A stretch of 64,000 nucleotides of DNA from Polyangia bacterium. GTDB taxonomy: Bacteria; Myxococcota_A; Polyangia; Fen-1088. Both the position numbers and the translations under genes were made by a program. Of this stretch, positions 1 to 64,000 are shown in pieces; within the stretch, counting starts at the first letter, position 1; each line of letters begins with the position of its first letter. Where the stretch lies: positions 248,001 through 312,000 of the forward strand of contig DATATI010000083.1 in assembly GCA_036268875.1 (NCBI GenBank), read 5' to 3'. The notes under the pieces are model-generated. The model had not been told where the DNA came from. It saw only the letters and a list, made by a program, of their open reading frames with translations, and ran no database searches.

Positions 1-13
1 CGTTGGCGCGGCG

Positions 14-727
14 CTAGTCGCTGCCGCCGTCCAGCGCCGTCAGTGCCAAGGCGGCCGCGCTTTGCTCCGCCTCTTTCTTCGAACGGCCGCCGGCCCGACC
101 ATACTCGCGCCCGTCGAGAAAGATGGCCACCTGAAAGCGCTTGTCGTGATCAGGCCCGTCCTCACCGACCACTTGATACTGGGGCGTGGCCTGCAGCAAC
201 GCCTGCGACCGTTCCTGCAAGCGCGACTTGTAATCGGCGCGCGCGTTCTTCTCCGCTTCCTCGAGCGCCCGTCCGAACAGACGTTCGGCCACTCCGTGCG
301 CAGCGGCGAATCCGCCGTCCAGATAGACCGCGCCGATCATCGCCTCCAAGGCATCCGACAGGATCGACGGCTTGCGGCGCCCGCCCGCCAGATCTTCGCC
401 GCGACCGAGAAAGATCCACTGTCCGAGGCCCATCTCGTCGGCGGCCTTGGCCAGGGCGGCCTCGCTGACCACGGCGGCCCGGGTCTTGGACAGCTCGCCC
501 TCCGAACGCAACGGAAACCGTTTCATCAGAAGATCGCTCACCACCAAAGCCAGCACGGCGTCGCCGAGAAATTCCAGCCGTTCGTTGTCGGTGCGCCCAG
601 GCTCGTGCTTTTCGTTCAGCCAGGATTTGTGGGTCAACGCCGATTCGCACAGCGCCCGATCGACGAACCGATAGCCAAGCTGGCGCTCCAGCGCGGCGTA
701 CCCGTGGTCATCGGACGGCAAGTCCAT
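14..727 (-). CDS. rnc: Ribonuclease III
   Basis: Cytoplasmic double-strand-specific endoribonuclease that matures rRNA precursors and trims structured mRNAs. The 237-residue product carries the RNase III signature NERLEFLGDAVLALVV near residue 50, with the catalytic acidic residues, and a C-terminal double-stranded-RNA-binding domain starting near the DYKSRLQE motif and ending in GRSKKEAEQSAAALAL. Length is normal for the family. The reading frame stays open further upstream, but the ATG opening MDLPSDDHGY is the only start that gives a normal N-terminus. It lies 58 bp downstream of the cysteine desulfurase-MnmA gene on the same strand, so co-transcription is likely. Identity is secure. Confidence 0.96.
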   Translation of the reverse strand: MDLPSDDHGYAALERQLGYRFVDRALCESALTHKSWLNEKHEPGRTDNERLEFLGDAVLALVVSDLLMKRFPLRSEGELSKTRAAVVSEAALAKAADEMGLGQWIFLGRGEDLAGGRRKPSILSDALEAMIGAVYLDGGFAAAHGVAERLFGRALEEAEKNARADYKSRLQERSQALLQATPQYQVVGEDGPDHDKRFQVAIFLDGREYGRAGGRSKKEAEQSAAALALTALDGGSD

Positions 728-785
728 CGATCTATTTGTACCACCGCCCGCTGACGACAGCGCGGGGCGATGACGCCGCGATCGA

Positions 786-3056
786 TCAGCGCGGGTCTTC
801 GATCCAGCCGCCGCCCAGCACGCGATCGCCGTCGTAGAAGACCGCGGCCTGTCCCGGTGCCACGCCGATGGCGGGCGCGTCCAGCAGGACGGTGACGGCA
901 GCGGGCGCGTCGGCGGCGGGCGAGATCCAGGCCGGGGCGGCGGCGGCGTGGTGGCGGATCTGCACCTCGCAGCGACGGCGGGCGACGGTGGTGGCGGCGG
1001 CGTCCAGCCAGCGCACGTCGGCGACCTGCAGGCCCTGGCGGCCCAGGCTTTCGCGCGGACCGACGACGACGTCGCCCGTCGACGGCTCGACCCGCAGGAC
1101 AAAGCGGCGGTTGCCGTCGACGCCGGGCAAGCCCTTGCGCTGACCGACGGTGAACCGGTGCGTGCCGTCGTGGGCGCCGAGGCGCGCGCCGCTTTCGTCG
1201 CGGATGACGCCGGCCGGGCCGGCGCCGCCGCGGGCTTCGACGAACGCCTTGTGGTCGCCGTCGGCGATGAAACAGATCTGCTGCGAATCAGGCTTGTCGG
1301 CGTTGGGCAAGCCGGCGCGCCGGGCCACCGCGCGCACCTCGGCCTTGGTCATGGCTCCCAGCGGAAAGCGCACCCGGGCGAAGATCTCGGGACGCACGCC
1401 GAACAGAAAGTACGACTGGTCTTTCTGGCGATCGACGGCGCGCAAAAGATACGGCGCGGTTGGTCCGTCGTCTCCGATCACCAGCCGCGCGTAGTGCCCG
1501 GTGGCCAGCGCGGCCGCGCCCACGGATTCGGCGAAGGCCAGCAGCGGCCCGAATTTCAGGCGTTCATTGCAGCGCACGCACGGGTTGGGCGTGCGGCCGA
1601 TGCGATGCTGGTCCACGAAGTCGTCGATCACCGCGCGCCGGAAGGCCTGCGTCTCGTCGAGCACATAGTGCGGGAAGCCCAGCGCGGCGGCGGTGGCGCG
1701 GGCGTCGGCGATGTCGCGCGGGCTGCAGCAGCGCCCGCCCACGCTGGCCGACGTACCGGAGGCGTCGTACAGCTTCAGCGTCACGCCCACCACCTCGACG
1801 CCCGATTCGACCAGCAGCGCCGCCGCCGTCGACGAATCCACGCCGCCCGACATCGCCACCACCACCCGTTCGCGCCCGGCGCCGGTGATGCGCGGCGCCG
1901 ATGCATCCGCGTCGCCGCGCAGCCGGGCAACAATCCCCGGCAAGCAACCGAGCAAGCGATCGATGTCGGCCTCAGTCGTCGTCCGACCGAGGCTGATGCG
2001 CACCGCTTCGCCGGCTTGGCCCGGCGACAGTCCCAGGGCCAGCAGCACCGCCGACGGTGACAGCGATCCCGACGTGCACGCCGCGCCGGTGGAGACGCTG
2101 ATGTCCGCGAGATCCAGATTGATCGCCACCAGCTGCCCGCTGGCGCCGCGAAAGGCCACGTTGGTCGTGCCCGGCACGCGGTGCTCTCCGTCGCCGTGCA
2201 GGCGCGCGCCATCGATGGTCAGCAGCGCCGCCTCCAATCGATCGCCGAGGCGCCTCAGGCGCGCCGTGGTGGCGTCCTGCTCAGCAGCGGCCAGCGCCGC
2301 GGCGACGCCGAAACCGACGATGGCCGCGACATTTTCCGTACCGGGCCGGCGTTCGTGTTCCTGGTGGCCGCCGGCCAGCACCGGGTGCAGCGCCACCCCG
2401 CGCCGCACGAACAGCGCACCCGCCCCCTTCGGCCCGCCGATCTTGTGCGCCGACACCGTCGCCGCGTCGACGCCGGCCGCTGCCACATCGAAGGCGATCT
2501 TCCCGGCCGCGGCCACGGCGTCGCAATGAAACCGTGCCCCGCCGGCGCGGGCGATCGCCGCCAGCGCCGCCACATCGTAGCGATTACCGAGCTCGTGATT
2601 CGCCGCCGCCAGCGTCACCAGCACGGTGTCTGGCCGCAGCGCCGCCTGCAGCGCCGCCGGATCAATCCCCCCGCGACTGTTGACCGGCAACAGCGTCACG
2701 ACGAACCCTTCGCGCCCGAGCTCGGCCAGCGCGCCCAGCACCGCCGGATGCTCCAGCGGCGATGAGATAACGTGACCGCCGCTGATCTTCCGCCGCTGGC
2801 GCTCGGCCAGGGCCAGGCCGCGCACCGCCAGGTTGTCGCCTTCGGTGCCGCCCGAGACGAACACGATCTCGTCGGCGCCCGCGCCCAGCCACGCCGCCAC
2901 CGCCGCCCGTGCGCCTTCGATCGCCGCGCGCGCCTGGCGGCCGGCCGCGTGCGTGCTGGACGGGTTGCCGATCACATCGCGCAGGACATCGCTCATGGCG
3001 GCCACCACCTCGGCGCGGATGGGCGTGGTGGCGTTATGGTCGAGATATGTGGGCAT
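786..3056 (-). CDS. mnmA: Cysteine desulfurase - tRNA 2-thiouridylase (MnmA) fusion
   Basis: A single 756-residue frame joins two enzymes of one sulfur-relay pathway. Residues 1-385 are a NifS/IscS-type PLP cysteine desulfurase: PLP lysine K205 in SAHK, and the persulfide cysteine C327 in STGAACTSG. Residues about 395-756 are MnmA, which makes 2-thiouridine at the tRNA wobble position: PP-loop MSGGVDSS (402-409), CCSPRDIADAR (443-453), nucleophile C496 in CVRCNERLKF, second cysteine C595 in SQQICFI. The join is an Ala/Gly-rich linker of about 15 residues with no stop. A GGAGG ribosome site precedes the ATG. Dedicated desulfurase/MnmA gene pairs are known (YrvO-MnmA in Bacillus); here the pair is one polypeptide, presumably for direct persulfide transfer. 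Confidence 0.95.
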   Translation of the reverse strand: MPTYLDHNATTPIRAEVVAAMSDVLRDVIGNPSSTHAAGRQARAAIEGARAAVAAWLGAGADEIVFVSGGTEGDNLAVRGLALAERQRRKISGGHVISSPLEHPAVLGALAELGREGFVVTLLPVNSRGGIDPAALQAALRPDTVLVTLAAANHELGNRYDVAALAAIARAGGARFHCDAVAAAGKIAFDVAAAGVDAATVSAHKIGGPKGAGALFVRRGVALHPVLAGGHQEHERRPGTENVAAIVGFGVAAALAAAEQDATTARLRRLGDRLEAALLTIDGARLHGDGEHRVPGTTNVAFRGASGQLVAINLDLADISVSTGAACTSGSLSPSAVLLALGLSPGQAGEAVRISLGRTTTEADIDRLLGCLPGIVARLRGDADASAPRITGAGRERVVVAMSGGVDSSTAAALLVESGVEVVGVTLKLYDASGTSASVGGRCCSPRDIADARATAAALGFPHYVLDETQAFRRAVIDDFVDQHRIGRTPNPCVRCNERLKFGPLLAFAESVGAAALATGHYARLVIGDDGPTAPYLLRAVDRQKDQSYFLFGVRPEIFARVRFPLGAMTKAEVRAVARRAGLPNADKPDSQQICFIADGDHKAFVEARGGAGPAGVIRDESGARLGAHDGTHRFTVGQRKGLPGVDGNRRFVLRVEPSTGDVVVGPRESLGRQGLQVADVRWLDAAATTVARRRCEVQIRHHAAAAPAWISPAADAPAAVTVLLDAPAIGVAPGQAAVFYDGDRVLGGGWIEDPR

Positions 3057-3136
3057 GGCGTGCAGCCTCCGCGGCGGCGAAGTCTAGCTCAGACTGCCGT
3101 CCGAACCGCCGCCAAACGCCCGCGCGCCCGAAGCCC

Positions 3137-4006
3137 CTAGTTCGAAGGCAGGCTGCCTTCGTCCCGAGCCGGGAAGGCGGCGTCGATGGCGGCCAGGTCT
3201 TGCGGGTCAAGGCGCAACATCAGCGCGCCGGCGTTGTCCTCGGCGTGAGGAGCGCTGGACGTCTTCGGGATGGCGAACACCGATGGCTCGCGGGTGAGGA
3301 AGGCCAGCGCGACCTGATGGGCGGTGGCGCCGTGGCGGGCGGCGACAGCGTCCAAGACCTGACGGCCCGGCGTTTTTGGCTCCGGAAAATCACCTTGCCC
3401 AAACGGGCTGTAGGCGACGACGGCGATCCCGCGCTGGGCGCAATACGCTCCGAGCCCGGTGTCGATGTGGCGCTGTCCAAGATGGTAAAGGACCTGGTTG
3501 CAGGCGATCGGCGTTCCGCCCAGCAGCACCTCGGCTTCTTTCAGATCGTCGAGGTCGAAATTCGAAACGCCCAATGCCCGGATCTTCCCTTGTTGCAGCA
3601 GCGCTTGCATCGCGCCCAAGGTCTCGGCCAGTGGCACCGAGCCACGCCAGTGCAAAAGATAGACGTCCAGATGATCGACACCGAGGCGACGCAGGCTGGC
3701 CTCGCAGGCACGGATGGTCCCGGCGCGGGTGGCGTTCTGCGGAAGCACCTTGCTGACCAAAAATAGCTGGTCACGCTGGATGCCGCGGATGGCTTCGCCG
3801 ATCATCTCTTCGCTGCCGTACATCTCGGCTGTGTCGATGTGGGTCATCCCGCGGGCGATCCCCGCCCGCAAGGCGGCAACCTCGCGACTGCGATCGCCGG
3901 CAGCTCCCATCTTCCAGGTGCCTTGTCCAATCACCGGCACCTCGTCCGGCAGCGGACCGAACGGTCGGCGGATGATCGCTTTGGTGATCTTGGGATCGCT
4001 GGCCAT
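3137..4006 (-). CDS. Aldo/keto reductase
   Basis: NADPH-dependent oxidoreductase of the aldo/keto reductase superfamily, 289 residues, a single TIM barrel. Recognisable family elements are the Asp-Tyr pair in IDTAEMYGSEE, the lysine in FLVSKVLP, the histidine in YLLHWRGS, and the GVSNFDLDDL segment, which together supply the usual Asp-Tyr-Lys-His catalytic set. The frame is open further upstream, but the ATG at MASDPKITK has a strong GGAGGT site seven bases upstream and fits the family's N-terminus. It sits 80 bp upstream of the MnmA fusion gene on the same strand. Substrate cannot be told from sequence. Confidence 0.93.
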   Translation of the reverse strand: MASDPKITKAIIRRPFGPLPDEVPVIGQGTWKMGAAGDRSREVAALRAGIARGMTHIDTAEMYGSEEMIGEAIRGIQRDQLFLVSKVLPQNATRAGTIRACEASLRRLGVDHLDVYLLHWRGSVPLAETLGAMQALLQQGKIRALGVSNFDLDDLKEAEVLLGGTPIACNQVLYHLGQRHIDTGLGAYCAQRGIAVVAYSPFGQGDFPEPKTPGRQVLDAVAARHGATAHQVALAFLTREPSVFAIPKTSSAPHAEDNAGALMLRLDPQDLAAIDAAFPARDEGSLPSN

Positions 4007-4168
4007 GAACGCACCTCCGATCGTGCGCCGCAAAGATAGCGCGCGTCCGCCTGGGCGGCGATAGGCTACCGGACGCCGCTGGCGCAAGGCCTGTTGACGA
4101 CCAAGTAGGAAGTCGGGTTGCCCCGGGACCACCAGGTATCAACGCAGTGACAGGACCCGCCCCTGCGA

Positions 4169-4756
4169 TCAGGTCTTGGGCGTGAGCTTCAGCTTTTGTT
4201 CGATGGTGACGGCAGTGCCCGAGAAAGTGGGAAACTTCCAGTGGGATGCCGTGGTGCGGAAGCAGTCCGTCAGGCCGCGATCCACGCTGGGCGCCACGTC
4301 GACGGCTTCCACGTCGCCCGTCGGCTTGACGGTGATTCCCAGGGTCAAGGCCAACCCGGACTGCATCTGCAGCGCGGCGTTTTTCTTCAGCGCCCGTTCG
4401 TAACAGGCCTGCATGGCGGTCGCCCCCTGCATGACGATCTTGCTCGCCATCTTTGGATCCAGCGTCGGCTGCACCTCGCCTGACCGGTTGATCGCACCAC
4501 TGCCACGGCGGCTGGCCACGAGCTCGATGATGTCGGGATCGGTCAAGGCAAACTTGGTCGGGTTGGCCACCGCGTCGGCCACCTTGCGCTTGAGGTTGGC
4601 GATCTCATTTTTGGCCATGGCCAGATCTTTTTGGCAGGCCAGAACCTTCTCGTTGGATTCCATCAGCCGCTGGGTCAATCCCTCGTCGGACTTGGAACAG
4701 CTTCCGGCCAGCAACCCCACCACCACCAAAGCTAAGCGCCGAACGGCTTTTGACAT
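4169..4756 (-). CDS. AgmX/PglI C-terminal domain lipoprotein with coiled coil
   Basis: Predicted 195-residue lipoprotein. Residues 1-20 form a signal peptide ending in the lipobox LLAGSC. A heptad-rich stretch (about residues 25-65, QRLMESNEKV onward) looks like a coiled coil. The C-terminal 95 residues match the pattern of the AgmX/PglI C-terminal domain: a CYERALKKN motif, a beta-rich GITVKPTGDVEAVDV segment, then a second cysteine in GLTDCF and HWKFP. In myxobacteria such domains occur in envelope and gliding-motility proteins; the role here is not known. An upstream TTG is in frame, but the ATG gives a clean signal peptide. It lies 72 bp downstream of the ferredoxin-like gene and likely ends that operon. 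Confidence 0.8.
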   Translation of the reverse strand: MSKAVRRLALVVVGLLAGSCSKSDEGLTQRLMESNEKVLACQKDLAMAKNEIANLKRKVADAVANPTKFALTDPDIIELVASRRGSGAINRSGEVQPTLDPKMASKIVMQGATAMQACYERALKKNAALQMQSGLALTLGITVKPTGDVEAVDVAPSVDRGLTDCFRTTASHWKFPTFSGTAVTIEQKLKLTPKT

Positions 4757-4828
4757 GATGGGACGATTGTTTTCATGGCCCTGGTTCGGGCGCAAGAAGT
4801 TCTTCGGGGCCGGGCGCGCCCGCGATGC

Positions 4829-5194
4829 CTATTCGTCCTTGACCGGAAGTCGATTGAGGAACGGCCGCACCACCATCCCGCCGGTGAGGTGGCGGTCGAT
4901 CACCCGCTGCAGATCGGCGGCCGTCATCCGGTTGTAAAGCACCGCCGACGGTGTGTCCGTGCCCGGCCATCCGCCTTGCGCGGCCAGCTCGTCGGTGTCG
5001 CAAACCAAGATATTGGGCCCGCGCAGACAATGCCCGAAACAGGTCTCCTGTCCGACCGTGATCTGCTGGCCCAGGCCCCGCTCGGTGACGGATTTTTGCA
5101 GCGTCTCGAACAGGGCGATGCCGCCGCGTTTCTCCCCGCAGGTGGGACCGCGGCACACCAGCACCGTCAGGCGACGCGGCGGCGAGCCGGTCAT
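4829..5194 (-). CDS. Thioredoxin-like [2Fe-2S] ferredoxin-type protein
   Basis: Small 121-residue protein with the cysteine spacing of thioredoxin-fold 2Fe-2S ferredoxins (NuoE-like family): C14 and C19 in LVCRGPTCGEK, and C52 and C56 in ETCFGHCLRGPN. The C-terminal part after GGWPGTDTPSAV is helical. It has no signal peptide, so it should be cytoplasmic. Its ATG overlaps the TAA stop of the PQQ-propeller gene by one base, so translation is probably coupled. Such proteins carry electrons or serve as cluster-binding accessory subunits; no partner enzyme is encoded nearby, so the role is open. Confidence 0.8.
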   Translation of the reverse strand: MTGSPPRRLTVLVCRGPTCGEKRGGIALFETLQKSVTERGLGQQITVGQETCFGHCLRGPNILVCDTDELAAQGGWPGTDTPSAVLYNRMTAADLQRVIDRHLTGGMVVRPFLNRLPVKDE

Positions 5195-7104
5195 TATTCC
5201 TTGGCGGGCGGCTTGTCCGTCGCCGGGTCGGCCTTCTCGGGCTTCTCGGTCTTTTCGGCTTTGTCGGCGTCCTCGGTCTCGGCCAGTTGGCGTTTCAACG
5301 CCAAGCGCAGCGGCTCCAGCGTCAGCGGATCGTCGGCCATGGTGGTCAGAAGCGGCCGGTCGGCGGCGCCCCCGAGGGTCAGAATCGCCTCCGCCACCGA
5401 CGCCAGCGGCGCCGGATCGCCTTCGTACGAGGGATCGGCGCGGTAAAGGGACAGGAACGCGCGCAGGGCGGGCAGCCCTTCCGTCGCGCCCATCGCCGCC
5501 AGGGCTCGGCTGATCTCCGCCGCTGTCGGCGGATCGGTGTCGGGCAGGCGCAGGTGATCGATCAGGGCCGGCGCCAGCGGCCGCGCTTTCATCACCGCCG
5601 CCGCGTGGGCCAGAGTGCCGACCGATTGGGCGTGGCGATCCTCGGCATAGTCGGTGTGCACCTTCAGTGCCGCGATGTACTGCTCGGTGGCTGAATCGTC
5701 ACGGCGCTGCACCAGCGCGTCCGCGGCCTTCTGATAGGCGTCGGCCGGCAGGCCTTCTTTCTGCCCGACCTTCAGCAGATCAGCGGTCACGGCGGATCCG
5801 GGCAGCTTGGCCATCTGTTCGATGGCGAACACCTTCACGTCGGAGAAGCGCCGATCGGGATCCCACACGATCGACGACAACACGCCGGCCAGCGTGGTCG
5901 GCTCGCCGGCGCCGGCCCCGCCACCTGGCGAGAAGCCCTCGGCGTCGAACGTCGTTCCGCGCACGATCAGCGACGATCCAGGCAGGCGCGCGCTGTAAAT
6001 CTTCTGGCCGCTGACGGCGTCCAGCGCGCCGAACTCGCCCTCGGCGGTGACGTAGACGATGGCGGCCCCGGTGTGGTCGGAAGAGACGGCGTCGACGCGG
6101 GGCTGGTTGTAGGCCCAGCGCAGCTCGCCGGTGGTGGCGTCCAGTCCGAAGAAGAAGCGGTAGTTGTGCACCGCCACCATTCCGCTGCGAAACCGCGCCT
6201 TGTCTCCGTCGGGCGAAAGGCGCCACAAGATGCGATTGCGATCGATGGCCGAGTAGTCGCTCTGCTCGGGCCGGTACATGTCGAAGTGATAGAAGGGCCG
6301 CACGAACTTCGGCAGCGTGGCTTGCACATACCCGGGCGACTGGCGTGACCCGCTGGCGGTGGACGATTCAACCAGGAAGACGCCGCGCGAACCGAAGACG
6401 AATCCCTCGGGCAAAGCGCGCACGAAGGTGGCCGCCTCTTGGTTGGACAACACCTGCGCCAGGATGGAGCCGTCTTTCCCGTCGAGGAGGGTCACGTACT
6501 GCGTCTGCACCAGCACCGCCACCAGCCCGCCGCGCGCCGCCGGCGCACCCACGTTGCCGCTGGTGAAGTCGCGCTGCCAGCGCTGGCCACCGGACCGGGC
6601 CTCCAGGCCCAAGACCGCCGCGTGTCCGCTGTGCGGCTCGGCGCCGCCCACCTGGATGGCCAGCACCACCAGCGCGTCGTCGACGGCGTAGCCCAGCAGA
6701 TGCTCGTCGGCGGCCAGCGGTCGTTCCCACAGCACCGCGCCGCTGGTGAGGTCGCGCCCGACCACGCCACCGCCGCGGCGGGCGTGGACGATCACGTCGC
6801 TGCCCACCTCGACCCGCCCGGCCAGATCAGCGGCTTGATTCCAAAGCTCGGACTTGGTCACCAGATCAAACGCCGCCAGCCGCGCGCCGCCGACGCCGTT
6901 CAAGGCGACGAAGGCCAGCGCATGCCCGGTGCGGTTCACCGGGCCGGGCGCCGGCGGCCGCGACTGGGCCAGCGCCGATGTCACGTCCGCGGCGTTGCCC
7001 GCCCGATCGGTGGATTCGGTCGTCGCGCAACCCGCGGCCGCTGCCACCACGCCGATCATCGTCAACAGCGGCGACCAGCGACGAAAAGACCAAGGCGCTT
7101 TCAT
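5194..7104 (-). CDS. PQQ-type beta-propeller repeat lipoprotein
   Basis: Large (636 residues) predicted lipoprotein. The signal peptide ends at C26 (VVAAAAGCATT). Residues about 60-360 contain repeated units such as LAAFDLVTKSELWNQ, VGRDLTSGAVLWERPL, GLDATTGELRWAYNQ and ALDAVSGQKIYSARL, the blade pattern of PQQ-like/outer-membrane-assembly-type propellers. Residues about 410-600 are helical and HEAT/TPR-like. The last 30 residues are a Lys-Glu-Pro-rich tail. It overlaps the upstream HEAT-repeat gene (ATGA) and the downstream ferredoxin-like gene. A BamB-like scaffold or a secreted binding protein are both possible; no catalytic residues are recognised. Confidence 0.78.
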   Translation of the reverse strand: MKAPWSFRRWSPLLTMIGVVAAAAGCATTESTDRAGNAADVTSALAQSRPPAPGPVNRTGHALAFVALNGVGGARLAAFDLVTKSELWNQAADLAGRVEVGSDVIVHARRGGGVVGRDLTSGAVLWERPLAADEHLLGYAVDDALVVLAIQVGGAEPHSGHAAVLGLEARSGGQRWQRDFTSGNVGAPAARGGLVAVLVQTQYVTLLDGKDGSILAQVLSNQEAATFVRALPEGFVFGSRGVFLVESSTASGSRQSPGYVQATLPKFVRPFYHFDMYRPEQSDYSAIDRNRILWRLSPDGDKARFRSGMVAVHNYRFFFGLDATTGELRWAYNQPRVDAVSSDHTGAAIVYVTAEGEFGALDAVSGQKIYSARLPGSSLIVRGTTFDAEGFSPGGGAGAGEPTTLAGVLSSIVWDPDRRFSDVKVFAIEQMAKLPGSAVTADLLKVGQKEGLPADAYQKAADALVQRRDDSATEQYIAALKVHTDYAEDRHAQSVGTLAHAAAVMKARPLAPALIDHLRLPDTDPPTAAEISRALAAMGATEGLPALRAFLSLYRADPSYEGDPAPLASVAEAILTLGGAADRPLLTTMADDPLTLEPLRLALKRQLAETEDADKAEKTEKPEKADPATDKPPAKE

Positions 7105-7925
7105 TTCACGTTCCCGCGTTCGTCGACCAGTTTCTGCGCCTCGCGCCGCGACTGCCGGTCTTCCTTCGCCGGCACCATCGCCAGGTATTCCACCAGCGCC
7201 GTCGTCGCGCTGGCCCCTTGCAGCTGGCCAAGCTGGCGCACCACCTCGACGCGCATCTTGTCGGCGACGTCATCGCGTTTGATGTATTCGCCAAGCGTGG
7301 TGGCCAGGACGCCGTCGTCGATACCGCCCTGAAGCTCGGCCACTTTAGGAATCAGATCCGGCGTGGCCAGGGCGCCCAGCGGTCCGGCGGCGCCCGCGTC
7401 GTTGCGTTTCACCAGCATCATCAACCGCGTCGTCGCCTGCTTGTCATGACGGGCGGCCAATCCCTCAGCCGCCGCCGCCCGCACCGGCGCCGCCGCATCA
7501 CCCAGGCGCTCCATCAAGATCGCCGAGACCCGACGATCAGAAAGCATCGCCAGCGCCTTCACCGCGCGCGCCCGCAGCTCGTTGTTGCGGTGGCCGGCGT
7601 ACAGGGCCAGCACGTCGAAGGCTTTCGGAGCGCCCCACGGCCCGAGGCCATCCAGCGCCACCTGCGCCCGCGCCGGCGTGGTCCCCGCCAAAAGCGTGGT
7701 CACCAGCACGTCGATCGCCGGCGCGCTGCCCGATTCACCTAGCTGCTTGGCCGCCGCCACCGCGGCGTCGTCGTCGGCGCCGCGCAGATCGGCGCGCAAT
7801 TTCTCCAGCGTCGCTGCCGGCAACGTCTTCACCTTGAGCGCCGCCGCCGCACGACCACGCTCCGCCGCGCGCGCCGGCGTCCACGCAAGCAATCCAACCA
7901 GGAAAACCAGAGCCGCGATTCTCAC
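7101..7925 (-). CDS. Secreted HEAT-repeat protein
   Basis: A 274-residue exported protein beginning with a GTG codon that gives a clean signal peptide (VRIAALVFLVGLLAW, cleavage near PARA-A). A TTG 42 bp further upstream in the same frame cannot be excluded. The mature part consists of alpha-helical HEAT-like repeats, for example NNELRARAVKALAMLSD, AAPVRAAAAEGLAARHD and DKMRVEVVRQLGQLQG. HEAT arrays usually bind proteins. Its TGA overlaps the ATG of the PQQ-propeller lipoprotein, so the two are very probably made together and may interact in the periplasm. Confidence 0.72.
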   Translation of the reverse strand: MRIAALVFLVGLLAWTPARAAERGRAAAALKVKTLPAATLEKLRADLRGADDDAAVAAAKQLGESGSAPAIDVLVTTLLAGTTPARAQVALDGLGPWGAPKAFDVLALYAGHRNNELRARAVKALAMLSDRRVSAILMERLGDAAAPVRAAAAEGLAARHDKQATTRLMMLVKRNDAGAAGPLGALATPDLIPKVAELQGGIDDGVLATTLGEYIKRDDVADKMRVEVVRQLGQLQGASATTALVEYLAMVPAKEDRQSRREAQKLVDERGNVK

Positions 7926-7993
7926 GAGACGTTGTTGATAACGCCTCCCACCGCCAGCGTCAAACAACCCTCAACCGCCCGGCCCGGGGGCGT

Positions 7994-8533
7994 TTACTTC
8001 GCCTTGGTCTCCTCGTCGGAGAACTCGACCTTGCCGCTGTAGTTGGCGCCCTTGCCCAAGAGCCAGAACGTCGTCGAGGCGATCACCCGGTGGCCCGACT
8101 CGACGGTCATGGAATAGTGATGGCGCACGTCGAACTCGGGCTTGGCCAGCTGGATGCTGGAGCCGAAGATGCGCGAACCCTTCTCGCGCGTGTACTGCGG
8201 ATCGCCGGCCACGTATTTGTGATCGCCGCCGGTGATGTCGAAGAACTTTACCTGGATCTCGCTGTCGTTCAGCGGCTGGGCGAAAAACGCGATGTACTCC
8301 AGATCCCAGGTGCCCTGGTCGGCGCCCTTCTCTTCGGTCGGCCAGATCTTCTCGATCTTCGCGTTCTTCAGCTCGTTGATGAACGCCGCCTGCGACGAAA
8401 AATGCATCGGCAGGCGCTTCTTGGTGATGATGATCTTCCCCTTGAAAACTTCCTCGGGCCCACCGGCCCGCGCCGCGCCAGCGACGACAAGCCCCAGGCA
8501 CACCGTCGCGATCAACAAAACTCGCTTGTGCAT
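7994..8533 (-). CDS. Secreted protein of unknown function
   Basis: 179 residues with a classic signal peptide (MHKRVLLIATVCLGLVVAGAA, cleavage near ARAG). The mature protein is rich in beta-strand patterns and charged residues (FKGKIIITKKRLP, EIQVKFFDITGG, VRHHYSMTVESGHRVIASTTFWLLGKG), consistent with a single beta-sandwich domain. No catalytic motif is recognised. It lies between the HEAT/PQQ group and the DUF2520-nadD operon on the same strand, 32 bp after the DUF2520 gene stop. I do not recognise the family. Confidence 0.75.
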   Translation of the reverse strand: MHKRVLLIATVCLGLVVAGAARAGGPEEVFKGKIIITKKRLPMHFSSQAAFINELKNAKIEKIWPTEEKGADQGTWDLEYIAFFAQPLNDSEIQVKFFDITGGDHKYVAGDPQYTREKGSRIFGSSIQLAKPEFDVRHHYSMTVESGHRVIASTTFWLLGKGANYSGKVEFSDEETKAK

Positions 8534-8565
8534 GGCGGGCAGTTTAAACCGAAGCCCGACGGCGC

Positions 8566-9567
8566 TCAGCGCTTTTTCTTGCCCGACTTGTCGCCGACCG
8601 CCTTACCGTTGGCGCTGCCGTGGCCGTCGCCGGCGGCAAACAAGGTCTCCAGGCGGGCCACGGCCGCCGGTTCCAACGGCGATTTCAAGCGGGCCAAGCG
8701 CAGCACGTCACGCCCGATCAGGCGGTACAAATCCAGCATTTCGGGCGCTTTCGTTTCCAAGATACGGAGGTGCTGTTCAACGGACGACACATCGCCGCGC
8801 TCGACCGGGCCGGTCAATGCCCCCGGCAGCCCCAGGTGCGCCAGGTTGTGTACCACGCTGGACAAAAGCGGGATCAGGGCCGGAAGGGCCTGCGCCTGGG
8901 GCACGCCGGCCTTGACCAGCAGCCCCTGCGCCATGTCAGCCAGCGCCACCACGTAGTTCGCCGCGATCACCGCGCCCACGTGATAAAGCGGCATGTTCTC
9001 CGCGGTCAGATAGACCGCGTGCGCGCCCAGGGCCCGCACCAGGCGGCCGGCCACTGCCTTGGCCGGCTCGTCGCCCTCGATGCCGAAGGCGATGTTGCGG
9101 ATCTGCTCGACGGCGACGTGCGGATCGGCGAACGACACCAGCGTGTGCAGCGTGCCCACCGCGCGCACGTGCGGGCGGCAGGCAGCCAGGATCTGCGCCG
9201 AAGCGTTGGCGCCCGAGGTGTGCAGCACCACCTGATCTCGGCGCAGGCGCTTCTCGCGCACCAGCCGTTCGGCCACCTCCGGGATGCGCTCGTCGCGCAC
9301 CGAGATGATGATGACCTCCGACTCCGAAAAAATTTCCGGGATCTCGCCGGTGCTGGCCAGCACGCCGGACACCGCGCTGGCGGCGTCAGACAGATCAACC
9401 TGGCGGCCGTGCAGGCCGGCCACCGGCACGCCGGCGCGCACCAGACGGGCGGCCAGCGCCGTGCCCACCACGCCGGCTCCCATGATGAACACCACCGGGG
9501 TCGGCTCGGCTGGCCCTTCGCTCATGGCGCGGGCATTCACTTCGATCTCTGACATCTCGCTGGTCAT
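8566..9567 (-). CDS. Rossmann-fold + DUF2520 protein
   Basis: 333-residue protein of the DUF2520/Rossmann-like oxidoreductase family. The N-terminal half has a dinucleotide-binding glycine motif, FIMGAGVVGTALAARLVRAG (residues about 26-45), followed by SEVIIISVRDERIPEVAERL. The C-terminal half (about 185-310) is all helical with the family's ENMPLYHVGAVIAANYVVAL segment. The last 20 residues are Lys/Gly-rich. The ATG overlaps the nadD stop as ATGA, so it is translated with nadD. An NAD(P)-dependent dehydrogenase-like activity is expected from the family, but substrates are uncharacterised. The frame remains open upstream only because it runs antiphase through nadD. Confidence 0.88.
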   Translation of the reverse strand: MTSEMSEIEVNARAMSEGPAEPTPVVFIMGAGVVGTALAARLVRAGVPVAGLHGRQVDLSDAASAVSGVLASTGEIPEIFSESEVIIISVRDERIPEVAERLVREKRLRRDQVVLHTSGANASAQILAACRPHVRAVGTLHTLVSFADPHVAVEQIRNIAFGIEGDEPAKAVAGRLVRALGAHAVYLTAENMPLYHVGAVIAANYVVALADMAQGLLVKAGVPQAQALPALIPLLSSVVHNLAHLGLPGALTGPVERGDVSSVEQHLRILETKAPEMLDLYRLIGRDVLRLARLKSPLEPAAVARLETLFAAGDGHGSANGKAVGDKSGKKKR

Positions 9568-10139
9568 TCTGGCTCCCGGGATTGGTAAAGGCCTCGCAGG
9601 TATATGTAATCGAGAACGGTTCGCGGCACGAGCCCCCGGGCAGACTTTCCTTCGCCCAGGGCGCGCCGGATCTCGGTCGAGCTGACCGCCGGCATGTTGA
9701 TCGCTGACGGCGCCTCGATTTTTCCGTCGCTGACCGCTGCGCCGGCGCGTCCGACGACGATGAACGGGACGGTTCGCCGCAGCTCGGCGGCGCCGTGCCA
9801 GTGATCGATCTCGGCCAAAAGATCGGCGCCCACCACCAGGCTGAACTGATGTTGCGGGTGGCGCGCCCGCAGTGCACCGACGGTGATCAGCGTGCGGCTG
9901 GGCTGGCCGATCTCTTTTTCCACATCGTCGACGCGCGCCCGCGGACCCAGCGCCGCCGCCGCCCGCTGGCACATGGCCAGGCGATCGGCGAACGGCGCCA
10001 GCGGCTTGCCGAAGGCGTGCTGAAAAACCGGGATCAACCACACCTCGTCGACGGGCGCGGTCTCCAGCACGTACAGCGCCACCAGCTGGTGCGCCACGTG
10101 CGGGGGGTTGAAGCTGCCGCCGAAAAGCGCGATGCGCAT
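9564..10139 (-). CDS. nadD: Nicotinate-nucleotide adenylyltransferase
   Basis: 191-residue NadD, which adenylates nicotinate mononucleotide in NAD biosynthesis. It opens with the nucleotidyltransferase motif MRIALFGGSFNPPHVAH (the HxGH-type site, here HVAH) and carries the C-terminal STEIRRALGEGKSARGLVP segment typical of the family. The start is fixed by that motif at the N-terminus; a longer frame upstream runs through the NamZ-like gene. It follows the NamZ-family gene by 5 bp and overlaps the DUF2520 gene by 4 bp, giving a three-gene operon. Confidence 0.95.
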   Translation of the reverse strand: MRIALFGGSFNPPHVAHQLVALYVLETAPVDEVWLIPVFQHAFGKPLAPFADRLAMCQRAAAALGPRARVDDVEKEIGQPSRTLITVGALRARHPQHQFSLVVGADLLAEIDHWHGAAELRRTVPFIVVGRAGAAVSDGKIEAPSAINMPAVSSTEIRRALGEGKSARGLVPRTVLDYIYLRGLYQSREPE

Positions 10140-10144
10140 CCTGG

Positions 10145-11344
10145 CTATTCGTACATCAAGAACGGCGTCCGGCTGGCGGAAAACGCCGCTTCGAACCCGG
10201 TCAGCGTCGCGGCGATCTCCGCCGTCGAGCGGCCATCGTCGATGGCGCGCCGGACCACGTCGCTGCCGGTCAGTAGGTCGATGGCCAGCGGGTGGGTGAC
10301 GAACTCGTAGGGCTCGGTGCGCCAGCGAAAGTGTTCCGGCGCCAGCGCCCGCGCGGTGTTCAGGACGGCGATGCCGGTGCGATAGGGCCGAAACGCCGCT
10401 CGGTCGGTGACGTGCAGCTGCACGCCGCCGCACGATTGCCCGGCGAACTTGTGAAACATGGGACGGAACGACAGCGGACGAAACCGCACGCCTGGCAACG
10501 ATTCGCGCGCCAGGGCCTCGGCCCAGCGATGACCTTCGAGAAACGGCGCCCCGATGATCTCGAACGGCCGGGTGGTGCCGCGACCCTCGGATAAATTCGT
10601 CCCCTCGATCAAACACAGCCCGGGGTACACGAACGCGGTGTCCAGCGTCGGCATGTTGGGCGACGGCATCACCCACGGCAAACCGGTGGTGGCAAAGTCG
10701 TGGCCGCGCTGCCAGCCGCGCATCGGAACCACCGTCAGATCCACATCCAGCGGCCTGGCAAAGCGCCCCGGCGCCCACGACATGCCGGCGCGAACCATGG
10801 TGGCGATCTCGCCAGCAGTCAGGCCGTGGCGAACGGTGACCGGACCGAGGCCGACGAACGATTCGTGGCCCTCGGTCAGCGGCCCGCCTTCGACGTCGCC
10901 GCCGCCGATGGGGTTCGGGCGATCCAGCACCACGACTTGCACGCCCGCCTTGGCCGCCGCGCCCATCGTCAGCGCCATGGTCCAGACGTACGTGTAGTAA
11001 CGGCTGCCCACGTCTTGCAGATCGATCAGCAGCACGTCGACGGTGGCCAGGTCGGCCGCCGTGGGTGTCAGCGATTCAAATTGGCTGCCGTAGAGGCTGG
11101 AGACCGGGATGCCGGTGCGAGCGTCGCGATCATCGGCGACGCCGATCATGTCCTGCGCGTCGCCGCGCACGCCGTGCTCGGGACCGAACAGCCGCGTCGG
11201 GCGAATGCCGGCGGCAATCAGGCGATCCACGGCATGGGTGAGATCCGACGCCACGCTGGCCGGGTGGCAGAGCACGCCCACCCGGCGGCCGCGGCACAGG
11301 GCCGTACGCTCGGCGCACAGCACGTCCAGCCCGGTCTCGACCAT
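10145..11344 (-). CDS. NamZ-family (DUF1343) exo-beta-N-acetylmuramidase-like protein
   Basis: 399 residues matching the DUF1343 family, whose Bacillus member NamZ releases terminal MurNAc from peptidoglycan fragments. Diagnostic segments are LFGPEHGVRGDAQD (about residue 52), LLIDLQDVGSRYYTYVWTM (about 107), VLDRPNPIGG, MPTLDTAFVYPGLCLIEGTN and LSEGRGTTRPFE. No signal peptide is visible, so action in the cytoplasm on recycled fragments is possible, unlike secreted relatives. It heads the operon with nadD and the DUF2520 gene. Family assignment is firm; exact substrate is inferred. Confidence 0.9.
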   Translation of the reverse strand: MVETGLDVLCAERTALCRGRRVGVLCHPASVASDLTHAVDRLIAAGIRPTRLFGPEHGVRGDAQDMIGVADDRDARTGIPVSSLYGSQFESLTPTAADLATVDVLLIDLQDVGSRYYTYVWTMALTMGAAAKAGVQVVVLDRPNPIGGGDVEGGPLTEGHESFVGLGPVTVRHGLTAGEIATMVRAGMSWAPGRFARPLDVDLTVVPMRGWQRGHDFATTGLPWVMPSPNMPTLDTAFVYPGLCLIEGTNLSEGRGTTRPFEIIGAPFLEGHRWAEALARESLPGVRFRPLSFRPMFHKFAGQSCGGVQLHVTDRAAFRPYRTGIAVLNTARALAPEHFRWRTEPYEFVTHPLAIDLLTGSDVVRRAIDDGRSTAEIAATLTGFEAAFSASRTPFLMYE

Positions 11345-11399
11345 GCCTGGTCTTATGCCAGCCGCCGCCGAAAAGCGAGAGCCGGCGCCTGCCGCACCG

Positions 11400-12881
11400 C
11401 TAGAAAATCGCGACCGGTCGCAAGGTCACCTGGTCGCCTTGGGTGATGACGCGAAAGCGGACCATACGCGCCTTCCATTTCTGCTTCAGACCGCCTTCGA
11501 TCAGACGCAGCTTGGCGGTGAACGCCTGTACGGTGATGCCGGCGGTGGGCTTGCTCTGGCTCTTCAGCGCTGCGACGTATTCGTTGAAGACGCGCGTGTA
11601 GTAGTTGGCCTCGTTTTCCTGCGCCAACCCCTGCACCGCCGGATCGCTGCTGGGTTGGCCCGATTGATCCGGCGCGATCTCCTCGACCAGCACCTGGTCA
11701 GAGCGCCAGCGCTGCGATTCGTCGGATTCTTCCTCGACGTCGTCCTCGCTCGGCTCTTCACGGCCCAGCAATCGTGCCAGCATGACGTTCAAGCCGTTCG
11801 ACAGGCCCTCGAAGTCAGGACCGATCGGCTTGAAGGTATAGTCGATGTTGCCGTTGATGATCTCCGCGACCCCAAGCTCGATCTTGTCCAGCGGCTTGAT
11901 GAACCGCACCGCCGTCATCACCGACGCCGCCACCGCCACCAGAATGGCCAATAACCCGAACCCGATCACCTTCACGCCCGCGCCCGACACCGAATCCAGC
12001 TGATCGGAGATCGACCCCAGCACCACCACGCCGCTGGTCTTGTCGAAGGCATTGCCCATCAATGGCGCGGCCACGGCGGCGTAATCGCGTCCGTCCAGCG
12101 TGAGGTGAAACAGATCGCTCTTGGCGCTCTTTTGCACCACCTGCTTGCCCCACGCTTCGGGCGACTGGAACAGAATGGCGTTCAGGGCCTGGGTCTTGTT
12201 TCCGTCTTCCTTGGCGTTCTCCCCCGTGCCTTCGGAAATAAAACTGGAGGTATGCACTTTGCCATTGTGAAAATAGGCCACCTCGCTGCCCAGGATCTCG
12301 CTTTTGGCCTGAGCGTCCCGCGCGGTGATGACATAACCAATCACCAGCACCCCGCGGATGGTCCCGTCGGGCAGCGCGATGGGCGCCGCCGCCACGCGGG
12401 TCATGCGGCCGGCAAAGGTCCAGACGTCCTTCGTCGCCTCGCCCTTCAGCGCCATCCCCACCGCCGGATACTGGCTGCGCCAATCTTCGCCGTAGTTGGC
12501 GTTGACGTTCAGATCACGGGCCACGACTTTTCCGCGCGAATCAAGAATCGCCACAAAGTCGGCCTTGCGCGAAGAACCAGTCTGCAAAAAGGCGTTCAAA
12601 CTTTCGCACTGTTCGAAGGCGGCCTGGCGGCGGCCGGTCTCGTCGCTCTTATCGAACACGCCCACCACGGCGGGGCGACGACTGAGGCCGGAGACCAGGT
12701 TCGCGAAATCAAGCGCCTCCAACCGGGCGATTGACTGGTGCATGCGCTCCGCGCGCGATACCGCGGTTTCAACGTCGCGGATGGCGGCATCGTGCAGGTC
12801 GCGGGTCAGGCTTGAATAAACACCCAGCGTGAGCCCGAGCAGAACGATGGCGGCGACAAGCCCGATCTTCATGCGGTGCAT
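11400..12881 (-). CDS. Membrane sensor-like protein with Cache-type domain and HAMP-like segment
   Basis: 493 residues. One N-terminal membrane segment (about 5-24), a periplasmic region (about 30-300) resembling a double Cache sensor (ADFVAILDSRGKVVARDLN, GTIRGVLVIGYVITARDA), a second membrane segment (about 303-322), then a HAMP-like stretch (RFIKPLDKIELGVAEIINGN). A short acidic linker leads to a C-terminal cytoplasmic domain of about 100 residues (YYTRVFNEYVAALKS ... FTAKLRLIEGG) rich in aromatic and basic residues. There is no methyl-accepting, kinase or cyclase output domain, so the output is unknown. AGGAG lies 7 bases upstream of the ATG. A repeat pair sits in its 5' region. Confidence 0.82.
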   Translation of the reverse strand: MHRMKIGLVAAIVLLGLTLGVYSSLTRDLHDAAIRDVETAVSRAERMHQSIARLEALDFANLVSGLSRRPAVVGVFDKSDETGRRQAAFEQCESLNAFLQTGSSRKADFVAILDSRGKVVARDLNVNANYGEDWRSQYPAVGMALKGEATKDVWTFAGRMTRVAAAPIALPDGTIRGVLVIGYVITARDAQAKSEILGSEVAYFHNGKVHTSSFISEGTGENAKEDGNKTQALNAILFQSPEAWGKQVVQKSAKSDLFHLTLDGRDYAAVAAPLMGNAFDKTSGVVVLGSISDQLDSVSGAGVKVIGFGLLAILVAVAASVMTAVRFIKPLDKIELGVAEIINGNIDYTFKPIGPDFEGLSNGLNVMLARLLGREEPSEDDVEEESDESQRWRSDQVLVEEIAPDQSGQPSSDPAVQGLAQENEANYYTRVFNEYVAALKSQSKPTAGITVQAFTAKLRLIEGGLKQKWKARMVRFRVITQGDQVTLRPVAIF

Positions 12882-13210
12882 GTCCTAGCTCCTGTGCGTG
12901 ACTGAGAAAAAGAGGGGGTGAGGATCTGCTTTGTGGTGCAGGGACGGAGAGAGCTTGAACCCGGCGATGTCATCGTTATCGGCCAGCAGGTGAGGATCTG
13001 CTTTGTGGTGCAGGGACGGAGAGAGAGGTCCGCATTATCGGCAGCGCCTCGCGCGGAGTCAACGTTTCGCGCTGGCGACGCCATCGTCGCTCAGGTGGAA
13101 AACTTGACCAGCTCGCCTACGTATGACCACATGTAGGTAACACGCAAATTCCCTCGTATTTTATCGCTCTACAGACCCTCCTGCCAAACGCCCTCAAAAA
13201 GGAGCCGCCG
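12882..13210. other. Intergenic region between divergent genes
   Basis: A 329-bp stretch without a credible gene, separating the minus-strand sensor gene from the plus-strand PilZ gene. It holds the two-copy 37-bp repeat described separately and the ribosome site of the PilZ gene (AAAAAGGAG just before its ATG). A frame through the repeats can be read on the minus strand, but it only mirrors the repeats and has no ribosome site. No convincing promoter pair was found for either gene. Confidence 0.6.
12917..13025. repeat. Two perfect 37-bp direct repeats with a 35-bp spacer (CRISPR-like)
   Basis: The repeat occupies 12917-12953 and 12989-13025 with no mismatch; the flanking bases differ on both sides. 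The unit begins GGTGAGGATCTGC and ends GGGACGGAGAGAG. The spacer (12954-12988) is unique, giving a 72-bp period. Each unit contains a small inverted repeat, CTGC - 8 bases - GCAG. Repeat and spacer sizes fit a minimal CRISPR array, but there are only two copies, no cas gene in the window, and the ends are not a repeat type I recognise. It could equally be a duplicated regulatory site in the 5' region of the sensor gene. Confidence 0.7.
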
Positions 13211-13531
13211 ATGGATTCTTTGACCACCGATCGCCGCCACAGCCGTCGCACCAAGATGGATCTCTTCATCAACCGCTTCCTCGACGGCCACCCCCAGCTT
13301 TGCCGCATGACCGATCTCAGCCGCACCGGCGCCCGTCTGGTTCCGGTGATGGGCCCGCGCCGCGTGCCCCGATACATGGGATTGCAGTTCCAGTTGCCGG
13401 GCACCGATATCGTCATCACCGCCTCCGGCGAGGCCATCAGCGCCGATGCGGCCAGCACAGTGGGCGTGCGCTTCACCAACTTGCCGCCCGACGCCGCCCG
13501 CGCCATCGAAGATTTCTTGAAGGCAAGCTAG
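13211..13531 (+). CDS. Single-domain PilZ protein
   Basis: 106-residue protein made of one PilZ domain, the usual cyclic-di-GMP binding fold. It has the N-terminal arginine motif (DRRHSRRTK, RxxxR-type) and the second-site motif DLSRTGARL (DxSxxG). The C-terminal part (VGVRFTNLPPDAARAIEDFL) completes the barrel and helix. A strong AGGAG lies 9 bases upstream of the ATG. It stands alone on the plus strand between divergent neighbours and could act as a small c-di-GMP-responsive adaptor. Both c-di-GMP motifs are intact, so binding is likely but untested. Confidence 0.9.
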   Translation: MDSLTTDRRHSRRTKMDLFINRFLDGHPQLCRMTDLSRTGARLVPVMGPRRVPRYMGLQFQLPGTDIVITASGEAISADAASTVGVRFTNLPPDAARAIEDFLKAS

Positions 13532-13616
13532 CCGAGCCTCCCTTCGGGTTTGACCGAACCAATGTGGGCGACGGGCCCCGTGCACTGGTAAAAAATCTAT
13601 GTTTCAGCGGACTTGC

Positions 13617-13645
13617 TTGACAGGCGTGATACCGGTCAGTATCGT
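13617..13645 (+). promoter_or_regulatory. Sigma-70-type promoter with overlapping palindrome
   Basis: A perfect -35 hexamer TTGACA (13617-13622) is followed, after 17 bases, by TATCGT (13640-13645, 4 of 6 matches to -10). The interval contains the inverted repeat GATAC-N6-GTATC (13628-13643), which overlaps the -10 and is placed like a repressor operator. The promoter points at the membrane-protein gene starting at 13743, with a leader of about 90 bases. Confidence 0.6.
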
Positions 13646-13742
13646 CCATTTTTCGTCCCCCTACCCCTCTCGCTTGCCGACCGCCACCCTTTCATCCCTG
13701 TCGACAAAAAGCGTGTGATTTTATCCGCGCTGGAGGATCTCC

Positions 13743-14954
13743 GTGGAACAGAACAGGAAGCCAGGCGCCAGCAAAGACATCAGCGACCTGAAAGCGAGGC
13801 TGGGCCTTAAGCGACCGGAGGCGCCCGCGACAGGACCCGCCGTTCCCAACGCCGGAATTCCGGCGCCCGGGTTTCCCGCCCAAGGGGGCAATCCGCCGAT
13901 GGCCGGGATGCAGACCGGGATGCATACGATGATGGGCCGACAGGGCTCGGCCGCCGCGTCCGCGCCAATGGCGGCGCCCGCGATGGCCAGCGCCCCGCCT
14001 GCCGGCATGGATCCGTACGCGCGCATGAAGGCCAGCGCCGGCGGGTTTGATCTGCGCACAATCGATGATGGTCAACCGGCGGTCAACGTCCGCTCTGGTC
14101 GCGGCAAGGCCGTGCTGATCACCGGCGTGATCGTCGGCCTGGCCGCGTTTGCCCTGGGCGCTGGTTACGGGATCGCCAGCGTCGGCCGCGCCAACATGAA
14201 CACCGCCAACCACGCCGCCCAGACCGTCAAGGGCGAGCTGGAAGGCATGCAGAAGACGCTGACCCAGATCGGGACCGCCGTGGCGATGAGCCAGCAGCGT
14301 CTGGCGGCGGCGAAGAAGGACACGCTGGCATACGACCCTCAGCTGATCGCCGATCTGGAGAAGATCAAGCTCGACCCGCGGCCCGACACGGGCAAGATCT
14401 TCCGCGTCGATTACTTCAGGCTGGACGATGTGGTCGTCGATCGTCTGTTCAATTACTACTACGACAGCATCGCCCTTTACGGCGAAGCCGAGCGCCACAT
14501 CAAGCGCACCAAGGCCGACGCCGAATCGCTGGCCACGTACGGCGAGAAGACGGCCGCCGCCGCCGCCAAGAACTACGGCATGGTGTTCGACACCGGCAGC
14601 AAGATCATCGTCGGTAATCTGGTCGAGATCGGCGAGCAGGTCTGCAAGGGCGGCGGTTCTGAATGTCAGGCCGACAATCTGGAAGGCTTCAAGGTTCGCT
14701 CGAACACCGGTGCGCCGTGGGTGGTCCGCAAGGCTGGCGGCAAGCTGGACGCCGAGAAGGTCATTCCGCTGCGCCCCACCCCGCTGATGGACGCCGCCAT
14801 GACCGGTTCGACGGAACAGGTGCGGTACGAGGCGTACAAGCAGCGCACCGCCAACATGCGCGCCATCGTCGCCCGCCTGACGGCCTCGCAAAAAGAGCTG
14901 TTCGAGGGGATCAACAAGGCCGCCTCGCGACCGGACGTCTTCACGATCTTCTAG
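13743..14954 (+). CDS. Membrane protein of unknown function with Pro/Ala/Met-rich N-terminus
   Basis: 403 residues, GTG start with GGAGG 6-10 bases upstream. The N-terminus has a short basic amphipathic motif (DISDLKARLGLKRPE), then a Pro/Gly/Ala/Met-rich disordered stretch to about residue 100. One membrane segment follows near residues 123-145 (VLITGVIVGLAAFALGAGYG). The remainder, about 255 residues, is a mostly helical, probably periplasmic domain (QTVKGELEGMQKTLTQIG, YFRLDDVVVDRLFNYYYDS) with one cysteine pair in EQVCKGGGSEC. I do not recognise the family; I recall similar N-terminal DLKARLGLK motifs in myxobacterial proteins. It is followed 20 bp later by a small zinc-ribbon gene. Confidence 0.82.
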   Translation: MEQNRKPGASKDISDLKARLGLKRPEAPATGPAVPNAGIPAPGFPAQGGNPPMAGMQTGMHTMMGRQGSAAASAPMAAPAMASAPPAGMDPYARMKASAGGFDLRTIDDGQPAVNVRSGRGKAVLITGVIVGLAAFALGAGYGIASVGRANMNTANHAAQTVKGELEGMQKTLTQIGTAVAMSQQRLAAAKKDTLAYDPQLIADLEKIKLDPRPDTGKIFRVDYFRLDDVVVDRLFNYYYDSIALYGEAERHIKRTKADAESLATYGEKTAAAAAKNYGMVFDTGSKIIVGNLVEIGEQVCKGGGSECQADNLEGFKVRSNTGAPWVVRKAGGKLDAEKVIPLRPTPLMDAAMTGSTEQVRYEAYKQRTANMRAIVARLTASQKELFEGINKAASRPDVFTIF

Positions 14955-14974
14955 GCGCGGACGCCGGCCCGTCG

Positions 14975-15289
14975 ATGTCCCGGCCGCGCCGTCAGCGACG
15001 GGAAAAGGCGCGCGCGCTGCGCAAGGACGTGCGGCGCCTGGAGGCGCTGGCGGACAAGATCCCCGGCGGTTCGGCGGCGACGCCCATCGTGGTGACCGCC
15101 GCGTCGACGATCGAAACCAAAGCCCGCGCCGCCCGTTGCGTCCGCTGCGAACGCGAACTGGATCTGCTGGGCGAAGACACCACGGTCGTTCCCGGCGGCG
15201 TCCTCCGCCGCGTGGACACCGCCTGCCGCGCCTGCCACGCCCACCGCAGCCTGTGGTTTCTGATCGCGCACGGGGCGACAGCGAACTAG
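14975..15289 (+). CDS. Small zinc-ribbon-like protein
   Basis: 104-residue basic protein. The N-terminal 30 residues are highly basic (SRPRRQRREKARALRKDVRR). Two CxxC pairs, CVRCERE and CRACHAH about 35 residues apart, make a plausible zinc ribbon. The fold and charge suggest nucleic-acid binding, but no known family was recognised. The ATG lies 20 bp after the preceding membrane-protein gene, so they may be co-transcribed; no strong ribosome site is visible. It converges on the sigma-factor gene with a 16-bp gap. Confidence 0.68.
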   Translation: MSRPRRQRREKARALRKDVRRLEALADKIPGGSAATPIVVTAASTIETKARAARCVRCERELDLLGEDTTVVPGGVLRRVDTACRACHAHRSLWFLIAHGATAN

Positions 15290-15305
15290 GCGGCGGCGCC
15301 CGCCC

Positions 15306-16346
15306 TCAGTCGAGCCAGTCGGCTTTGATATTGGTGCCGAGCTCGCCGGCGATCTCGGTGCGAAAACGCTTTTTCAGACGGTCGGCGATCTGGCCCATCC
15401 GTTGTTTTGAGACGCCATAGCGCGCGCCCAAGGTCCCGAGCGGCACAGGATCCTCGGAGGCCAGATGTTCGCGCCAAACCGCCCGTTCGCGTTCGTCGGT
15501 CAGCGCCGCCTGAAACTGCTCGACGAATTTTTTCACCGCGCCGGACAGCTCGGCCTGCGCCGCTTCCTCCTCGGGCGTGCCGCTGTTCCCCGCGATCCGC
15601 TCGGCCAGCGAGTAGGTGCCTTCGCCGTCAGCGCCTGGTCGCGGTTCGAGTGACACCTCGCGCGATTCCAGATGCTGGCGGACCTCGTCCAGCTCCTTCT
15701 CATCAACGTCCAGCTTGGCGGCCAGCAACTTGGGCGTCACCTCGATGCCAGCGGCGAGCAGTTTTTGCCGTTCCTTTTCCAGGCGAAAAAACAACTTCCG
15801 TCCCGCGCGCGTGTTGCCCACGTGAATCAAGCGCGAGTTGGTGAGCAAGAACTTCAGCACGTAGGCCCGAATCCAGTACGCCGCGTACGACCCGAACCGC
15901 GGCCCCAGCGTGGGCTCCCAGCGCTTCACCGCGTCCATCAGACCGACGCTGCCTTCCTGAAACAGATCCAGAATGTTGGTCCAGGCGCGCCGGTATTGAT
16001 ACGCGATGGCCACCACCAGCCGCAGGTTGTGCACCACCAGCTTACGAGCGGCGTTCATGTCGCCGTGCTCGCGCACCGCCACGCCGAGGACGCGCTCTTC
16101 GTCCTCGGACAGCCGCGGGTAGCGGCGCGCTTCGGCCAGGAACGACTGCACTGGATCGCGACGGCGGGTCAGGCCCCGCGGCTCCTGTTCCTCATCGACG
16201 ACGGCAGCGCGGATCGGCTCCTCGGCGCCCACTTCGTCGGCAGCCAGCGGCGCGGCGCCTTCCTCGGCCTGATCGCGGTCCTCGGCATCGCCGCCGGCAA
16301 CGGCTTCTGCGTCGGTCCTTGGCGGCGTGGTCTTTCGCGGTGACAT
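15306..16346 (-). CDS. RpoH-like RNA polymerase sigma factor
   Basis: 346-residue sigma-70-family protein of the RpoH (heat-shock/alternative sigma) type. Region 2 is clear: ARKLVVHNLRLVVAIAYQY, DLFQEGSVGLMDAVKRW, FGSYAAYWIRAYVLKFL, then RLIHVGNTRAGRKLFFRLEK, the RpoH-like stretch. Region 4 carries the helix-turn-helix LGARYGVSKQRMGQIADRL. The first 60 residues are an Asp/Glu/Ala-rich extension absent from standard RpoH, possibly regulatory. The ATG is preferred over a TTG four codons earlier. It is convergent with the zinc-ribbon gene and 31 bp downstream of lnt. Which regulon it controls cannot be read from sequence. Confidence 0.9.
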   Translation of the reverse strand: MSPRKTTPPRTDAEAVAGGDAEDRDQAEEGAAPLAADEVGAEEPIRAAVVDEEQEPRGLTRRRDPVQSFLAEARRYPRLSEDEERVLGVAVREHGDMNAARKLVVHNLRLVVAIAYQYRRAWTNILDLFQEGSVGLMDAVKRWEPTLGPRFGSYAAYWIRAYVLKFLLTNSRLIHVGNTRAGRKLFFRLEKERQKLLAAGIEVTPKLLAAKLDVDEKELDEVRQHLESREVSLEPRPGADGEGTYSLAERIAGNSGTPEEEAAQAELSGAVKKFVEQFQAALTDERERAVWREHLASEDPVPLGTLGARYGVSKQRMGQIADRLKKRFRTEIAGELGTNIKADWLD

Positions 16347-16377
16347 CGTCGGAATCAAGAATCTGCCCGGATGAATA

Positions 16378-17985
16378 CTAACGCGCCTTCCGGGCCCGCG
16401 CCGGCCGGCGCGTCGGCACCCGCCCGCGCAGCGCCAGGCCGGCGATCAACACCGCCAGGCACAGCATTCCGAAGAGATCGCCCACGTATCGATAAATTCC
16501 CCCGCCGTCCAGCAAGGCGACCTCGGTCAGCAACGTCACCGGCTGAGGAGGCGGCTCGACGGAGGGATCCACCGACGCCGTCTGCTGCACGACGCGGCCG
16601 ACGGCATCGATGTGCGCCGACACCCCGGTGTTCACCGCGCGCAGCATCTCGAGGCGGTGCTCGACGGAACGAAACACGGCCAGCGCCAGGTGCTGGTGCG
16701 GTTCGGCGGTGCGCCCGAACCAGGCGTCGTTGGTGATGTTCACCAACAGATTGGGATCCAGGCTGGCCACCCGCCGGGTGAAGCCGGGAATGATGTCCTC
16801 ATAGCAAATCAGCGGCCCCAGCCGGTACGATCGACCACCGACTGAAAAGGGAAACGAGGCCGGCTCTGTCCCGCGGTTGAAGTTCGACGCCTCGGGAAAA
16901 ATCTTCGTGAACCAGGGGATCTGGTCATAAAACGGGATGTACTCGCCGAACAGCATCAGGAAGACCTTGTCGAACTTGGCGGTGATCGCCCCCCCCTCCG
17001 CGCGCATCAGAGCGGTGTTGTAGGGGTAGCGATCAGCGTGCGTCTGGCGCGGCCCGGCGGACATCGTGACGGCGCCGAAGACCAGCGGCTTGTCGAACCC
17101 GCGCGCGATGCGCCGCGGATCGTCGTCGGGAAAGTCGTGCGTGATGTCGCGGCGGAGCGCGTACGGATACGAAGACTCGGGCCAGACAATCAGATCGGCC
17201 CCGCGCGCGACCAGCTCGACGGACAAACGCTGGTGGGTGTCCAGCAGGCGAGCGAATTCGGCGGGATCCCATTTTTCCAGGATGCCGACGTTGGCCTGCA
17301 CCAGGCCGGCTTTTGCTTTGGGCGCCGCCGCGCGACGAGCGTCGACCTGATGAATGCGCAGCTGGCCATAGACCAACGTGAACGCGATCAGCGCCGCCAC
17401 GCCCAGCAGCGGCCGGCGCGCGGCACGACTCTCTCCGGCCCTCCAGCGCGTCCAGGCGTCGTAGACTCCACCGTTGGTGGCCAGCAGAACAAACGTCACG
17501 CCCAGCGGGCCGGTGAGATCCGCGATCTGGATGACCGCCGGGACCCAGGCCTGCGTGATGGCCAGGTAAAACGGAAAAATCTGCGGCGTGCAGAGCTCGA
17601 TGGCCACCATCACCAGCGGCGCGACGACCACCATCGGCCACTGCGTGCGCTGACGGACCCGGTAGACGCCCCAGGAAAAAAGCGCGAACTCCAATCCCTG
17701 ATAGCTGGTCAGCAGCATCATGATCGGAATCGCCTCGATGGCCGGCATGTGGCCAAATCGTTCCAGCAGTTCGCGCATCCACCAGAACCCCGCCGTGTTG
17801 GCGATGATGCCGGTCAGCCAGCCGTGCAGGAAGGCGCGCTTGGGCGTGGCCGACGTCAGGGCGACGTGGATCTGCGGCACCATCGCCAGCCACATCAGCG
17901 GCCACAGATCGGCGGTGGGCGCCGCCAGGAACATTGCCACCGCCGCCAGGCCCGACAGGCCAAACCGAAGAGCGACGGTGCGCAT
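16378..17985 (-). CDS. lnt: Apolipoprotein N-acyltransferase
   Basis: 535-residue inner-membrane enzyme that adds the third acyl chain to lipoproteins. The N-terminal 200 residues hold multiple membrane segments, followed by a periplasmic nitrilase-fold domain and a final membrane segment near the C-terminus. The catalytic Glu-Lys-Cys set is visible: about E269 in VWPESSYPY, about K338 in KFDKVFLMLFGEYIP and about C393 in LICYEDIIPGF; NDAWFGRT follows as expected. The start is the ATG opening MRTVALRFGL; the frame is open further upstream only through the neighbouring methyltransferase gene, from whose stop it is 8 bp away. Many predicted lipoproteins in this window need this enzyme. Confidence 0.95.
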   Translation of the reverse strand: MRTVALRFGLSGLAAVAMFLAAPTADLWPLMWLAMVPQIHVALTSATPKRAFLHGWLTGIIANTAGFWWMRELLERFGHMPAIEAIPIMMLLTSYQGLEFALFSWGVYRVRQRTQWPMVVVAPLVMVAIELCTPQIFPFYLAITQAWVPAVIQIADLTGPLGVTFVLLATNGGVYDAWTRWRAGESRAARRPLLGVAALIAFTLVYGQLRIHQVDARRAAAPKAKAGLVQANVGILEKWDPAEFARLLDTHQRLSVELVARGADLIVWPESSYPYALRRDITHDFPDDDPRRIARGFDKPLVFGAVTMSAGPRQTHADRYPYNTALMRAEGGAITAKFDKVFLMLFGEYIPFYDQIPWFTKIFPEASNFNRGTEPASFPFSVGGRSYRLGPLICYEDIIPGFTRRVASLDPNLLVNITNDAWFGRTAEPHQHLALAVFRSVEHRLEMLRAVNTGVSAHIDAVGRVVQQTASVDPSVEPPPQPVTLLTEVALLDGGGIYRYVGDLFGMLCLAVLIAGLALRGRVPTRRPARARKAR

Positions 17986-17993
17986 GACGGCGA

Positions 17994-19142
17994 CTATAGC
18001 TCGTACCGGAGCAGGCGAACTTCCAGCGCGCCGTTGTAAAGACGGTGCGAAATCCGCGGTTTTTTGCCCATCTCGTGGGTGAACAGCGGATTGCCGGAAA
18101 GAACCACCACCGCCCAGCGGGGCATGCGGGCGAAGGCGACGGCCATCTTGCGGTACAGGGCGCCCAGCTCTTTTTCCACCAGCCGTTCGCCGTAGGGCGG
18201 ATTGGTGCAGACGTTGCCGGTCGGCCAACGCGGCGACAGCGCCCCGACGTCCGCCACTTCGAAGGTGATGAGCTCGGCGACACCGGCGGCGGCGGCGTTG
18301 CGGCGGGCGCTGTCGATCGACGCCCGCGCGATGTCGGAGCACACGATCGGGGACAAACTCTCCGACGGGGTCTTTGCTCGTTCGGTGGCCTCGTTGTGCA
18401 GGCGGCTCCAGATGGACTGCAGCTCGCTGGCGAAAAGCGGCCAGCGCTGGAACCCGAACTTGCGCCGCAGCCCGGGCGCGATCCCCCGCGAAACCAGGGC
18501 GTGCTCGATGGCCAGCGTGCCGGAGCCGCCCATCGGATCAACGAACGGCAGGTCCGGCCCGATACCGCCCAGGGCCAGCACCGACGCCGCCAGCGTCTCC
18601 TTCAGCGGCGCGTCGACCATCGCCACCCGGTAACCGCGGCGGTGCAGCGCCTCGCCGGCCAGATCCAGAAACACACCCGCCTGCGTGCCCGCCACGTGCA
18701 GGACGATCGACACGTCGGGATCCTTCGGCGCCACGTCGGGCCGCGCGCCCAGCTTGGCGCGAAGGACGTCGACCGCCGCGTCTTTCACCTTCAGCGCGGC
18801 GAACCCCGAATGCGTCAGCGCCGGGTTGTCGCGCACGGTGGCGTGCACGGCCAGGGTGGTCTCCAGTGTCAGCCAGTCGGCCCAGGCGATCTTCTGGGCG
18901 CCCCGGTACAAGCTGTCGGCGTCGCCGGCTTCGAACGTCGCCAGCTGCAACAACACACGCACCGCCACCCGCGAGTGCAGGCAAACGCCCATCGCCATGG
19001 CGATCGGTCCTTCGAACCACACGCCGCCGGTGTCGCCTTTAGGCGAACCGATGCGCAGGCCCACCAGCTCGCGGCGCAGCGCCCCTTCGGTCCCGCGGGC
19101 GCAGGTGACGAAGAAGCGAAAACGATCCGACGACGGGGCCAA
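17994..19142 (-). CDS. THUMP-domain class I RNA methyltransferase (RlmL-like)
   Basis: 382-residue SAM-dependent RNA methyltransferase. The N-terminus (about 1-160) has ferredoxin-like and THUMP RNA-binding domains. The C-terminal Rossmann domain has motif I DPMGGSGTLAIEHAL near residue 205 and the catalytic motif TNPPYGER near 315, as in N2-guanine rRNA methyltransferases such as RlmL (23S G2445). No conventional ATG fits; a TTG opening MAPSSDRFRFF gives the family's N-terminus. It lies between atpC and lnt. Family is sure, target base is inferred. Confidence 0.9.
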   Translation of the reverse strand: MAPSSDRFRFFVTCARGTEGALRRELVGLRIGSPKGDTGGVWFEGPIAMAMGVCLHSRVAVRVLLQLATFEAGDADSLYRGAQKIAWADWLTLETTLAVHATVRDNPALTHSGFAALKVKDAAVDVLRAKLGARPDVAPKDPDVSIVLHVAGTQAGVFLDLAGEALHRRGYRVAMVDAPLKETLAASVLALGGIGPDLPFVDPMGGSGTLAIEHALVSRGIAPGLRRKFGFQRWPLFASELQSIWSRLHNEATERAKTPSESLSPIVCSDIARASIDSARRNAAAAGVAELITFEVADVGALSPRWPTGNVCTNPPYGERLVEKELGALYRKMAVAFARMPRWAVVVLSGNPLFTHEMGKKPRISHRLYNGALEVRLLRYEL

Positions 19143-19181
19143 CGAAGATCCGATTGCGAGGCTAAGCGCGCGCCGCCGGTG

Positions 19182-19613
19182 CTAGTGAGGCGAAAGTCGC
19201 GCGGCGGCGTCGACGCGCGCGGCCGCCCATTGCCGGCGCAGCAACAGGGCCTGATATTCGCCGTCGAGCTCGCGCTTCCATTGGCCGAGCTCGTGGTCGG
19301 CAGCGGCCAGCTCCTTCTCGGCGGCGGCCTTGTCGACGTGGGCGGCGGCCTGCGCCTGCTCGACCAGCACCAGCACGCGATCGGTGGCGGTGTTCTGGTC
19401 CGGCACGGGCGCGACCTGAAGAAAGCCGGGCCCGATGGCCAGGGTGCCGGTCTCGCTCTTCGTGCGATAGACCAGCACGCCCGGCTTCAGCGCCGACATC
19501 AGCGGCACGTGCCCGGGCAGCACGCCGAACTCGCCCAGGGTGCCGGGCGCGGTCACTTCTTCGACGTCGGTGTCGACCAGCGCGCCGCGCGGTGTTGTCA
19601 CTGAGAGTCGCAT
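19182..19613 (-). CDS. atpC: F1F0 ATP synthase epsilon subunit
   Basis: 143-residue epsilon subunit of the F1 rotor stalk. The beta-sandwich domain shows the family patterns LSVTTPRGAL, EVTAPGTLGEFGVLPGHVPL and IGPGFLQV; the C-terminal two-helix region runs from about residue 88. It is the last atp gene, 4 bp after atpD, and the length is normal. Confidence 0.95.
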   Translation of the reverse strand: MRLSVTTPRGALVDTDVEEVTAPGTLGEFGVLPGHVPLMSALKPGVLVYRTKSETGTLAIGPGFLQVAPVPDQNTATDRVLVLVEQAQAAAHVDKAAAEKELAAADHELGQWKRELDGEYQALLLRRQWAAARVDAAARLSPH

Positions 19614-19617
19614 CGGC

Positions 19618-21099
<1,482 letters not shown>

Positions 21100-21106
21100 T
21101 TACCTG

Positions 21107-22003
21107 TTAACCCTTCAAAGCCTCTGCGCCGCCAACGATCTCCATCAATTCTTTGGTGATGGCCGCCTGGCGGGCGCGGTTGTACTGCAGCGTGTACCGA
21201 GCGATGGCTTCTTTGGCGTTCTTGGTCGCGCTCTCCATCGCCGTCATGCGGGCGCCGAACTCCGAGGCGATCGATTCCAGCAGCGCGCGGTAGATCTGCG
21301 ACTCGACGTAAAGAGGCAACAGAGCGTCCAGCAGCTGCTGCTTGTCGGGCTCGTACAGAAAGTCGATCTTGCCGCCGGTTGAATCGCTCCGCTCGCCGTG
21401 GCCAGCCGGCGCCTCGACCGCGGGCGGGACCACCGGCAGAAGCTGTTCGACTTGAACCTTCTGCGCAATGGCCGACTTGAACTCGTTGTAGACCAGATAG
21501 ACCGCGTCGACCTGGCCGTCGCGGAAGATTTGCACCGCGGTCAGCGCCAGCTGGCGGGCGCGGTCCTGCGCGGTGTCACCGCTGGCGCCGCCGAACTCGT
21601 GCTTGATGGGCAGCGCGCGCCGGCGGAAGTAATCGCGGCCTTTCTTGCCGACAATCTCCAGCGAGATCTCCTTCATCGGCTCTTTCTTTTCGGCGGCGAA
21701 CCGGCCGACGGCGCGAAAGATGTTGGCGTTGAAACCGCCCGCCAAACCGCGATCGGACGAGATCGGGATCAGGGCCACCCGCTCTTGCGGCCGCGGATCC
21801 AGCAGCGGATGCGATTCTGTTCCGGCGCGGCCCGCCACCTCGCGAACGGCCTCCAGGAGGGCGTTGGCGTAGGGGCGGGCGCCGACGATGGCGTCCTGCG
21901 CGCGGCGCAGACGCGCCGCCGCCACCAGCTTCATGGCGCGGGTGATCTTCTGCGTCGATTTCACCGACGCGATTCGAACGCGGATGGCTTTGAGGCTTGG
22001 CAT
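21107..22003 (-). CDS. atpG: F1F0 ATP synthase gamma subunit
   Basis: 298-residue central rotor shaft. The N-terminal helix starts SLKAIRVRIASVKSTQKIT and the C-terminal helix has the family pattern ARMTAMESATKNAKEAIARYTLQYNRARQ split over residues about 250-278, ending QAAITKELMEIVGGAEAL. An insertion around residues 195-215 (VVPPAVEAPAGHGERSDST) is longer than in E. coli. It sits 12 bp after atpA. Confidence 0.97.
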   Translation of the reverse strand: MPSLKAIRVRIASVKSTQKITRAMKLVAAARLRRAQDAIVGARPYANALLEAVREVAGRAGTESHPLLDPRPQERVALIPISSDRGLAGGFNANIFRAVGRFAAEKKEPMKEISLEIVGKKGRDYFRRRALPIKHEFGGASGDTAQDRARQLALTAVQIFRDGQVDAVYLVYNEFKSAIAQKVQVEQLLPVVPPAVEAPAGHGERSDSTGGKIDFLYEPDKQQLLDALLPLYVESQIYRALLESIASEFGARMTAMESATKNAKEAIARYTLQYNRARQAAITKELMEIVGGAEALKG

Positions 22004-22015
22004 GGCGAACCGCGA

Positions 22016-23548
<1,533 letters not shown>

Positions 23549-23585
23549 GATGAATCGTCCTTGCTGGCTGGTCTTGCTTGCTGAC

Positions 23586-24128
23586 TTAGTTGAGGAGCTT
23601 TTCCCGCAGCGACGCCAGTTGCGTGCGCACGCTGCCGTCCAGCACCAGATCTCCCACGCGCGTCACCACCCCGCCAATCAGCGCGGGGTCGACGGACGCT
23701 TCGATCAAGACCTTCTTGCCGGTGCGCTTTTCCAGCGACTGCCGCACGCGATCCAGATCGCCGGCGCCCAGCGCCTGCGCCGACACCACCTGGGCGCGCA
23801 CCCGGCCGGTGTGCTGATCGACCAGCTCTTGATAGGCGCGGGCGATGGCCGGCAGCGCGGTGATGCGGCGGCGGTCCAGCAGCAACAGCACGAAGCGCTG
23901 CACCTCGGCCGTCGGGGTCACGCGCGGCAGAATCTTTTCCAGGATCGACCGCTTGTCGGCCGGACGAAAGACCGGGTTTTCCAGGGTCTGTCGCAGCTCG
24001 ACGGATGATTGGAACAGCGTCGCCAGCTGCGCCAGCTCTTCGCCCAGTTGTTCAAAGTTGCCGCGATCGACGCCCATCTGAAACAACGCCCGGGCATAAC
24101 GGCGGGCGACGGAGCCTTGCAGCGCCAT
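23586..24128 (-). CDS. atpH: F1F0 ATP synthase delta subunit
   Basis: 180-residue peripheral-stalk subunit (OSCP homologue). Its helical N-terminal domain opens [19 protein letters not shown], and the C-terminal segment [23 protein letters not shown] is the family signature. The ATG overlaps the atpF TGA as TGATG, indicating coupled translation. Confidence 0.96.
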
Positions 24129-24799
24129 CAGCTCACCTTCCTGGCAGCAGCGCCGTCGACGGCGCCGACGTCTTCAATGAACCCGTCCAGGAACCGCTGT
24201 TGATCGCGACCGTCCATCGATCGGCGCAGGATGTCCTCGGCGATCTTCATGGCGCCGTTCGAGGCCTCTCGGCGCAAAACGGCCTCGCCTTCCTTGACCT
24301 GTTGTTCGATCATGAAGGCGGTTTCCTCGCGGATGCGCTGGGCCCGATCCTCGGCGGCGGCGATCAGGCGCGCCTTCTCGGCGTCGGCTTCTTGCTGGAT
24401 ACCGGCGCGCATGGTGATGATCTCTTTTTCCAGATTCGCCATTCGCTGGTCTTGTTTCTTCAGTCGCTGCTCGGCCTCGGCGCGGGCCAGGGCGGCGGCG
24501 GCCAGGTCGGCCTTCAACTGTTGGTGGCGCGCCAAGAGCGCCTTGTTCACCGCGCTGCCGCCGAACTTGATCAAGATGAACAGCAGGACGCCGAAGTTCA
24601 GGAACTGCAAAGCCAGCTTCTTGCCGTCGATACTCGGCGCTTCGTGGCTCGGCGCTTCGTGCTCGCCGGCTTCATGCTCGCCGGCGGCTTGATGTTCAGC
24701 GGCGGCTTCTCCCTCGGCGGCCAGGGCGGAAGCGGGCGCCACCAGGACGGCGCCGGCCAGCATGCACAGACCCAGCAGCAGCGTCGACGCGCGCTTCAC
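24128..24799 (-). CDS. atpF: F1F0 ATP synthase b subunit with N-terminal extension
   Basis: 223-residue b subunit starting at a GTG that overlaps the b' stop (GTGA). The usual single membrane helix (LQFLNFGVLLFILIKFGG, about residues 63-80) and long amphipathic stalk helix are present. Ahead of them is an unusual 60-residue extension: a signal-peptide-like segment (STLLLGLCMLAGAVLVAPAS, cleavage near ALAA) and a His/Glu-rich stretch (EHQAAGEHEAGEHEAPSHEA). This would put an acidic, histidine-rich tail on the periplasmic side. The stalk is otherwise normal. Confidence 0.93.
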   Translation of the reverse strand: MKRASTLLLGLCMLAGAVLVAPASALAAEGEAAAEHQAAGEHEAGEHEAPSHEAPSIDGKKLALQFLNFGVLLFILIKFGGSAVNKALLARHQQLKADLAAAALARAEAEQRLKKQDQRMANLEKEIITMRAGIQQEADAEKARLIAAAEDRAQRIREETAFMIEQQVKEGEAVLRREASNGAMKIAEDILRRSMDGRDQQRFLDGFIEDVGAVDGAAARKVS

Positions 24800-25281
24800 G
24801 GAGCCACCTCACGGCGCAGGATCTTGGCGGCCGCTTGGCGCCCCATCTCGGCGGCGCGCGCGGTCAGCTTGGCGCGCTCGCCGGACAGCACGCCGTTCAG
24901 CCGAGCACGTGCTTCGGCCAGGGTCCTTTGCGCGGCGGCTTGCGCCTCGGCCAGCAGGGTCTGCTCGCGGGCCTGCGCCTCGGACCGGGCCACCGCGCGG
25001 GCGCCGCTGCCAATCCGCCGCGCTTCGGCCAGGTCGGCCTCGGTGCGGGCCAGTCTTGCGGCGGCGTCGGCTTCCAGCTTGATCGCTTCCTCGCGGTAGC
25101 CGTCGACGCGGCTGACGCGCTCGCCGCGCACGCGCAGGTACGGGTTCCACAGGAACCGCTTGAGAATGAACATCAGCAGCAGGAACAACCCCAGCTGGAC
25201 GAAGATGGTGCCGTCCAGATCGATGAGCTGCGGGGCGTGCGCTTGCGGCGCCGTGGTGAGCAAGTCGGGAAGGAAAGACAT
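24796..25281 (-). CDS. atpF': F1F0 ATP synthase b' subunit
   Basis: 161-residue second b-type subunit, so the peripheral stalk is probably a b/b' heterodimer. The membrane helix is at about residues 24-42 (TIFVQLGLFLLLMFILKRF), followed by the typical LWNPYLRVRGERVSR and a long Ala/Glu/Arg-rich coiled coil. The ATG opening MSFLPDLLTT is chosen; the frame is open upstream but lacks a plausible start. It is the first gene of the atp cluster; no atpB (a) or atpE (c) gene is adjacent. Confidence 0.92.
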   Translation of the reverse strand: MSFLPDLLTTAPQAHAPQLIDLDGTIFVQLGLFLLLMFILKRFLWNPYLRVRGERVSRVDGYREEAIKLEADAAARLARTEADLAEARRIGSGARAVARSEAQAREQTLLAEAQAAAQRTLAEARARLNGVLSGERAKLTARAAEMGRQAAAKILRREVAP

Positions 25282-25300
25282 GGCGAGAAAACCCGCGCGT

Positions 25301-25329
25301 CCGTTACCAAATTGGAGCGCGGGAGTCAA
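25301..25329 (-). promoter_or_regulatory. Possible promoter of the atp operon
   Basis: On the minus strand, TTGACT (25324-25329) lies 17 bases before TAACGG (25301-25306), about 20 bp upstream of the b' ATG. The -35 is good (5 of 6), the -10 weak, so this is only a candidate. Confidence 0.35.
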
Positions 25330-25358
25330 GGTTCGGCGAGGTCGGCGCGGCGAAAGGA

Positions 25359-25811
25359 CTAGGGGACGGCGCCGGTGTAGCCTTGGCGGTCTTTGATGAG
25401 ATCGGAAAATGCCGAATCGGGCTGGCAGGTCTCGCTTGATGACGGCGTGGAAAGGAACAGGTTTCCGTAGGCCTGATTTTTCGCGTCGACGCTGTAGTGA
25501 ACATAGACGCACCGATTCGGCGCCGCCGACTTCCCCACCCGGTCGTCGGTCCAGCGGCAACGCACCACGTGCGAGGGCAGCCCCTTCGTCATTCCGTCGC
25601 TGAAGGACTCGCAGGCAAACTTGCCGCACATGCTGGGCGCGCAGCTTTCGTGCATGATGAAGCTCTTCATCACGTCCAGGTGCGCCTCGGGAATCGGCGC
25701 CGCGTTTGGCCGCGGCGTTGCCCGACAGCCCGCCAGCGCGCCCAGCGCCCACGCAGCGATCAACAGAAGATGCCCAGCGCCGATCGGCCGGGGCCCGCCC
25801 ACCAGCCTCAC
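25359..25811 (-). CDS. Small cysteine-rich lipoprotein, unknown function
   Basis: 150 residues from a GTG start. A hydrophobic signal peptide ends in the lipobox ALAGC (C29). The mature region has six cysteines (HESCAPSMCGKFACESF, RCRW, NRCVYV, SETCQPD), suggesting disulfide bonds in the periplasm or on the outer membrane. No domain is recognised. It begins 4 bp after the bactofilin stop and is probably co-transcribed with it. The start is not certain because the ribosome site is weak. Confidence 0.72.
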   Translation of the reverse strand: MRLVGGPRPIGAGHLLLIAAWALGALAGCRATPRPNAAPIPEAHLDVMKSFIMHESCAPSMCGKFACESFSDGMTKGLPSHVVRCRWTDDRVGKSAAPNRCVYVHYSVDAKNQAYGNLFLSTPSSSETCQPDSAFSDLIKDRQGYTGAVP

Positions 25812-25815
25812 CTGA

Positions 25816-26244
25816 TCAGCCGGCGGTCGCTTCGGCGACGCGCGGCTGGGCGGCGCGCGGCTTGGCGGCGGCGGCCCCGGTCTGTTCCATCTGGCAGTTG
25901 CCCTCGAAGATCACGCCCTTTTCGATGAACAAGGACGGCGTCGAGATGTTGCCGATGACCTTGCCGGGGGTGTGGATCTCCACCGACCGCTTGGCGTTGA
26001 CGTTGCCGTGCACGGTGCCTTCGATGACCACCGCCCCGACGTTGATCTCGGCGTTCACCTCGGCGCCTTCGCCGATGATCAGTGTGTCGTCGGTGAAGAT
26101 CTCGCCCGACAGCTTGCCGTCGATGCGCACCGTGCCTTCAAAGGACAGCTTGCCTTCGAATTCGCTGCCGCGGCCAAGCAACGTGGTGACGGCCGACGCG
26201 GTCTGGTCGGCGCTGCTGGAATTCTGAACCGTCGTGAGGGCCAT
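25816..26244 (-). CDS. Bactofilin
   Basis: 142-residue cytoskeletal protein of the bactofilin family, which polymerises without nucleotides into filaments used for cell shape and polarity. The central right-handed beta-helix shows the repeated pattern FEGTVRIDGKLSGEIFTDD, LIIGEGAEVNAEINVGAVVI and EGTVHGNVNAKRSVEIHT. Short disordered tails flank it, the C-terminal one Ala/Lys-rich. GGGAGG lies about 10 bases upstream of the ATG, and a near-consensus promoter precedes it. Myxobacteria usually have several bactofilin paralogues (BacM-P); which this is cannot be told. Confidence 0.94.
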   Translation of the reverse strand: MALTTVQNSSSADQTASAVTTLLGRGSEFEGKLSFEGTVRIDGKLSGEIFTDDTLIIGEGAEVNAEINVGAVVIEGTVHGNVNAKRSVEIHTPGKVIGNISTPSLFIEKGVIFEGNCQMEQTGAAAAKPRAAQPRVAEATAG

Positions 26245-26290
26245 TGATGTTCCTCCCGGCCTTGCGGCCCAAACGAAAAAACCAGCAGAC

Positions 26291-26320
26291 ACCGTACTCT
26301 CCGGGGAAAACCGTTGTCAA
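26291..26320 (-). promoter_or_regulatory. Probable bactofilin promoter
   Basis: On the minus strand a perfect TTGACA (26315-26320) is separated by 18 bases from TACGGT (26291-26296). A start point near 26284 would leave a leader of about 40 bases before the bactofilin ATG. It lies just outside the end of the biotin carboxylase gene. Confidence 0.5.
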
Positions 26321-26346
26321 CGCATCGGTCGTGGTCGGCATTACCC

Positions 26347-27858
26347 TTAGCGCTCGCGTCGCCACTCGGAAAGCCGGGTGGCCGACAGATCCAGCTCGAC
26401 GGTCGAACCGGGCCCGCCCGCCGCGCGCGCCTGCAAAGCCGCCGCAATCGCCGCCAGCTCGCTGGTCGGAGCGTCCGGCGCGGCCGGCGCCAGGTCCGCT
26501 TTGTGACGTTCAATGAACCCGGTGTCGTATTCACCCGAGGCGAAAGCGGCGTTTCGCATCACCCGCCGGTGAAACGGCAGGTTCGTGCGAATCCCGCCCA
26601 CGTGGTATTCGCCCACCGCGCGCCGCATGCGATCGATGGCCGCCGGCCGGCTGTCGGCCCAGGCGCACAGCTTGGAGATCATCGGATCGTAGTGGGTGGA
26701 GATCACGCTGCCCGCCACCACCCCCGAATCATCGCGGATCCCTGGCCCGGCCGGCACGCGCAGCGAGGTGATGGTCCCCGGCGACGGCAGGAACTTCACC
26801 GGGTCCTCGGCATAGATCCGACATTCGATGGCGGCGCCCCGCCGTGGAATCTGTTCCTGGGCCAGCGGGAGCTTCTCGCCCTGGGCGACGGCCAGCTGCC
26901 AGCGCACCAGATCGACGCCGGTCACCAGCTCCGTCACCGGGTGCTCGACCTGCAGCCGGGTGTTCATCTCCAAAAAATAAAAACCGCGCGAGGCGCTGTC
27001 GAACAGCATCTCGATGGTCCCGGCGCCGACGTACCCGACCGACCGCGCCGCCCGGATCGCCACCTCGCCCATGCGCGCCCGCAGGTCGTCGTCGATGGCC
27101 GGTGACGGCGACTCCTCGATGACCTTCTGGTTGCGGCGCTGGATCGAACAGTCGCGTTCGTAAAGGTGCACGGCGCCGCCGTGCTCGTCGCCGAAGACCT
27201 GGATCTCGATGTGGCGCGGGCGAACGATGGCCTTCTCCAGATACACGGCGTCGTCGGCGAAAGCCGCCTTGGCCTCGCGGCGCGCGCCGGCCAAAGCCGC
27301 TTCCAGTTTGTCTTCGCTGTCCACCAGGCGCATGCCGCGCCCGCCGCCCCCCGAAGCGGCCTTCAACATCACCGGGTACCCGATGCGCGCGGCGGCGGCC
27401 TTGGCTTCGGCGGCGCTGGCGAACCCGCGGCCGCCCTCGCCGTTATCGCCCGGCACCACCGGCACGCCCGCCGCCTGCATCAAGGCGCGCGCCGACGTCT
27501 TGCCGCCCATCGCCCGCACCGCCGACGACGGCGGCCCGATGAAGGTCGTGCCGGCGGCCGCGCAGGCCTCGGCGAAATCAGCGTTCTCCGACAGGAAGCC
27601 ATAGCCCGGGTGGACCGCGTCGGCGCCGGTCGCTTTGATCGCCCCCAGCAACTTATCGACGACCAGATAGCTTTCGCGCGCCGGCGCCGGGCCGATGGCC
27701 ACGGCCTGGTCGGCCATGCGCACGTGCAAGGCGCTCCGGTCGGCGTCGGAGTAAACCGCCACCGTGGCCACGCCGGCCTCGCGACAGGCGCGGATCACGC
27801 GGCAAGCGATCTCGCCGCGATTGGCGATCAGAACCTTGCGAATGCGACGGGCGGGCAT
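26347..27858 (-). CDS. accC: Biotin carboxylase subunit of an acyl-CoA carboxylase
   Basis: 503-residue ATP-grasp enzyme that carboxylates the biotin of a carrier protein. It has the N-terminal KVLIANRGEIACRVIRACRE, the glycine-rich lid SGGGGRGMRLV near residue 168, VYLEKAIVRPRHIEIQVFGD and the catalytic EMNTRLQVEHPVTE near residue 297. It lacks a biotinyl (BCCP) domain but extends about 50 residues beyond E. coli AccC, as in propionyl-/methylcrotonyl-CoA carboxylase subunits. No accB, accA or accD lies nearby, so assignment to acetyl-CoA carboxylase itself is not certain. The ATG opening MPARRIRK is preferred over one nine codons upstream. Confidence 0.9.
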   Translation of the reverse strand: MPARRIRKVLIANRGEIACRVIRACREAGVATVAVYSDADRSALHVRMADQAVAIGPAPARESYLVVDKLLGAIKATGADAVHPGYGFLSENADFAEACAAAGTTFIGPPSSAVRAMGGKTSARALMQAAGVPVVPGDNGEGGRGFASAAEAKAAAARIGYPVMLKAASGGGGRGMRLVDSEDKLEAALAGARREAKAAFADDAVYLEKAIVRPRHIEIQVFGDEHGGAVHLYERDCSIQRRNQKVIEESPSPAIDDDLRARMGEVAIRAARSVGYVGAGTIEMLFDSASRGFYFLEMNTRLQVEHPVTELVTGVDLVRWQLAVAQGEKLPLAQEQIPRRGAAIECRIYAEDPVKFLPSPGTITSLRVPAGPGIRDDSGVVAGSVISTHYDPMISKLCAWADSRPAAIDRMRRAVGEYHVGGIRTNLPFHRRVMRNAAFASGEYDTGFIERHKADLAPAAPDAPTSELAAIAAALQARAAGGPGSTVELDLSATRLSEWRRER

Positions 27859-27906
27859 GCGGCGATTATAAGGCGGGCGGACCATCGTCGCGCGCCGTCG
27901 GCATTT

Positions 27907-29610
27907 TCAATCGCCGGCCGGCGAGCTGGGGCTGCGCGGCTCGGCGGCCGCCTCCAGCCCGGCGGCGGTGCGCACGATGACGTTGGCCACGCCGATCTTG
28001 GGCAGCTCCCTGGTCTTTTGCTTGCGACGTTCCAGGCCGTCGACCACATCGCGCGGAACGTCGCTTTCGAGCATCAGCAATTCGGGGAACCATTGGTCAT
28101 GGATGCGCGGCGCCGCCACCGCGGCCTGCGCGTCCAGCTTCCAGTCGACGACGTTCAACAGCACCTGCGCAGTCGCGGTGATGATCATCGGGCCACCGGC
28201 CGCGCCCACCACCATCTTCACCTGGTCGCCGTCCAGCACCACCGTCGGCGTCATCGATGACAGCGGCCGCTTTTTCGGCGCCACCGCGTTCTGGGCGTTG
28301 CCGATCAAACCAAACGCGTTGGGCACGCCCGGCTGCACCGAGAAATCGTCCATCTCGTTGTTCAGCAGAATGCCGGTCTGGCCGGCAACCAGTTTTGCCC
28401 CGAAGCCCAGGTTCACCGTGGTGGTCATCGACACCGCGTTGCCGTCGGCGTCGATCACCGCCAGGTGGGTGGTGCCGCCGTCGTGGTACACGGCCGGCGG
28501 CGCGTCGGGTGTGCCGTATTGATCGCGCGGCAACACGCCGTCGTCCTTGATCCGCGCCGCCAGGCTGCGGTGATAGGCCGGATCTATCAAGTGCGCGACG
28601 TCGATCGAAACAAAGTCCGGATCGCCCAGGAAACGCGCCCGATCGGCAAAGCCATGCTTGAACGCCTCGCCCAGCACGTGCAGGTACGCCGACGAGTTGC
28701 GCCCCACCTTGGCCGCCGCCGGCCCGTCGGGAAAACGGGCCGACAGGATCCCCAGCGTTTCGATCAGCACCGTTCCACCCGACGACGGCGGCGGCATCGA
28801 CAGCACGCGCAGGCCGCGATAGGTGGTCTCAAGCGGCGCGCGCTCGACGGCGGTGTACGCCTTCAGATCGTCGCCGGTCATCACGCCGCCGGCGGCGCGC
28901 ACCGCCGTGACGATCGCGGCGGCGACAGAGCCGCTGTAAAACGCTTGTGCTCCGCCAGTTCGCAGCTGGCCCAGCGTCCGCGCCAGATCGGGCCGCCTGG
29001 CGATCTGGTTTTCGTGCAGCGGCTTTGCGGCGAAGACCTGCGCGAAAATCGGATCCGCCGACGGCGGCTGGCCGGGGATTTCCCGCAGCGCCTCGGCCAA
29101 TCGCCAGGACACCGGGAAGCCGGTTTTGGCCAATCGCTCGGCTGGTTCGACGCACTTGCCGAACGGCAGCTTGCCCCAGCGACGAACTATTTCGCCCAGG
29201 CCCCGGACCTCGCCCGGCACCGCCACCGCCAGCCCGCCCTGTCTTGACAGCGACGGATCGGCCTTGCCGTCGCGCAGGAACATCGCCGGCATGATGGCGG
29301 CGGGCGCGCGCTCGCGGAAATCGAGGGCGTACGTCCGGTGTTCCTTGGCGATGTAGATGATCGCGAAGCCGCCGCCGCCCATCCCCGACGCGAATGGGTG
29401 CACCACGCCCAGCGCTAGGGCCGTCGCGCAGGCGGCGTCGACGGCATTGCCGCCCGCGTGCAGGCGTGACAGCCCGGCCTGCGAGGCCGACGGATTGTCG
29501 GAGGCCACCGCTTCGTGCGCGGCGTGCAGCGGCGGCGGCGTCGCCGCCTGCGACGGCGAATCCACGGCAAACGCCGCGAAAAAAAACGCCCAGGCGATCG
29601 CCAACCGCAT
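27907..29610 (-). CDS. ggt: Gamma-glutamyltransferase precursor
   Basis: 567-residue periplasmic N-terminal-nucleophile hydrolase that cleaves gamma-glutamyl bonds such as in glutathione. The signal peptide is RLAIAWAFFFAAFAVDSPSQ. The proenzyme is cut before the threonine pair in DGGTTHLAVIDADGNAVSMT (about residue 380), and the substrate-binding GILLNNEMDDFS and PLSSMTPTVV motifs follow. An ATG 84 bp upstream also fits the frame but would bury the signal peptide, so the internal ATG is chosen. Divergent from the PilZ-PEGA gene, 48 bp downstream of the biotin carboxylase gene. Confidence 0.93.
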   Translation of the reverse strand: MRLAIAWAFFFAAFAVDSPSQAATPPPLHAAHEAVASDNPSASQAGLSRLHAGGNAVDAACATALALGVVHPFASGMGGGGFAIIYIAKEHRTYALDFRERAPAAIMPAMFLRDGKADPSLSRQGGLAVAVPGEVRGLGEIVRRWGKLPFGKCVEPAERLAKTGFPVSWRLAEALREIPGQPPSADPIFAQVFAAKPLHENQIARRPDLARTLGQLRTGGAQAFYSGSVAAAIVTAVRAAGGVMTGDDLKAYTAVERAPLETTYRGLRVLSMPPPSSGGTVLIETLGILSARFPDGPAAAKVGRNSSAYLHVLGEAFKHGFADRARFLGDPDFVSIDVAHLIDPAYHRSLAARIKDDGVLPRDQYGTPDAPPAVYHDGGTTHLAVIDADGNAVSMTTTVNLGFGAKLVAGQTGILLNNEMDDFSVQPGVPNAFGLIGNAQNAVAPKKRPLSSMTPTVVLDGDQVKMVVGAAGGPMIITATAQVLLNVVDWKLDAQAAVAAPRIHDQWFPELLMLESDVPRDVVDGLERRKQKTRELPKIGVANVIVRTAAGLEAAAEPRSPSSPAGD

Positions 29611-29800
29611 GCTGATCCGCCGCCGTCCGCACAAACCGCCACCGACAAACCGCTGCCACCACCCGACGTCCACCGTGACGTACTTGTCCGACATGCTGGG
29701 TCCCAGCGTGGGGCTAAAATCCGGTGAAGTCGAGGCTTTGCCAGGCCAAATGTGAGATGCTTAGGTCCCCTTAAAACCCGCCCATGAGGATCGCGTAGCT

Positions 29801-32341
29801 ATGGACCAACCGCCTCCGAAGGAATCGCGCGCGCCGATCAATCTGCGCATCAAATTCCGCAGCGAGAGCATCGACCAGTTCATCGACCGTTATTCGATCG
29901 ACGTCAGCCGCGGCGGCATCTTCATCCGCACGCGTGAACCGCTGGCCGTCGGAACCCAGCTGAAATTCGATTTTCAGCTTCAGGATTCGTCGCCCCTGAT
30001 GGCGGGCGAAGGGACCGTGGTGTGGATCCGCGAGTACGACGCCAACCGCACCGGCATCACACCGGGGATGGGCGTTCGCTTTGACAAGCTGACGGCAGCC
30101 AGCCAGCCCGTGCTGGAGAAGATCCTGGCCGAAAAAGGCCGCCGCGATCAGGGCAACGCCAGCGGCGGCGTCATGTCCAAGGTCGGAGCCGGCATGGCCG
30201 TGCGCCGTCCGTCCAGCACCTTCACCGCACTGGATCCGCGCGCCCTGGGCTTGGTCGCGGGTGCCGGGCCGGCGGGCGAGACGCCGGCGGCGGGAAACAG
30301 CGCCAGCGACGCGGCCACCCGCCGCGAACGGCGGCCCTCGTCGCCGACGTTGCAAAGCGGGACAGCGGCCCCATCGCCGCCCGTCAGTGAACGCACGCAT
30401 CAAGGCGGATTCGGCGTGGCGGGCGGCGGACCTGGCCCGACGTCGCCGGGCAATCCCACGCCCCGCGCGCGCACGCCTGGCGCTCTGCCGGCGCTGGAAT
30501 CCACCGGCAGCGGCCGTCACACCGGTGGCGCCTCGGATGTGTCGTCGCTGGTGTCGCGGCTGGCGGCGGCGCGGCAGGCGAACTTTGAAGCGCCCACGTC
30601 CGCAGACATCGACAAGGCGCTGGACGGGCTGATGGGGGATTCGCCCAAGGGGGACGAACGGACGCCGATCCGATCGTCGCCGCTGGCCGGCGCCGATGAC
30701 GGCGGTGTTCCCGGCCTGCGCGAGGACGACGCCGCCAGCGAGCCGACCAAGACCGGCAATGCGCTTTCCGATTTGTTCACCAGCGCCGGCAAGCTGGACA
30801 CGCCCGATCGCATCGCCGCCGCCGCTGCCGCCGCTGGCACGGTCGACGGCGCGGCGCCGACCGCCGAGATCGATTCCGACCGGACGTTGGCCACTTCGGC
30901 CGAACAGGTCGCGCAGATCGTGGCCGACGCCGAGCGCGTGACCGACCCGATGGACAAAACCGCCCGTGATTTGCCGGCCATCGGCCCCACGGTGGGTTCG
31001 CCCGCGCCGTCGCTGGTCCTGATCAAGAACCAGGTGGCGGACAACAAGGTCGAGAAGGCCCAAGGCCTGGTCGATCGGATCGCTCCCCCGAGCGAGCCGC
31101 GCGTCGACGCGAAGATCCGCCGGGACGAGCTCATCGCCAGTGAGAAGACGCCGCAACCGACGCTGATCGCCAGCTCGACGCAAGCGCCCGCAGTCGCCGG
31201 ATCCTTCACGACCGGGAGAATCGGCGCGGCGTCGGCAAGCGCCGAGACGCCCGCGGCCGGCCCGGCGAAAACGTCACCCCCTGAAGCGGCGCCCCTCGCC
31301 GCCCCCGCCAAGAGTGGTAGCGCCCGACCGGTCAAGCGCCGGAGCGCGGTTCCTTTCGTCATCGGCGGGCTGGTTTTGGCGGCCGCCATCGTCGCGGTGG
31401 TGACCGCGCGACAAGGCGGGATCGATCATTCGCAGGAATCGTTCCAGCCGAAAAAAGCGGAAGAGACCGTCGCCGGCAAGACGCCTCTGCAACCGACACC
31501 GTCAGCGGCCGTCCCTGCGCCGCCGGCCAGCGCCGAACCAGCCGCGGCGGCGGCGACCGCACCCAGCACACCGGCAACCGAACCGCCCAAACCCGCCGAG
31601 GCAACACCAGCGGCGAACGCCGCCGGGCCCGCGCCCTCGCCTGCCGCCGAAGCGACGCCACCACCGCCCGCTGGGCCCGCGCCAGCGAAGGCGCCCGCCG
31701 CCCGCACCGCCCAGCCCGCCACCGAACGCAAGACCACCGTGACGGTTGGCCCGAAGAGATCAGTCGTGGCCAGCGGTGTCGACGGCGCCGGCACTGGCAA
31801 GAAGGGCGACGCCGCCGAAGCCGCCGGCGGTGGACGACCGGTGGTGCAGCACGTCCTGAAGATCACCTCGACGCCGACCGGCGCTGAAGTGTTGATCGAC
31901 GGTCAGTCGGTGGGGACCACGCCCTATCAAGCCAAAGAGATCGACGCTGAAGCGCCACACGCGGTGACCATCCGCCTGGACGGTTACGAGCCGCACGAAC
32001 ACATGATCAGCGCATCCGATTGGTTGAAACTGAAAGCAAACCTCGAGACGGCCAAGGTCAGCGTCAAGCTGCGCAAGGTGACCGCCGCCGCCGGCGAGCC
32101 GGGCGCCCCCAAGGCCGACGGCACCGTGGCCGAACCCGCCAACACCGAGTCCAGCAAGACCGAGAGCAGCGCGCGCAATGAAACCAAGAGCGACCCATCC
32201 GTGCCGATCGAGAGGCCGGTGGAAAAAGTCGAGAAGGCCGAGAAGCCAGAGAAGGCAGAAAAAGCCAGCGAGCCGACGGCCCCGCCCAGCGCCACCGAAC
32301 CGCCCAAGGCCGCCGACGAGCCCGCCGCCCCGCCGAAGTGA
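29801..32341 (+). CDS. PilZ - disordered linker - TM - PEGA domain protein
   Basis: 846 residues. An N-terminal PilZ-like domain (about 8-115) contains the DVSRGGIFIRT motif and a VRFDKL strand, but the first arginine motif is not canonical, so c-di-GMP binding is uncertain. A long Ala/Pro/Ser-rich linker (120-510) leads to one membrane helix (about 516-535, FVIGGLVLAAAIVAVVTA). A second Pro/Ala-rich stretch (550-660), then a PEGA domain (about 685-750: ITSTPTGAEVLIDGQSVGTTPY) and a Glu/Lys/Pro tail complete it. PEGA domains sit outside the cytoplasm, often near peptidoglycan, so this protein could pass a cytoplasmic signal to the envelope. It is 7 bp upstream of the amidohydrolase gene. Confidence 0.85.
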   Translation: MDQPPPKESRAPINLRIKFRSESIDQFIDRYSIDVSRGGIFIRTREPLAVGTQLKFDFQLQDSSPLMAGEGTVVWIREYDANRTGITPGMGVRFDKLTAASQPVLEKILAEKGRRDQGNASGGVMSKVGAGMAVRRPSSTFTALDPRALGLVAGAGPAGETPAAGNSASDAATRRERRPSSPTLQSGTAAPSPPVSERTHQGGFGVAGGGPGPTSPGNPTPRARTPGALPALESTGSGRHTGGASDVSSLVSRLAAARQANFEAPTSADIDKALDGLMGDSPKGDERTPIRSSPLAGADDGGVPGLREDDAASEPTKTGNALSDLFTSAGKLDTPDRIAAAAAAAGTVDGAAPTAEIDSDRTLATSAEQVAQIVADAERVTDPMDKTARDLPAIGPTVGSPAPSLVLIKNQVADNKVEKAQGLVDRIAPPSEPRVDAKIRRDELIASEKTPQPTLIASSTQAPAVAGSFTTGRIGAASASAETPAAGPAKTSPPEAAPLAAPAKSGSARPVKRRSAVPFVIGGLVLAAAIVAVVTARQGGIDHSQESFQPKKAEETVAGKTPLQPTPSAAVPAPPASAEPAAAAATAPSTPATEPPKPAEATPAANAAGPAPSPAAEATPPPPAGPAPAKAPAARTAQPATERKTTVTVGPKRSVVASGVDGAGTGKKGDAAEAAGGGRPVVQHVLKITSTPTGAEVLIDGQSVGTTPYQAKEIDAEAPHAVTIRLDGYEPHEHMISASDWLKLKANLETAKVSVKLRKVTAAAGEPGAPKADGTVAEPANTESSKTESSARNETKSDPSVPIERPVEKVEKAEKPEKAEKASEPTAPPSATEPPKAADEPAAPPK

Positions 32342-32348
32342 GCTGACG

Positions 32349-33566
32349 ATGACGCTGATTCGCCGAGATCCCGCGCGTGGCGCGGCATGGTCGGCGCTGT
32401 TGCTGGGCCTGGCGCTCGCCGCCTGCCGCGGTGGCGGAGCCGGACCGCGCGCGCTGTCAGATGCCGCCGCCACCGGCGATCCGAGCGCCAACGCGCCGGC
32501 GGCCGCCACCACTCCGGCGCGCGCGCCGGCCCGCCTGCCGCGCATCGACGTGCACATGCACATCGGCCCCGACGGCGTCGCCCGCGCGATGAAGATGATG
32601 GACGAATGGGGCATCGACGGCGGCGTGAATCTTTCGGGTATGTACCCGGGACCGCCGTACCACGCGCTGGAACGACAGCTGGACGCCGCGGCGTCGACGA
32701 AGGGCCGCCTGGTCGTGTTCGCCAACGCGAATTTCCGTCTGGTCTACGGACGCAAGGACTATGGCCATCGCATGGCCGAGATGCTGGTCGAATCCAAGCG
32801 TCTGGGCGCGGTGGGCCTGAAGATTCCCAAGGGTCTGGGCCTCGGCTATCTGGCGCCCGACGGCCAGCACCTCCTGGCCGTCGACGATCACGGACTGGAT
32901 CCCTTGTTCGAAAAGGCCGGCCAGCTTGGTATGCCGGTGGCCATCCACATCGGCGATCCGAAGGCATTCTGGCAGCCGCCCACGCCCGCCAACGAACGCT
33001 GGGACGAACTGAACGCCCACCCCGAGTGGTCTTTTTACGGCCAGCCGGTGCCGTCGTGGGAGGCGCTATACGCCGCCTTCGAACGCCGGGTGGCCCGTCA
33101 CCCAAAGACCAACTTCATCGCCGTGCACTTCGGCAACGATCCGGAAGATCCGGATCGCGTGAGCCAGATGCTGGATCGCTACCCGAACTTCTATATCGAC
33201 ACCGCCGCGCGCATCCCCGAGATGGGTCGCCACGACGTGGAGAAGATGCGACGTTTTTACGAAAAATACCAAGACCGGATCCTTTTCGGCACCGACACCG
33301 GCGTGGGGGCATCGGACGCCGAAATGATGTACGGCTCGACGGGCAGCGAGCCGCCCACCCGCGCCGACGAGGTACGGTTCTTCACCGCCACCTGGCGTTA
33401 CTTCGAGACCCGCGACAAGCAGTTCGAAAGCCCAACGCCCATCCAAGGCCGCTGGAAAATCGACGGCGTGGGCCTGCCGCCGGAGATCTTGCGCAAGATC
33501 TACTTCGAAAACGCCGCTCGCCTTCTGCACTGGAAGCCACCGGTGAGCGCCGCCGCGGCGCCCTGA
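32349..33566 (+). CDS. Amidohydrolase-family lipoprotein
   Basis: 405 residues with a lipoprotein signal (LLLGLALAAC, C26) and an Ala/Pro-rich spacer, then an amidohydrolase-2 (TIM-barrel metal-dependent hydrolase) domain. The metal-binding H69-x-H71 is in RIDVHMHIGPDG; further likely ligands are in MPVAIHIGDP, FIAVHFGNDPED and RILFGTDTG. Substrate unknown. The ATG lies 7 bp after the PilZ-PEGA stop, indicating one transcript. Attachment to the envelope by lipid is unusual for this family, which is mostly cytoplasmic. Confidence 0.88.
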   Translation: MTLIRRDPARGAAWSALLLGLALAACRGGGAGPRALSDAAATGDPSANAPAAATTPARAPARLPRIDVHMHIGPDGVARAMKMMDEWGIDGGVNLSGMYPGPPYHALERQLDAAASTKGRLVVFANANFRLVYGRKDYGHRMAEMLVESKRLGAVGLKIPKGLGLGYLAPDGQHLLAVDDHGLDPLFEKAGQLGMPVAIHIGDPKAFWQPPTPANERWDELNAHPEWSFYGQPVPSWEALYAAFERRVARHPKTNFIAVHFGNDPEDPDRVSQMLDRYPNFYIDTAARIPEMGRHDVEKMRRFYEKYQDRILFGTDTGVGASDAEMMYGSTGSEPPTRADEVRFFTATWRYFETRDKQFESPTPIQGRWKIDGVGLPPEILRKIYFENAARLLHWKPPVSAAAAP

Positions 33567-33608
33567 ACGGCCGACGCGAAAAACGGGCCTGCCATCGGCG
33601 CGAGACCC

Positions 33609-33636
33609 TTGACTGACGGTCGCCGCCTCCCATAAT
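33609..33636 (+). promoter_or_regulatory. Promoter of the tRNA-Asn gene
   Basis: TTGACT (33609-33614) and CATAAT (33631-33636), each 5 of 6 matches to the sigma-70 consensus, are 16 bases apart. The start point would be a few bases before the tRNA 5' end at 33648. Confidence 0.75.
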
Positions 33637-33647
33637 GGCCCCCTCAT

Positions 33648-33722
33648 TCCGGAGTAGCTCAGTGGCAGAGCAGGCGGCTGTTAACCGCCGGGTCGGGGGT
33701 TCGAAACCCTCCTCCGGAGCCA
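33648..33722 (+). tRNA. tRNA-Asn (anticodon GTT)
   Basis: Complete cloverleaf of 75 bases including an encoded CCA. Acceptor stem TCCGGAG/CTCCGGA with discriminator G; D arm GCTC/GAGC; anticodon stem GGCGG/CCGCC around loop CTGTTAA (anticodon GTT at 33680-33682); T arm GGGGG-TTCGAAA-CCCTC with one G-U pair. It stands directly before the exopolysaccharide locus. Confidence 0.97.
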
Positions 33723-33804
33723 GTCTTGACGGCACAACGAACCCGCGGCCGATCGGTTAACGGCGCTGTCGGGGGCGTCGTTGGCCGGGCGAGCAGGTCA
33801 GGCA

Positions 33805-35274
33805 TTATCCCCCGGTGGGGACCCTCACCCCGACCCTCGGCTTTCTGTGGGCGGCTTCGTCGGGAGCGGGCTCGTATTCTACCGCCAGCCCGGCGTCGCC
33901 CCTGGTCACAGCGATGGCTTGGGTGGCTTCCTCTTTCAATATCCCCGCAGGCAGCCCGCAGAGAGCGCCGAAAATCAGCATGTAGATCGGCGGAAAGGCC
34001 GAGTTGACAATCAAGTCGAACAAAATGACGGCGCAATTGACCGTCAGCGCACTGAGGAGCAATCGGTCGGAGCGCGATTTGATTCTTCTGATGAACTTCG
34101 GCGCGCGCAGCACGGTGTACGCAAATGGAAAATAGTAGGAGAAGAGCCCGACCATGCCGTGGGCCGACAAGGTGATGATGACCGCGCCGTCGGGGATGGA
34201 TATCTGTCTCCCTGAATAGGAATCGTAGACAAGGTTTCTGCCCCAGCCTCCCCAGCCCCACCAAAGACGATGTTTGGTCAGGTCCATCATCAACTGTTCC
34301 ATGTTGAAGCGATAAAGCAATGAATCGGCACGCGCCCTCGATAGACCCGCGAAGAGATCGGCGATCGATTTCACGGGTATCACATCAGAGAATCGTAGGA
34401 CCGGGTAAATGAGGAAACAGAGGACGAAGCTGGATGCGACCATCAAGATTCGACGGGGAGCCGCCAGGCAAATCAGCGGAACGATCAGCAGGGCATAGAG
34501 GACAACGCCCGTAGACTTGCAGATGACCAAAACGACAAGAACGTAGAATGACGCCGCCTTGATCGAGACATGTGCCAAGCGCATGTGAACCCGAGCCATC
34601 GCCAGGATCATGAGGGTGCACGTCAAAACAAAGGAGGCCAGCGGCAACCCGTCCTTGAAGAAAACCGTGGGGCGGTAACCTCCCCACCGCAAGGTCATGT
34701 CGAATCGGCTGGCCTGGTACCCGTAGACCAACTGATTGAGATCCGGAAGCGTTCTGATCTCGATCAGGATCAAGGCCGAGTAGATCAGGACCGAGATTGC
34801 CAACAGGCGCGTGAGCGATTTCAAGTCGCGCGATGTCTTGAAAAGGATCCTCCCCAGGAAGAAGGCGGTCCAGGGAATGACGAAGAATTGGACGACCTCG
34901 CCTAAGAGATCTTTGAGGTCTTCTCCGGGAAGGACGACCCGACCGTAGTGAAGGGGGTCGCGGTTGGTAAGAAATGTCATGAAGGCGACCACGATCGAAA
35001 GCAGGAAAATGCCTTCGACTCCCCGAAGGGGATGCGAGCGCCGCAAATGGGAGCGACCAAAAATCACCACCAATATTCCCGCCACCAGTGGCGGAAGGGT
35101 CCACTTGGTCAGCCAACTTGGAGAGATGGGAAGGGCGTAAAGCGGGGGCAGGAACATCTCGGCGGCCAGCAGCGAGACCATCACGGCAACCGCGGGTCGG
35201 TAAGCTAGGAACAGCCCCAACATGACCAGGGGGAAGGTCCCCAGGAACAGCGGGGCCAAGAAATTGGCGTGCAT
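33805..35274 (-). CDS. Wzy/O-antigen ligase-like membrane protein
   Basis: 489-residue integral membrane protein with about ten to twelve hydrophobic segments (for example FPLVMLGLFLAYRPAVAVMV, FVLTCTLMILAMARVHM, FYVLVVLVICKSTGVVLYAL). The polar segment YRFNMEQLMMDLTKHRLWWG followed by WGGWGRN resembles the loop of O-antigen ligases and Wzy polymerases. The hydrophilic C-terminus is cytoplasmic. As the only such protein in a locus that also encodes a flippase and a Wzz-like protein, it is the best candidate for the polysaccharide polymerase. Codon and base use look less GC-rich than the left-hand genes. Sequence families of Wzy are too diverse for certainty. Confidence 0.75.
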   Translation of the reverse strand: MHANFLAPLFLGTFPLVMLGLFLAYRPAVAVMVSLLAAEMFLPPLYALPISPSWLTKWTLPPLVAGILVVIFGRSHLRRSHPLRGVEGIFLLSIVVAFMTFLTNRDPLHYGRVVLPGEDLKDLLGEVVQFFVIPWTAFFLGRILFKTSRDLKSLTRLLAISVLIYSALILIEIRTLPDLNQLVYGYQASRFDMTLRWGGYRPTVFFKDGLPLASFVLTCTLMILAMARVHMRLAHVSIKAASFYVLVVLVICKSTGVVLYALLIVPLICLAAPRRILMVASSFVLCFLIYPVLRFSDVIPVKSIADLFAGLSRARADSLLYRFNMEQLMMDLTKHRLWWGWGGWGRNLVYDSYSGRQISIPDGAVIITLSAHGMVGLFSYYFPFAYTVLRAPKFIRRIKSRSDRLLLSALTVNCAVILFDLIVNSAFPPIYMLIFGALCGLPAGILKEEATQAIAVTRGDAGLAVEYEPAPDEAAHRKPRVGVRVPTGG

Positions 35275-35360
35275 GTCGGCGCGCGGGTATTGTGCCGCGG
35301 CCTAGCGACCGCAGCCAGCGAAAGGAATGGGCGCGGCGCCGAACGGCTCGATGCGGGCGC

Positions 35361-38048
35361 TCACTTCTGGATGACGTAGTAAAACGTTTCCGGCAGCAGC
35401 TTCAGCTCGCGCGCCGCGGTGAGAGAGAGGCTGCGGATGGGGTAGCCGTTGAAGTCCAGCGCGTTCACCTTGAGAGACGGGCCGTCGCTGCGCCTGAAGG
35501 TGATTCGCCCGCCCAGCTTCTTCACCACCAGGGGCGCGCCACCCACGGCCACGATCGAACGCAATCCTCGGCCTGGTGCCGACCAGCCGGTGTTGTTTTC
35601 CTCGCTCATCACCTGGAGCAGCATCTTGCCCGACCGGGCCAGCGGCGCGCCGTCGAGCGCGACCAGGAGCACCGAACCGTACTCGTTTTCGGCAGCGATG
35701 GTGATCTCGCCGAGCTTGATCGCTCCCGCTTGCCGCAGCAGACCGGTGGCCCCTTGCGCGGCGGGCGCGTCAATGGTGGCCACGCCGCGGCCCCAGTCCC
35801 AAAGCAGCTCGCCGGTCGCGCTCCGGACCGTCTTGGCGCGACGGTCGATGAGCCGGGACAAGTCGGTCATCCGGGAGGCGCCGCCTGAGGTCTCGGCGAT
35901 GTTCACCTCGACGCGGCCCGCGAGGAACGCGAGCGGATCGATGCTCTTTCCGTTGCCCCCCCCTCCCCACGCCTGGGCGGCGGAGGCTTTCGTCGGCAGG
36001 ATGCCCTTGGCCCGCAACGGGTCCAGGTTCACCGGCGCGGCCAGCGGCAACCCGTCCAACGCCAACAGGCTCGCCAGATCCACCTCGAGATGGACCACGG
36101 CGTCGGCGGTCTTGACCAGGCCCTGGCGAAACATGAGCGCCGCGGCCGGGAACTGTCCCATGGCAACCGGGTCGGTAACCATAAATTTTCCAATCTGCTG
36201 GGCCCAGTTATTTTCGCCTCCGGCGAAGAAGAAGAAGGCGTCCGAACCTTGCAGCGCCCCATAGGCGGCGGTCAGGACCGGCATGTCAGCGCGGTACCGA
36301 TTGGGGGGTGTCCAATTTATTTCGCTCACAGTGGACGGCTTGCCGTTGTAGGCGAGGTCCATCAGCGGAAGGTTGAACGACACTTCTCCGGGCTTTTCGC
36401 TCTCAAAACGAAGGGCCAATGCATCGTCGTACCGATCGCCCTTCGAAATCATATAAGTGGCCCGGTCGCCCTGGTGCGGGCCACCAAAGTACCCGTGGCG
36501 ATCGATGAAGTCGCAGCCGGCGTTGGACCATTTGTCGAGTGGCCCCAATATGCGCGCGTCGGCCGTGATCCAGTTCGATCCGGCGACGCTCCCTTTGAAC
36601 GAGAGCTCCTGTTTGAGGTAGCGGCGCATGTCGTCGAAATAGGTCCGCTGTAAATTGGCCAGGAACGTCGCGGTGTCCTGGGCGCGCGCATCGCGACGGC
36701 CGACGATTTCCCACAACGGCATGAAACCCGCCCGCCCGGTGGTCTCGTCATCACCGACGATCCGGGCGCCACCCCATCGAACGAACGTCGCCGCAAGCGA
36801 ACCGTTTTTCTTCTGCAACCAATCCCCGAACAGTTTCTCCAGAGTCTGCATTTGCGGCGCGGGAATGCTGCGATAGGGAACGAAGGTCCAGAAGAGAAGG
36901 CTGTCTTCGTTCACGATCTCGACGAAGGCCAACGTCGGATCTTGGGCCAGCGACTGGCCGGTGTAAGGGTTCGGCGCCTGCAACAGGGTCCGCCACCAGC
37001 GCTTCTGCATCTGCTGAAACGACCGGCTGAAGAACGAAAGCCCGAACGGGTGCCGGGCTCCATCGAACCCTTCGAAACCCGGACCGTCCTTGGGCTGCAG
37101 CCAAGCCGGAAAGTAGTCGGAGATCTCCAGGTAGATTCCCTGGCTCTTCAGGGCGGCGGTCAAAGCGTGGAGCCGGTCAAGCTTGGTCGGGTCGATGCTG
37201 CCGACATCCTCGTCCTTCCACAAAGGCCCATGAAAGCGAAGCATGTTGACGCCGAACTTGGCCAGGAATCGCGCCAGACGATCAAGCCCGGCTTGGTCGT
37301 ACTTGAGGACGTCGGGACCGGCGTTGACGGCCCAGAAGCGGACGGGCTGACCGGTCTTCTCGTGGATGAAGCTTTCGCCCTTGACCTTGATGAATCCACC
37401 ATCGCCGGCGCGCTTCTCGTTCATCCAGCGCAGATCAAGGGGAGAGACGCCGAATGGATCCAGATCCGGCTCGAACGGAAACCAACCGTCGGGTGCGACG
37501 CCCACCTTTTCGCCCGGCTTCAGCTTGCCTCGGGGCACGAAGCCCACGCTCGTGAGCAGGAAGCAGTCGAAGGCGGACGCCCCCTTGCTCTCGAGCAGCT
37601 CGATCCGCAGCGTGTGCTTTCCGCGCTTGAGCGACACCCCACCCAACTGCACCCAGTTGGCCTCGACGAATTTTTTCAGAACGACCGAATCAAGCAGAGC
37701 GACGTCGCGTCCGGAGGTGCGCCAAGGCTGATCATCGAATCGCCAGCGAAACGGCCCGTGTGACCAGAATTTTCGCGCATAAAACTGGTACGGGGCATCC
37801 TGGTCGACGGTGACGTCGTATTCCAGGAACAGCGCCTTGCCAGGATCGTTCGCGCCGATCCACCTTCCACCAGAAAGGGTCGCCGCCCCCCGAGGGTCGG
37901 GCGGCTGGAACGGGTTTTGGTCGGGAAAATTCGTGGCGCGAGGGTTTTCCGCTTCCCACCAAACCCATGTGCCCGGCGCGGCGCGCGTCTTTTGCGCAGA
38001 GGCGGCCAGGGCCAGGCCAACGACGACGACGACCAGGCTTCGTTTCAC
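35361..38048 (-). CDS. Secreted glycoside hydrolase (GH5-like TIM barrel) with N-terminal carbohydrate-binding region
   Basis: 895 residues with a signal peptide (LVVVVVGLALAASAQ). Residues about 25-180 look like a beta-sandwich carbohydrate-binding module (TWVWWEAENPRATNF). A clan GH-A-like barrel follows: FWAVNAGPDVLKYDQAGLD, NMLRFHGPLWKDED, IYLEISDYFPAWLQP, and FVEIVNEDSLLFW with the probable acid/base Glu at about residue 380. The last 250 residues are beta-rich. Its place within the exopolysaccharide locus suggests that it trims, releases or degrades that polymer. The exact GH family is not assigned, and the nucleophile is not pinned down. Confidence 0.75.
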   Translation of the reverse strand: MKRSLVVVVVGLALAASAQKTRAAPGTWVWWEAENPRATNFPDQNPFQPPDPRGAATLSGGRWIGANDPGKALFLEYDVTVDQDAPYQFYARKFWSHGPFRWRFDDQPWRTSGRDVALLDSVVLKKFVEANWVQLGGVSLKRGKHTLRIELLESKGASAFDCFLLTSVGFVPRGKLKPGEKVGVAPDGWFPFEPDLDPFGVSPLDLRWMNEKRAGDGGFIKVKGESFIHEKTGQPVRFWAVNAGPDVLKYDQAGLDRLARFLAKFGVNMLRFHGPLWKDEDVGSIDPTKLDRLHALTAALKSQGIYLEISDYFPAWLQPKDGPGFEGFDGARHPFGLSFFSRSFQQMQKRWWRTLLQAPNPYTGQSLAQDPTLAFVEIVNEDSLLFWTFVPYRSIPAPQMQTLEKLFGDWLQKKNGSLAATFVRWGGARIVGDDETTGRAGFMPLWEIVGRRDARAQDTATFLANLQRTYFDDMRRYLKQELSFKGSVAGSNWITADARILGPLDKWSNAGCDFIDRHGYFGGPHQGDRATYMISKGDRYDDALALRFESEKPGEVSFNLPLMDLAYNGKPSTVSEINWTPPNRYRADMPVLTAAYGALQGSDAFFFFAGGENNWAQQIGKFMVTDPVAMGQFPAAALMFRQGLVKTADAVVHLEVDLASLLALDGLPLAAPVNLDPLRAKGILPTKASAAQAWGGGGNGKSIDPLAFLAGRVEVNIAETSGGASRMTDLSRLIDRRAKTVRSATGELLWDWGRGVATIDAPAAQGATGLLRQAGAIKLGEITIAAENEYGSVLLVALDGAPLARSGKMLLQVMSEENNTGWSAPGRGLRSIVAVGGAPLVVKKLGGRITFRRSDGPSLKVNALDFNGYPIRSLSLTAARELKLLPETFYYVIQK

Positions 38049-38099
38049 GCCCGAACGCTAACACACGGCCCCCGGACCCTCCGGAAGACAGGGCCGTGC

Positions 38100-39374
38100 T
38101 CAGGGTGTTCCGACGGATCGACTGACGCGGGAAGTCCCCGCGAACAACACGTAGAGCCAGAGCTGGCGCTGGTGAAAAGACTCAATGAAGGAACCTGGCC
38201 TGCTGTAGAAAGGCGCGCGATCGGCCCAGCGGCCACCGAACTCGACGGTCAAGCTATCGGAGATGCGGTGGCGAACCGGCACCGCCACCGAAGCCGCGAC
38301 TTCGTCGGGGTAATACGTCGTATCTCCTGAGGTGGTGGCGTGCATCTGCAGGGTGGAGAAAAAATAGCCCTCAAACCCCACCGACCAATCCGGGGGACAA
38401 AGCAAAGACAGGATGACCATCGCGGTGCCTCGCGGCGTCGCGGCTCCCAGGATCGGATCGACGTAGTAGTCGACCGACGCTCCCAACATCGCTTGCAGCA
38501 CCGTCCCACGCAGGCTGAGGAGGCGTTGATCCAGCGTCACCTTTCCGATCGGTGTCACGGAGCTGGGCGTGTCGATCGGATAGGCGCTCGACAGGTGGGT
38601 CAGGGCGATCCCCGCTCGAAGCTCAAGCGACGCGTGCCGCGCCAAGGAGGTTCGCCACCCCACCCCCGGGATCACGGTGAGACCAGTCACCGAGTGCACC
38701 ATCAAAGGCTGGCCGGCGACGGCGGGCGCCGACTGCAACGCCGAGATGTATTGCGTTTCGAAACCAGTCGACAGCGTCAGTTCATCCAAGGCGGAGAGGC
38801 GAAACGCAACGCCGGGGGTGACGGTGACGGTGGTGAGATGGGGAAGAACGAAGGTCGCGGCGGGATCTTCGTCGACGGGACGATATTGAAATACGCGCAA
38901 AGCGAGCTCGAACCTGACGGTTCGGCTGGCCCGTGCTTGGGCGCTGGCGTCCACCGTGGTGGAGAAGATCCGCGGCACCACGGCCAGCGTGGCCTGGTTG
39001 GTGCCGAGGACGACGGGCAGGTACGTGTAGTCCGTCGCCCCCTCGAGCACCGAGGCGGTGCCCTGGAACACCAGGCGTGGCGTCGGGTGAGAGTCTGCCG
39101 CCAAGGTCCAGGTGTGGAGGTACAACGGGGCTGCGTCCACGGACTTCGTTTCGCGTGAAAAAATGCGGAGACTGTAACCGGCGCGAACCTGGAAATCTCC
39201 GCCCCGATAGAGCACGTCACCGCCAGGCGTCAGGACGCCGACCAAGGAAGGTTGTGGAGGCAACCCGGGGGAGACCGGCGCCTCACCGCCGCGCGTCTCC
39301 ACCGACACCGATCCGCCGGCGTCGAATTGGCCCGCGGCTAAGAGCAACATCAGAGCCGGAGCGAGGCCGAGCAT
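38100..39374 (-). CDS. Outer-membrane beta-barrel protein (Wzp-type candidate)
   Basis: 424 residues with a signal sequence (LGLAPALMLLLAAGQ). The mature protein shows alternating hydrophobic/polar strands of about ten residues throughout (QVRAGYSLRIFSR, RLVFQGTASVLEGATDYTYL, VRFELALRVFQYRP, ASLELRAGIALTHLS, WSVGFEGYFFSTLQMHATT), as in an outer-membrane barrel. It lies 7 bp downstream of the short OPX gene. In Myxococcus, periplasmic OPX proteins without their own outer-membrane part are paired with separate barrel proteins (WzpX/S/B); gene order and size here fit that arrangement. The function is inferred from context. Confidence 0.78.
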   Translation of the reverse strand: MLGLAPALMLLLAAGQFDAGGSVSVETRGGEAPVSPGLPPQPSLVGVLTPGGDVLYRGGDFQVRAGYSLRIFSRETKSVDAAPLYLHTWTLAADSHPTPRLVFQGTASVLEGATDYTYLPVVLGTNQATLAVVPRIFSTTVDASAQARASRTVRFELALRVFQYRPVDEDPAATFVLPHLTTVTVTPGVAFRLSALDELTLSTGFETQYISALQSAPAVAGQPLMVHSVTGLTVIPGVGWRTSLARHASLELRAGIALTHLSSAYPIDTPSSVTPIGKVTLDQRLLSLRGTVLQAMLGASVDYYVDPILGAATPRGTAMVILSLLCPPDWSVGFEGYFFSTLQMHATTSGDTTYYPDEVAASVAVPVRHRISDSLTVEFGGRWADRAPFYSRPGSFIESFHQRQLWLYVLFAGTSRVSRSVGTP

Positions 39375-39381
39375 CGGACGG

Positions 39382-39975
39382 CTACTCCACGACGACGACG
39401 TCTCCGTCGCGAAGCCGGAAGCGGCTCACGACCGGGGTGGGGGCCGTAATCTCGGCGGCGCGAAACCGCACCGGCAGTCCTCCCTCGCTGCGAACGACGA
39501 AGATTCGATCGCGATTGGCGAACTCCGTCAGCCAGCCCGCCGCGGCCAGGGCGGCGGCGACGCTGCGGTCGCGGGTCAGCTCATAGGTCGCGGGCGATTT
39601 GACCTCGCCGACCACGTTCACCCGGATCGGCCCGATCCGAGCGAGGGAAACCGCCACCACCGGCCTCACCACCAGCGTCGCCAAACGGGCCCGCAACTCT
39701 TCCGTGACCTGTTGGGGCGACCGACCGGCAACCTCGACCCCTCCCACCGTCGGCAACAGAATGCCCCCATCGTCGCGAACCACGAATTCGCCGGAGAGCG
39801 CCGTCTGATTCAGCACCGAGATCACGATCACGTCTCGTGGGTGGATGATCCCCTCCCCGCTCGACGCTACCGCGGGCAAGTTGGCTGCCCAAACGAAGGG
39901 CTTTTCAGCGGCGCAGCTGGCGACGAAAATGAAAGACAGGAAGTAAGCGAAATGAGCGGTGGCGAAGCGTTTCAT
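39382..39975 (-). CDS. Short polysaccharide export (OPX/Wza-like) lipoprotein
   Basis: 197 residues. The signal peptide ends in a lipobox (FIFVASC). A Poly_export domain follows (IHPRDVIVISVLNQTALSGEF ... ILLPTVGGVEVAGRSPQ, LVVRPVVAVSLARIGPIRV), then one SLBB-type repeat (VNVVGEVKSPATYELTR). It ends at DGDVVVVE, so there is no C-terminal alpha-barrel helix like that of E. coli Wza. Hence it cannot span the outer membrane by itself. It lies between the FHA-Wzz gene and the beta-barrel gene. The ATG is used rather than a TTG two codons earlier. Confidence 0.9.
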   Translation of the reverse strand: MKRFATAHFAYFLSFIFVASCAAEKPFVWAANLPAVASSGEGIIHPRDVIVISVLNQTALSGEFVVRDDGGILLPTVGGVEVAGRSPQQVTEELRARLATLVVRPVVAVSLARIGPIRVNVVGEVKSPATYELTRDRSVAAALAAAGWLTEFANRDRIFVVRSEGGLPVRFRAAEITAPTPVVSRFRLRDGDVVVVE

Positions 39976-40008
39976 ATTCAAGCTGTCGACGTGGCGAGCA
40001 ATGACCGG

Positions 40009-41892
40009 TCAGTGCCTGGAGATCGTGCGAGTGGCATTCAAGTTGGACAACGCCTGCGTAAACATCCGGCGGCCCCCCTTGGCAACGGCCAGCCCCAAAG
40101 CCATGAACAACCCCAGAAACAGGCCCGCCGCCACTCGAACCACCCCGGTCATCACAGGCCCGACCTTGACGATCTGCGCCGGCGAAACGATCTGGTACCG
40201 GGATTCGGTCGAGACCCTTTCGAGGTTGAATTGCAACTCGGCCTTTTTGAGCTGCTCGAAGAGCTGGCCGTGCAACTGGGTGGTCGCTTCCTGCATGTGC
40301 GTGAGCCGCTGGACACCGGCCTGCACGCGAGGCAGATCGCCGACCATGGACGAAACGCGGCCCAGCTTCTGCTCCGTGTCGGCCAGACTGCTGCGGGCCG
40401 CTGCCAGCTGCGACTCCAACAGTGGTCCTTCCAACCGCCGCTTCTCTTCTTTTAACTCCAGGACTTCAGGATGCCCTTCCGCCAGGCCCCGGGCACGCGC
40501 TTCGTCCAGCTTGCGATCGAGGTTGGCCAGAGAATCGCGATAGATCGGGGACGAGTGGAACCGCTGCGCCGCCGGAGCGCTCTCGGGCGACGCGCCACCC
40601 ACGGGCAACGGAGCATCCACCTGTGCGCGGCGCTGAGCATCCACCTCGGCTTGCAGCCGGCGAACCTGCGCCACGAGGTCTGAGCGCCGCGTCTCCAGCG
40701 CGAATCGGCTGTCCAGCATGGGTTTTTCCCCTTCGGGAAGACGATCGGAATTCTTTTGAAGGAATTGCATTTGTTCGTCGCTGATTTTCTTCATGTCGCC
40801 TTCGGCGACCTTGAGCTGCTCACGGAGGAACTCGGCTTGTGCCGTGAACACCCGAATGGCGCGCGCGGTCTCTGATTGCTTGTAGTTCTCGAGATGCGTT
40901 CGCAGGATCTCCACTGGGTTCAGCGACAACGGAGCAATCAGAGTTTCCCGATAGGTGGCCTTGTAGACGTTGTCGGGCTTCGCCTCCATCCGCAGACGCT
41001 CGGCGAGGGCCTTCACCGCACCGTCGGTGGGTGTCCGTCCGAGGACCTTCTTCAGCGTCTCGGCCACCAAATCCGGCTGAACGAACCCCGTCTCCGCGTC
41101 GGCGAACAGCACTTCCTGGTCGTCGCTCGACGGAGGGCGGCTCCACGATGGCCGCGAATCAAAAGGGTTCACCTTGGCCTGGGGTTGCAGCTTCATCACG
41201 CACGCTGCTTCGCGCCGCGGGGGCAGAACAAATACTGACATCAATCCCAGCAACGCTCCCATGCCGGCCAAAAGACGGAGCAGGAACGCATTCTGCTCAA
41301 GAAACTTATAGGTCTTGGCAGCTCGTCCGAAGATTTCTTCCAGAGATGGCCCGTCGTCCTCGTTGCGACGAGCGGTCGCCAGCGCCGTGCCGGCGGCGGA
41401 AATCCGTACCGGCGCCGGCGTATATCGAGCCAAGGTATTGCTGCGCACGACGGTCGGGATCCCGGCCGGGAGGATCATCATCGTCGCGTCTATGCGCCGC
41501 TCGACAAGGAACTTGAACTCGACTTGGCCGAGGGCAATGCGATCGCCGCTGCGAAGGCGCACACGGCTGACACGCCGCCCGTCCACGAAGGTTCCGTTGC
41601 TGGAGCCGAGATCTTCCAACTCGAACCCCTGGCTTCCGTTGATGAGTCGGGCGTGCCGCGCGGAAACCGAGGCGTCCGGGAGGGAAATATCCGCATCGAC
41701 GGCCCGGCCAAGGTAAATGGTGTTGTGTATGAGTGGGTAACCTCGGCCAGCGTGCGCACCGCCCACGCCCAGCAGGAACGCCTCCGGCTCACCGGAGGGA
41801 ACGGAGCGATCGAGCTCTGCGTCGAGGCCCGAATTCGGCTGAGAAGCCTTGTCGCCGCCGGCGCCATCCTTGTTCGACGGGTGGACAGCCAT
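40009..41892 (-). CDS. FHA domain - Wzz/Wzc-like polysaccharide co-polymerase
   Basis: 627 residues with a domain order I do not know from other systems. Residues 50-130 are a cytoplasmic FHA (phosphothreonine-binding) domain with the core residues in place: GR at 62-63, SARH at 77-80, LGSSNGT at 95-101. After a linker come membrane helix 1 (about 203-223), a Wzz-like periplasmic region with a long coiled coil (280-570; AIRVFTAQAEFLREQLKV, ARGLAEGHPEVLELKEEKRR), and membrane helix 2 (about 580-602) in a PCP-type context. The C-terminus is short, with no Walker motifs or tyrosine cluster, so no BY-kinase is attached. It lies 149 bp downstream of a Ser/Thr kinase gene and 33 bp upstream of the OPX gene. 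Confidence 0.88.
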   Translation of the reverse strand: MAVHPSNKDGAGGDKASQPNSGLDAELDRSVPSGEPEAFLLGVGGAHAGRGYPLIHNTIYLGRAVDADISLPDASVSARHARLINGSQGFELEDLGSSNGTFVDGRRVSRVRLRSGDRIALGQVEFKFLVERRIDATMMILPAGIPTVVRSNTLARYTPAPVRISAAGTALATARRNEDDGPSLEEIFGRAAKTYKFLEQNAFLLRLLAGMGALLGLMSVFVLPPRREAACVMKLQPQAKVNPFDSRPSWSRPPSSDDQEVLFADAETGFVQPDLVAETLKKVLGRTPTDGAVKALAERLRMEAKPDNVYKATYRETLIAPLSLNPVEILRTHLENYKQSETARAIRVFTAQAEFLREQLKVAEGDMKKISDEQMQFLQKNSDRLPEGEKPMLDSRFALETRRSDLVAQVRRLQAEVDAQRRAQVDAPLPVGGASPESAPAAQRFHSSPIYRDSLANLDRKLDEARARGLAEGHPEVLELKEEKRRLEGPLLESQLAAARSSLADTEQKLGRVSSMVGDLPRVQAGVQRLTHMQEATTQLHGQLFEQLKKAELQFNLERVSTESRYQIVSPAQIVKVGPVMTGVVRVAAGLFLGLFMALGLAVAKGGRRMFTQALSNLNATRTISRH

Positions 41893-42041
41893 TTGAAGGT
41901 CCGTGAAAATAACATGACCATGCTCCCCGGTCCAGGCTTCGAACCCCTGTTTGATGCGTCAAATGGCCTGTGGCGATTCCACTTTGTGAGGCACCCGCGA
42001 CAGTCGGCACGGCGCGGCGATGGCCAGTTGCCGCCCGCGGT

Positions 42042-43421
42042 TTAGCCTCGACGTTGCCGCCGCGCCCGATCGAAAAGCGTCCTGAATGTGCCGGCGACAC
42101 TGGCCTTCGCTGCCTTGATTTGCGTCGCCAGCGCGCGTCGGGGCCGCGTGACTCTCGCCGTATCGGCGTCTTCATGACCGCCTTGCCCTTGCTCCGGATG
42201 GTCCGACGCGCGCGACTGGACTTCGGCCGATTCCTTCGCTCCGGCGGCGAGTACCGCTTCGATAAGTCGATGGCGCTCGGCCAACCTGTCGCCCAGGTTC
42301 CGCCGAACCCATTCTCCAACGCCCGCGGGCGATTCGATCAGGTTGTTCGCCAGCGCCGACGTGCGGAGCGCCGCCGCCATGGCACTGGCCACCAAGAAGC
42401 GTCCCTCCGGAGAGCGGTTCATGGCCTGCATGCAGACATCGTCGAGGCAAGCCGGGCCGCCGTGTGCGCTCGGCGGACTGACCTTCATCCGCAGGACCTT
42501 CGTGGCTACCTCATCGAACGTGTCTGCGGTGAAAGGCTGCCGCCCCGTCAGCGCCGTCCATAACAGCACGCCCAGCGAATAGAGATCGGATCGCGAATCG
42601 AGTTTCTCGCCGCGGAATTGTTCAGGCGGCATGTAGGAGGGCTTGCACAGCCCCAAGGTCTGGGCCTGGTTCGAAATGGCGGTGAGACGGGCGCTGCCAA
42701 AGTCCGACAGCCGCGTCACTCCGTCGACGCCTACCAGGACGTTCTCGGGAGAGATGTCGCAGTGAACCAGACCCAGCCATCTTCCCTTCGCATCAGTCGC
42801 ATCGTGCAACGCCTGCAACGCCGTCAGCGTTTCGAGTACGATGGCCACCACGACCGCTGGCGAAGGTCGATTTTCCCCAACCATCATCTCGGCCAAGCAC
42901 GCGCCGTCCACGTACTCGAAGATAAGGAACCGTTGGCCGTCATAGATTCCCGTGTCGATGACGGTTTGCGCGTTGGGGTGGCGGAACAGCGAACCGACCC
43001 TCACTTCGCGGCGAAAGGAAGCCTCCGCCAGATCCTGATGAAGCGTGTGCTGCCTGATAACCTTCAGTGTCAAGAGACGGTTGGGGTCCTCTCCCTTCAC
43101 TTTGCGACAGACGTAGACCGATCCGATGGCTCCGCGCGCGATGCGTGCCGCCACCTCATACTGCCCAACCCGAAACGGAGCAGCCGACGCCCCGGCTCCG
43201 GCTCCTTTGGCCGATGGTTGCACCGCGCCAGTCGACGTCTCAATCACCGTTTGTGGCAGCGCCGGGGACGTCCGGTCGGGCGACAAGGCGCTTGACTTTG
43301 ACGCCTCCTGCCCTGATGGGGCGACTCCGTTGGCGGCACCCTCCCCCTCGAGAGAAACCGGACTTCCGGCTTCCGGAGAGTCAAGCGACGACACTGATGA
43401 CGCATTTTCCACAGGAGCCAT
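42042..43421 (-). CDS. Ser/Thr protein kinase, soluble, HCD variant
   Basis: 459 residues. A Ser/Ala/Pro-rich N-terminus (1-85) precedes a Hanks-type kinase domain (about 88-345): glycine loop RIARGAIGSVYV, ATP lysine K120 in LTLKVIRQH, catalytic loop VHCDISPENVLV (D222, N227), DFG at 240-242 in LSDFGSAR, and MPPEQF. The usual Arg of HRD is Cys (C221), a non-RD kinase, so activation may not need activation-loop phosphorylation. The C-terminal 110 residues are basic and lack a membrane helix or sensor domain. Being directly upstream of the FHA co-polymerase gene, it is the obvious candidate to phosphorylate that system. Confidence 0.92.
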   Translation of the reverse strand: MAPVENASSVSSLDSPEAGSPVSLEGEGAANGVAPSGQEASKSSALSPDRTSPALPQTVIETSTGAVQPSAKGAGAGASAAPFRVGQYEVAARIARGAIGSVYVCRKVKGEDPNRLLTLKVIRQHTLHQDLAEASFRREVRVGSLFRHPNAQTVIDTGIYDGQRFLIFEYVDGACLAEMMVGENRPSPAVVVAIVLETLTALQALHDATDAKGRWLGLVHCDISPENVLVGVDGVTRLSDFGSARLTAISNQAQTLGLCKPSYMPPEQFRGEKLDSRSDLYSLGVLLWTALTGRQPFTADTFDEVATKVLRMKVSPPSAHGGPACLDDVCMQAMNRSPEGRFLVASAMAAALRTSALANNLIESPAGVGEWVRRNLGDRLAERHRLIEAVLAAGAKESAEVQSRASDHPEQGQGGHEDADTARVTRPRRALATQIKAAKASVAGTFRTLFDRARRQRRG

Positions 43422-43591
43422 AAATTATACGCTAGTCGGCCCTTGTCCTCCATGTCATCCCAAGGCGCACCACCCTCTTGTCGAAATCCATTCTCCGGCG
43501 GGCGAGGCATTGCGGCAAAACAACGCCACCCGTTTGACGGGGATCCTGCCGGCCGGACTTCGCAGTAGAAGAGAGCCACCCGCTATCGCCC

Positions 43592-45016
43592 ATGCTGTTC
43601 TCCGAGCCTGTCTTTGTTTTCTTTTTTCTTCCCGCGGTCCTGCTCGCGTACTTCAGCCTAGGCGAGAAAAGTCGCGACACCGTCCTGCTCGCTTCCAGTC
43701 TGATCTTCTACGCGTGGGGAGAACACGGGTACGTCCTGGTCCTCGTCGCATCAATCTTCCTCAACTGGCTCTGCGGGTTGGGCGCGGCCCCTGGCCCAGG
43801 GAAAAATAGATCACGCGGCAGTCTCCTCGTCGCCATCACGGGCAACCTGCTGCTTCTCATTTTTTTCAAATACACGAACTTCCTTGTCGCCAACCTGAAC
43901 GTCCTGCTCCTGCGCCTGCACAGTCCGCTGCTTGCCGTGCGCCCCATCCACTTGCCGATCGGAATCTCTTTCTTCGCATTCCAAGGAATGTCCTACGTCA
44001 TTGACGTCTATCGCGGCACCGTCCCACCGCAGAAGAGCCTCCTCAAGATCGCCATGTACAAGTCCTTCTTTCCCCAGCTGATCGCCGGTCCCATCGTTCG
44101 CTACGTCGACGTCAAACCTCAAATCGAACGCCGGACGATCGGCTTTGACGATTTCGCGGCCGGCATCCAAAGATTCATTGTTGGTCTCGCAAAGAAGATG
44201 ATCGTTGCCAACGTGGTGGCCAGGCCCACCGACGCGATCTTCGCGCTGCCGGTAAGCCAACTCAGCGCTTCACTGGCCTGGGTTGCGGTGATCGGATATG
44301 CCCTGCAAATCTATTTCGACTTCTCGGCATATTCCGATATGGCGATAGGACTGGGACGGATGTTTGGTTTTCGCTTCTTGGAGAACTTCAACTACCCGTA
44401 CATCGCGACCAGCATGACCGAGTTTTGGCGTCGCTGGCACATCTCGCTGTCCTCGTGGTTTCGTGACTATCTCTACATACCCCTGGGCGGCAATCGGGTC
44501 TCGGTGGGCCGCCAGTACGCCAATTTGATGGTGGTCTTCGCGCTGTGCGGGCTGTGGCATGGCGCGAGTTGGAACTTCGTGATCTGGGGTCTTTTCCACG
44601 GCGTATTTCTCACCCTTGAACGGCTTGCGGCGCGAAAGCAGATCTCGATGCCCTTTCGCAGCTTGCGTCACGTTTACGTTATTTTGGTCGTCCTCGTGAG
44701 CTGGGTCTTTTTCCGCGCGGAGACAGCGGCGTTGGCGCTGTCGTTCATTGGCGCGATGGTCGGCATGACTCATCACGGACAGGTCATGCCCGGGCTGCGC
44801 GTGTTCGTCGACACCGAAGTGGTCACTGTGGTGATCCTCGGGATCATCGGTTCGACCCCCGTGCTGCCGGCTATCAAGCGGCGATGGGAACGTTCCGACT
44901 GGCTCGGTCAATGGCGCGAAGCGGCCGGATTGCTCGGACTGATGGGGGTCTTCGTTTACTGCGTGATGCTGATGGCGGCGGGCTCTTACAGCCCATTCAT
45001 CTACTTTCGGTTCTAA
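43592..45016 (+). CDS. MBOAT-family O-acyltransferase (AlgI-like)
   Basis: 474-residue multispanning membrane protein of the MBOAT family, as AlgI, which moves acetyl groups across the inner membrane for polysaccharide O-acetylation. It has MLFSEPVFVFFFLPAVLLAY at the N-terminus, SFFPQLIAGPIVRYVDV, FWRRWHISLSSWFRDYLYIP and LCGLWHGASWNFVIWG, the last holding the invariant catalytic His near residue 324. About eleven hydrophobic segments are seen. It is divergent from the kinase gene and directly abuts the AlgJ/AlgX-like gene (no base between stop and start). Confidence 0.95.
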   Translation: MLFSEPVFVFFFLPAVLLAYFSLGEKSRDTVLLASSLIFYAWGEHGYVLVLVASIFLNWLCGLGAAPGPGKNRSRGSLLVAITGNLLLLIFFKYTNFLVANLNVLLLRLHSPLLAVRPIHLPIGISFFAFQGMSYVIDVYRGTVPPQKSLLKIAMYKSFFPQLIAGPIVRYVDVKPQIERRTIGFDDFAAGIQRFIVGLAKKMIVANVVARPTDAIFALPVSQLSASLAWVAVIGYALQIYFDFSAYSDMAIGLGRMFGFRFLENFNYPYIATSMTEFWRRWHISLSSWFRDYLYIPLGGNRVSVGRQYANLMVVFALCGLWHGASWNFVIWGLFHGVFLTLERLAARKQISMPFRSLRHVYVILVVLVSWVFFRAETAALALSFIGAMVGMTHHGQVMPGLRVFVDTEVVTVVILGIIGSTPVLPAIKRRWERSDWLGQWREAAGLLGLMGVFVYCVMLMAAGSYSPFIYFRF

Positions 45017-46198
45017 ATGGACGCACCCGCGACAACGGCCCGCTCCAGACGATGGAACCGTGCGTTGACCTGGGTCTTCCTGGCGGCATTGGTGGCTCCC
45101 ACCCTCGATCTGATCTTCAAATGGGATCCTTATCCGTCTCCGCTGCGCGACCCGGTGCCTTTCCCCTCGTTTCGCGCCACGGCATCGTTGCGGCGTCTTC
45201 CGGGACAGCTGGCCTGGTATCTGAAGGAGAGCATGGGATTTCGGGGATCGTTGGTCCGGACCCGCGCCTCAATCGCCTGGAGCCTGGGTGTCTCGCCCGC
45301 GCCGGAGTCAGTGGTTCGCGCCGATCCATGGCTGTTTCTTCGGACAGAACGAGTCATCGACGACTTCCGGCGTGTCGAGCCCTTCACGGAGGCTCAATTG
45401 CAAGGGTGGCGATCGACCTTCGAGGCCCGAGCGGCCTGGCTGGCCAAGAGGGGGAGCCATTACCTCATCGTCGTCGCCCCCAACAAAGAGACTGTCTATG
45501 CCGACGCCGTTCCGCGCTGGTTCACGCGCCTGCCCGGGCCCTCGCGGCTGGAGCAGCTGAAGCAGTACCTGGCGACAACGACGAATCTCGATTTCCTCGA
45601 TCTGTCCGCCACCCTCATGGCACACAAGACCGACGCGAGGCTTTACCACTTCACCGATACGCATTGGAACGACAACGGCGCCTTCGTCGCCTACCGAGCC
45701 ATTTCAGAACGCCTGGAGCAATGGTTCCCGCGGATCCGGACGCTCGATGCGCGAGACCTGACTCACGAAATGCAACTGACCCCCGGCGGCGACCTCGCCA
45801 GGATGTGCGGTCTCAAGCGCGATCGACTCGAGCCTCAAGAATGGCTTTCCCTTTCGCCCACGGTCATTCCCTCGACGTTCGCGGACGGATCGCCAATCAC
45901 CTTCGAGCGGATGGACGTGCGCGGGAGGCAGCTCTTCGAAACCCGCAGTCCCTCTGGCGAAGTTCCCTCGGCGACGATCCTTCGGGATTCTTTCGGCGAG
46001 GCGCTGATCCCGTACCTGTCGCGGCACTTTCAGACCGCCACCTGGATCTGGACGTATGACTTTCCGTCCGAATTAATCGATGCGCAGCGTCCCCGGCTGG
46101 TGATTGAGGAGCTCGTCGAGCGAAAATTGATGGTGCTCGAGCCCACGAATTCGGCGACTGTCGAGTCATCGGAGGGCAACACCGCCTCGGATCAGTAA
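45017..46198 (+). CDS. AlgJ/AlgX-like polysaccharide O-acetyltransferase
   Basis: 393 residues with one N-terminal membrane helix (ALTWVFLAALVAPTLDLIF) and a periplasmic SGNH-type domain. The family triad is visible: Asp-x-His in FTDTHWNDNGAF (about residues 213-216) and the nucleophile Ser in ILRDSFGEAL (about 323). It would take the acetyl group delivered by the MBOAT partner encoded immediately upstream and put it on the nascent polymer. Its last seven bases overlap the end of the convergent priming-transferase gene. Confidence 0.9.
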   Translation: MDAPATTARSRRWNRALTWVFLAALVAPTLDLIFKWDPYPSPLRDPVPFPSFRATASLRRLPGQLAWYLKESMGFRGSLVRTRASIAWSLGVSPAPESVVRADPWLFLRTERVIDDFRRVEPFTEAQLQGWRSTFEARAAWLAKRGSHYLIVVAPNKETVYADAVPRWFTRLPGPSRLEQLKQYLATTTNLDFLDLSATLMAHKTDARLYHFTDTHWNDNGAFVAYRAISERLEQWFPRIRTLDARDLTHEMQLTPGGDLARMCGLKRDRLEPQEWLSLSPTVIPSTFADGSPITFERMDVRGRQLFETRSPSGEVPSATILRDSFGEALIPYLSRHFQTATWIWTYDFPSELIDAQRPRLVIEELVERKLMVLEPTNSATVESSEGNTASDQ

Positions 46199-47592
46199 GT
46201 GTTGCGGTTCTTTCTCCACTCGATGGCCGTCTTTAGAATGATTTTCACGTCCCACAGGAGAGTCCAGTTCTGGATGTACTCCAGGTCGTGCTCAACGCGC
46301 TTGGCCATTCGGGAGACCTCGGGTGTCTCACCGCGCCAGCCATTCACCTGCGCCCATCCCGTGATGCCCGGTTTGACCTTGTGTCGCAGCATGTACCCAT
46401 GAATCAACGCTCGGTATTCTTCGTTATGTGCAACAGCGTGCGGACGCGGACCGACGATCGACATTTCGCCACGCAACACTTGAAAGAACTGCGGCAATTC
46501 ATCCAGCGACGTTCGCCGCAGGAATCGCCCAAAACGGGTGACGCGCGGATCGTTGCGAGATGCCTGCCGGATCTCATCGCCGTCTTCGCAGACCGTCATC
46601 GTCCTGAATTTCAAGACCCGGATCTGTTTGCCGTTAAGACCGTAGCGTCGTTGTCGGAAGAAGATGGGGCCCTTGGACGTCAGCTTGATTCCAATCGCCA
46701 CAAACAAGATCGGAATTGCGATCAAGGCAATAATCAGCGAGCCTGCAACCAGGTCTTCGAGCCGCTTGAGAGCACCGGTCACGCCCTGAAAAGGCGTCTC
46801 GTAGATGCTGACCACCGGAAGGTTTCCAAGTTGGGTCCAATGCGCGTGCCGCAGATCAAAGGTGAAGAAATCGGCGGCCAGGTAAACGCTGGCGGTCGTA
46901 TCGGCCAGTTCGCGCACGATCTGGCCGATCCGCAACTCGGCGCGCAACGGCAGCCCGATGTAAACGATGTCGATGGCCCCGTTGCGGCAAGCCCGGATCA
47001 GTTCGCTGGAGCTGCCACCATAAGAGGGGCCGGAACGGCCGAACGGGTGGCGTCGCTCTTCGGAGCGGTCGTCGAAGACACCGACGATGTCCATCCCCAG
47101 CCACGGCCGCTCCTTGATTCGTTCGCACAGCGTTTCGGAACCGGCGGTGGCGCCGAGGATACCGACCCGTTTGATGTTGCGGCCTTGCAGGCGAAGATAC
47201 GAAACGATGAGCCGACCAAGAAGGCGCCACCCGCAGATGAACAGCGGGGCGAGCAAGAACCAGCCGAACGAAACAACCCGCGAGTAGTGAGTCGAGGTCT
47301 TGGAGGCGAAGGCGAGCAAGATAAGGATCGGAAAAACAACCACCCAAGCGGCAACCGCCTGCCGCAGCTCTCGCCCGAGGCGCTCAGAACGCCACGATCG
47401 ATATAGCCCCATCAACTGGCCGGCGATCCCGAACATCAGCACTCCCAGTGCGCTGGCGTTCGTCATCTCTAGATTCCAGTATTGAGAATAGGCCTGACAA
47501 GCCAGCCAATGAGTGGCAACGATCATCAGTCCGTCGATGACGCGCTGAATGCCCCCCAGCAAGTCATCATCTCTTAACGACACGCCTCGCAT
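46192..47592 (-). CDS. Polyprenyl-phosphate sugar phosphotransferase (priming enzyme, WcaJ/WbaP type)
   Basis: 466 residues from the ATG; a GTG one codon earlier is possible. Four N-terminal membrane helices, a CoA-binding-like Rossmann region (KRVGILGATAGSETLCERI), a fifth helix (LIIALIAIPILFVAIGIKL) and the C-terminal catalytic domain: FFRQRRYGLNGKQIRVLKFRTM, SLDELPQFFQVLRGEMSIVG, GPRPHAVAHNEEYR and HKVKPGITGWAQVNGWRGET. It transfers the first sugar-1-phosphate to undecaprenyl phosphate and so starts repeat-unit synthesis on the inner membrane. A 17-bp tandem duplication covers its start region. Confidence 0.96.
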   Translation of the reverse strand: MRGVSLRDDDLLGGIQRVIDGLMIVATHWLACQAYSQYWNLEMTNASALGVLMFGIAGQLMGLYRSWRSERLGRELRQAVAAWVVVFPILILLAFASKTSTHYSRVVSFGWFLLAPLFICGWRLLGRLIVSYLRLQGRNIKRVGILGATAGSETLCERIKERPWLGMDIVGVFDDRSEERRHPFGRSGPSYGGSSSELIRACRNGAIDIVYIGLPLRAELRIGQIVRELADTTASVYLAADFFTFDLRHAHWTQLGNLPVVSIYETPFQGVTGALKRLEDLVAGSLIIALIAIPILFVAIGIKLTSKGPIFFRQRRYGLNGKQIRVLKFRTMTVCEDGDEIRQASRNDPRVTRFGRFLRRTSLDELPQFFQVLRGEMSIVGPRPHAVAHNEEYRALIHGYMLRHKVKPGITGWAQVNGWRGETPEVSRMAKRVEHDLEYIQNWTLLWDVKIILKTAIEWRKNRNTY

Positions 47593-47614
47593 CACAGCAC
47601 GCCTCGAATCACAC
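47581..47614. repeat. 17-bp tandem near-duplicate at a start codon
   Basis: Units 47581-47597 and 47598-47614 differ at two positions (CACGCCTCGCATCACAG / CACGCCTCGAATCACAC). The copies cover the first codons and immediate upstream of the priming-transferase gene; the upstream copy lost the ATG. Confidence 0.7.
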
Positions 47615-47992
47615 TGTGCACTTTGACAGTCACGCAGCGCCTGTCAATGGGATTGAAAGCCAGCCCACAAGTATTAACAGTGCACTGACCAGAACGGAAC
47701 AATAAGGATGAATTCCTGATCCACTCTGCAGAAATTCCGCCTGTTAGATCGGGGTCACACGAAGCATAGGTTTTCCGAAAATGTGAATGTGCGGTTAATG
47801 CGGCGATCAATGCAGAGATCGGGCGCTGATCCCTGCGATTCCGGAAGCAACCTGCAGACGCCTTGCGCCACCTGGCGAGTACCTGTCGCAGAGGATCTGG
47901 CGAGTCAGCCCCCCTCTGAGGAACCCGAATCTGCAGTCGTCTTGGGTCGGCGCGACGGCGTCTCTCGCCAGCCGAGTGTCGATTCCAGATAT
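47596..47992 (-). promoter_or_regulatory. Gene-free 397-bp leader of the priming-transferase gene with inverted repeats
   Basis: No credible gene. The region is visibly richer in A and T than its neighbours and contains an inverted repeat TTGACAG-N11-CTGTCAA (47623-47647), a perfect 10-bp palindrome CAGTGCACTG (47678-47687) and a second GTGCAC core (47616-47621). No clear -35/-10 pair is visible on the minus strand. It is the largest gap inside the polysaccharide locus and probably the main control region for the priming enzyme. Confidence 0.5.
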
Positions 47993-48778
47993 TCAGCGAG
48001 TCTTCGGGTCGTGAAAATCCAGGCGGGCGCCCGTCGGGAGCGGCCGCTCGCACCTGAAAATCACGTCGTCCCAAAGGCCCTGGCTGGCCATTTGGCCCAC
48101 GTCCATCAGATCGCGCGGCCGCACCTCGGTGACCTCGAAACCCGCCTCGCGCAAACGGTCCGTCACGTCGCGGCCATAAACGCGCAGATGATCGAACTGG
48201 CCGAAGCGGCGCTCGCGCTCCTTCGGGTCGGTGACAGCGGGATCCTCATCCGTGTGAGCCATCTCCCCGGACAGGGGCACCTGGATGTACGCCACCCCCC
48301 CGGGCCGCAGAACCCGCAACAGCTCGCGCATGGCCTTGCGATCATCGGGAACATGCTCAAGAACGTGGCTGCAGACAATCGCTCCGAAGCATCCGTCTTC
48401 GAAAGTCGTCGCCGTGATGTCGACATGGAAATCGACGCCCGGTGCGCCCTGATCTGCAGTGACGTAGCGAGCGACCCGGGGGTCGCGCTGGAAACGGGAC
48501 CGCAGGCACCACTCGGGCGCGAAGTGCAGAAGGTCGACGGATTTGCTCCCCGCCTTCCATTGCTGTGAAAGGTACAACCAGAGGAATCGGTGCCGGGGAT
48601 CCGACCCGCAGTAAGGGCAAGCGCCGATCAGCGGGTCCTTTCGCCAGGTGCGAAAACTGCGCTCGCAGGTCGGGCAGGCAGCGCCGTTGCCCGCGTACAG
48701 GTACTGGAAGACGAAACGGCGTGCGCTCCGGAACACCGGGCTCAGCCATCTCACATAGCGATAAGGACTCTTGGACAA
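47993..48778 (-). CDS. Class I SAM-dependent methyltransferase with N-terminal zinc ribbon
   Basis: 261 residues. Two CxxC pairs (CPTCERSFR, CPYCGSDPRHR) near residues 35-60 form a probable zinc ribbon, as in several sugar- or lipid-modifying methyltransferases. The Rossmann domain lacks a textbook glycine motif I but has VDLLHFAPEWCL, a VDFHVDITATTFED acidic loop, FGAIVCSHVLEHVPDD (motif with HVLEH) and ELLRVLRPGGVAYIQVPL, the ubiE/type-11 signature. It likely methylates the polysaccharide or its lipid carrier. The start is a TTG, 9 bp after the upstream acyltransferase gene; a GTG eight codons later is an alternative. Confidence 0.88.
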   Translation of the reverse strand: MSKSPYRYVRWLSPVFRSARRFVFQYLYAGNGAACPTCERSFRTWRKDPLIGACPYCGSDPRHRFLWLYLSQQWKAGSKSVDLLHFAPEWCLRSRFQRDPRVARYVTADQGAPGVDFHVDITATTFEDGCFGAIVCSHVLEHVPDDRKAMRELLRVLRPGGVAYIQVPLSGEMAHTDEDPAVTDPKERERRFGQFDHLRVYGRDVTDRLREAGFEVTEVRPRDLMDVGQMASQGLWDDVIFRCERPLPTGARLDFHDPKTR

Positions 48779-48787
48779 TGGGTATCT

Positions 48788-49456
48788 TTAGGTTGCGCGT
48801 TCCCTGTCGGGCCGAGGGCCCTCGACCACCTTGGACAGCTCCACCAGACGCGCGGGATTCCCCAGAACCATGGCACCGGCGGGCACATCTTGGGCCACCA
48901 CGGTGTTCGGCCCGATGAAGGCGTCGTCGCCTATCGAGATGTCGCCAACAATGCAAGCACCCGGACCGATCTCGACCCGGCTGCCGATGATCGGCGATCG
49001 GTCGGCTCCCTTGCGAATGAGGCCGATGGTCGCGCAGTGGCGGATGGTGACATCGTCGCCCATCGCCCGAGCCCCCAGGAAAAACCCGCCGTGATGCAAA
49101 ATTCGCAACCTGCGCCCGATGCGTGCGTTGTAAGGCAAGTCAATGGCCCACAGCGCGATCACCACCTGATGCGCCAAACGGTAGGCCACGGTGAGCGGCG
49201 GCCGCAGGGCGCGAGGTTTGACCGACATGCGCCAGTTGCCGAACCGAGACACGGCCACTGCCCAGAAGCCCGGCGACAGCAGGCTGCGGCCATGAGTGTC
49301 GAAGTCCTCGGCCAGCAGGGCCGGGAAACTGATCCCGGTCGGGTTCTGATTCTTGTCGCCCAGAGGAAGCGCCTGGCCCGGGACACTTTTGAACGACTCA
49401 GCCTCGGGCGAGGTGGGGGAAGAAAATGAGGGAGCCGGTTGAATTGTCGGCTTCAT
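48788..49456 (-). CDS. Left-handed beta-helix acyltransferase (serine-acetyltransferase-like)
   Basis: 222 residues. After a 30-residue polar N-terminus comes a helical segment (ALLAEDFDTHGRSLLSPGFW) and then hexapeptide repeats: IGRRLRILHHGGFFLGARAM, IGSRVEIGPGACIVGDISIG and DDAFIGPNTVVAQDVPAGAM, ending VLGNPARLV. This is the CysE-like class that uses acyl-CoA. It resembles closely the C-terminal module of the next gene upstream, so the two are tandem paralogues. Probable role: acetylation of a sugar in the polysaccharide repeat unit. Confidence 0.88.
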   Translation of the reverse strand: MKPTIQPAPSFSSPTSPEAESFKSVPGQALPLGDKNQNPTGISFPALLAEDFDTHGRSLLSPGFWAVAVSRFGNWRMSVKPRALRPPLTVAYRLAHQVVIALWAIDLPYNARIGRRLRILHHGGFFLGARAMGDDVTIRHCATIGLIRKGADRSPIIGSRVEIGPGACIVGDISIGDDAFIGPNTVVAQDVPAGAMVLGNPARLVELSKVVEGPRPDRERAT

Positions 49457-49469
49457 GGTGACGTGACCG

Positions 49470-51074
49470 TCATGTCGGAACAATCCGCGCTGGCACGCCA
49501 AGGACCGTGGCGTTGGGCGGCACGTTCTTGAGCACCACGGAGTTCGCGCCGACGACCGCGCCCCGGCCCACGCGCACGCCACCGAGGACGCACACGCCCG
49601 ATCCGATATCAGCGCCATCTTCGATAGTGGGCAACTCCACTCCGCCGCTGGCGGCAGTCTCGGCCGACACCGGGCGCCTGTCGCGCAATGGCCCAAAGGT
49701 CGTGTCGTGGCGGAGGTGCACGTCGTTGCCGATCGATTTGGCTGTCAGCAACATCGATCCGTTGTGCCAGAGACGAACTCGTCGGCCGAGGGCCACGGTG
49801 CGGGGCAGGTGAATTCCCCAAATCCAGTCGATGCCGGTGAACAGGGCACGGTAGGCGATGTCGAGCACGGCCCGCTCGGCGCGCGGTCGACTCTGGTCCA
49901 ACGCGCGAGCGCCGATCCGATGGGTGGCGACCGCCCAAAAACCGGGCGCGGTCAGATCGCGGTCATGGGTCGCGAAGTCCTCGGCCAGCAGCTGCAACGT
50001 CGAACGGGTTTCAGGTGTCGAGGCTTGTTCCGTCATCGTGCTGTCGCTCATCTCTTGAGAACGCAGGTTCGGTTTACGGCTCCCCAAGATGGGATCCGGA
50101 ACGTCACGGTTCTGCTCAGCATAGGGCGGCGGCCCCAGCAGGTGTCGCAAGCCAAACATGGCGAGCTGTCGTCCGATCCGGGGTCGGGTCGCGGAATTTC
50201 CAGATTCAAGCGCAGCCCTGAGCCGGTAGATCGCATGCCCAGCGAGCCAGGCCGCATCGCCCGCAGCGGCGTAGGCCTGCCCGTGGTGCTTGACCCAGTA
50301 ACGCCGGCGCGATTCGAACCAATAGCGAGGCATGGCACGAGATTCATCGGCCATTCCCGTCGCCAGCGAGCCGATGTGAGTGATGGGAGCATCGGCGACA
50401 TAATAGACTTTCCAGCCAGCACATTTCAGTCGGCGTGCGAAATCGATCTCTTCGAAGTAGAGGAAAAAGCCCTGGTCGAACCAGCCACCGTCGGTGAAGA
50501 CTTCGGTGCGCACGAGCATGCTGGTGCCTGGCACCCAGTCGACCTCCGACGTGTGGGTAGGCTGCAATGAAACGATGTGGCGTTTCAGAAGCTTGGAAAG
50601 GGGTCCGGTGCGGGCGGTCCCTTCGAGCTCGCCCCAAATGGAAGGAAACCGAAAGGCCTGACCCTGCACCTCGCCGCCGGGCGCATGGATCAAACTGCCG
50701 GCCAACCCGACCGGCGGGTGATTCTCCATGAATTTGTGCAGTGTGGCCAACGAGCCCGGATCCGCCAGCGCATCTGGGTTCAACACATAGATATAGCGAG
50801 GAGGTTCAGGCGCAGACAGCGCGTGGCGAACGCCGACGTTGATGCCGAAACCATAACCTCCGTTGTGCGCCGCATCGACCAGGGCAACCCGCCCTCCCCT
50901 GAAAAATTCCTGGAACGCTTCCCGCAGTCGTGGGAGGGAGTCGTCGCCTGAAGCGTTATCGACAATCACCAGCGAGGATCCGGGGATCGTCTCGAGGTCG
51001 ACGAGAAGCGCCCGAGCCGCCGCGATGGTGGCGGCGGCGGTTCGGAAGTTGACGATGATGGCCGCGATACTCAC
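49470..51074 (-). CDS. Family 2 glycosyltransferase fused to a beta-helix acyltransferase
   Basis: 534 residues in one frame. Residues 1-300 are a GT2 (rhamnosyltransferase-like) domain: AIIVNFRTAAATIAAARAL, VDNASGDDSLPRLREAF, AHNGGYGFGINVGVRHAL, IYVLNPDALADPGSL (NPD in place of DxD) and FFLYFEEIDFARRLKCAGW. Residues 342-534 are a CysE-like hexapeptide module (LQLLAEDFATHDRDLTAPGF, IGNDVHLRHDTTFG, IGSGVCVLGGVRVGRGAVVG). The GTG start overlaps the stop of the GT2 gene upstream (GTGA). The second module has an internal ATG (near residue 342), so a separately translated acyltransferase is also possible. Sugar addition and acetylation would be linked. Confidence 0.9.
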   Translation of the reverse strand: MSIAAIIVNFRTAAATIAAARALLVDLETIPGSSLVIVDNASGDDSLPRLREAFQEFFRGGRVALVDAAHNGGYGFGINVGVRHALSAPEPPRYIYVLNPDALADPGSLATLHKFMENHPPVGLAGSLIHAPGGEVQGQAFRFPSIWGELEGTARTGPLSKLLKRHIVSLQPTHTSEVDWVPGTSMLVRTEVFTDGGWFDQGFFLYFEEIDFARRLKCAGWKVYYVADAPITHIGSLATGMADESRAMPRYWFESRRRYWVKHHGQAYAAAGDAAWLAGHAIYRLRAALESGNSATRPRIGRQLAMFGLRHLLGPPPYAEQNRDVPDPILGSRKPNLRSQEMSDSTMTEQASTPETRSTLQLLAEDFATHDRDLTAPGFWAVATHRIGARALDQSRPRAERAVLDIAYRALFTGIDWIWGIHLPRTVALGRRVRLWHNGSMLLTAKSIGNDVHLRHDTTFGPLRDRRPVSAETAASGGVELPTIEDGADIGSGVCVLGGVRVGRGAVVGANSVVLKNVPPNATVLGVPARIVPT

Positions 51075-52090
51075 GAACCCACCCTCTTGTATTCGATGAG
51101 CCCAGCCCGACGCCCACCAAGTCGCAAGGCCCAATATCGAATCTGTCCCCATCCTTGCGGCAGTTTGCTCAGCACCGTGTAGCGGGCGTAGAGGGCGGCG
51201 TCGTCTCGGGAGAAACCACGCTGACGCATGGTCCGTAAGATCCGTCGACCGAGGAGAAAGTAACCGCCGCCGACCAGACCCAAGCTCATCCCGAGGGTGG
51301 GCAGCGCCATCCCCACGGCGGCCGTCGGCGCGCCGACGCCCCAGAACCAGTTGCTGCGCGCCGCGCGCACCCAGTGCCGTTCGGGTTCGTGCCCATGTCG
51401 CGCGGCGCCCTCGGCGAAGGCGAATCCCGCCCGCACCGAACGCTGCCACCACTGATCGAAGCGCATCATGTCCGCATCGTGCAGGGTCATCTCTGCATCG
51501 ACGCGCAAGATTTTCCATCCCCGCTGGCGCAACCGCAGGCACAAGTCCGGCTCCTCGCCGGCGATCAGGTCGTCCTGGTAGCCATTCACCTCGCGCAACG
51601 CTTCCGCCCGCATCATGGCATCACCGCCGCAAGAGTCGGCGCTCCCAATGGGCGTGTTCCATTCGAGGTCGCACAGCCGGTTGTAGACCGACGCTTCGGG
51701 ATGTCGCTCGCGGCGGCGACCACAGACCACCGCCAGCTTTGGATCCCGACGAAGCGTGCTCTGCGCGACCTCCAACCAGCCCGCGACGATCTCGCAATCA
51801 CCGTCGACCAGCTGGATGAGGTCCAGATCGGGCGCCACCTGGCGCAAGCGCGCGATCCCGGCGTTGCGGGCCCGCGCGGCAGTGAACGATAGGTTCTGAT
51901 CGAGACACACCACATCGGCGCCCTGGGCTCGGGCCAGGGCCACGCTGTCATCAGTCGATCCGGAATCGACGTACACCACACGCGCAACCCGACCAACCAG
52001 CGAGGCCAGGCAGCGACGCAGGCGTTCGCCCTCGTTACGTCCGATGGCGACGACACCGACGCGCGTCATGGTCTTTGACTCTTCATTCAT
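51071..52090 (-). CDS. Family 2 glycosyltransferase
   Basis: 339 residues. N-terminal GT-A fold with VGVVAIGRNEGERLRRCLAS, VVYVDSGSTDDSVALARAQG, LIQLVDGDCEIVAGWL (DGDC as the metal-binding motif) and IAGEEPDLCLRLRQRGW. The C-terminal part has two hydrophobic segments (AAVGMALPTLGMSLGLVGGG), suggesting membrane association. The ATG lies within the last codons of the GT4 gene (8-bp overlap); another ATG seven codons later is possible. Likely extends the lipid-linked repeat unit on the cytoplasmic face. Confidence 0.92.
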   Translation of the reverse strand: MNEESKTMTRVGVVAIGRNEGERLRRCLASLVGRVARVVYVDSGSTDDSVALARAQGADVVCLDQNLSFTAARARNAGIARLRQVAPDLDLIQLVDGDCEIVAGWLEVAQSTLRRDPKLAVVCGRRRERHPEASVYNRLCDLEWNTPIGSADSCGGDAMMRAEALREVNGYQDDLIAGEEPDLCLRLRQRGWKILRVDAEMTLHDADMMRFDQWWQRSVRAGFAFAEGAARHGHEPERHWVRAARSNWFWGVGAPTAAVGMALPTLGMSLGLVGGGYFLLGRRILRTMRQRGFSRDDAALYARYTVLSKLPQGWGQIRYWALRLGGRRAGLIEYKRVGS

Positions 52091-53285
52091 GCCTAAAAAG
52101 ATCCGCCAGCCGCGCCGCTTGGGACGACGAATCATGATGAGCGGCCACCGCAGCGGCGCCCGCACGCCCCATTCGCTCCAGTTCCAGCCGGGGTGTGGCC
52201 AGCAACACCTTGATCGCCTCGACCATCGCTGAGGTCGATCCGGCCGGGATCAACCACCCATTCACCCCATGTTGGACGAGCTCGGGGATCCCGGCCACGA
52301 ACGTGGTGATGGCCGGACGCCCCAAAGCCAGCGCCTCCATCAACACGACGGGCAGTCCCTCGGCGAAGCTGGGAAGCAGAAGAGCCCGGGCGGAAAGCAG
52401 CTCGCGGCGCACCATTTCGTTGCTGATCCACCCGGTGATTCGCACGACGCGCCCCAGATCGAGGACGGCAATGCGTTCTTCGATCAATCCACGCAAAGGA
52501 CCCTCACCCGCCAGGACCAGATCCACGTCAATGCCCTCGGCGCGCAGCGCAGCCACCGCCTCCAGAATCAAAAGCTGCCCCTTCTGCGAGGCCAGCCGAC
52601 CGATACACAGCAGGCGACGATTCATCGGAATTGGCTGCGGACCCACCGCCAAGAAGTCCCTATCGACTCCGCAGTGAACGACATGCACCTTGGACCACTG
52701 CGCGGGCGTCACCCATCGATAAAGCTGACTGCGACCGAAGCTGCTGACCGCTATGACCGCGGATGCCCGTTCGATCTTTTCGGCCAACGACAAGGCTTGA
52801 GGAGAATCGAACTCCTCCGGTCCGTGCACGGTGAAGCTGTATGGCGGCCCGCCCAGGATGCGGGCAAACATGGCCACCGCCGCCGAATTGGTGCCAAAGT
52901 GGGCGTGCAAATGGGTCACGCCTCCGGCCCTGCGGAGCCAGCGAAGCAAGACGCAGGCTTCCGCCGCATAGATGAAGTGACGCAGAAATCCCCGTTCCGA
53001 CCGCCGCCCCAATCGGACCGCCGCCCAGAGCGCCCGCAGCCAGGAGGCGGGGCGGGTGAGCGCCGCAACCGTCAGCGCCAAAAGCAGGCCCGATACGCCT
53101 TGCCCCAGCAGAACACGGGTACGCGCCTGTTCAGCCTGGTCAGCGGGATCCACCAGATCGGACGGCGGAGGTCGCATCGAGAACCGTTCCACCTGAATCC
53201 CCTGAGCCTCGAGCGCCGCCACCTCCCGCCGGATGAAACTGTGGCTCACGGCCGGGTACTGGTTCACCAGATAAGCGACTTTCAA
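52083..53285 (-). CDS. Family 4 glycosyltransferase
   Basis: 400 residues, GT-B fold. N-terminal KVAYLVNQYPAVSHSFIRRE is typical of colanic/exopolysaccharide transferases; then HLHAHFGTNSAAVAM, VHGPEEFD, and VVHCGVDRDFL. The C-terminal nucleotide-sugar domain has CIGRLASQKGQLLILEAV and the E-x7-E region FAEGLPVVLMEALALGRPAI. The start is a TTG directly before KVAYLVNQYP, since no upstream ATG exists before the neighbouring gene. It belongs to the same run as the two GT2 genes downstream. Confidence 0.93.
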   Translation of the reverse strand: MKVAYLVNQYPAVSHSFIRREVAALEAQGIQVERFSMRPPPSDLVDPADQAEQARTRVLLGQGVSGLLLALTVAALTRPASWLRALWAAVRLGRRSERGFLRHFIYAAEACVLLRWLRRAGGVTHLHAHFGTNSAAVAMFARILGGPPYSFTVHGPEEFDSPQALSLAEKIERASAVIAVSSFGRSQLYRWVTPAQWSKVHVVHCGVDRDFLAVGPQPIPMNRRLLCIGRLASQKGQLLILEAVAALRAEGIDVDLVLAGEGPLRGLIEERIAVLDLGRVVRITGWISNEMVRRELLSARALLLPSFAEGLPVVLMEALALGRPAITTFVAGIPELVQHGVNGWLIPAGSTSAMVEAIKVLLATPRLELERMGRAGAAAVAAHHDSSSQAARLADLFRHE

Positions 53286-53336
53286 GGCGTGCGATGTTAG
53301 CGAACTTGAGCCGGCAGGGCGACCGCCGTTGCTTCT

Positions 53337-54581
53337 TCAGCGGGGCGTCGGAGGAGCAGGGCCGATGCCATCCTCGTCGGGTCGAGCGGTCCGCTCCCAC
53401 TTTTGCTGCTTGCCTTTCAAAAGCAGCAATGCATAAAGCGGCATCTTCCACAGCAGGTAAAGCGGCACCACCAGAAAAAGACGCGCTGGCACCGTGCCTC
53501 GGGCGAATCGCCACCAGGCCACGCCAACCGCGCTGCTGGTCGCGGCCAGGCCCGCGACCGTCAGGATCAGCGGCACCGCAACCGGCACGTGAAATACCGC
53601 CAACCCCAAGGCCGCGCTCGCCACCGCCAGCTGCAGCAAGACCAGCAGTGCCAGCGGCGGAACGAAGAGATCCGCGGCCAGGCCGAAAAGGCCCAACTGA
53701 CGGCGCGCCAGACCCGCCGCCAGCAGGCGCGGCACATAGGTTACGAGCGTGTGCAGGTGGCCGTGCTCCCAGCGCCGCCGCTGGCGCAGTCCCGTTTGCC
53801 GCCCCGGCGGCAACTCGCTGGAGATCTGAGCCTGGGGGCACAAAAGCGGAGGGCATCCACCCAACGCCAGCTCCAGGCCGAGGACCATGTCCTCGACCAG
53901 GTTACCGCGCGTTTCGGGTCCATCGCGCAGCAGCTTCCACGGGAACGCCATCCCGCTGCCGGTCAGAAGGCATGGCAATCCCAGCCGCATGAGACCGCGT
54001 GGCCGCACCCGGTTGCGCAGCAAAAATGCGAAGGCGCTGACCCGGGCCAGTGGCGATGCGTGGGGCGGAGCCGCCAGGAGGTATTCACCTTGCACAGGAC
54101 GCCCCGTCCGCGCGGCCTGGCTGGCCAAAACCGCGATGGCGCCCGGCGACACCCGACAGTCGGCGTCGACCAAAACCACGACATCGGGGGGGTCGGCAGT
54201 CAGATGCTGCACACCGAAAGAGATCGCGAAGCCCTTCCCGACGTTGAAGGGATCGCGCCGTTCGATGGCGGTGATCGCGACCGCAGGCAGCGAGGCCGCC
54301 ACAGTGGCGACAACGCTGGCGGTGGCGTCACTACAGTTGTCGGCGACCACCACCAAGCGATCGCCCTGGCCCAACTCCGCCGCCAGTGCCGCAACCGTCG
54401 GTCCGATCTGTCCCGCTTCGTCGTTTGCCGGGATCAAGATCGCCAGGCGCGAAGCACGATCGGCTGCGCCTGGTGGGAGGGGGTCGGTCGTCAAGCGCGC
54501 CGCCACACATTCGAACAGAAGGACGGCGCCTGGGATCAGCAAGAGCGCGGCGGGGACCGACAGAACGATTGCCAACAGCAT
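53337..54581 (-). CDS. Membrane-bound family 2 glycosyltransferase
   Basis: 414 residues. One N-terminal membrane helix (LLAIVLSVPAALLLIPGAVL), a GT2 catalytic domain (LAILIPANDEAGQIGPTVAA, VVVADNCSDATASVV, VVVLVDADCRVSPGAI with DAD, and RQRRRWEHGHLHT as the QxxRW-type motif) and three to four C-terminal membrane helices. This is the layout of processive or polyprenyl-linked transferases. The ATG at MLLAIVLS is chosen because GGGGGAT precedes it; a longer frame to an ATG at 54623 is possible. It is divergent from the GT-A gene. Confidence 0.9.
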   Translation of the reverse strand: MLLAIVLSVPAALLLIPGAVLLFECVAARLTTDPLPPGAADRASRLAILIPANDEAGQIGPTVAALAAELGQGDRLVVVADNCSDATASVVATVAASLPAVAITAIERRDPFNVGKGFAISFGVQHLTADPPDVVVLVDADCRVSPGAIAVLASQAARTGRPVQGEYLLAAPPHASPLARVSAFAFLLRNRVRPRGLMRLGLPCLLTGSGMAFPWKLLRDGPETRGNLVEDMVLGLELALGGCPPLLCPQAQISSELPPGRQTGLRQRRRWEHGHLHTLVTYVPRLLAAGLARRQLGLFGLAADLFVPPLALLVLLQLAVASAALGLAVFHVPVAVPLILTVAGLAATSSAVGVAWWRFARGTVPARLFLVVPLYLLWKMPLYALLLLKGKQQKWERTARPDEDGIGPAPPTPR

Positions 54582-54733
54582 GCGCGGATCCCCCGGCCGC
54601 ATATTACACGAGGGACAACACATCTGACCGCACCGCAGCCGCTTTCACTGCCCGCTGTGAAATTCGCTACCAGACTGTCTGCGACCGCATAGACCTAATT
54701 TCAACCAGGGCCTATCGTTGCCCAGGCTGGCAA

Positions 54734-55777
54734 ATGCTCATCTGCACCTACGAAGACCGTCCGGCAGATTTCATTGGGGTGAAACTGTTGGTGGCCAGTC
54801 TCGGACGACACCTTCCCGACGTGCCCATCCACGTCGCATGCCCTGCTCCGGACGAGGGCCTGAGAAAATGGCTTCTGGGCCGACCCAATGTGGTCTTGGA
54901 CACCGCGGCGGCCCCGGGCCTTCGGGGTTGGAACGTGAAGGCCGGTCTCCTTTTGCGCCTGATTGACGCTGGACATCGGGAGGTGATCTGGATCGATTCT
55001 GACGTGATCGTCGCGGGAGATTTTCGGCCTCTCATTGCCGACACCACTTCGGTCATCGTCACTCAGGAGAAATGCTGGAATGGACCGAAGGACAACATGC
55101 TGCGCACGCGCGGGTGGAACCTGCCGGTGGGGCGAAAACTACCCGATCTCATCAATAGCGCCTTCCTGCGCGTCACCAGCGAGCACCGTCCCCTCTTGCT
55201 CGCCTGGATCGCTTTGATGAAGACCGAGATCTACCAGGAAGCCCAGACCATGCCTTTCGAACGCCGGCCAATTCACCTGATCTCCGATCAGGACGTGCTC
55301 GGCGCGGTGCTCGGTTCGCAGGAGTTCGCTCACTTGCCGGTGCGGTTCCTCGCCCGAGGGCGGGACATCATTCACGATTTCCAAGGCGGCTATTCAGCGT
55401 CTGATCGGATCAGCAACCTGTTCCGCGCCATGCCTCCTCTGGTTCACGCGCAAGGGCACAAGCCGTGGCGGTTCCCAGACAAGCCCCGACTCATTCGCGA
55501 GCCGCGCCACTATTACCGCTTCACCCAAGTCGAGAGCTCACCGTACTCTTATCTGGCACGACAGTACCGGCATGCCCTGCCGGAATTCCCGGCATTTTTC
55601 GAGGTGCGCTCGCTGCCAGGGAAAATGCTGGGCGCGCTGTCTCTTCACAATCTCCATATACACGGCTTGCCGCACGCGTTGCTGGACAGAGGGGTGGACC
55701 GGATTGATCGGCTCAAAGCGTTGGCAAGGCGCTTCGTGGGATTCGGCAGGCGGATTCGGCAAGCGTTCGATCTGTGA
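54734..55777 (+). CDS. GT-A-type nucleotide-sugar transferase-like protein
   Basis: 347 residues. LICTYEDRPADFIGVKLLVA at the N-terminus, HREVIWIDSDVIVAGDFRPL with a DSD metal motif near residue 97, LINSAFLRVTSEHRP and HLISDQDVLGAVLGS suggest a GT-A glycosyltransferase (glycosyltransferase-8/77-like layout) of the hexosyl type. I cannot name the family exactly. The frame is open upstream but without ribosome site or conserved sequence. It overlaps the flippase gene by 4 bp (GTGA), so both are expressed together. Confidence 0.8.
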   Translation: MLICTYEDRPADFIGVKLLVASLGRHLPDVPIHVACPAPDEGLRKWLLGRPNVVLDTAAAPGLRGWNVKAGLLLRLIDAGHREVIWIDSDVIVAGDFRPLIADTTSVIVTQEKCWNGPKDNMLRTRGWNLPVGRKLPDLINSAFLRVTSEHRPLLLAWIALMKTEIYQEAQTMPFERRPIHLISDQDVLGAVLGSQEFAHLPVRFLARGRDIIHDFQGGYSASDRISNLFRAMPPLVHAQGHKPWRFPDKPRLIREPRHYYRFTQVESSPYSYLARQYRHALPEFPAFFEVRSLPGKMLGALSLHNLHIHGLPHALLDRGVDRIDRLKALARRFVGFGRRIRQAFDL

Positions 55778-57120
55778 CGACACAAATGGCCTCGACCGGA
55801 CTGCCGTGGCGCGTTTTGCGGGGCTCCCTCTTCGAAATGGCCGGCTACGGCGCCCAGCAGCTTTTGCGGATCGCCGGCAACCTGATATTGACGCGCTTGC
55901 TGTATCCGGCCGCCTTCGGCCAGGCAACGATTGTTTGGACGATTTCGATCGGGCTCGTGATGCTGTCCGACGTCGCCATCCAGCCGTGTGTCGTGCAGAG
56001 CAAACGCGGAGACGATCCGGCGTTCCTCGACACGGCGTTCACGCTCCAGGTGCTGCGCGGGATGGCCTTGGGATTGGTCATGGTCGTACTGGCAAAGCCC
56101 GCTGCCTGGTTTTATCGCGAGCCGGCGCTGGAGATCCTGATTTACATCGGCGCAGCACACCCCATCGTCAATGGACTGCATTCGACGTCGGTGTTCACCC
56201 TGCGCCGGCACCTCAAGCTCGGATGGTTAAACGGGCTGGATCTCACCTCGAGCGTCATCGGGACGATCTCGATGGTGATGCTGGCGCGCGTTTACCCGAC
56301 ACCGCGCTCTCTGATCATCGGCACCGTCTTTGGGTCTCTCATCGGCGCGCTGGTGTCGCATCTTCTGCCCGTGCCTTATCGGAACCGCTTTCGATGGGAC
56401 AAAGAAGCGGTTCAGGAGATTGGCCGGTTCGGACGCTGGGTGTTTGGCAGCAGCGCCGCCACATTCCTCGGTACCCAGAGCGATCGGCTTCTTCTCGGTC
56501 GATTTCTGGGGACGGCCTGGCTGGGCGTTTATGGCATCGCCGTGAATCTGTCCGACATGCTGTCGCTGCTGATTCTGCGCATCATCAGCGGCGTTCTTTA
56601 TCCGGTGTTAAGCGATGTTGGTCGAAAGCCGGATCAAGACCTGTCACACTTCTTCTACCGTCTGCGGCTTCGCTTGGATGCGCTGAGTATGACCGCCACC
56701 GGGCTGCTGGCGGGGACCGGCGGCTGGTTGGTTCACGCCTTGTGGGACGAGCGCTACGCCAATGCAGCCTGGATCGTCCAGGTGCTTTGCATCCGCGTGG
56801 CCATCGGGCTCATCGTCGCGCCGACCGAGACCTGTCTCTTTGCGCTCGGTCAAACCCGCACTCTCTTCGCGCGCAGCTTTACGCGGCTGGTGGGTACGCT
56901 GATTGCGATCCCCGCCGGTTGGTATCTGGGGGGGGTCAAGGGCGTCATCTGGGCGACCGTGGTCGCGGAGCTGCCAACGATATTGGCCGTCTGGCCGAAA
57001 AGCCACGCTCTGGGCATCCTTCGCATTCGGCGCGAGCTGCTGGCGGTGGCGATCTTCATTTGTGCCACTGCGCTGGGACATGTCGTTGCTGCTTGGCTAC
57101 CGCAGGTTCACCTTCGCTGA
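55774..57120 (+). CDS. Polysaccharide flippase (Wzx-type)
   Basis: 448 residues, GTG start overlapping the previous stop. About twelve to fourteen hydrophobic segments with the MOP/polysaccharide-transporter pattern: RIAGNLILTRLLYPAAFGQA, FLGTQSDRLLLGRFLGTAWL and GVYGIAVNLSDMLSLLILRI. It would move undecaprenyl-linked repeat units across the inner membrane for Wzy-dependent polymerisation. It converges on the WecG/TagA gene with a 10-bp gap. Confidence 0.93.
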   Translation: MTTQMASTGLPWRVLRGSLFEMAGYGAQQLLRIAGNLILTRLLYPAAFGQATIVWTISIGLVMLSDVAIQPCVVQSKRGDDPAFLDTAFTLQVLRGMALGLVMVVLAKPAAWFYREPALEILIYIGAAHPIVNGLHSTSVFTLRRHLKLGWLNGLDLTSSVIGTISMVMLARVYPTPRSLIIGTVFGSLIGALVSHLLPVPYRNRFRWDKEAVQEIGRFGRWVFGSSAATFLGTQSDRLLLGRFLGTAWLGVYGIAVNLSDMLSLLILRIISGVLYPVLSDVGRKPDQDLSHFFYRLRLRLDALSMTATGLLAGTGGWLVHALWDERYANAAWIVQVLCIRVAIGLIVAPTETCLFALGQTRTLFARSFTRLVGTLIAIPAGWYLGGVKGVIWATVVAELPTILAVWPKSHALGILRIRRELLAVAIFICATALGHVVAAWLPQVHLR

Positions 57121-57130
57121 AACCATGACG

Positions 57131-57916
57131 TCAGCGGCGGAGCCGCCCGCGTGCCCGTTGCACGAGGACGCTGGCGACCAGCTCGAAGAGAAACGGCAGG
57201 TCCTCGACCAGGTAACGGCGCACCAGGCGGCGGGGCTCCTGAACCATGCGCCAGAACCACTCCAGGCCCGTTCGCTGCATCCACGCCGGCGCCCGACGGA
57301 GACTGCCGGCCACGAAACTGAAGCTCACGCCGACGCCTATCATCCATGCGCCCGGCAGCGTGGCGCGCAACGCCTCGATCACCTGCTCTTGTTTCGGCGA
57401 CCCCATTCCCACCAGCAAGAAATCCGGACGCGTGCGGATCATCTCGTCGCGCAAAGACGCCAACTGAGCGTCCGTCGGGGGACTGCCGATCGACGGGCTC
57501 GTATGGCCGGCGATCACCAGCTTGGGCCAACGGTTCTGCAGGACGTCGACGGCTTGGGTATTCGTCGTCGGATCGCCGCCCAGCAGATAGATGCGCCGCC
57601 CCTCGCGCTCGGCGCGCTCGGCTAGAAGCGGCAGCAAATCGGAGCCGGCAATGCGCTCTGGCAGGCGATCACCTTGCAGGCGGGCGGCCCACACCAGAGG
57701 CATTCCATCCGCCACGCAAACGTCTGCCCCCCCGTAAAGACGACGCGCGTCCGGATCACGGGCATGGCGGCGCAAGAAGTCGAGATTGGCGGTCACCAGC
57801 CACCCCCCCCTGCCTTGGCCGACGCTGATGAACAAGTGGTCCAAGACACCCTCCTTGTCGGTACGAGCGATGGGCATGCCCAGCAGGTCGCAAATCGGGA
57901 AGGGAAATTTCGGCAC
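57131..57916 (-). CDS. WecG/TagA/CpsF-family glycosyltransferase
   Basis: 261 residues of the GT26 family, which adds an N-acetylmannosamine-type or other sugar to lipid-linked intermediates. Family segments: GGWLVTANLDFLRRHARDPD, RLYGGADVCVADGMPLVWAA (catalytic Asp region), IYLLGGDPTTNTQAVDVL, PDFLLVGMGSPKQEQVIE and WMIGVGVSFSFVAGSLRRAP. It ends in a basic amphipathic tail for membrane binding. GTG start, 7 bp downstream of the acyltransferase gene. Confidence 0.95.
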   Translation of the reverse strand: MPKFPFPICDLLGMPIARTDKEGVLDHLFISVGQGRGGWLVTANLDFLRRHARDPDARRLYGGADVCVADGMPLVWAARLQGDRLPERIAGSDLLPLLAERAEREGRRIYLLGGDPTTNTQAVDVLQNRWPKLVIAGHTSPSIGSPPTDAQLASLRDEMIRTRPDFLLVGMGSPKQEQVIEALRATLPGAWMIGVGVSFSFVAGSLRRAPAWMQRTGLEWFWRMVQEPRRLVRRYLVEDLPFLFELVASVLVQRARGRLRR

Positions 57917-57923
57917 AGTGTAG

Positions 57924-58487
57924 CTAGGGTAGCGCCTGGTCTCTGCGCTGTTCTTCGTCGTTTGCTGTCGCCGGCCGGCGCACGACCGCGGGAATGCCCA
58001 CGGCGGTGGCCCAGGCGGGAACGTCGCTGATGACCACCGCGTTCGCGCCGATCTTGCTGTGGTCTCCGATCGTCACCCCACCCAAGATCTTTGCTCCCGC
58101 ACCGATGTTGACGTGGCCGCCGATGCGAGGAACGCCTGGTGTTTTCCCGCCGGCACCGATCGTCACCTGCTGGAAGATGAGGCAGTTGGGCCCCACCGCA
58201 GCGTCTGGGTGAACCACGATGCCATTGGGGTGCGGGATGAGCAGACCGCCACCGAGGTTCGCATTGAGAGGGATGTCGCTGCCAGAAATGGCCGCCCAAA
58301 ATCGGTAGCGCGCCACCACAGCCGCTCGTCGCGCGGCGAACCGTGCCCCGCCGAGAGCAGCCAGCTGCTGATATTCTCGCAATGCCCGCAGCAACTGACG
58401 GCCGGGGTTCCAGGCCCAAGGAGCAATCGCTTCTCGCGACCAATCAGGGTCGGTCGCGGAAGGTGTCGGAGGCGGTGAGGGTGTCAT
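57924..58487 (-). CDS. Serine-acetyltransferase-like beta-helix acyltransferase
   Basis: 187 residues with CysE-like architecture: a short helical N-terminus (QLLRALREYQQLAALGG) and hexapeptide repeats (IPLNANLGGGLLIPHPNGIV, AAVGPNCLIFQQVTIG, IGGHVNIGAGAKILGGVTIG, IGANAVVISDVPAWATAVG). This is the third such enzyme in the locus; as a relative of EPS/O-antigen serine-acetyltransferase-like enzymes it is more likely a sugar acetyltransferase than a cysteine-biosynthesis enzyme. The ATG at MTPSPPPTPS is used; the frame runs on upstream into the next gene. Confidence 0.9.
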   Translation of the reverse strand: MTPSPPPTPSATDPDWSREAIAPWAWNPGRQLLRALREYQQLAALGGARFAARRAAVVARYRFWAAISGSDIPLNANLGGGLLIPHPNGIVVHPDAAVGPNCLIFQQVTIGAGGKTPGVPRIGGHVNIGAGAKILGGVTIGDHSKIGANAVVISDVPAWATAVGIPAVVRRPATANDEEQRRDQALP

Positions 58488-58600
58488 CAAGTGCAGACGG
58501 CGCGAACCTGGTTCTGGCCAGCATACCTCAATCGCCCGAAGCGCGGATCGCTCGCTCGAAGCACGCTCTCCTCTCGCGTTGGCGACGAGTCCGCCGGCGA

Positions 58601-59506
58601 TCAGTTGTTGGTACAGCCGATCAGAGTCAGCTCGTGGATTGACCACCAAGAGACCGCCTTCGATCCGGTCTGCGTGACGCGAAAGGATTTCATCACCGTC
58701 GCGGCCGGGAAGCTGATGCTGAGATCGTCGGCGCCGGTGCCGACGGCGGCGGGACTGAAATCAAGGAAGGTGCTGCCGTCAGCGCTGTACTGAACTTTGT
58801 AGGCGGCGGGACCGTCGCCGGCGCTGAGGGTCAGCAGGCGGATGCCGTTGACGTGGACGACGTGCGGGAAGGACAGCACGACATTCTCTGCGCCAGCGCT
58901 GCCTTGAGGCCGACCCGAGCTGTATCGGGTGCCGGTGTTGCCGTCGATGGCGTACTGCGGATCTTTGTCGCTGCCCTGAATGTTCGTGCAGTCGCTGGTG
59001 TCGCACAGCGTGTTGGCCGTGAAATTCCAGTTGGCGCGCGCGCAACCGTCGACGGTGAAGGTACCGCCCGTGCCGCTGCTGCCGCCACTGCCTGCGCCGC
59101 CGCTGCCGAGATTGCCGCCGCTGCCTGCGTTCGTTCCGCCGCTGCCGCCGGTCGAGGTCGACCTGTCGGGCGCGCCGCTGTCGACGGCGCCGCCACTGCC
59201 GCCGAACAAACCCCCGCTGCCACCACCGAATGATCCGCCGCTGCCGCCCGAACCGTCCTGCGTGCCGCCGCTGCCGCCTGAACCGCTGAGCGCGCCCTGG
59301 CCACCGGAACCGGTCCCGCTTTCAAAGCCGCCACTACCGGACGAGACGTGTTCGGCTTCGGCGTCGGTCTGGGTGAACGACTGGCTGGAACGAAATGGCT
59401 CGGGGCTGGTGCAGCCAACGGCAGACCAAACCAGCGCAGCGACCAGAAGCAGCCGAGACTGATTCCGTCGCAGCGAGTCCCTGGGCTGAAAGTCCGGGAG
59501 CAACAT
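58601..59506 (-). CDS. GSGG-repeat surface lipoprotein with discoidin-like domain
   Basis: 301 residues. Lipoprotein signal ending at C32 (LVAALVWSAVGCTS). Residues about 55-150 are an almost pure Gly/Ser/Thr stretch of GSGG-type repeats, a flexible surface spacer. Residues about 155-301 resemble an F5/8 type C (discoidin/CBM32) beta-sandwich: DPQYAIDGNTGTRYSSGRPQ, VVLSFPHVVHVNGIRLLTL, AYKVQYSADGSTFLDF and MKSFRVTQTGSKAVSWWSIH. Such domains bind sugars, so the protein may hold or sense the polysaccharide made by the locus next door. Four cysteines may pair in the domain. Confidence 0.85.
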   Translation of the reverse strand: MLLPDFQPRDSLRRNQSRLLLVAALVWSAVGCTSPEPFRSSQSFTQTDAEAEHVSSGSGGFESGTGSGGQGALSGSGGSGGTQDGSGGSGGSFGGGSGGLFGGSGGAVDSGAPDRSTSTGGSGGTNAGSGGNLGSGGAGSGGSSGTGGTFTVDGCARANWNFTANTLCDTSDCTNIQGSDKDPQYAIDGNTGTRYSSGRPQGSAGAENVVLSFPHVVHVNGIRLLTLSAGDGPAAYKVQYSADGSTFLDFSPAAVGTGADDLSISFPAATVMKSFRVTQTGSKAVSWWSIHELTLIGCTNN

Positions 59507-59649
59507 CGCCTGCTGTAGGGGAAAATCGGTACTCTTGATGGCGAACTAAAATCGCCCCGGTCGATTCATGGACGTCGCGTCAGCGGATCCCCGGCCGGCC
59601 TGAGTTAGCACCCGGGATGACGGCGAGCGTCGGCGGCGCACTCGGCGCT

Positions 59650-60114
59650 TCAGTGCGGTCCCCCGTCCGGCCGGGCGGCGGTCGCCTCGCTGCAGGCCGC
59701 CGCCACCCGTTCCTTGGCGCTGTCGACGAAGTTGGCGATTCTTGCAATTAAGTAATCGCAATTTGTTCCCCAGTGCTGGCGGCACTGTTCGTTCAGATGG
59801 ACGAACTCGCCGGCGGCGCGATCGCTGGCGCCGGTCGCGCCCTCGGCGGCGTCCAGGGCGCGGATCAATTTCTGTTTGTCGCGGCTGTCCCGGTTCGGTG
59901 GTTGGCGGGCTCCGACGGTGAACGCGCACTCCGTGGCCTGGGCGCCCCATTGGGCCAGCGCCCGGACCTGTTCCAGCGCCGTCGTCACCGCGACAGCGTG
60001 CCCGGCGAAATCGTCGCGGGCGCCCTTTGGCCCGCAACCGGACCAGACCAGCACCAGCAGCGCGATGATCCCGCTCGCCCAGCCAAAATTCGTCCTTTGG
60101 AGGAGCCTTTTCAC
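59650..60114 (-). CDS. Small lipoprotein, unknown function
   Basis: 154 residues from a GTG that gives a lipoprotein signal (GIIALLVLVWSGC, C27). The mature part is helical with four cysteines (ATECAFTV, NEQCRQHWGTNCDYL, AAACSEA). No family recognised. An in-frame start 25 codons upstream would hide the signal, so it is not used. It is divergent from the next lipoprotein gene. Confidence 0.65.
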   Translation of the reverse strand: MKRLLQRTNFGWASGIIALLVLVWSGCGPKGARDDFAGHAVAVTTALEQVRALAQWGAQATECAFTVGARQPPNRDSRDKQKLIRALDAAEGATGASDRAAGEFVHLNEQCRQHWGTNCDYLIARIANFVDSAKERVAAACSEATAARPDGGPH

Positions 60115-60302
60115 GCCAGCAGCTTGCCCGAAGATCCGCGCGGCCAGCAACCACCCCTCCCCCCTGACGCGGTGGGGGTCGGACCGCATCAGGGGACTCG
60201 ACGCCTGCTACTGGCCGGGTTACGGTGGCTACCGTGGTCCGGAACCGCACCGGAAATATTTTGCGGGAGCGTGCATATTCAGTATTGAAAGATGCAGTCC
60301 TT

Positions 60303-61247
60303 ATGTTCCGACTAGGTCCGACCGTTCGCTTGGCACGTCAGGTGGCCGCGGTTTTCCCCTGGGCTTTGATTGGATTCAGTTCCCTGACCAGTTGCTCGTT
60401 CCTGGTCAATCCGTCGGCGCAGCAGTGCAAGGTCGACGATGATTGCACCGCCCGCGGCGGCGCCTTCGTGGGCGCCACGTGCGCCGACAACTTCTGCGTT
60501 CTGCCGACGCCGATACCGATGCCGGACGCCGCCTCCGATACGCCGTCGCTGCCCGGCGACTGGAGCTGTGTCGGCAACATGATGCCCACCATGCCGGTCA
60601 AAACGCAGGTTCAACTGACCGTTCCGGTCAACGACCTCATCCATCCCGAGGTGTCAGTCATCGATTCGGTGGTGATGCGGGCCTGCCGCAAGCTGGACGT
60701 GGCGTGCGCGATGCCCATCAGCAACACCATCCATCCCGACGGGACGGGCAGCGCCGTCTTCACTGTTCCGGGCGGTTTCGACGGCTACATCGAGGTCAAC
60801 CCGGCCGTGAACCCGCCCGCCTATATCCCCACTTTGATTTTCGTCAGCGCGCCCCTGGTCGACGACACGACCCTCACCCGGTCCGGATTGTTGTCCACCA
60901 CCGAGCTGCCGGGACTGGCCCTGTCCACCGGCGCCACCATCGATCCCACCCTTGGCGCCGTCTTCTTCCAGGCGGCGGACTGCAACCGGATGCCCGTCCC
61001 GGGAATCGTCGGGATGCTGGACCAAGAGGGCCCCGACACCAAACGTTTCTTCGTTGTAAACGGGTTGCCCACGCAAACCGCTAATGCCACTGACCCGTCG
61101 GGCGATGGCGGCTGGGTCAATGTGCCGATCGGGGTCCGCAGCGTTTCGGGCACCAGAATGGCCGACGGACTTTTCATCGGGACCGTCAGCGTGCTGATCC
61201 GACAGGGGACGTTCTCCTACTCCCTGTTGGCGCCGCAGCCGCTCTAA
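60303..61247 (+). CDS. Secreted cysteine-rich lipoprotein, unknown function
   Basis: 314 residues. The signal ends in a lipobox (SSLTSC, C31). A short cysteine-rich motif follows (QQCKVDDDCTARGGAFVGATC, CADNFCVLP), a pattern I associate with myxobacterial surface proteins. The remaining 210 residues are beta-rich (VQLTVPVNDLIHPEVSVID, SAVFTVPGGFDGYIEVNP, FIGTVSVLIRQGTFSYSLL), suggesting a carboxypeptidase-regulatory-like or other beta-sandwich domain. The ATG chosen gives the signal peptide. 39 bp before the kinase gene on the same strand. Confidence 0.75.
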   Translation: MFRLGPTVRLARQVAAVFPWALIGFSSLTSCSFLVNPSAQQCKVDDDCTARGGAFVGATCADNFCVLPTPIPMPDAASDTPSLPGDWSCVGNMMPTMPVKTQVQLTVPVNDLIHPEVSVIDSVVMRACRKLDVACAMPISNTIHPDGTGSAVFTVPGGFDGYIEVNPAVNPPAYIPTLIFVSAPLVDDTTLTRSGLLSTTELPGLALSTGATIDPTLGAVFFQAADCNRMPVPGIVGMLDQEGPDTKRFFVVNGLPTQTANATDPSGDGGWVNVPIGVRSVSGTRMADGLFIGTVSVLIRQGTFSYSLLAPQPL

Positions 61248-61286
61248 CGCGCGTAGACCTTGACCGGTTATGTGCGCCGGGTGACC

Positions 61287-63095
61287 ATGACCGCGCCCAT
61301 GCAGTCAGATGAGCAGGCGCTGGATCCGGCAGCGCACCACGTGGACAAATATCGGCCCATCGCGCGCATCGGTCGAGGCGGCATGGCCGAAGTGTTACTG
61401 GCGGTGCTCGCAGGTCCCGCGCAAGTGCGCAAGCTGCTGGTGCTCAAGCGTCCGCTGTCGATCCTTTCGCGCGACGCCGACTTCAACACGCGCTTTCTCG
61501 CCGAGGCGCGCATCGCCTCGCGCCTCAACCACCCGAACGTCATCTCGACGTTCGAGGTCGGGCAAGCCGACGAAGGTCCCTTCATCGTGATGGAATATTT
61601 GGACGGCCAACCCTTAAGTAAAATCTACAAGCGCCTGGGCGCGCTGCAGATGCCACTGTCCTATCGCCTGCACGTGCTGCGTAACCTGCTGGCCGGTCTC
61701 GACTACGTGCACACGCTGGCGGATTTCGACGGACGCGGTCTGCGCCTGGTTCATCGCGACGTCAGTCCGCAGAACGTCTTCATCTGTTACGACGGGCGCG
61801 TCTCCCTGGTGGACTTCGGAATCGCCAAGGCCGAGGGCCTGGGCCGCAACTCGCGCCCGGGAATCATCGAAGGAAAGATCGCCTATATGGCGCCGGAACA
61901 ACTGTCCGGCCGCCCCGCCGATCACCGCGTCGATCTGTTCGCCTTCGGCGTGATCTTGTGGGAGACACTGAGCGGCCAGCGCATCACTATGGGCGCCGGC
62001 GAGGATGACATCGTTCGCCGCCGCATGCGCGGCGAGATCCCCGACATCCGCGAGTACGCCCCCGAGACACCGCAGGCGTTGCTCGATCTTTGCCAGCGCA
62101 CGCTGACTTTGCTACCGGAGGATCGCATCCCCTCTGCCGCGGCGATCATGGAGGCGCTGGATCTGTTCATCGATCGCATGGGGGCCCGGATCAACGATCG
62201 CGAGGTCGGCCAGTACATCGGCAACGCCTTCTCTGCCGAGCGCGACGCCCGACGCCGCTTGATCGAATCACAGATGGCGGTGGTCGAACAAGGGATGCCG
62301 CCGACGCACCTGCCGGATCTGTCGCGCGATCTGTCACCGGGTGCCGGCAGCGAATCGTCGCCCATCCGCTTCGCCATCCCGGAAGAGGAATACGATCCGG
62401 TCATCTCGCATCCGACGGAGACCACTCGGGCCACGGTGGCGCTGTCGCTGGACGGCTTGCCGTCGGTACCGACGCTGATCCCCACCGACGATCCGGTGCT
62501 GCCGCCGCGAAAAAAATCGCCCTGGCTGGCGCTCGGGGTGGCCACGCTGGTTGCCGCGACGGTGGTGGCCCTGATAGTGACGTCGACGCGACCCGCGGCC
62601 CGCTCGGCGCCCCGATCCGCCGTGGCGGCGCCCCATCCCCAGCCGGCGGGGAAGGCAATCCCGGCAGGGGCGCACGAAGCGGCGACCGTGCGGATGACAG
62701 GCGCCGGTGGGTCGCAAAGCATCACCATTGGTCTGCGACAACTGACGGCGCCGACGCCCGCAGTCGCGCCTGCGCCCGCGCCGAAACCCGCGCCGGCGGC
62801 GGTCCTCCCGGCGACGGCTCCGCCGGTGGCGGTCAGGGTCTCGCCGCCGGCCACCGTGCATGCGCCCACCGCCGTTCGCCCGGCGCCTTCCCTGTGGCGA
62901 GCGGCGCCCGCCAGCGAGCCATCATCCGGCCGGCACGCCTCATCGTCGTCATCGTCACCAAGCGGCAGCAACACCCGATCGGCCAGCAAGCGCGGGAGCC
63001 GCAATGGCGGCGAGTACGGCGAATCGATCAGCCGCGGTGGCCGGCTCTCAAACTCCAAACCGACCATTGACGCGGACAACCCTTACGCGCATTGA
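61287..63095 (+). CDS. Transmembrane Ser/Thr protein kinase
   Basis: 602 residues. Cytoplasmic Hanks-type kinase domain (about 18-285): glycine loop IARIGRGGMAEVLLAV, ATP lysine in LLVLKRPLS, HRDVSPQNVF near residue 155, VDFGIAKAEG near 176, YMAPEQLSG. A polar stretch, one membrane helix (about 410-430, ALGVATLVAATVVALIVTS) and an Ala/Pro- then Ser-rich extracytoplasmic tail follow. The HRDVSPQN catalytic loop is of the type common in myxobacteria. No PASTA or other sensor domain is seen. ATG chosen over a TTG at 61260. 14 bp upstream of the TPR-PEGA gene. Confidence 0.92.
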   Translation: MTAPMQSDEQALDPAAHHVDKYRPIARIGRGGMAEVLLAVLAGPAQVRKLLVLKRPLSILSRDADFNTRFLAEARIASRLNHPNVISTFEVGQADEGPFIVMEYLDGQPLSKIYKRLGALQMPLSYRLHVLRNLLAGLDYVHTLADFDGRGLRLVHRDVSPQNVFICYDGRVSLVDFGIAKAEGLGRNSRPGIIEGKIAYMAPEQLSGRPADHRVDLFAFGVILWETLSGQRITMGAGEDDIVRRRMRGEIPDIREYAPETPQALLDLCQRTLTLLPEDRIPSAAAIMEALDLFIDRMGARINDREVGQYIGNAFSAERDARRRLIESQMAVVEQGMPPTHLPDLSRDLSPGAGSESSPIRFAIPEEEYDPVISHPTETTRATVALSLDGLPSVPTLIPTDDPVLPPRKKSPWLALGVATLVAATVVALIVTSTRPAARSAPRSAVAAPHPQPAGKAIPAGAHEAATVRMTGAGGSQSITIGLRQLTAPTPAVAPAPAPKPAPAAVLPATAPPVAVRVSPPATVHAPTAVRPAPSLWRAAPASEPSSGRHASSSSSSPSGSNTRSASKRGSRNGGEYGESISRGGRLSNSKPTIDADNPYAH

Positions 63096-63109
63096 TCGTC
63101 TCGACATCG

Positions 63110-64000
63110 ATGGCATCCTCTTCACGCACCCGCACGGTTTTGGTTTCGGTCATCTGCCTGTCGTCGGCCGCGCTGATCGGCGTCCGCCCCGCTGCCGGCG
63201 CCGATCGTAAAAGCGAAGCGCGTGTTCACTTTGATCAGGGCGTGCAGCTTTTCCGCGACGGCGACTTTCAGGCGGCGGCCATCGAATTTCGCCGCGCCTA
63301 CGACACCGAGCCGAACTTTCGCGTGCTTTACAACGTCGGCCAAGCCTGCACGGAGGCCAAGGACTATGCCTGCGCGCTGAACTCTTTCTCCGGTTATCTG
63401 GACCAGGGCGGCGTCGAGGTGCCCGCGGCACGCCGCACCCAGCTTGAGCAGCAGATGGAGAAGCTGCGCGTGCGTACCGGTCGACTGTCGGTGAAGAGCA
63501 ACGTCGACGGCGCCGCGGTATTGATCGATGATGTGGCGGTGGGCCGCACCCCGCTTTTGCAAGCGCTGCTGGTCAGCGCCGGCCGGCGCAAGGTGGCGGT
63601 GGTCAGCCCGTCGGGCGTGCAGCAGATCCGCACCGTCGAAGTGGCCGGCGGCGACGAGACCACCGTCGAGCTGTCTTTCCAGGTGGCGGAGTATCACGCC
63701 GATTCACGGCTGGGACCGACCGACGTGGCCCGCGACGCCCCGCTGGAACCGGACAGCGTGGTCGCCGCGCACCCCATCGAAAGCCGGGCCGCGCGCATCG
63801 CCCTGCCCGCCATCGTCACCGGCGTGCTGGCGGGCGCCGCCGTCTTTTCAGGGATCGAGGCGCTGCGTTCGAAGAATGACTTCGACACCGCCGTCGCCAC
63901 CTTGCCGGGCGATCGCGACACCATCGAAAACGATCGCCGCCGCACCCGCGCCTGGGCGCTGTCCACCGATCTGCTGACCGGCGCCGCCATCGTCGCCGCG
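63110..64000 (+). CDS. TPR-PEGA membrane protein (partial, cut by window end)
   Basis: Open from an ATG 14 bp after the kinase stop to the last base of the window (297 codons read, no stop). A signal peptide (VLVSVICLSSAALIGVRPAA, cleavage near AAGA) is followed by TPR-like helices (VHFDQGVQLFRDGDFQAAAI, YNVGQACTEAKDYACAL), a PEGA domain (about 123-185; VKSNVDGAAVLIDDVAVGRT) and a membrane helix (about 228-248). This is the usual layout of proteins encoded beside myxobacterial Ser/Thr kinases. Full length and C-terminus unknown. Confidence 0.85.
   Translation, partial: MASSSRTRTVLVSVICLSSAALIGVRPAAGADRKSEARVHFDQGVQLFRDGDFQAAAIEFRRAYDTEPNFRVLYNVGQACTEAKDYACALNSFSGYLDQGGVEVPAARRTQLEQQMEKLRVRTGRLSVKSNVDGAAVLIDDVAVGRTPLLQALLVSAGRRKVAVVSPSGVQQIRTVEVAGGDETTVELSFQVAEYHADSRLGPTDVARDAPLEPDSVVAAHPIESRAARIALPAIVTGVLAGAAVFSGIEALRSKNDFDTAVATLPGDRDTIENDRRRTRAWALSTDLLTGAAIVAA

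Follow-up and report, generated by a model that had tools for sequence, protein, structure and literature searches.

Polysaccharide co-polymerases (PCPs) are membrane proteins with a part in determining how long a secreted sugar polymer becomes and in exporting it. Polysaccharide assembly by co-polymerases of the PCP-2 type is thought to need either cycles of tyrosine phosphorylation or a pseudokinase scaffold. PCP-2a Wzc, PCP-2b CapA-CapB and ExoC-BtkA are two-helix PCPs of the Wzx/Wzy pathway whose assembly is controlled by phosphorylation, with a BY kinase fused or adjacent. EpsV-EcpK and HfsA-HfsB consist of a PCP-2 without a BY domain and a BY pseudokinase, and EpsV/EcpK has been proposed to act independently of phosphorylation (PMC12004946). 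Control of a Wzx/Wzy polysaccharide by a Ser/Thr kinase is described for Stk1-CcpS-CpsB of Streptococcus suis, which works indirectly via a tyrosine phosphatase, retains the BY kinase CpsD and is reported with no mention of FHA (PMC10148854). In the PknG/PknB and GarA/OdhI systems, an FHA substrate is recruited by a phosphorylated kinase segment, in PknG/OdhI through autophosphorylated threonines of the kinase, and is phosphorylated on a threonine beside its FHA domain (PMC8546545). The FHA domain of Bdellovibrio DgcB binds the phosphorylated tail of its own protein, KpTSIV (PMC6733907). No description of FHA domains in co-polymerases was found in the open-access full-text literature.

The stretch of DNA analysed here, a 64,000-nucleotide window from a Polyangia bacterium, encodes a protein with this combination, the 627-aa Wzz-type co-polymerase P0001 (40009..41892, minus strand), recognized with Pfam, NCBIfam, a family profile and a structural model. 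Its parts follow in the order FHA domain, linker of about 50 residues modelled at low confidence, first membrane helix (about aa 202-222, 41227..41289, minus strand), long helical periplasmic part, second membrane helix (about aa 579-603, 40084..40158, minus strand) and a final stretch of about 25 residues; both membrane helices are seen in the sequence and as helices in the model. The FHA domain spans aa 37-131 (41500..41784, minus strand) as a fold in the AF2 model with pLDDT mostly >94, and aa 60-122 match Pfam FHA with an E value of 4e-20. All core residues are in place (G62-R63, S77/H80, S97-S98-N99-G100-T101), and the fold together with the phosphothreonine-contact residues R63, S77 and N99 makes it a predicted phosphothreonine binder. 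By sequence, the nearest solved FHA is that of DgcB, and by fold it is GarA in complex with PknB. The initial annotation had described an intact N-terminal FHA with GR, SxxH and SSNGT residues in a co-polymerase with two membrane helices, a periplasmic coiled coil and no BY-kinase motif, and this architecture was borne out: P0001 contains no Walker A motif, and its two long periplasmic helices (326-382 and 390-426) appear in a full-length model of moderate confidence with a low overall pTM of 0.38. As in EpsV and HfsA-HfsB, the PCP thus carries no BY domain.

The co-polymerase assignment is weak by public single models: TIGR03007 covers aa 492-603 with an E value of 3e-12, and Pfam Wzz PF02706, which is a convenient rather than a defining criterion in this divergent family, gave no match to P0001 at E 0.1. 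A profile built from the PCP part of P0001 and its relatives matched the solved PslE (1e-9) and Wzc (1.5e-8). The top 50 Foldseek matches of the full-length model were FHA matches only with no PCP folds, so PCP membership is based on the profile search, by which P0001 is clearly a predicted PCP.

Directly upstream on the same strand, 149 bp away, lies the gene of the Hanks-type Ser/Thr kinase P0002 (459 aa; 42042..43421, minus strand; Pkinase E 4e-32), in agreement with the initial annotation. The catalytic Lys, HxD-N and DFG are all intact and P0002 is predicted to be active; its catalytic loop, HCDISPEN, is of the non-RD kind with Cys where HRD has Arg. The genome (6.15 Mb) contains about 90 kinase matches. 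The kinase had also been called soluble, which is correct for the window copy as it has no membrane helix, but does not extend to its orthologs, most of which carry a C-terminal membrane helix; that the basic C-terminus of P0002 can bind the membrane is speculation. In a tree that also included 20 further kinases, most of them encoded by these genomes, 15 kinases linked to FHA-PCP genes form one clade (support 97/95.5), in which H[CGHQ]D replaces HRD throughout. A second Ser/Thr kinase of the window (61260-63095, plus strand) is unrelated and has an ordinary HRD loop.

The two genes sit in what is by sequence a complete Wzx/Wzy exopolysaccharide cluster. Downstream of P0001 are an EpsY-like short OPX export protein (39382..39981, minus strand) with Poly_export and SLBB domains and a sub-threshold match to the EpsY model (E 6e-37), what is probably an outer-membrane beta-barrel at the place of EpsX (38100..39374, minus strand), which lies next to OPX in relatives too and weakly resembles the M. 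xanthus barrel beside EpsV, and a probable Wzy polymerase (33805..35274, minus strand) that matches Wzy_C below cut-off (E 5e-6) and recurs in relatives. On the other side are an initiating phosphoglycosyltransferase (46192..47595, minus strand; Bac_transf E 3e-66), also found in most FHA-PCP clusters, glycosyltransferases, a Wzx-type flippase (55774..57120, plus strand; Polysacc_synt_3 E 4e-45) and a WecG-type transferase. In its phosphoglycosyltransferase, short OPX, barrel and PCP the cluster is similar to the eps set of M. xanthus, whose EPS cluster likewise contains the first three. An MBOAT O-acyltransferase and, after it, an AlgX-like SGNH protein (43592-46198, plus strand) suggest that the polymer is O-acetylated. 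Between Wzy and the barrel, a secreted 895-aa protein (35361-38048, minus strand) has no Pfam or NCBIfam match and resembles a glycoside hydrolase by eye, and an 846-aa PilZ and PEGA protein near the cluster (29801-32341, plus strand) is a possible c-di-GMP input.

Across the class, which was searched completely, 26 out of 318 genomes encode a member of the FHA-PCP clade. The FHA domain is at the same place in nearly all members; it was lost in two (G005, G010), and its core residues were lost in seven PCP copies. The window FHA and most relatives retain the phosphothreonine-contact residues, so that an FHA unable to bind phosphothreonine, which would have spoken against the initial annotation, is not indicated at the sequence level. 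In a search of 379 genomes of the phylum, the PCPs found beyond this clade carried no FHA; of 80 loci matched by FHA in many different phyla, only two had a PCP, both of them FHA-PCP members already found in the class searches. A plasmid search returned FHA-domain matches only, and a database scan with the single P0001 protein as query found nothing. Second FHA-PCP copies are present in G296 (L202 8968-10992), where the 18 kb contig piece lacks a kinase, and in G114 (L201 56-2080). At L069 (1-770) the PCP frame enters unrelated sequence near its C-terminal end, possibly a contig mis-join.

Four copies (in G005, G010, G009 and G021), within the clade without intact FHA and without kinase, are fusions of PCP and a Wza-like OPX in a single stop-free frame (L063 1422-3983, L066 8012-10585, L067 4600-7206, L068 8809-11322). 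A lipobox-like segment lies between the fused parts, with GGCAHE in two of the four. The pattern looks as though loss of the switch was accompanied by the gain of a physical link; this is a correlation only.

We then considered whether kinase and FHA-PCP are inherited together. The kinase ortholog is adjacent or one gene off in 12 of the 16 intact-FHA loci with enough flank (binomial about 4e-5 with an assumed per-locus chance of 0.25). Kinase ortholog and PCP are on separate contigs in G123, and the contigs of G124 and G129 break before linkage can be read. Recurrence at 12/16 loci and the monophyly of the kinases rule out chance neighbours. At the level of genomes, the kinase ortholog is present in 15 of 18 with intact FHA and in none of six with lost or degenerate FHA (Fisher 6e-4), a comparison in which the six genomes represent only two independent branches, so that a phylogeny-aware test cannot reach significance; the absence of the kinase where the FHA binding residues were lost is therefore supportive but not decisive. 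Two of the three intact-FHA genomes missing the kinase are about 70% complete. G295 was scored as positive, yet its best match retains the usual HRD loop and is not one of the 15 members of the clade; with G295 scored as negative the figure becomes 14/18, and the conclusion stands. The co-occurrence across relatives on which the initial annotation depended was thus recovered.

Both partners share a threonine motif. In P0001, the disordered linker between FHA and the first membrane helix contains a candidate phosphothreonine motif, DATMMI (T137; 41473..41490, minus strand), which is kept in relatives: A136-T137 is invariant in the four nearest relatives, in a linker that is variable over much of its length, and most PCPs of the clade have [DENS]-[AS]-T-[MVI]-x-[LIV] directly after the FHA. 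Of the 26 PCPs, 12 have T[MVI]x[ILV] in the linker, versus 3 of 71 unrelated FHA proteins, and of the 15 linked kinases 11 have S[KRQM]T[MITS]x[LI] in the tail, versus 0 of 21 background kinases (0.02 expected by shuffling); the patterns were written after viewing the sequences, so their p-values are optimistic. The tail motif, for example FSKTMILP, PSRTIFLT, LSRTIVLP or ASQTMMLR, is cytoplasmic and mostly 12-49 residues ahead of the membrane helix. In G128 its Thr is replaced by Ala, and the tail of G226 has no motif. The traits of GarA-type docking, a kinase Thr segment and a Thr beside the FHA, are both present in most relatives, and the tail of the window kinase offers only a weak match, DADTARV (42150..42170, minus strand). 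The case for the window therefore leans on the relatives, as P0002 itself is atypical, soluble and missing the canonical tail motif.

A strict joint loss of linker motif and FHA was considered and dropped, since L067, L068, L070 and L071 retain the motif despite a degraded FHA and no detectable kinase. The motif is also missing or displaced despite intact FHA in L075, L077, L078 and L201. The AF2 model shows a disordered linker with T137 outside the FHA cleft, and is uninformative on the phosphorylated state. By analogy, a Thr motif on both partners would be what an FHA reads in GarA/PknG and in DgcB, where the own-tail Thr has a hydrophobic +3 residue like the PCP and kinase motifs. In GarA/OdhI, a soluble inhibitor of metabolism, the Thr precedes the FHA, whereas in the membrane co-polymerase it follows the FHA, and DgcB differs in that its effector is a diguanylate cyclase and its tail is N-terminal (PMC6733907).

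Taken together, the domain architecture, intact residues, linkage, co-inheritance, kinase absence with FHA loss and the Thr motif on both partners lead us to propose that kinase and FHA-PCP probably form a dedicated phosphothreonine control module for the Wzx/Wzy exopolysaccharide machine. No phosphatase gene was identified, which counts against this proposal. In such a module, the kinase would autophosphorylate and the FHA on the cytoplasmic face of the PCP would dock on the phosphorylated kinase tail. The kinase would then phosphorylate the membrane-near linker at T137 in DATMMI, and the phospho-linker would bind either its own FHA or the FHA of an adjacent subunit of the PCP ring, changing ring assembly and with it polymerisation and export. 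We infer that T137 is phosphorylated and recognized by FHA, in cis or in trans, and that ring and polymer are affected. The module would replace the BY-kinase tyrosine-tail cycle of Wzc. The initial annotation had suggested just such a Ser/Thr switch read by FHA in place of tyrosine cycling; linkage, co-inheritance, intact residues and the Thr motif favour it, with phosphorylation, reading and replacement as its conjectural part, and on sequence evidence it appears to explain the data best at present, the more so given the motif and co-inheritance results.

The absence of a tyrosine kinase might be only apparent. M. xanthus EpsV, also without BY domain, uses a distantly encoded EcpK (PMC12004946), and an FHA-PCP could likewise be partnered by a distant BY kinase or pseudokinase, with FHA and Ser/Thr kinase as an added layer. 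Most FHA-PCP genomes indeed encode BY kinases elsewhere, mostly fused to Wzc-size proteins. However, no BY kinase was found fused or adjacent at any FHA-PCP locus examined, where in contrast to Wzc, CapA-CapB and ExoC-BtkA there are FHA and a Hanks kinase, and G003 (92% complete) has no BY kinase anywhere at the threshold used. Sequence search of FHA-PCP genomes for EcpK homologs returned only one distant match, on another contig of G266, unlike the situation of EpsV/EcpK; the query was picked in M. xanthus from where it lies, from its sequence features and from its basic C-terminus rather than by name, and a strongly diverged pseudokinase would escape. The BY-kinase partner that could have contradicted the initial annotation thus did not emerge nearby, and we consider a distant one improbable.

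It is somewhat easier to imagine, if still unlikely, that the FHA is solely a recruitment platform tying down the kinase via its phosphorylated tail, with the true substrate another cluster protein such as the phosphoglycosyltransferase or Wzy, and the linker Thr incidental. The tight association of the tail motif with the linked kinases would fit, as would the position of the phosphoglycosyltransferase gene, which separates the kinase gene from the PCP gene in G003 and in four f6 genomes, but the enrichment of the Thr motif in the PCP linker too, at a fixed place just after FHA, and the constancy of A136-T137 among the four closest relatives in a largely variable linker argue for the linker as a target. 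Kinases and FHA domains are abundant enough in these genomes that both might be common Myxococcota parts lying side by side without a functional link; this we regard as very improbable, because the kinases are a single clade of orthologs and not a random assortment, and were kept over deep divergence, the two partners carry matching motifs and the kinase is absent where the FHA was lost.

If the proposed control module is correct, it may extend to a fourth mode of PCP-2 control after the fused BY kinase, the separate BY kinase and the BY pseudokinase, to which we give somewhat under an even chance, in which a mostly membrane-anchored Hanks kinase acts on threonines read by FHA in the PCP ring, in cis or between subunits, to drive assembly and disassembly of the complex without tyrosine phosphorylation. 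These results suggest that a group of Myxococcota controls polymer assembly by threonine instead of the usual tyrosine phosphorylation. If the co-polymerase reads phosphothreonine, the logic of cycling, not the chemistry of tyrosine, would be what matters. Eukaryote-like kinases are abundant in Myxococcota, mostly without known targets, and the proposed module would, if true, tie them to a concrete machine with named residues to mutate.
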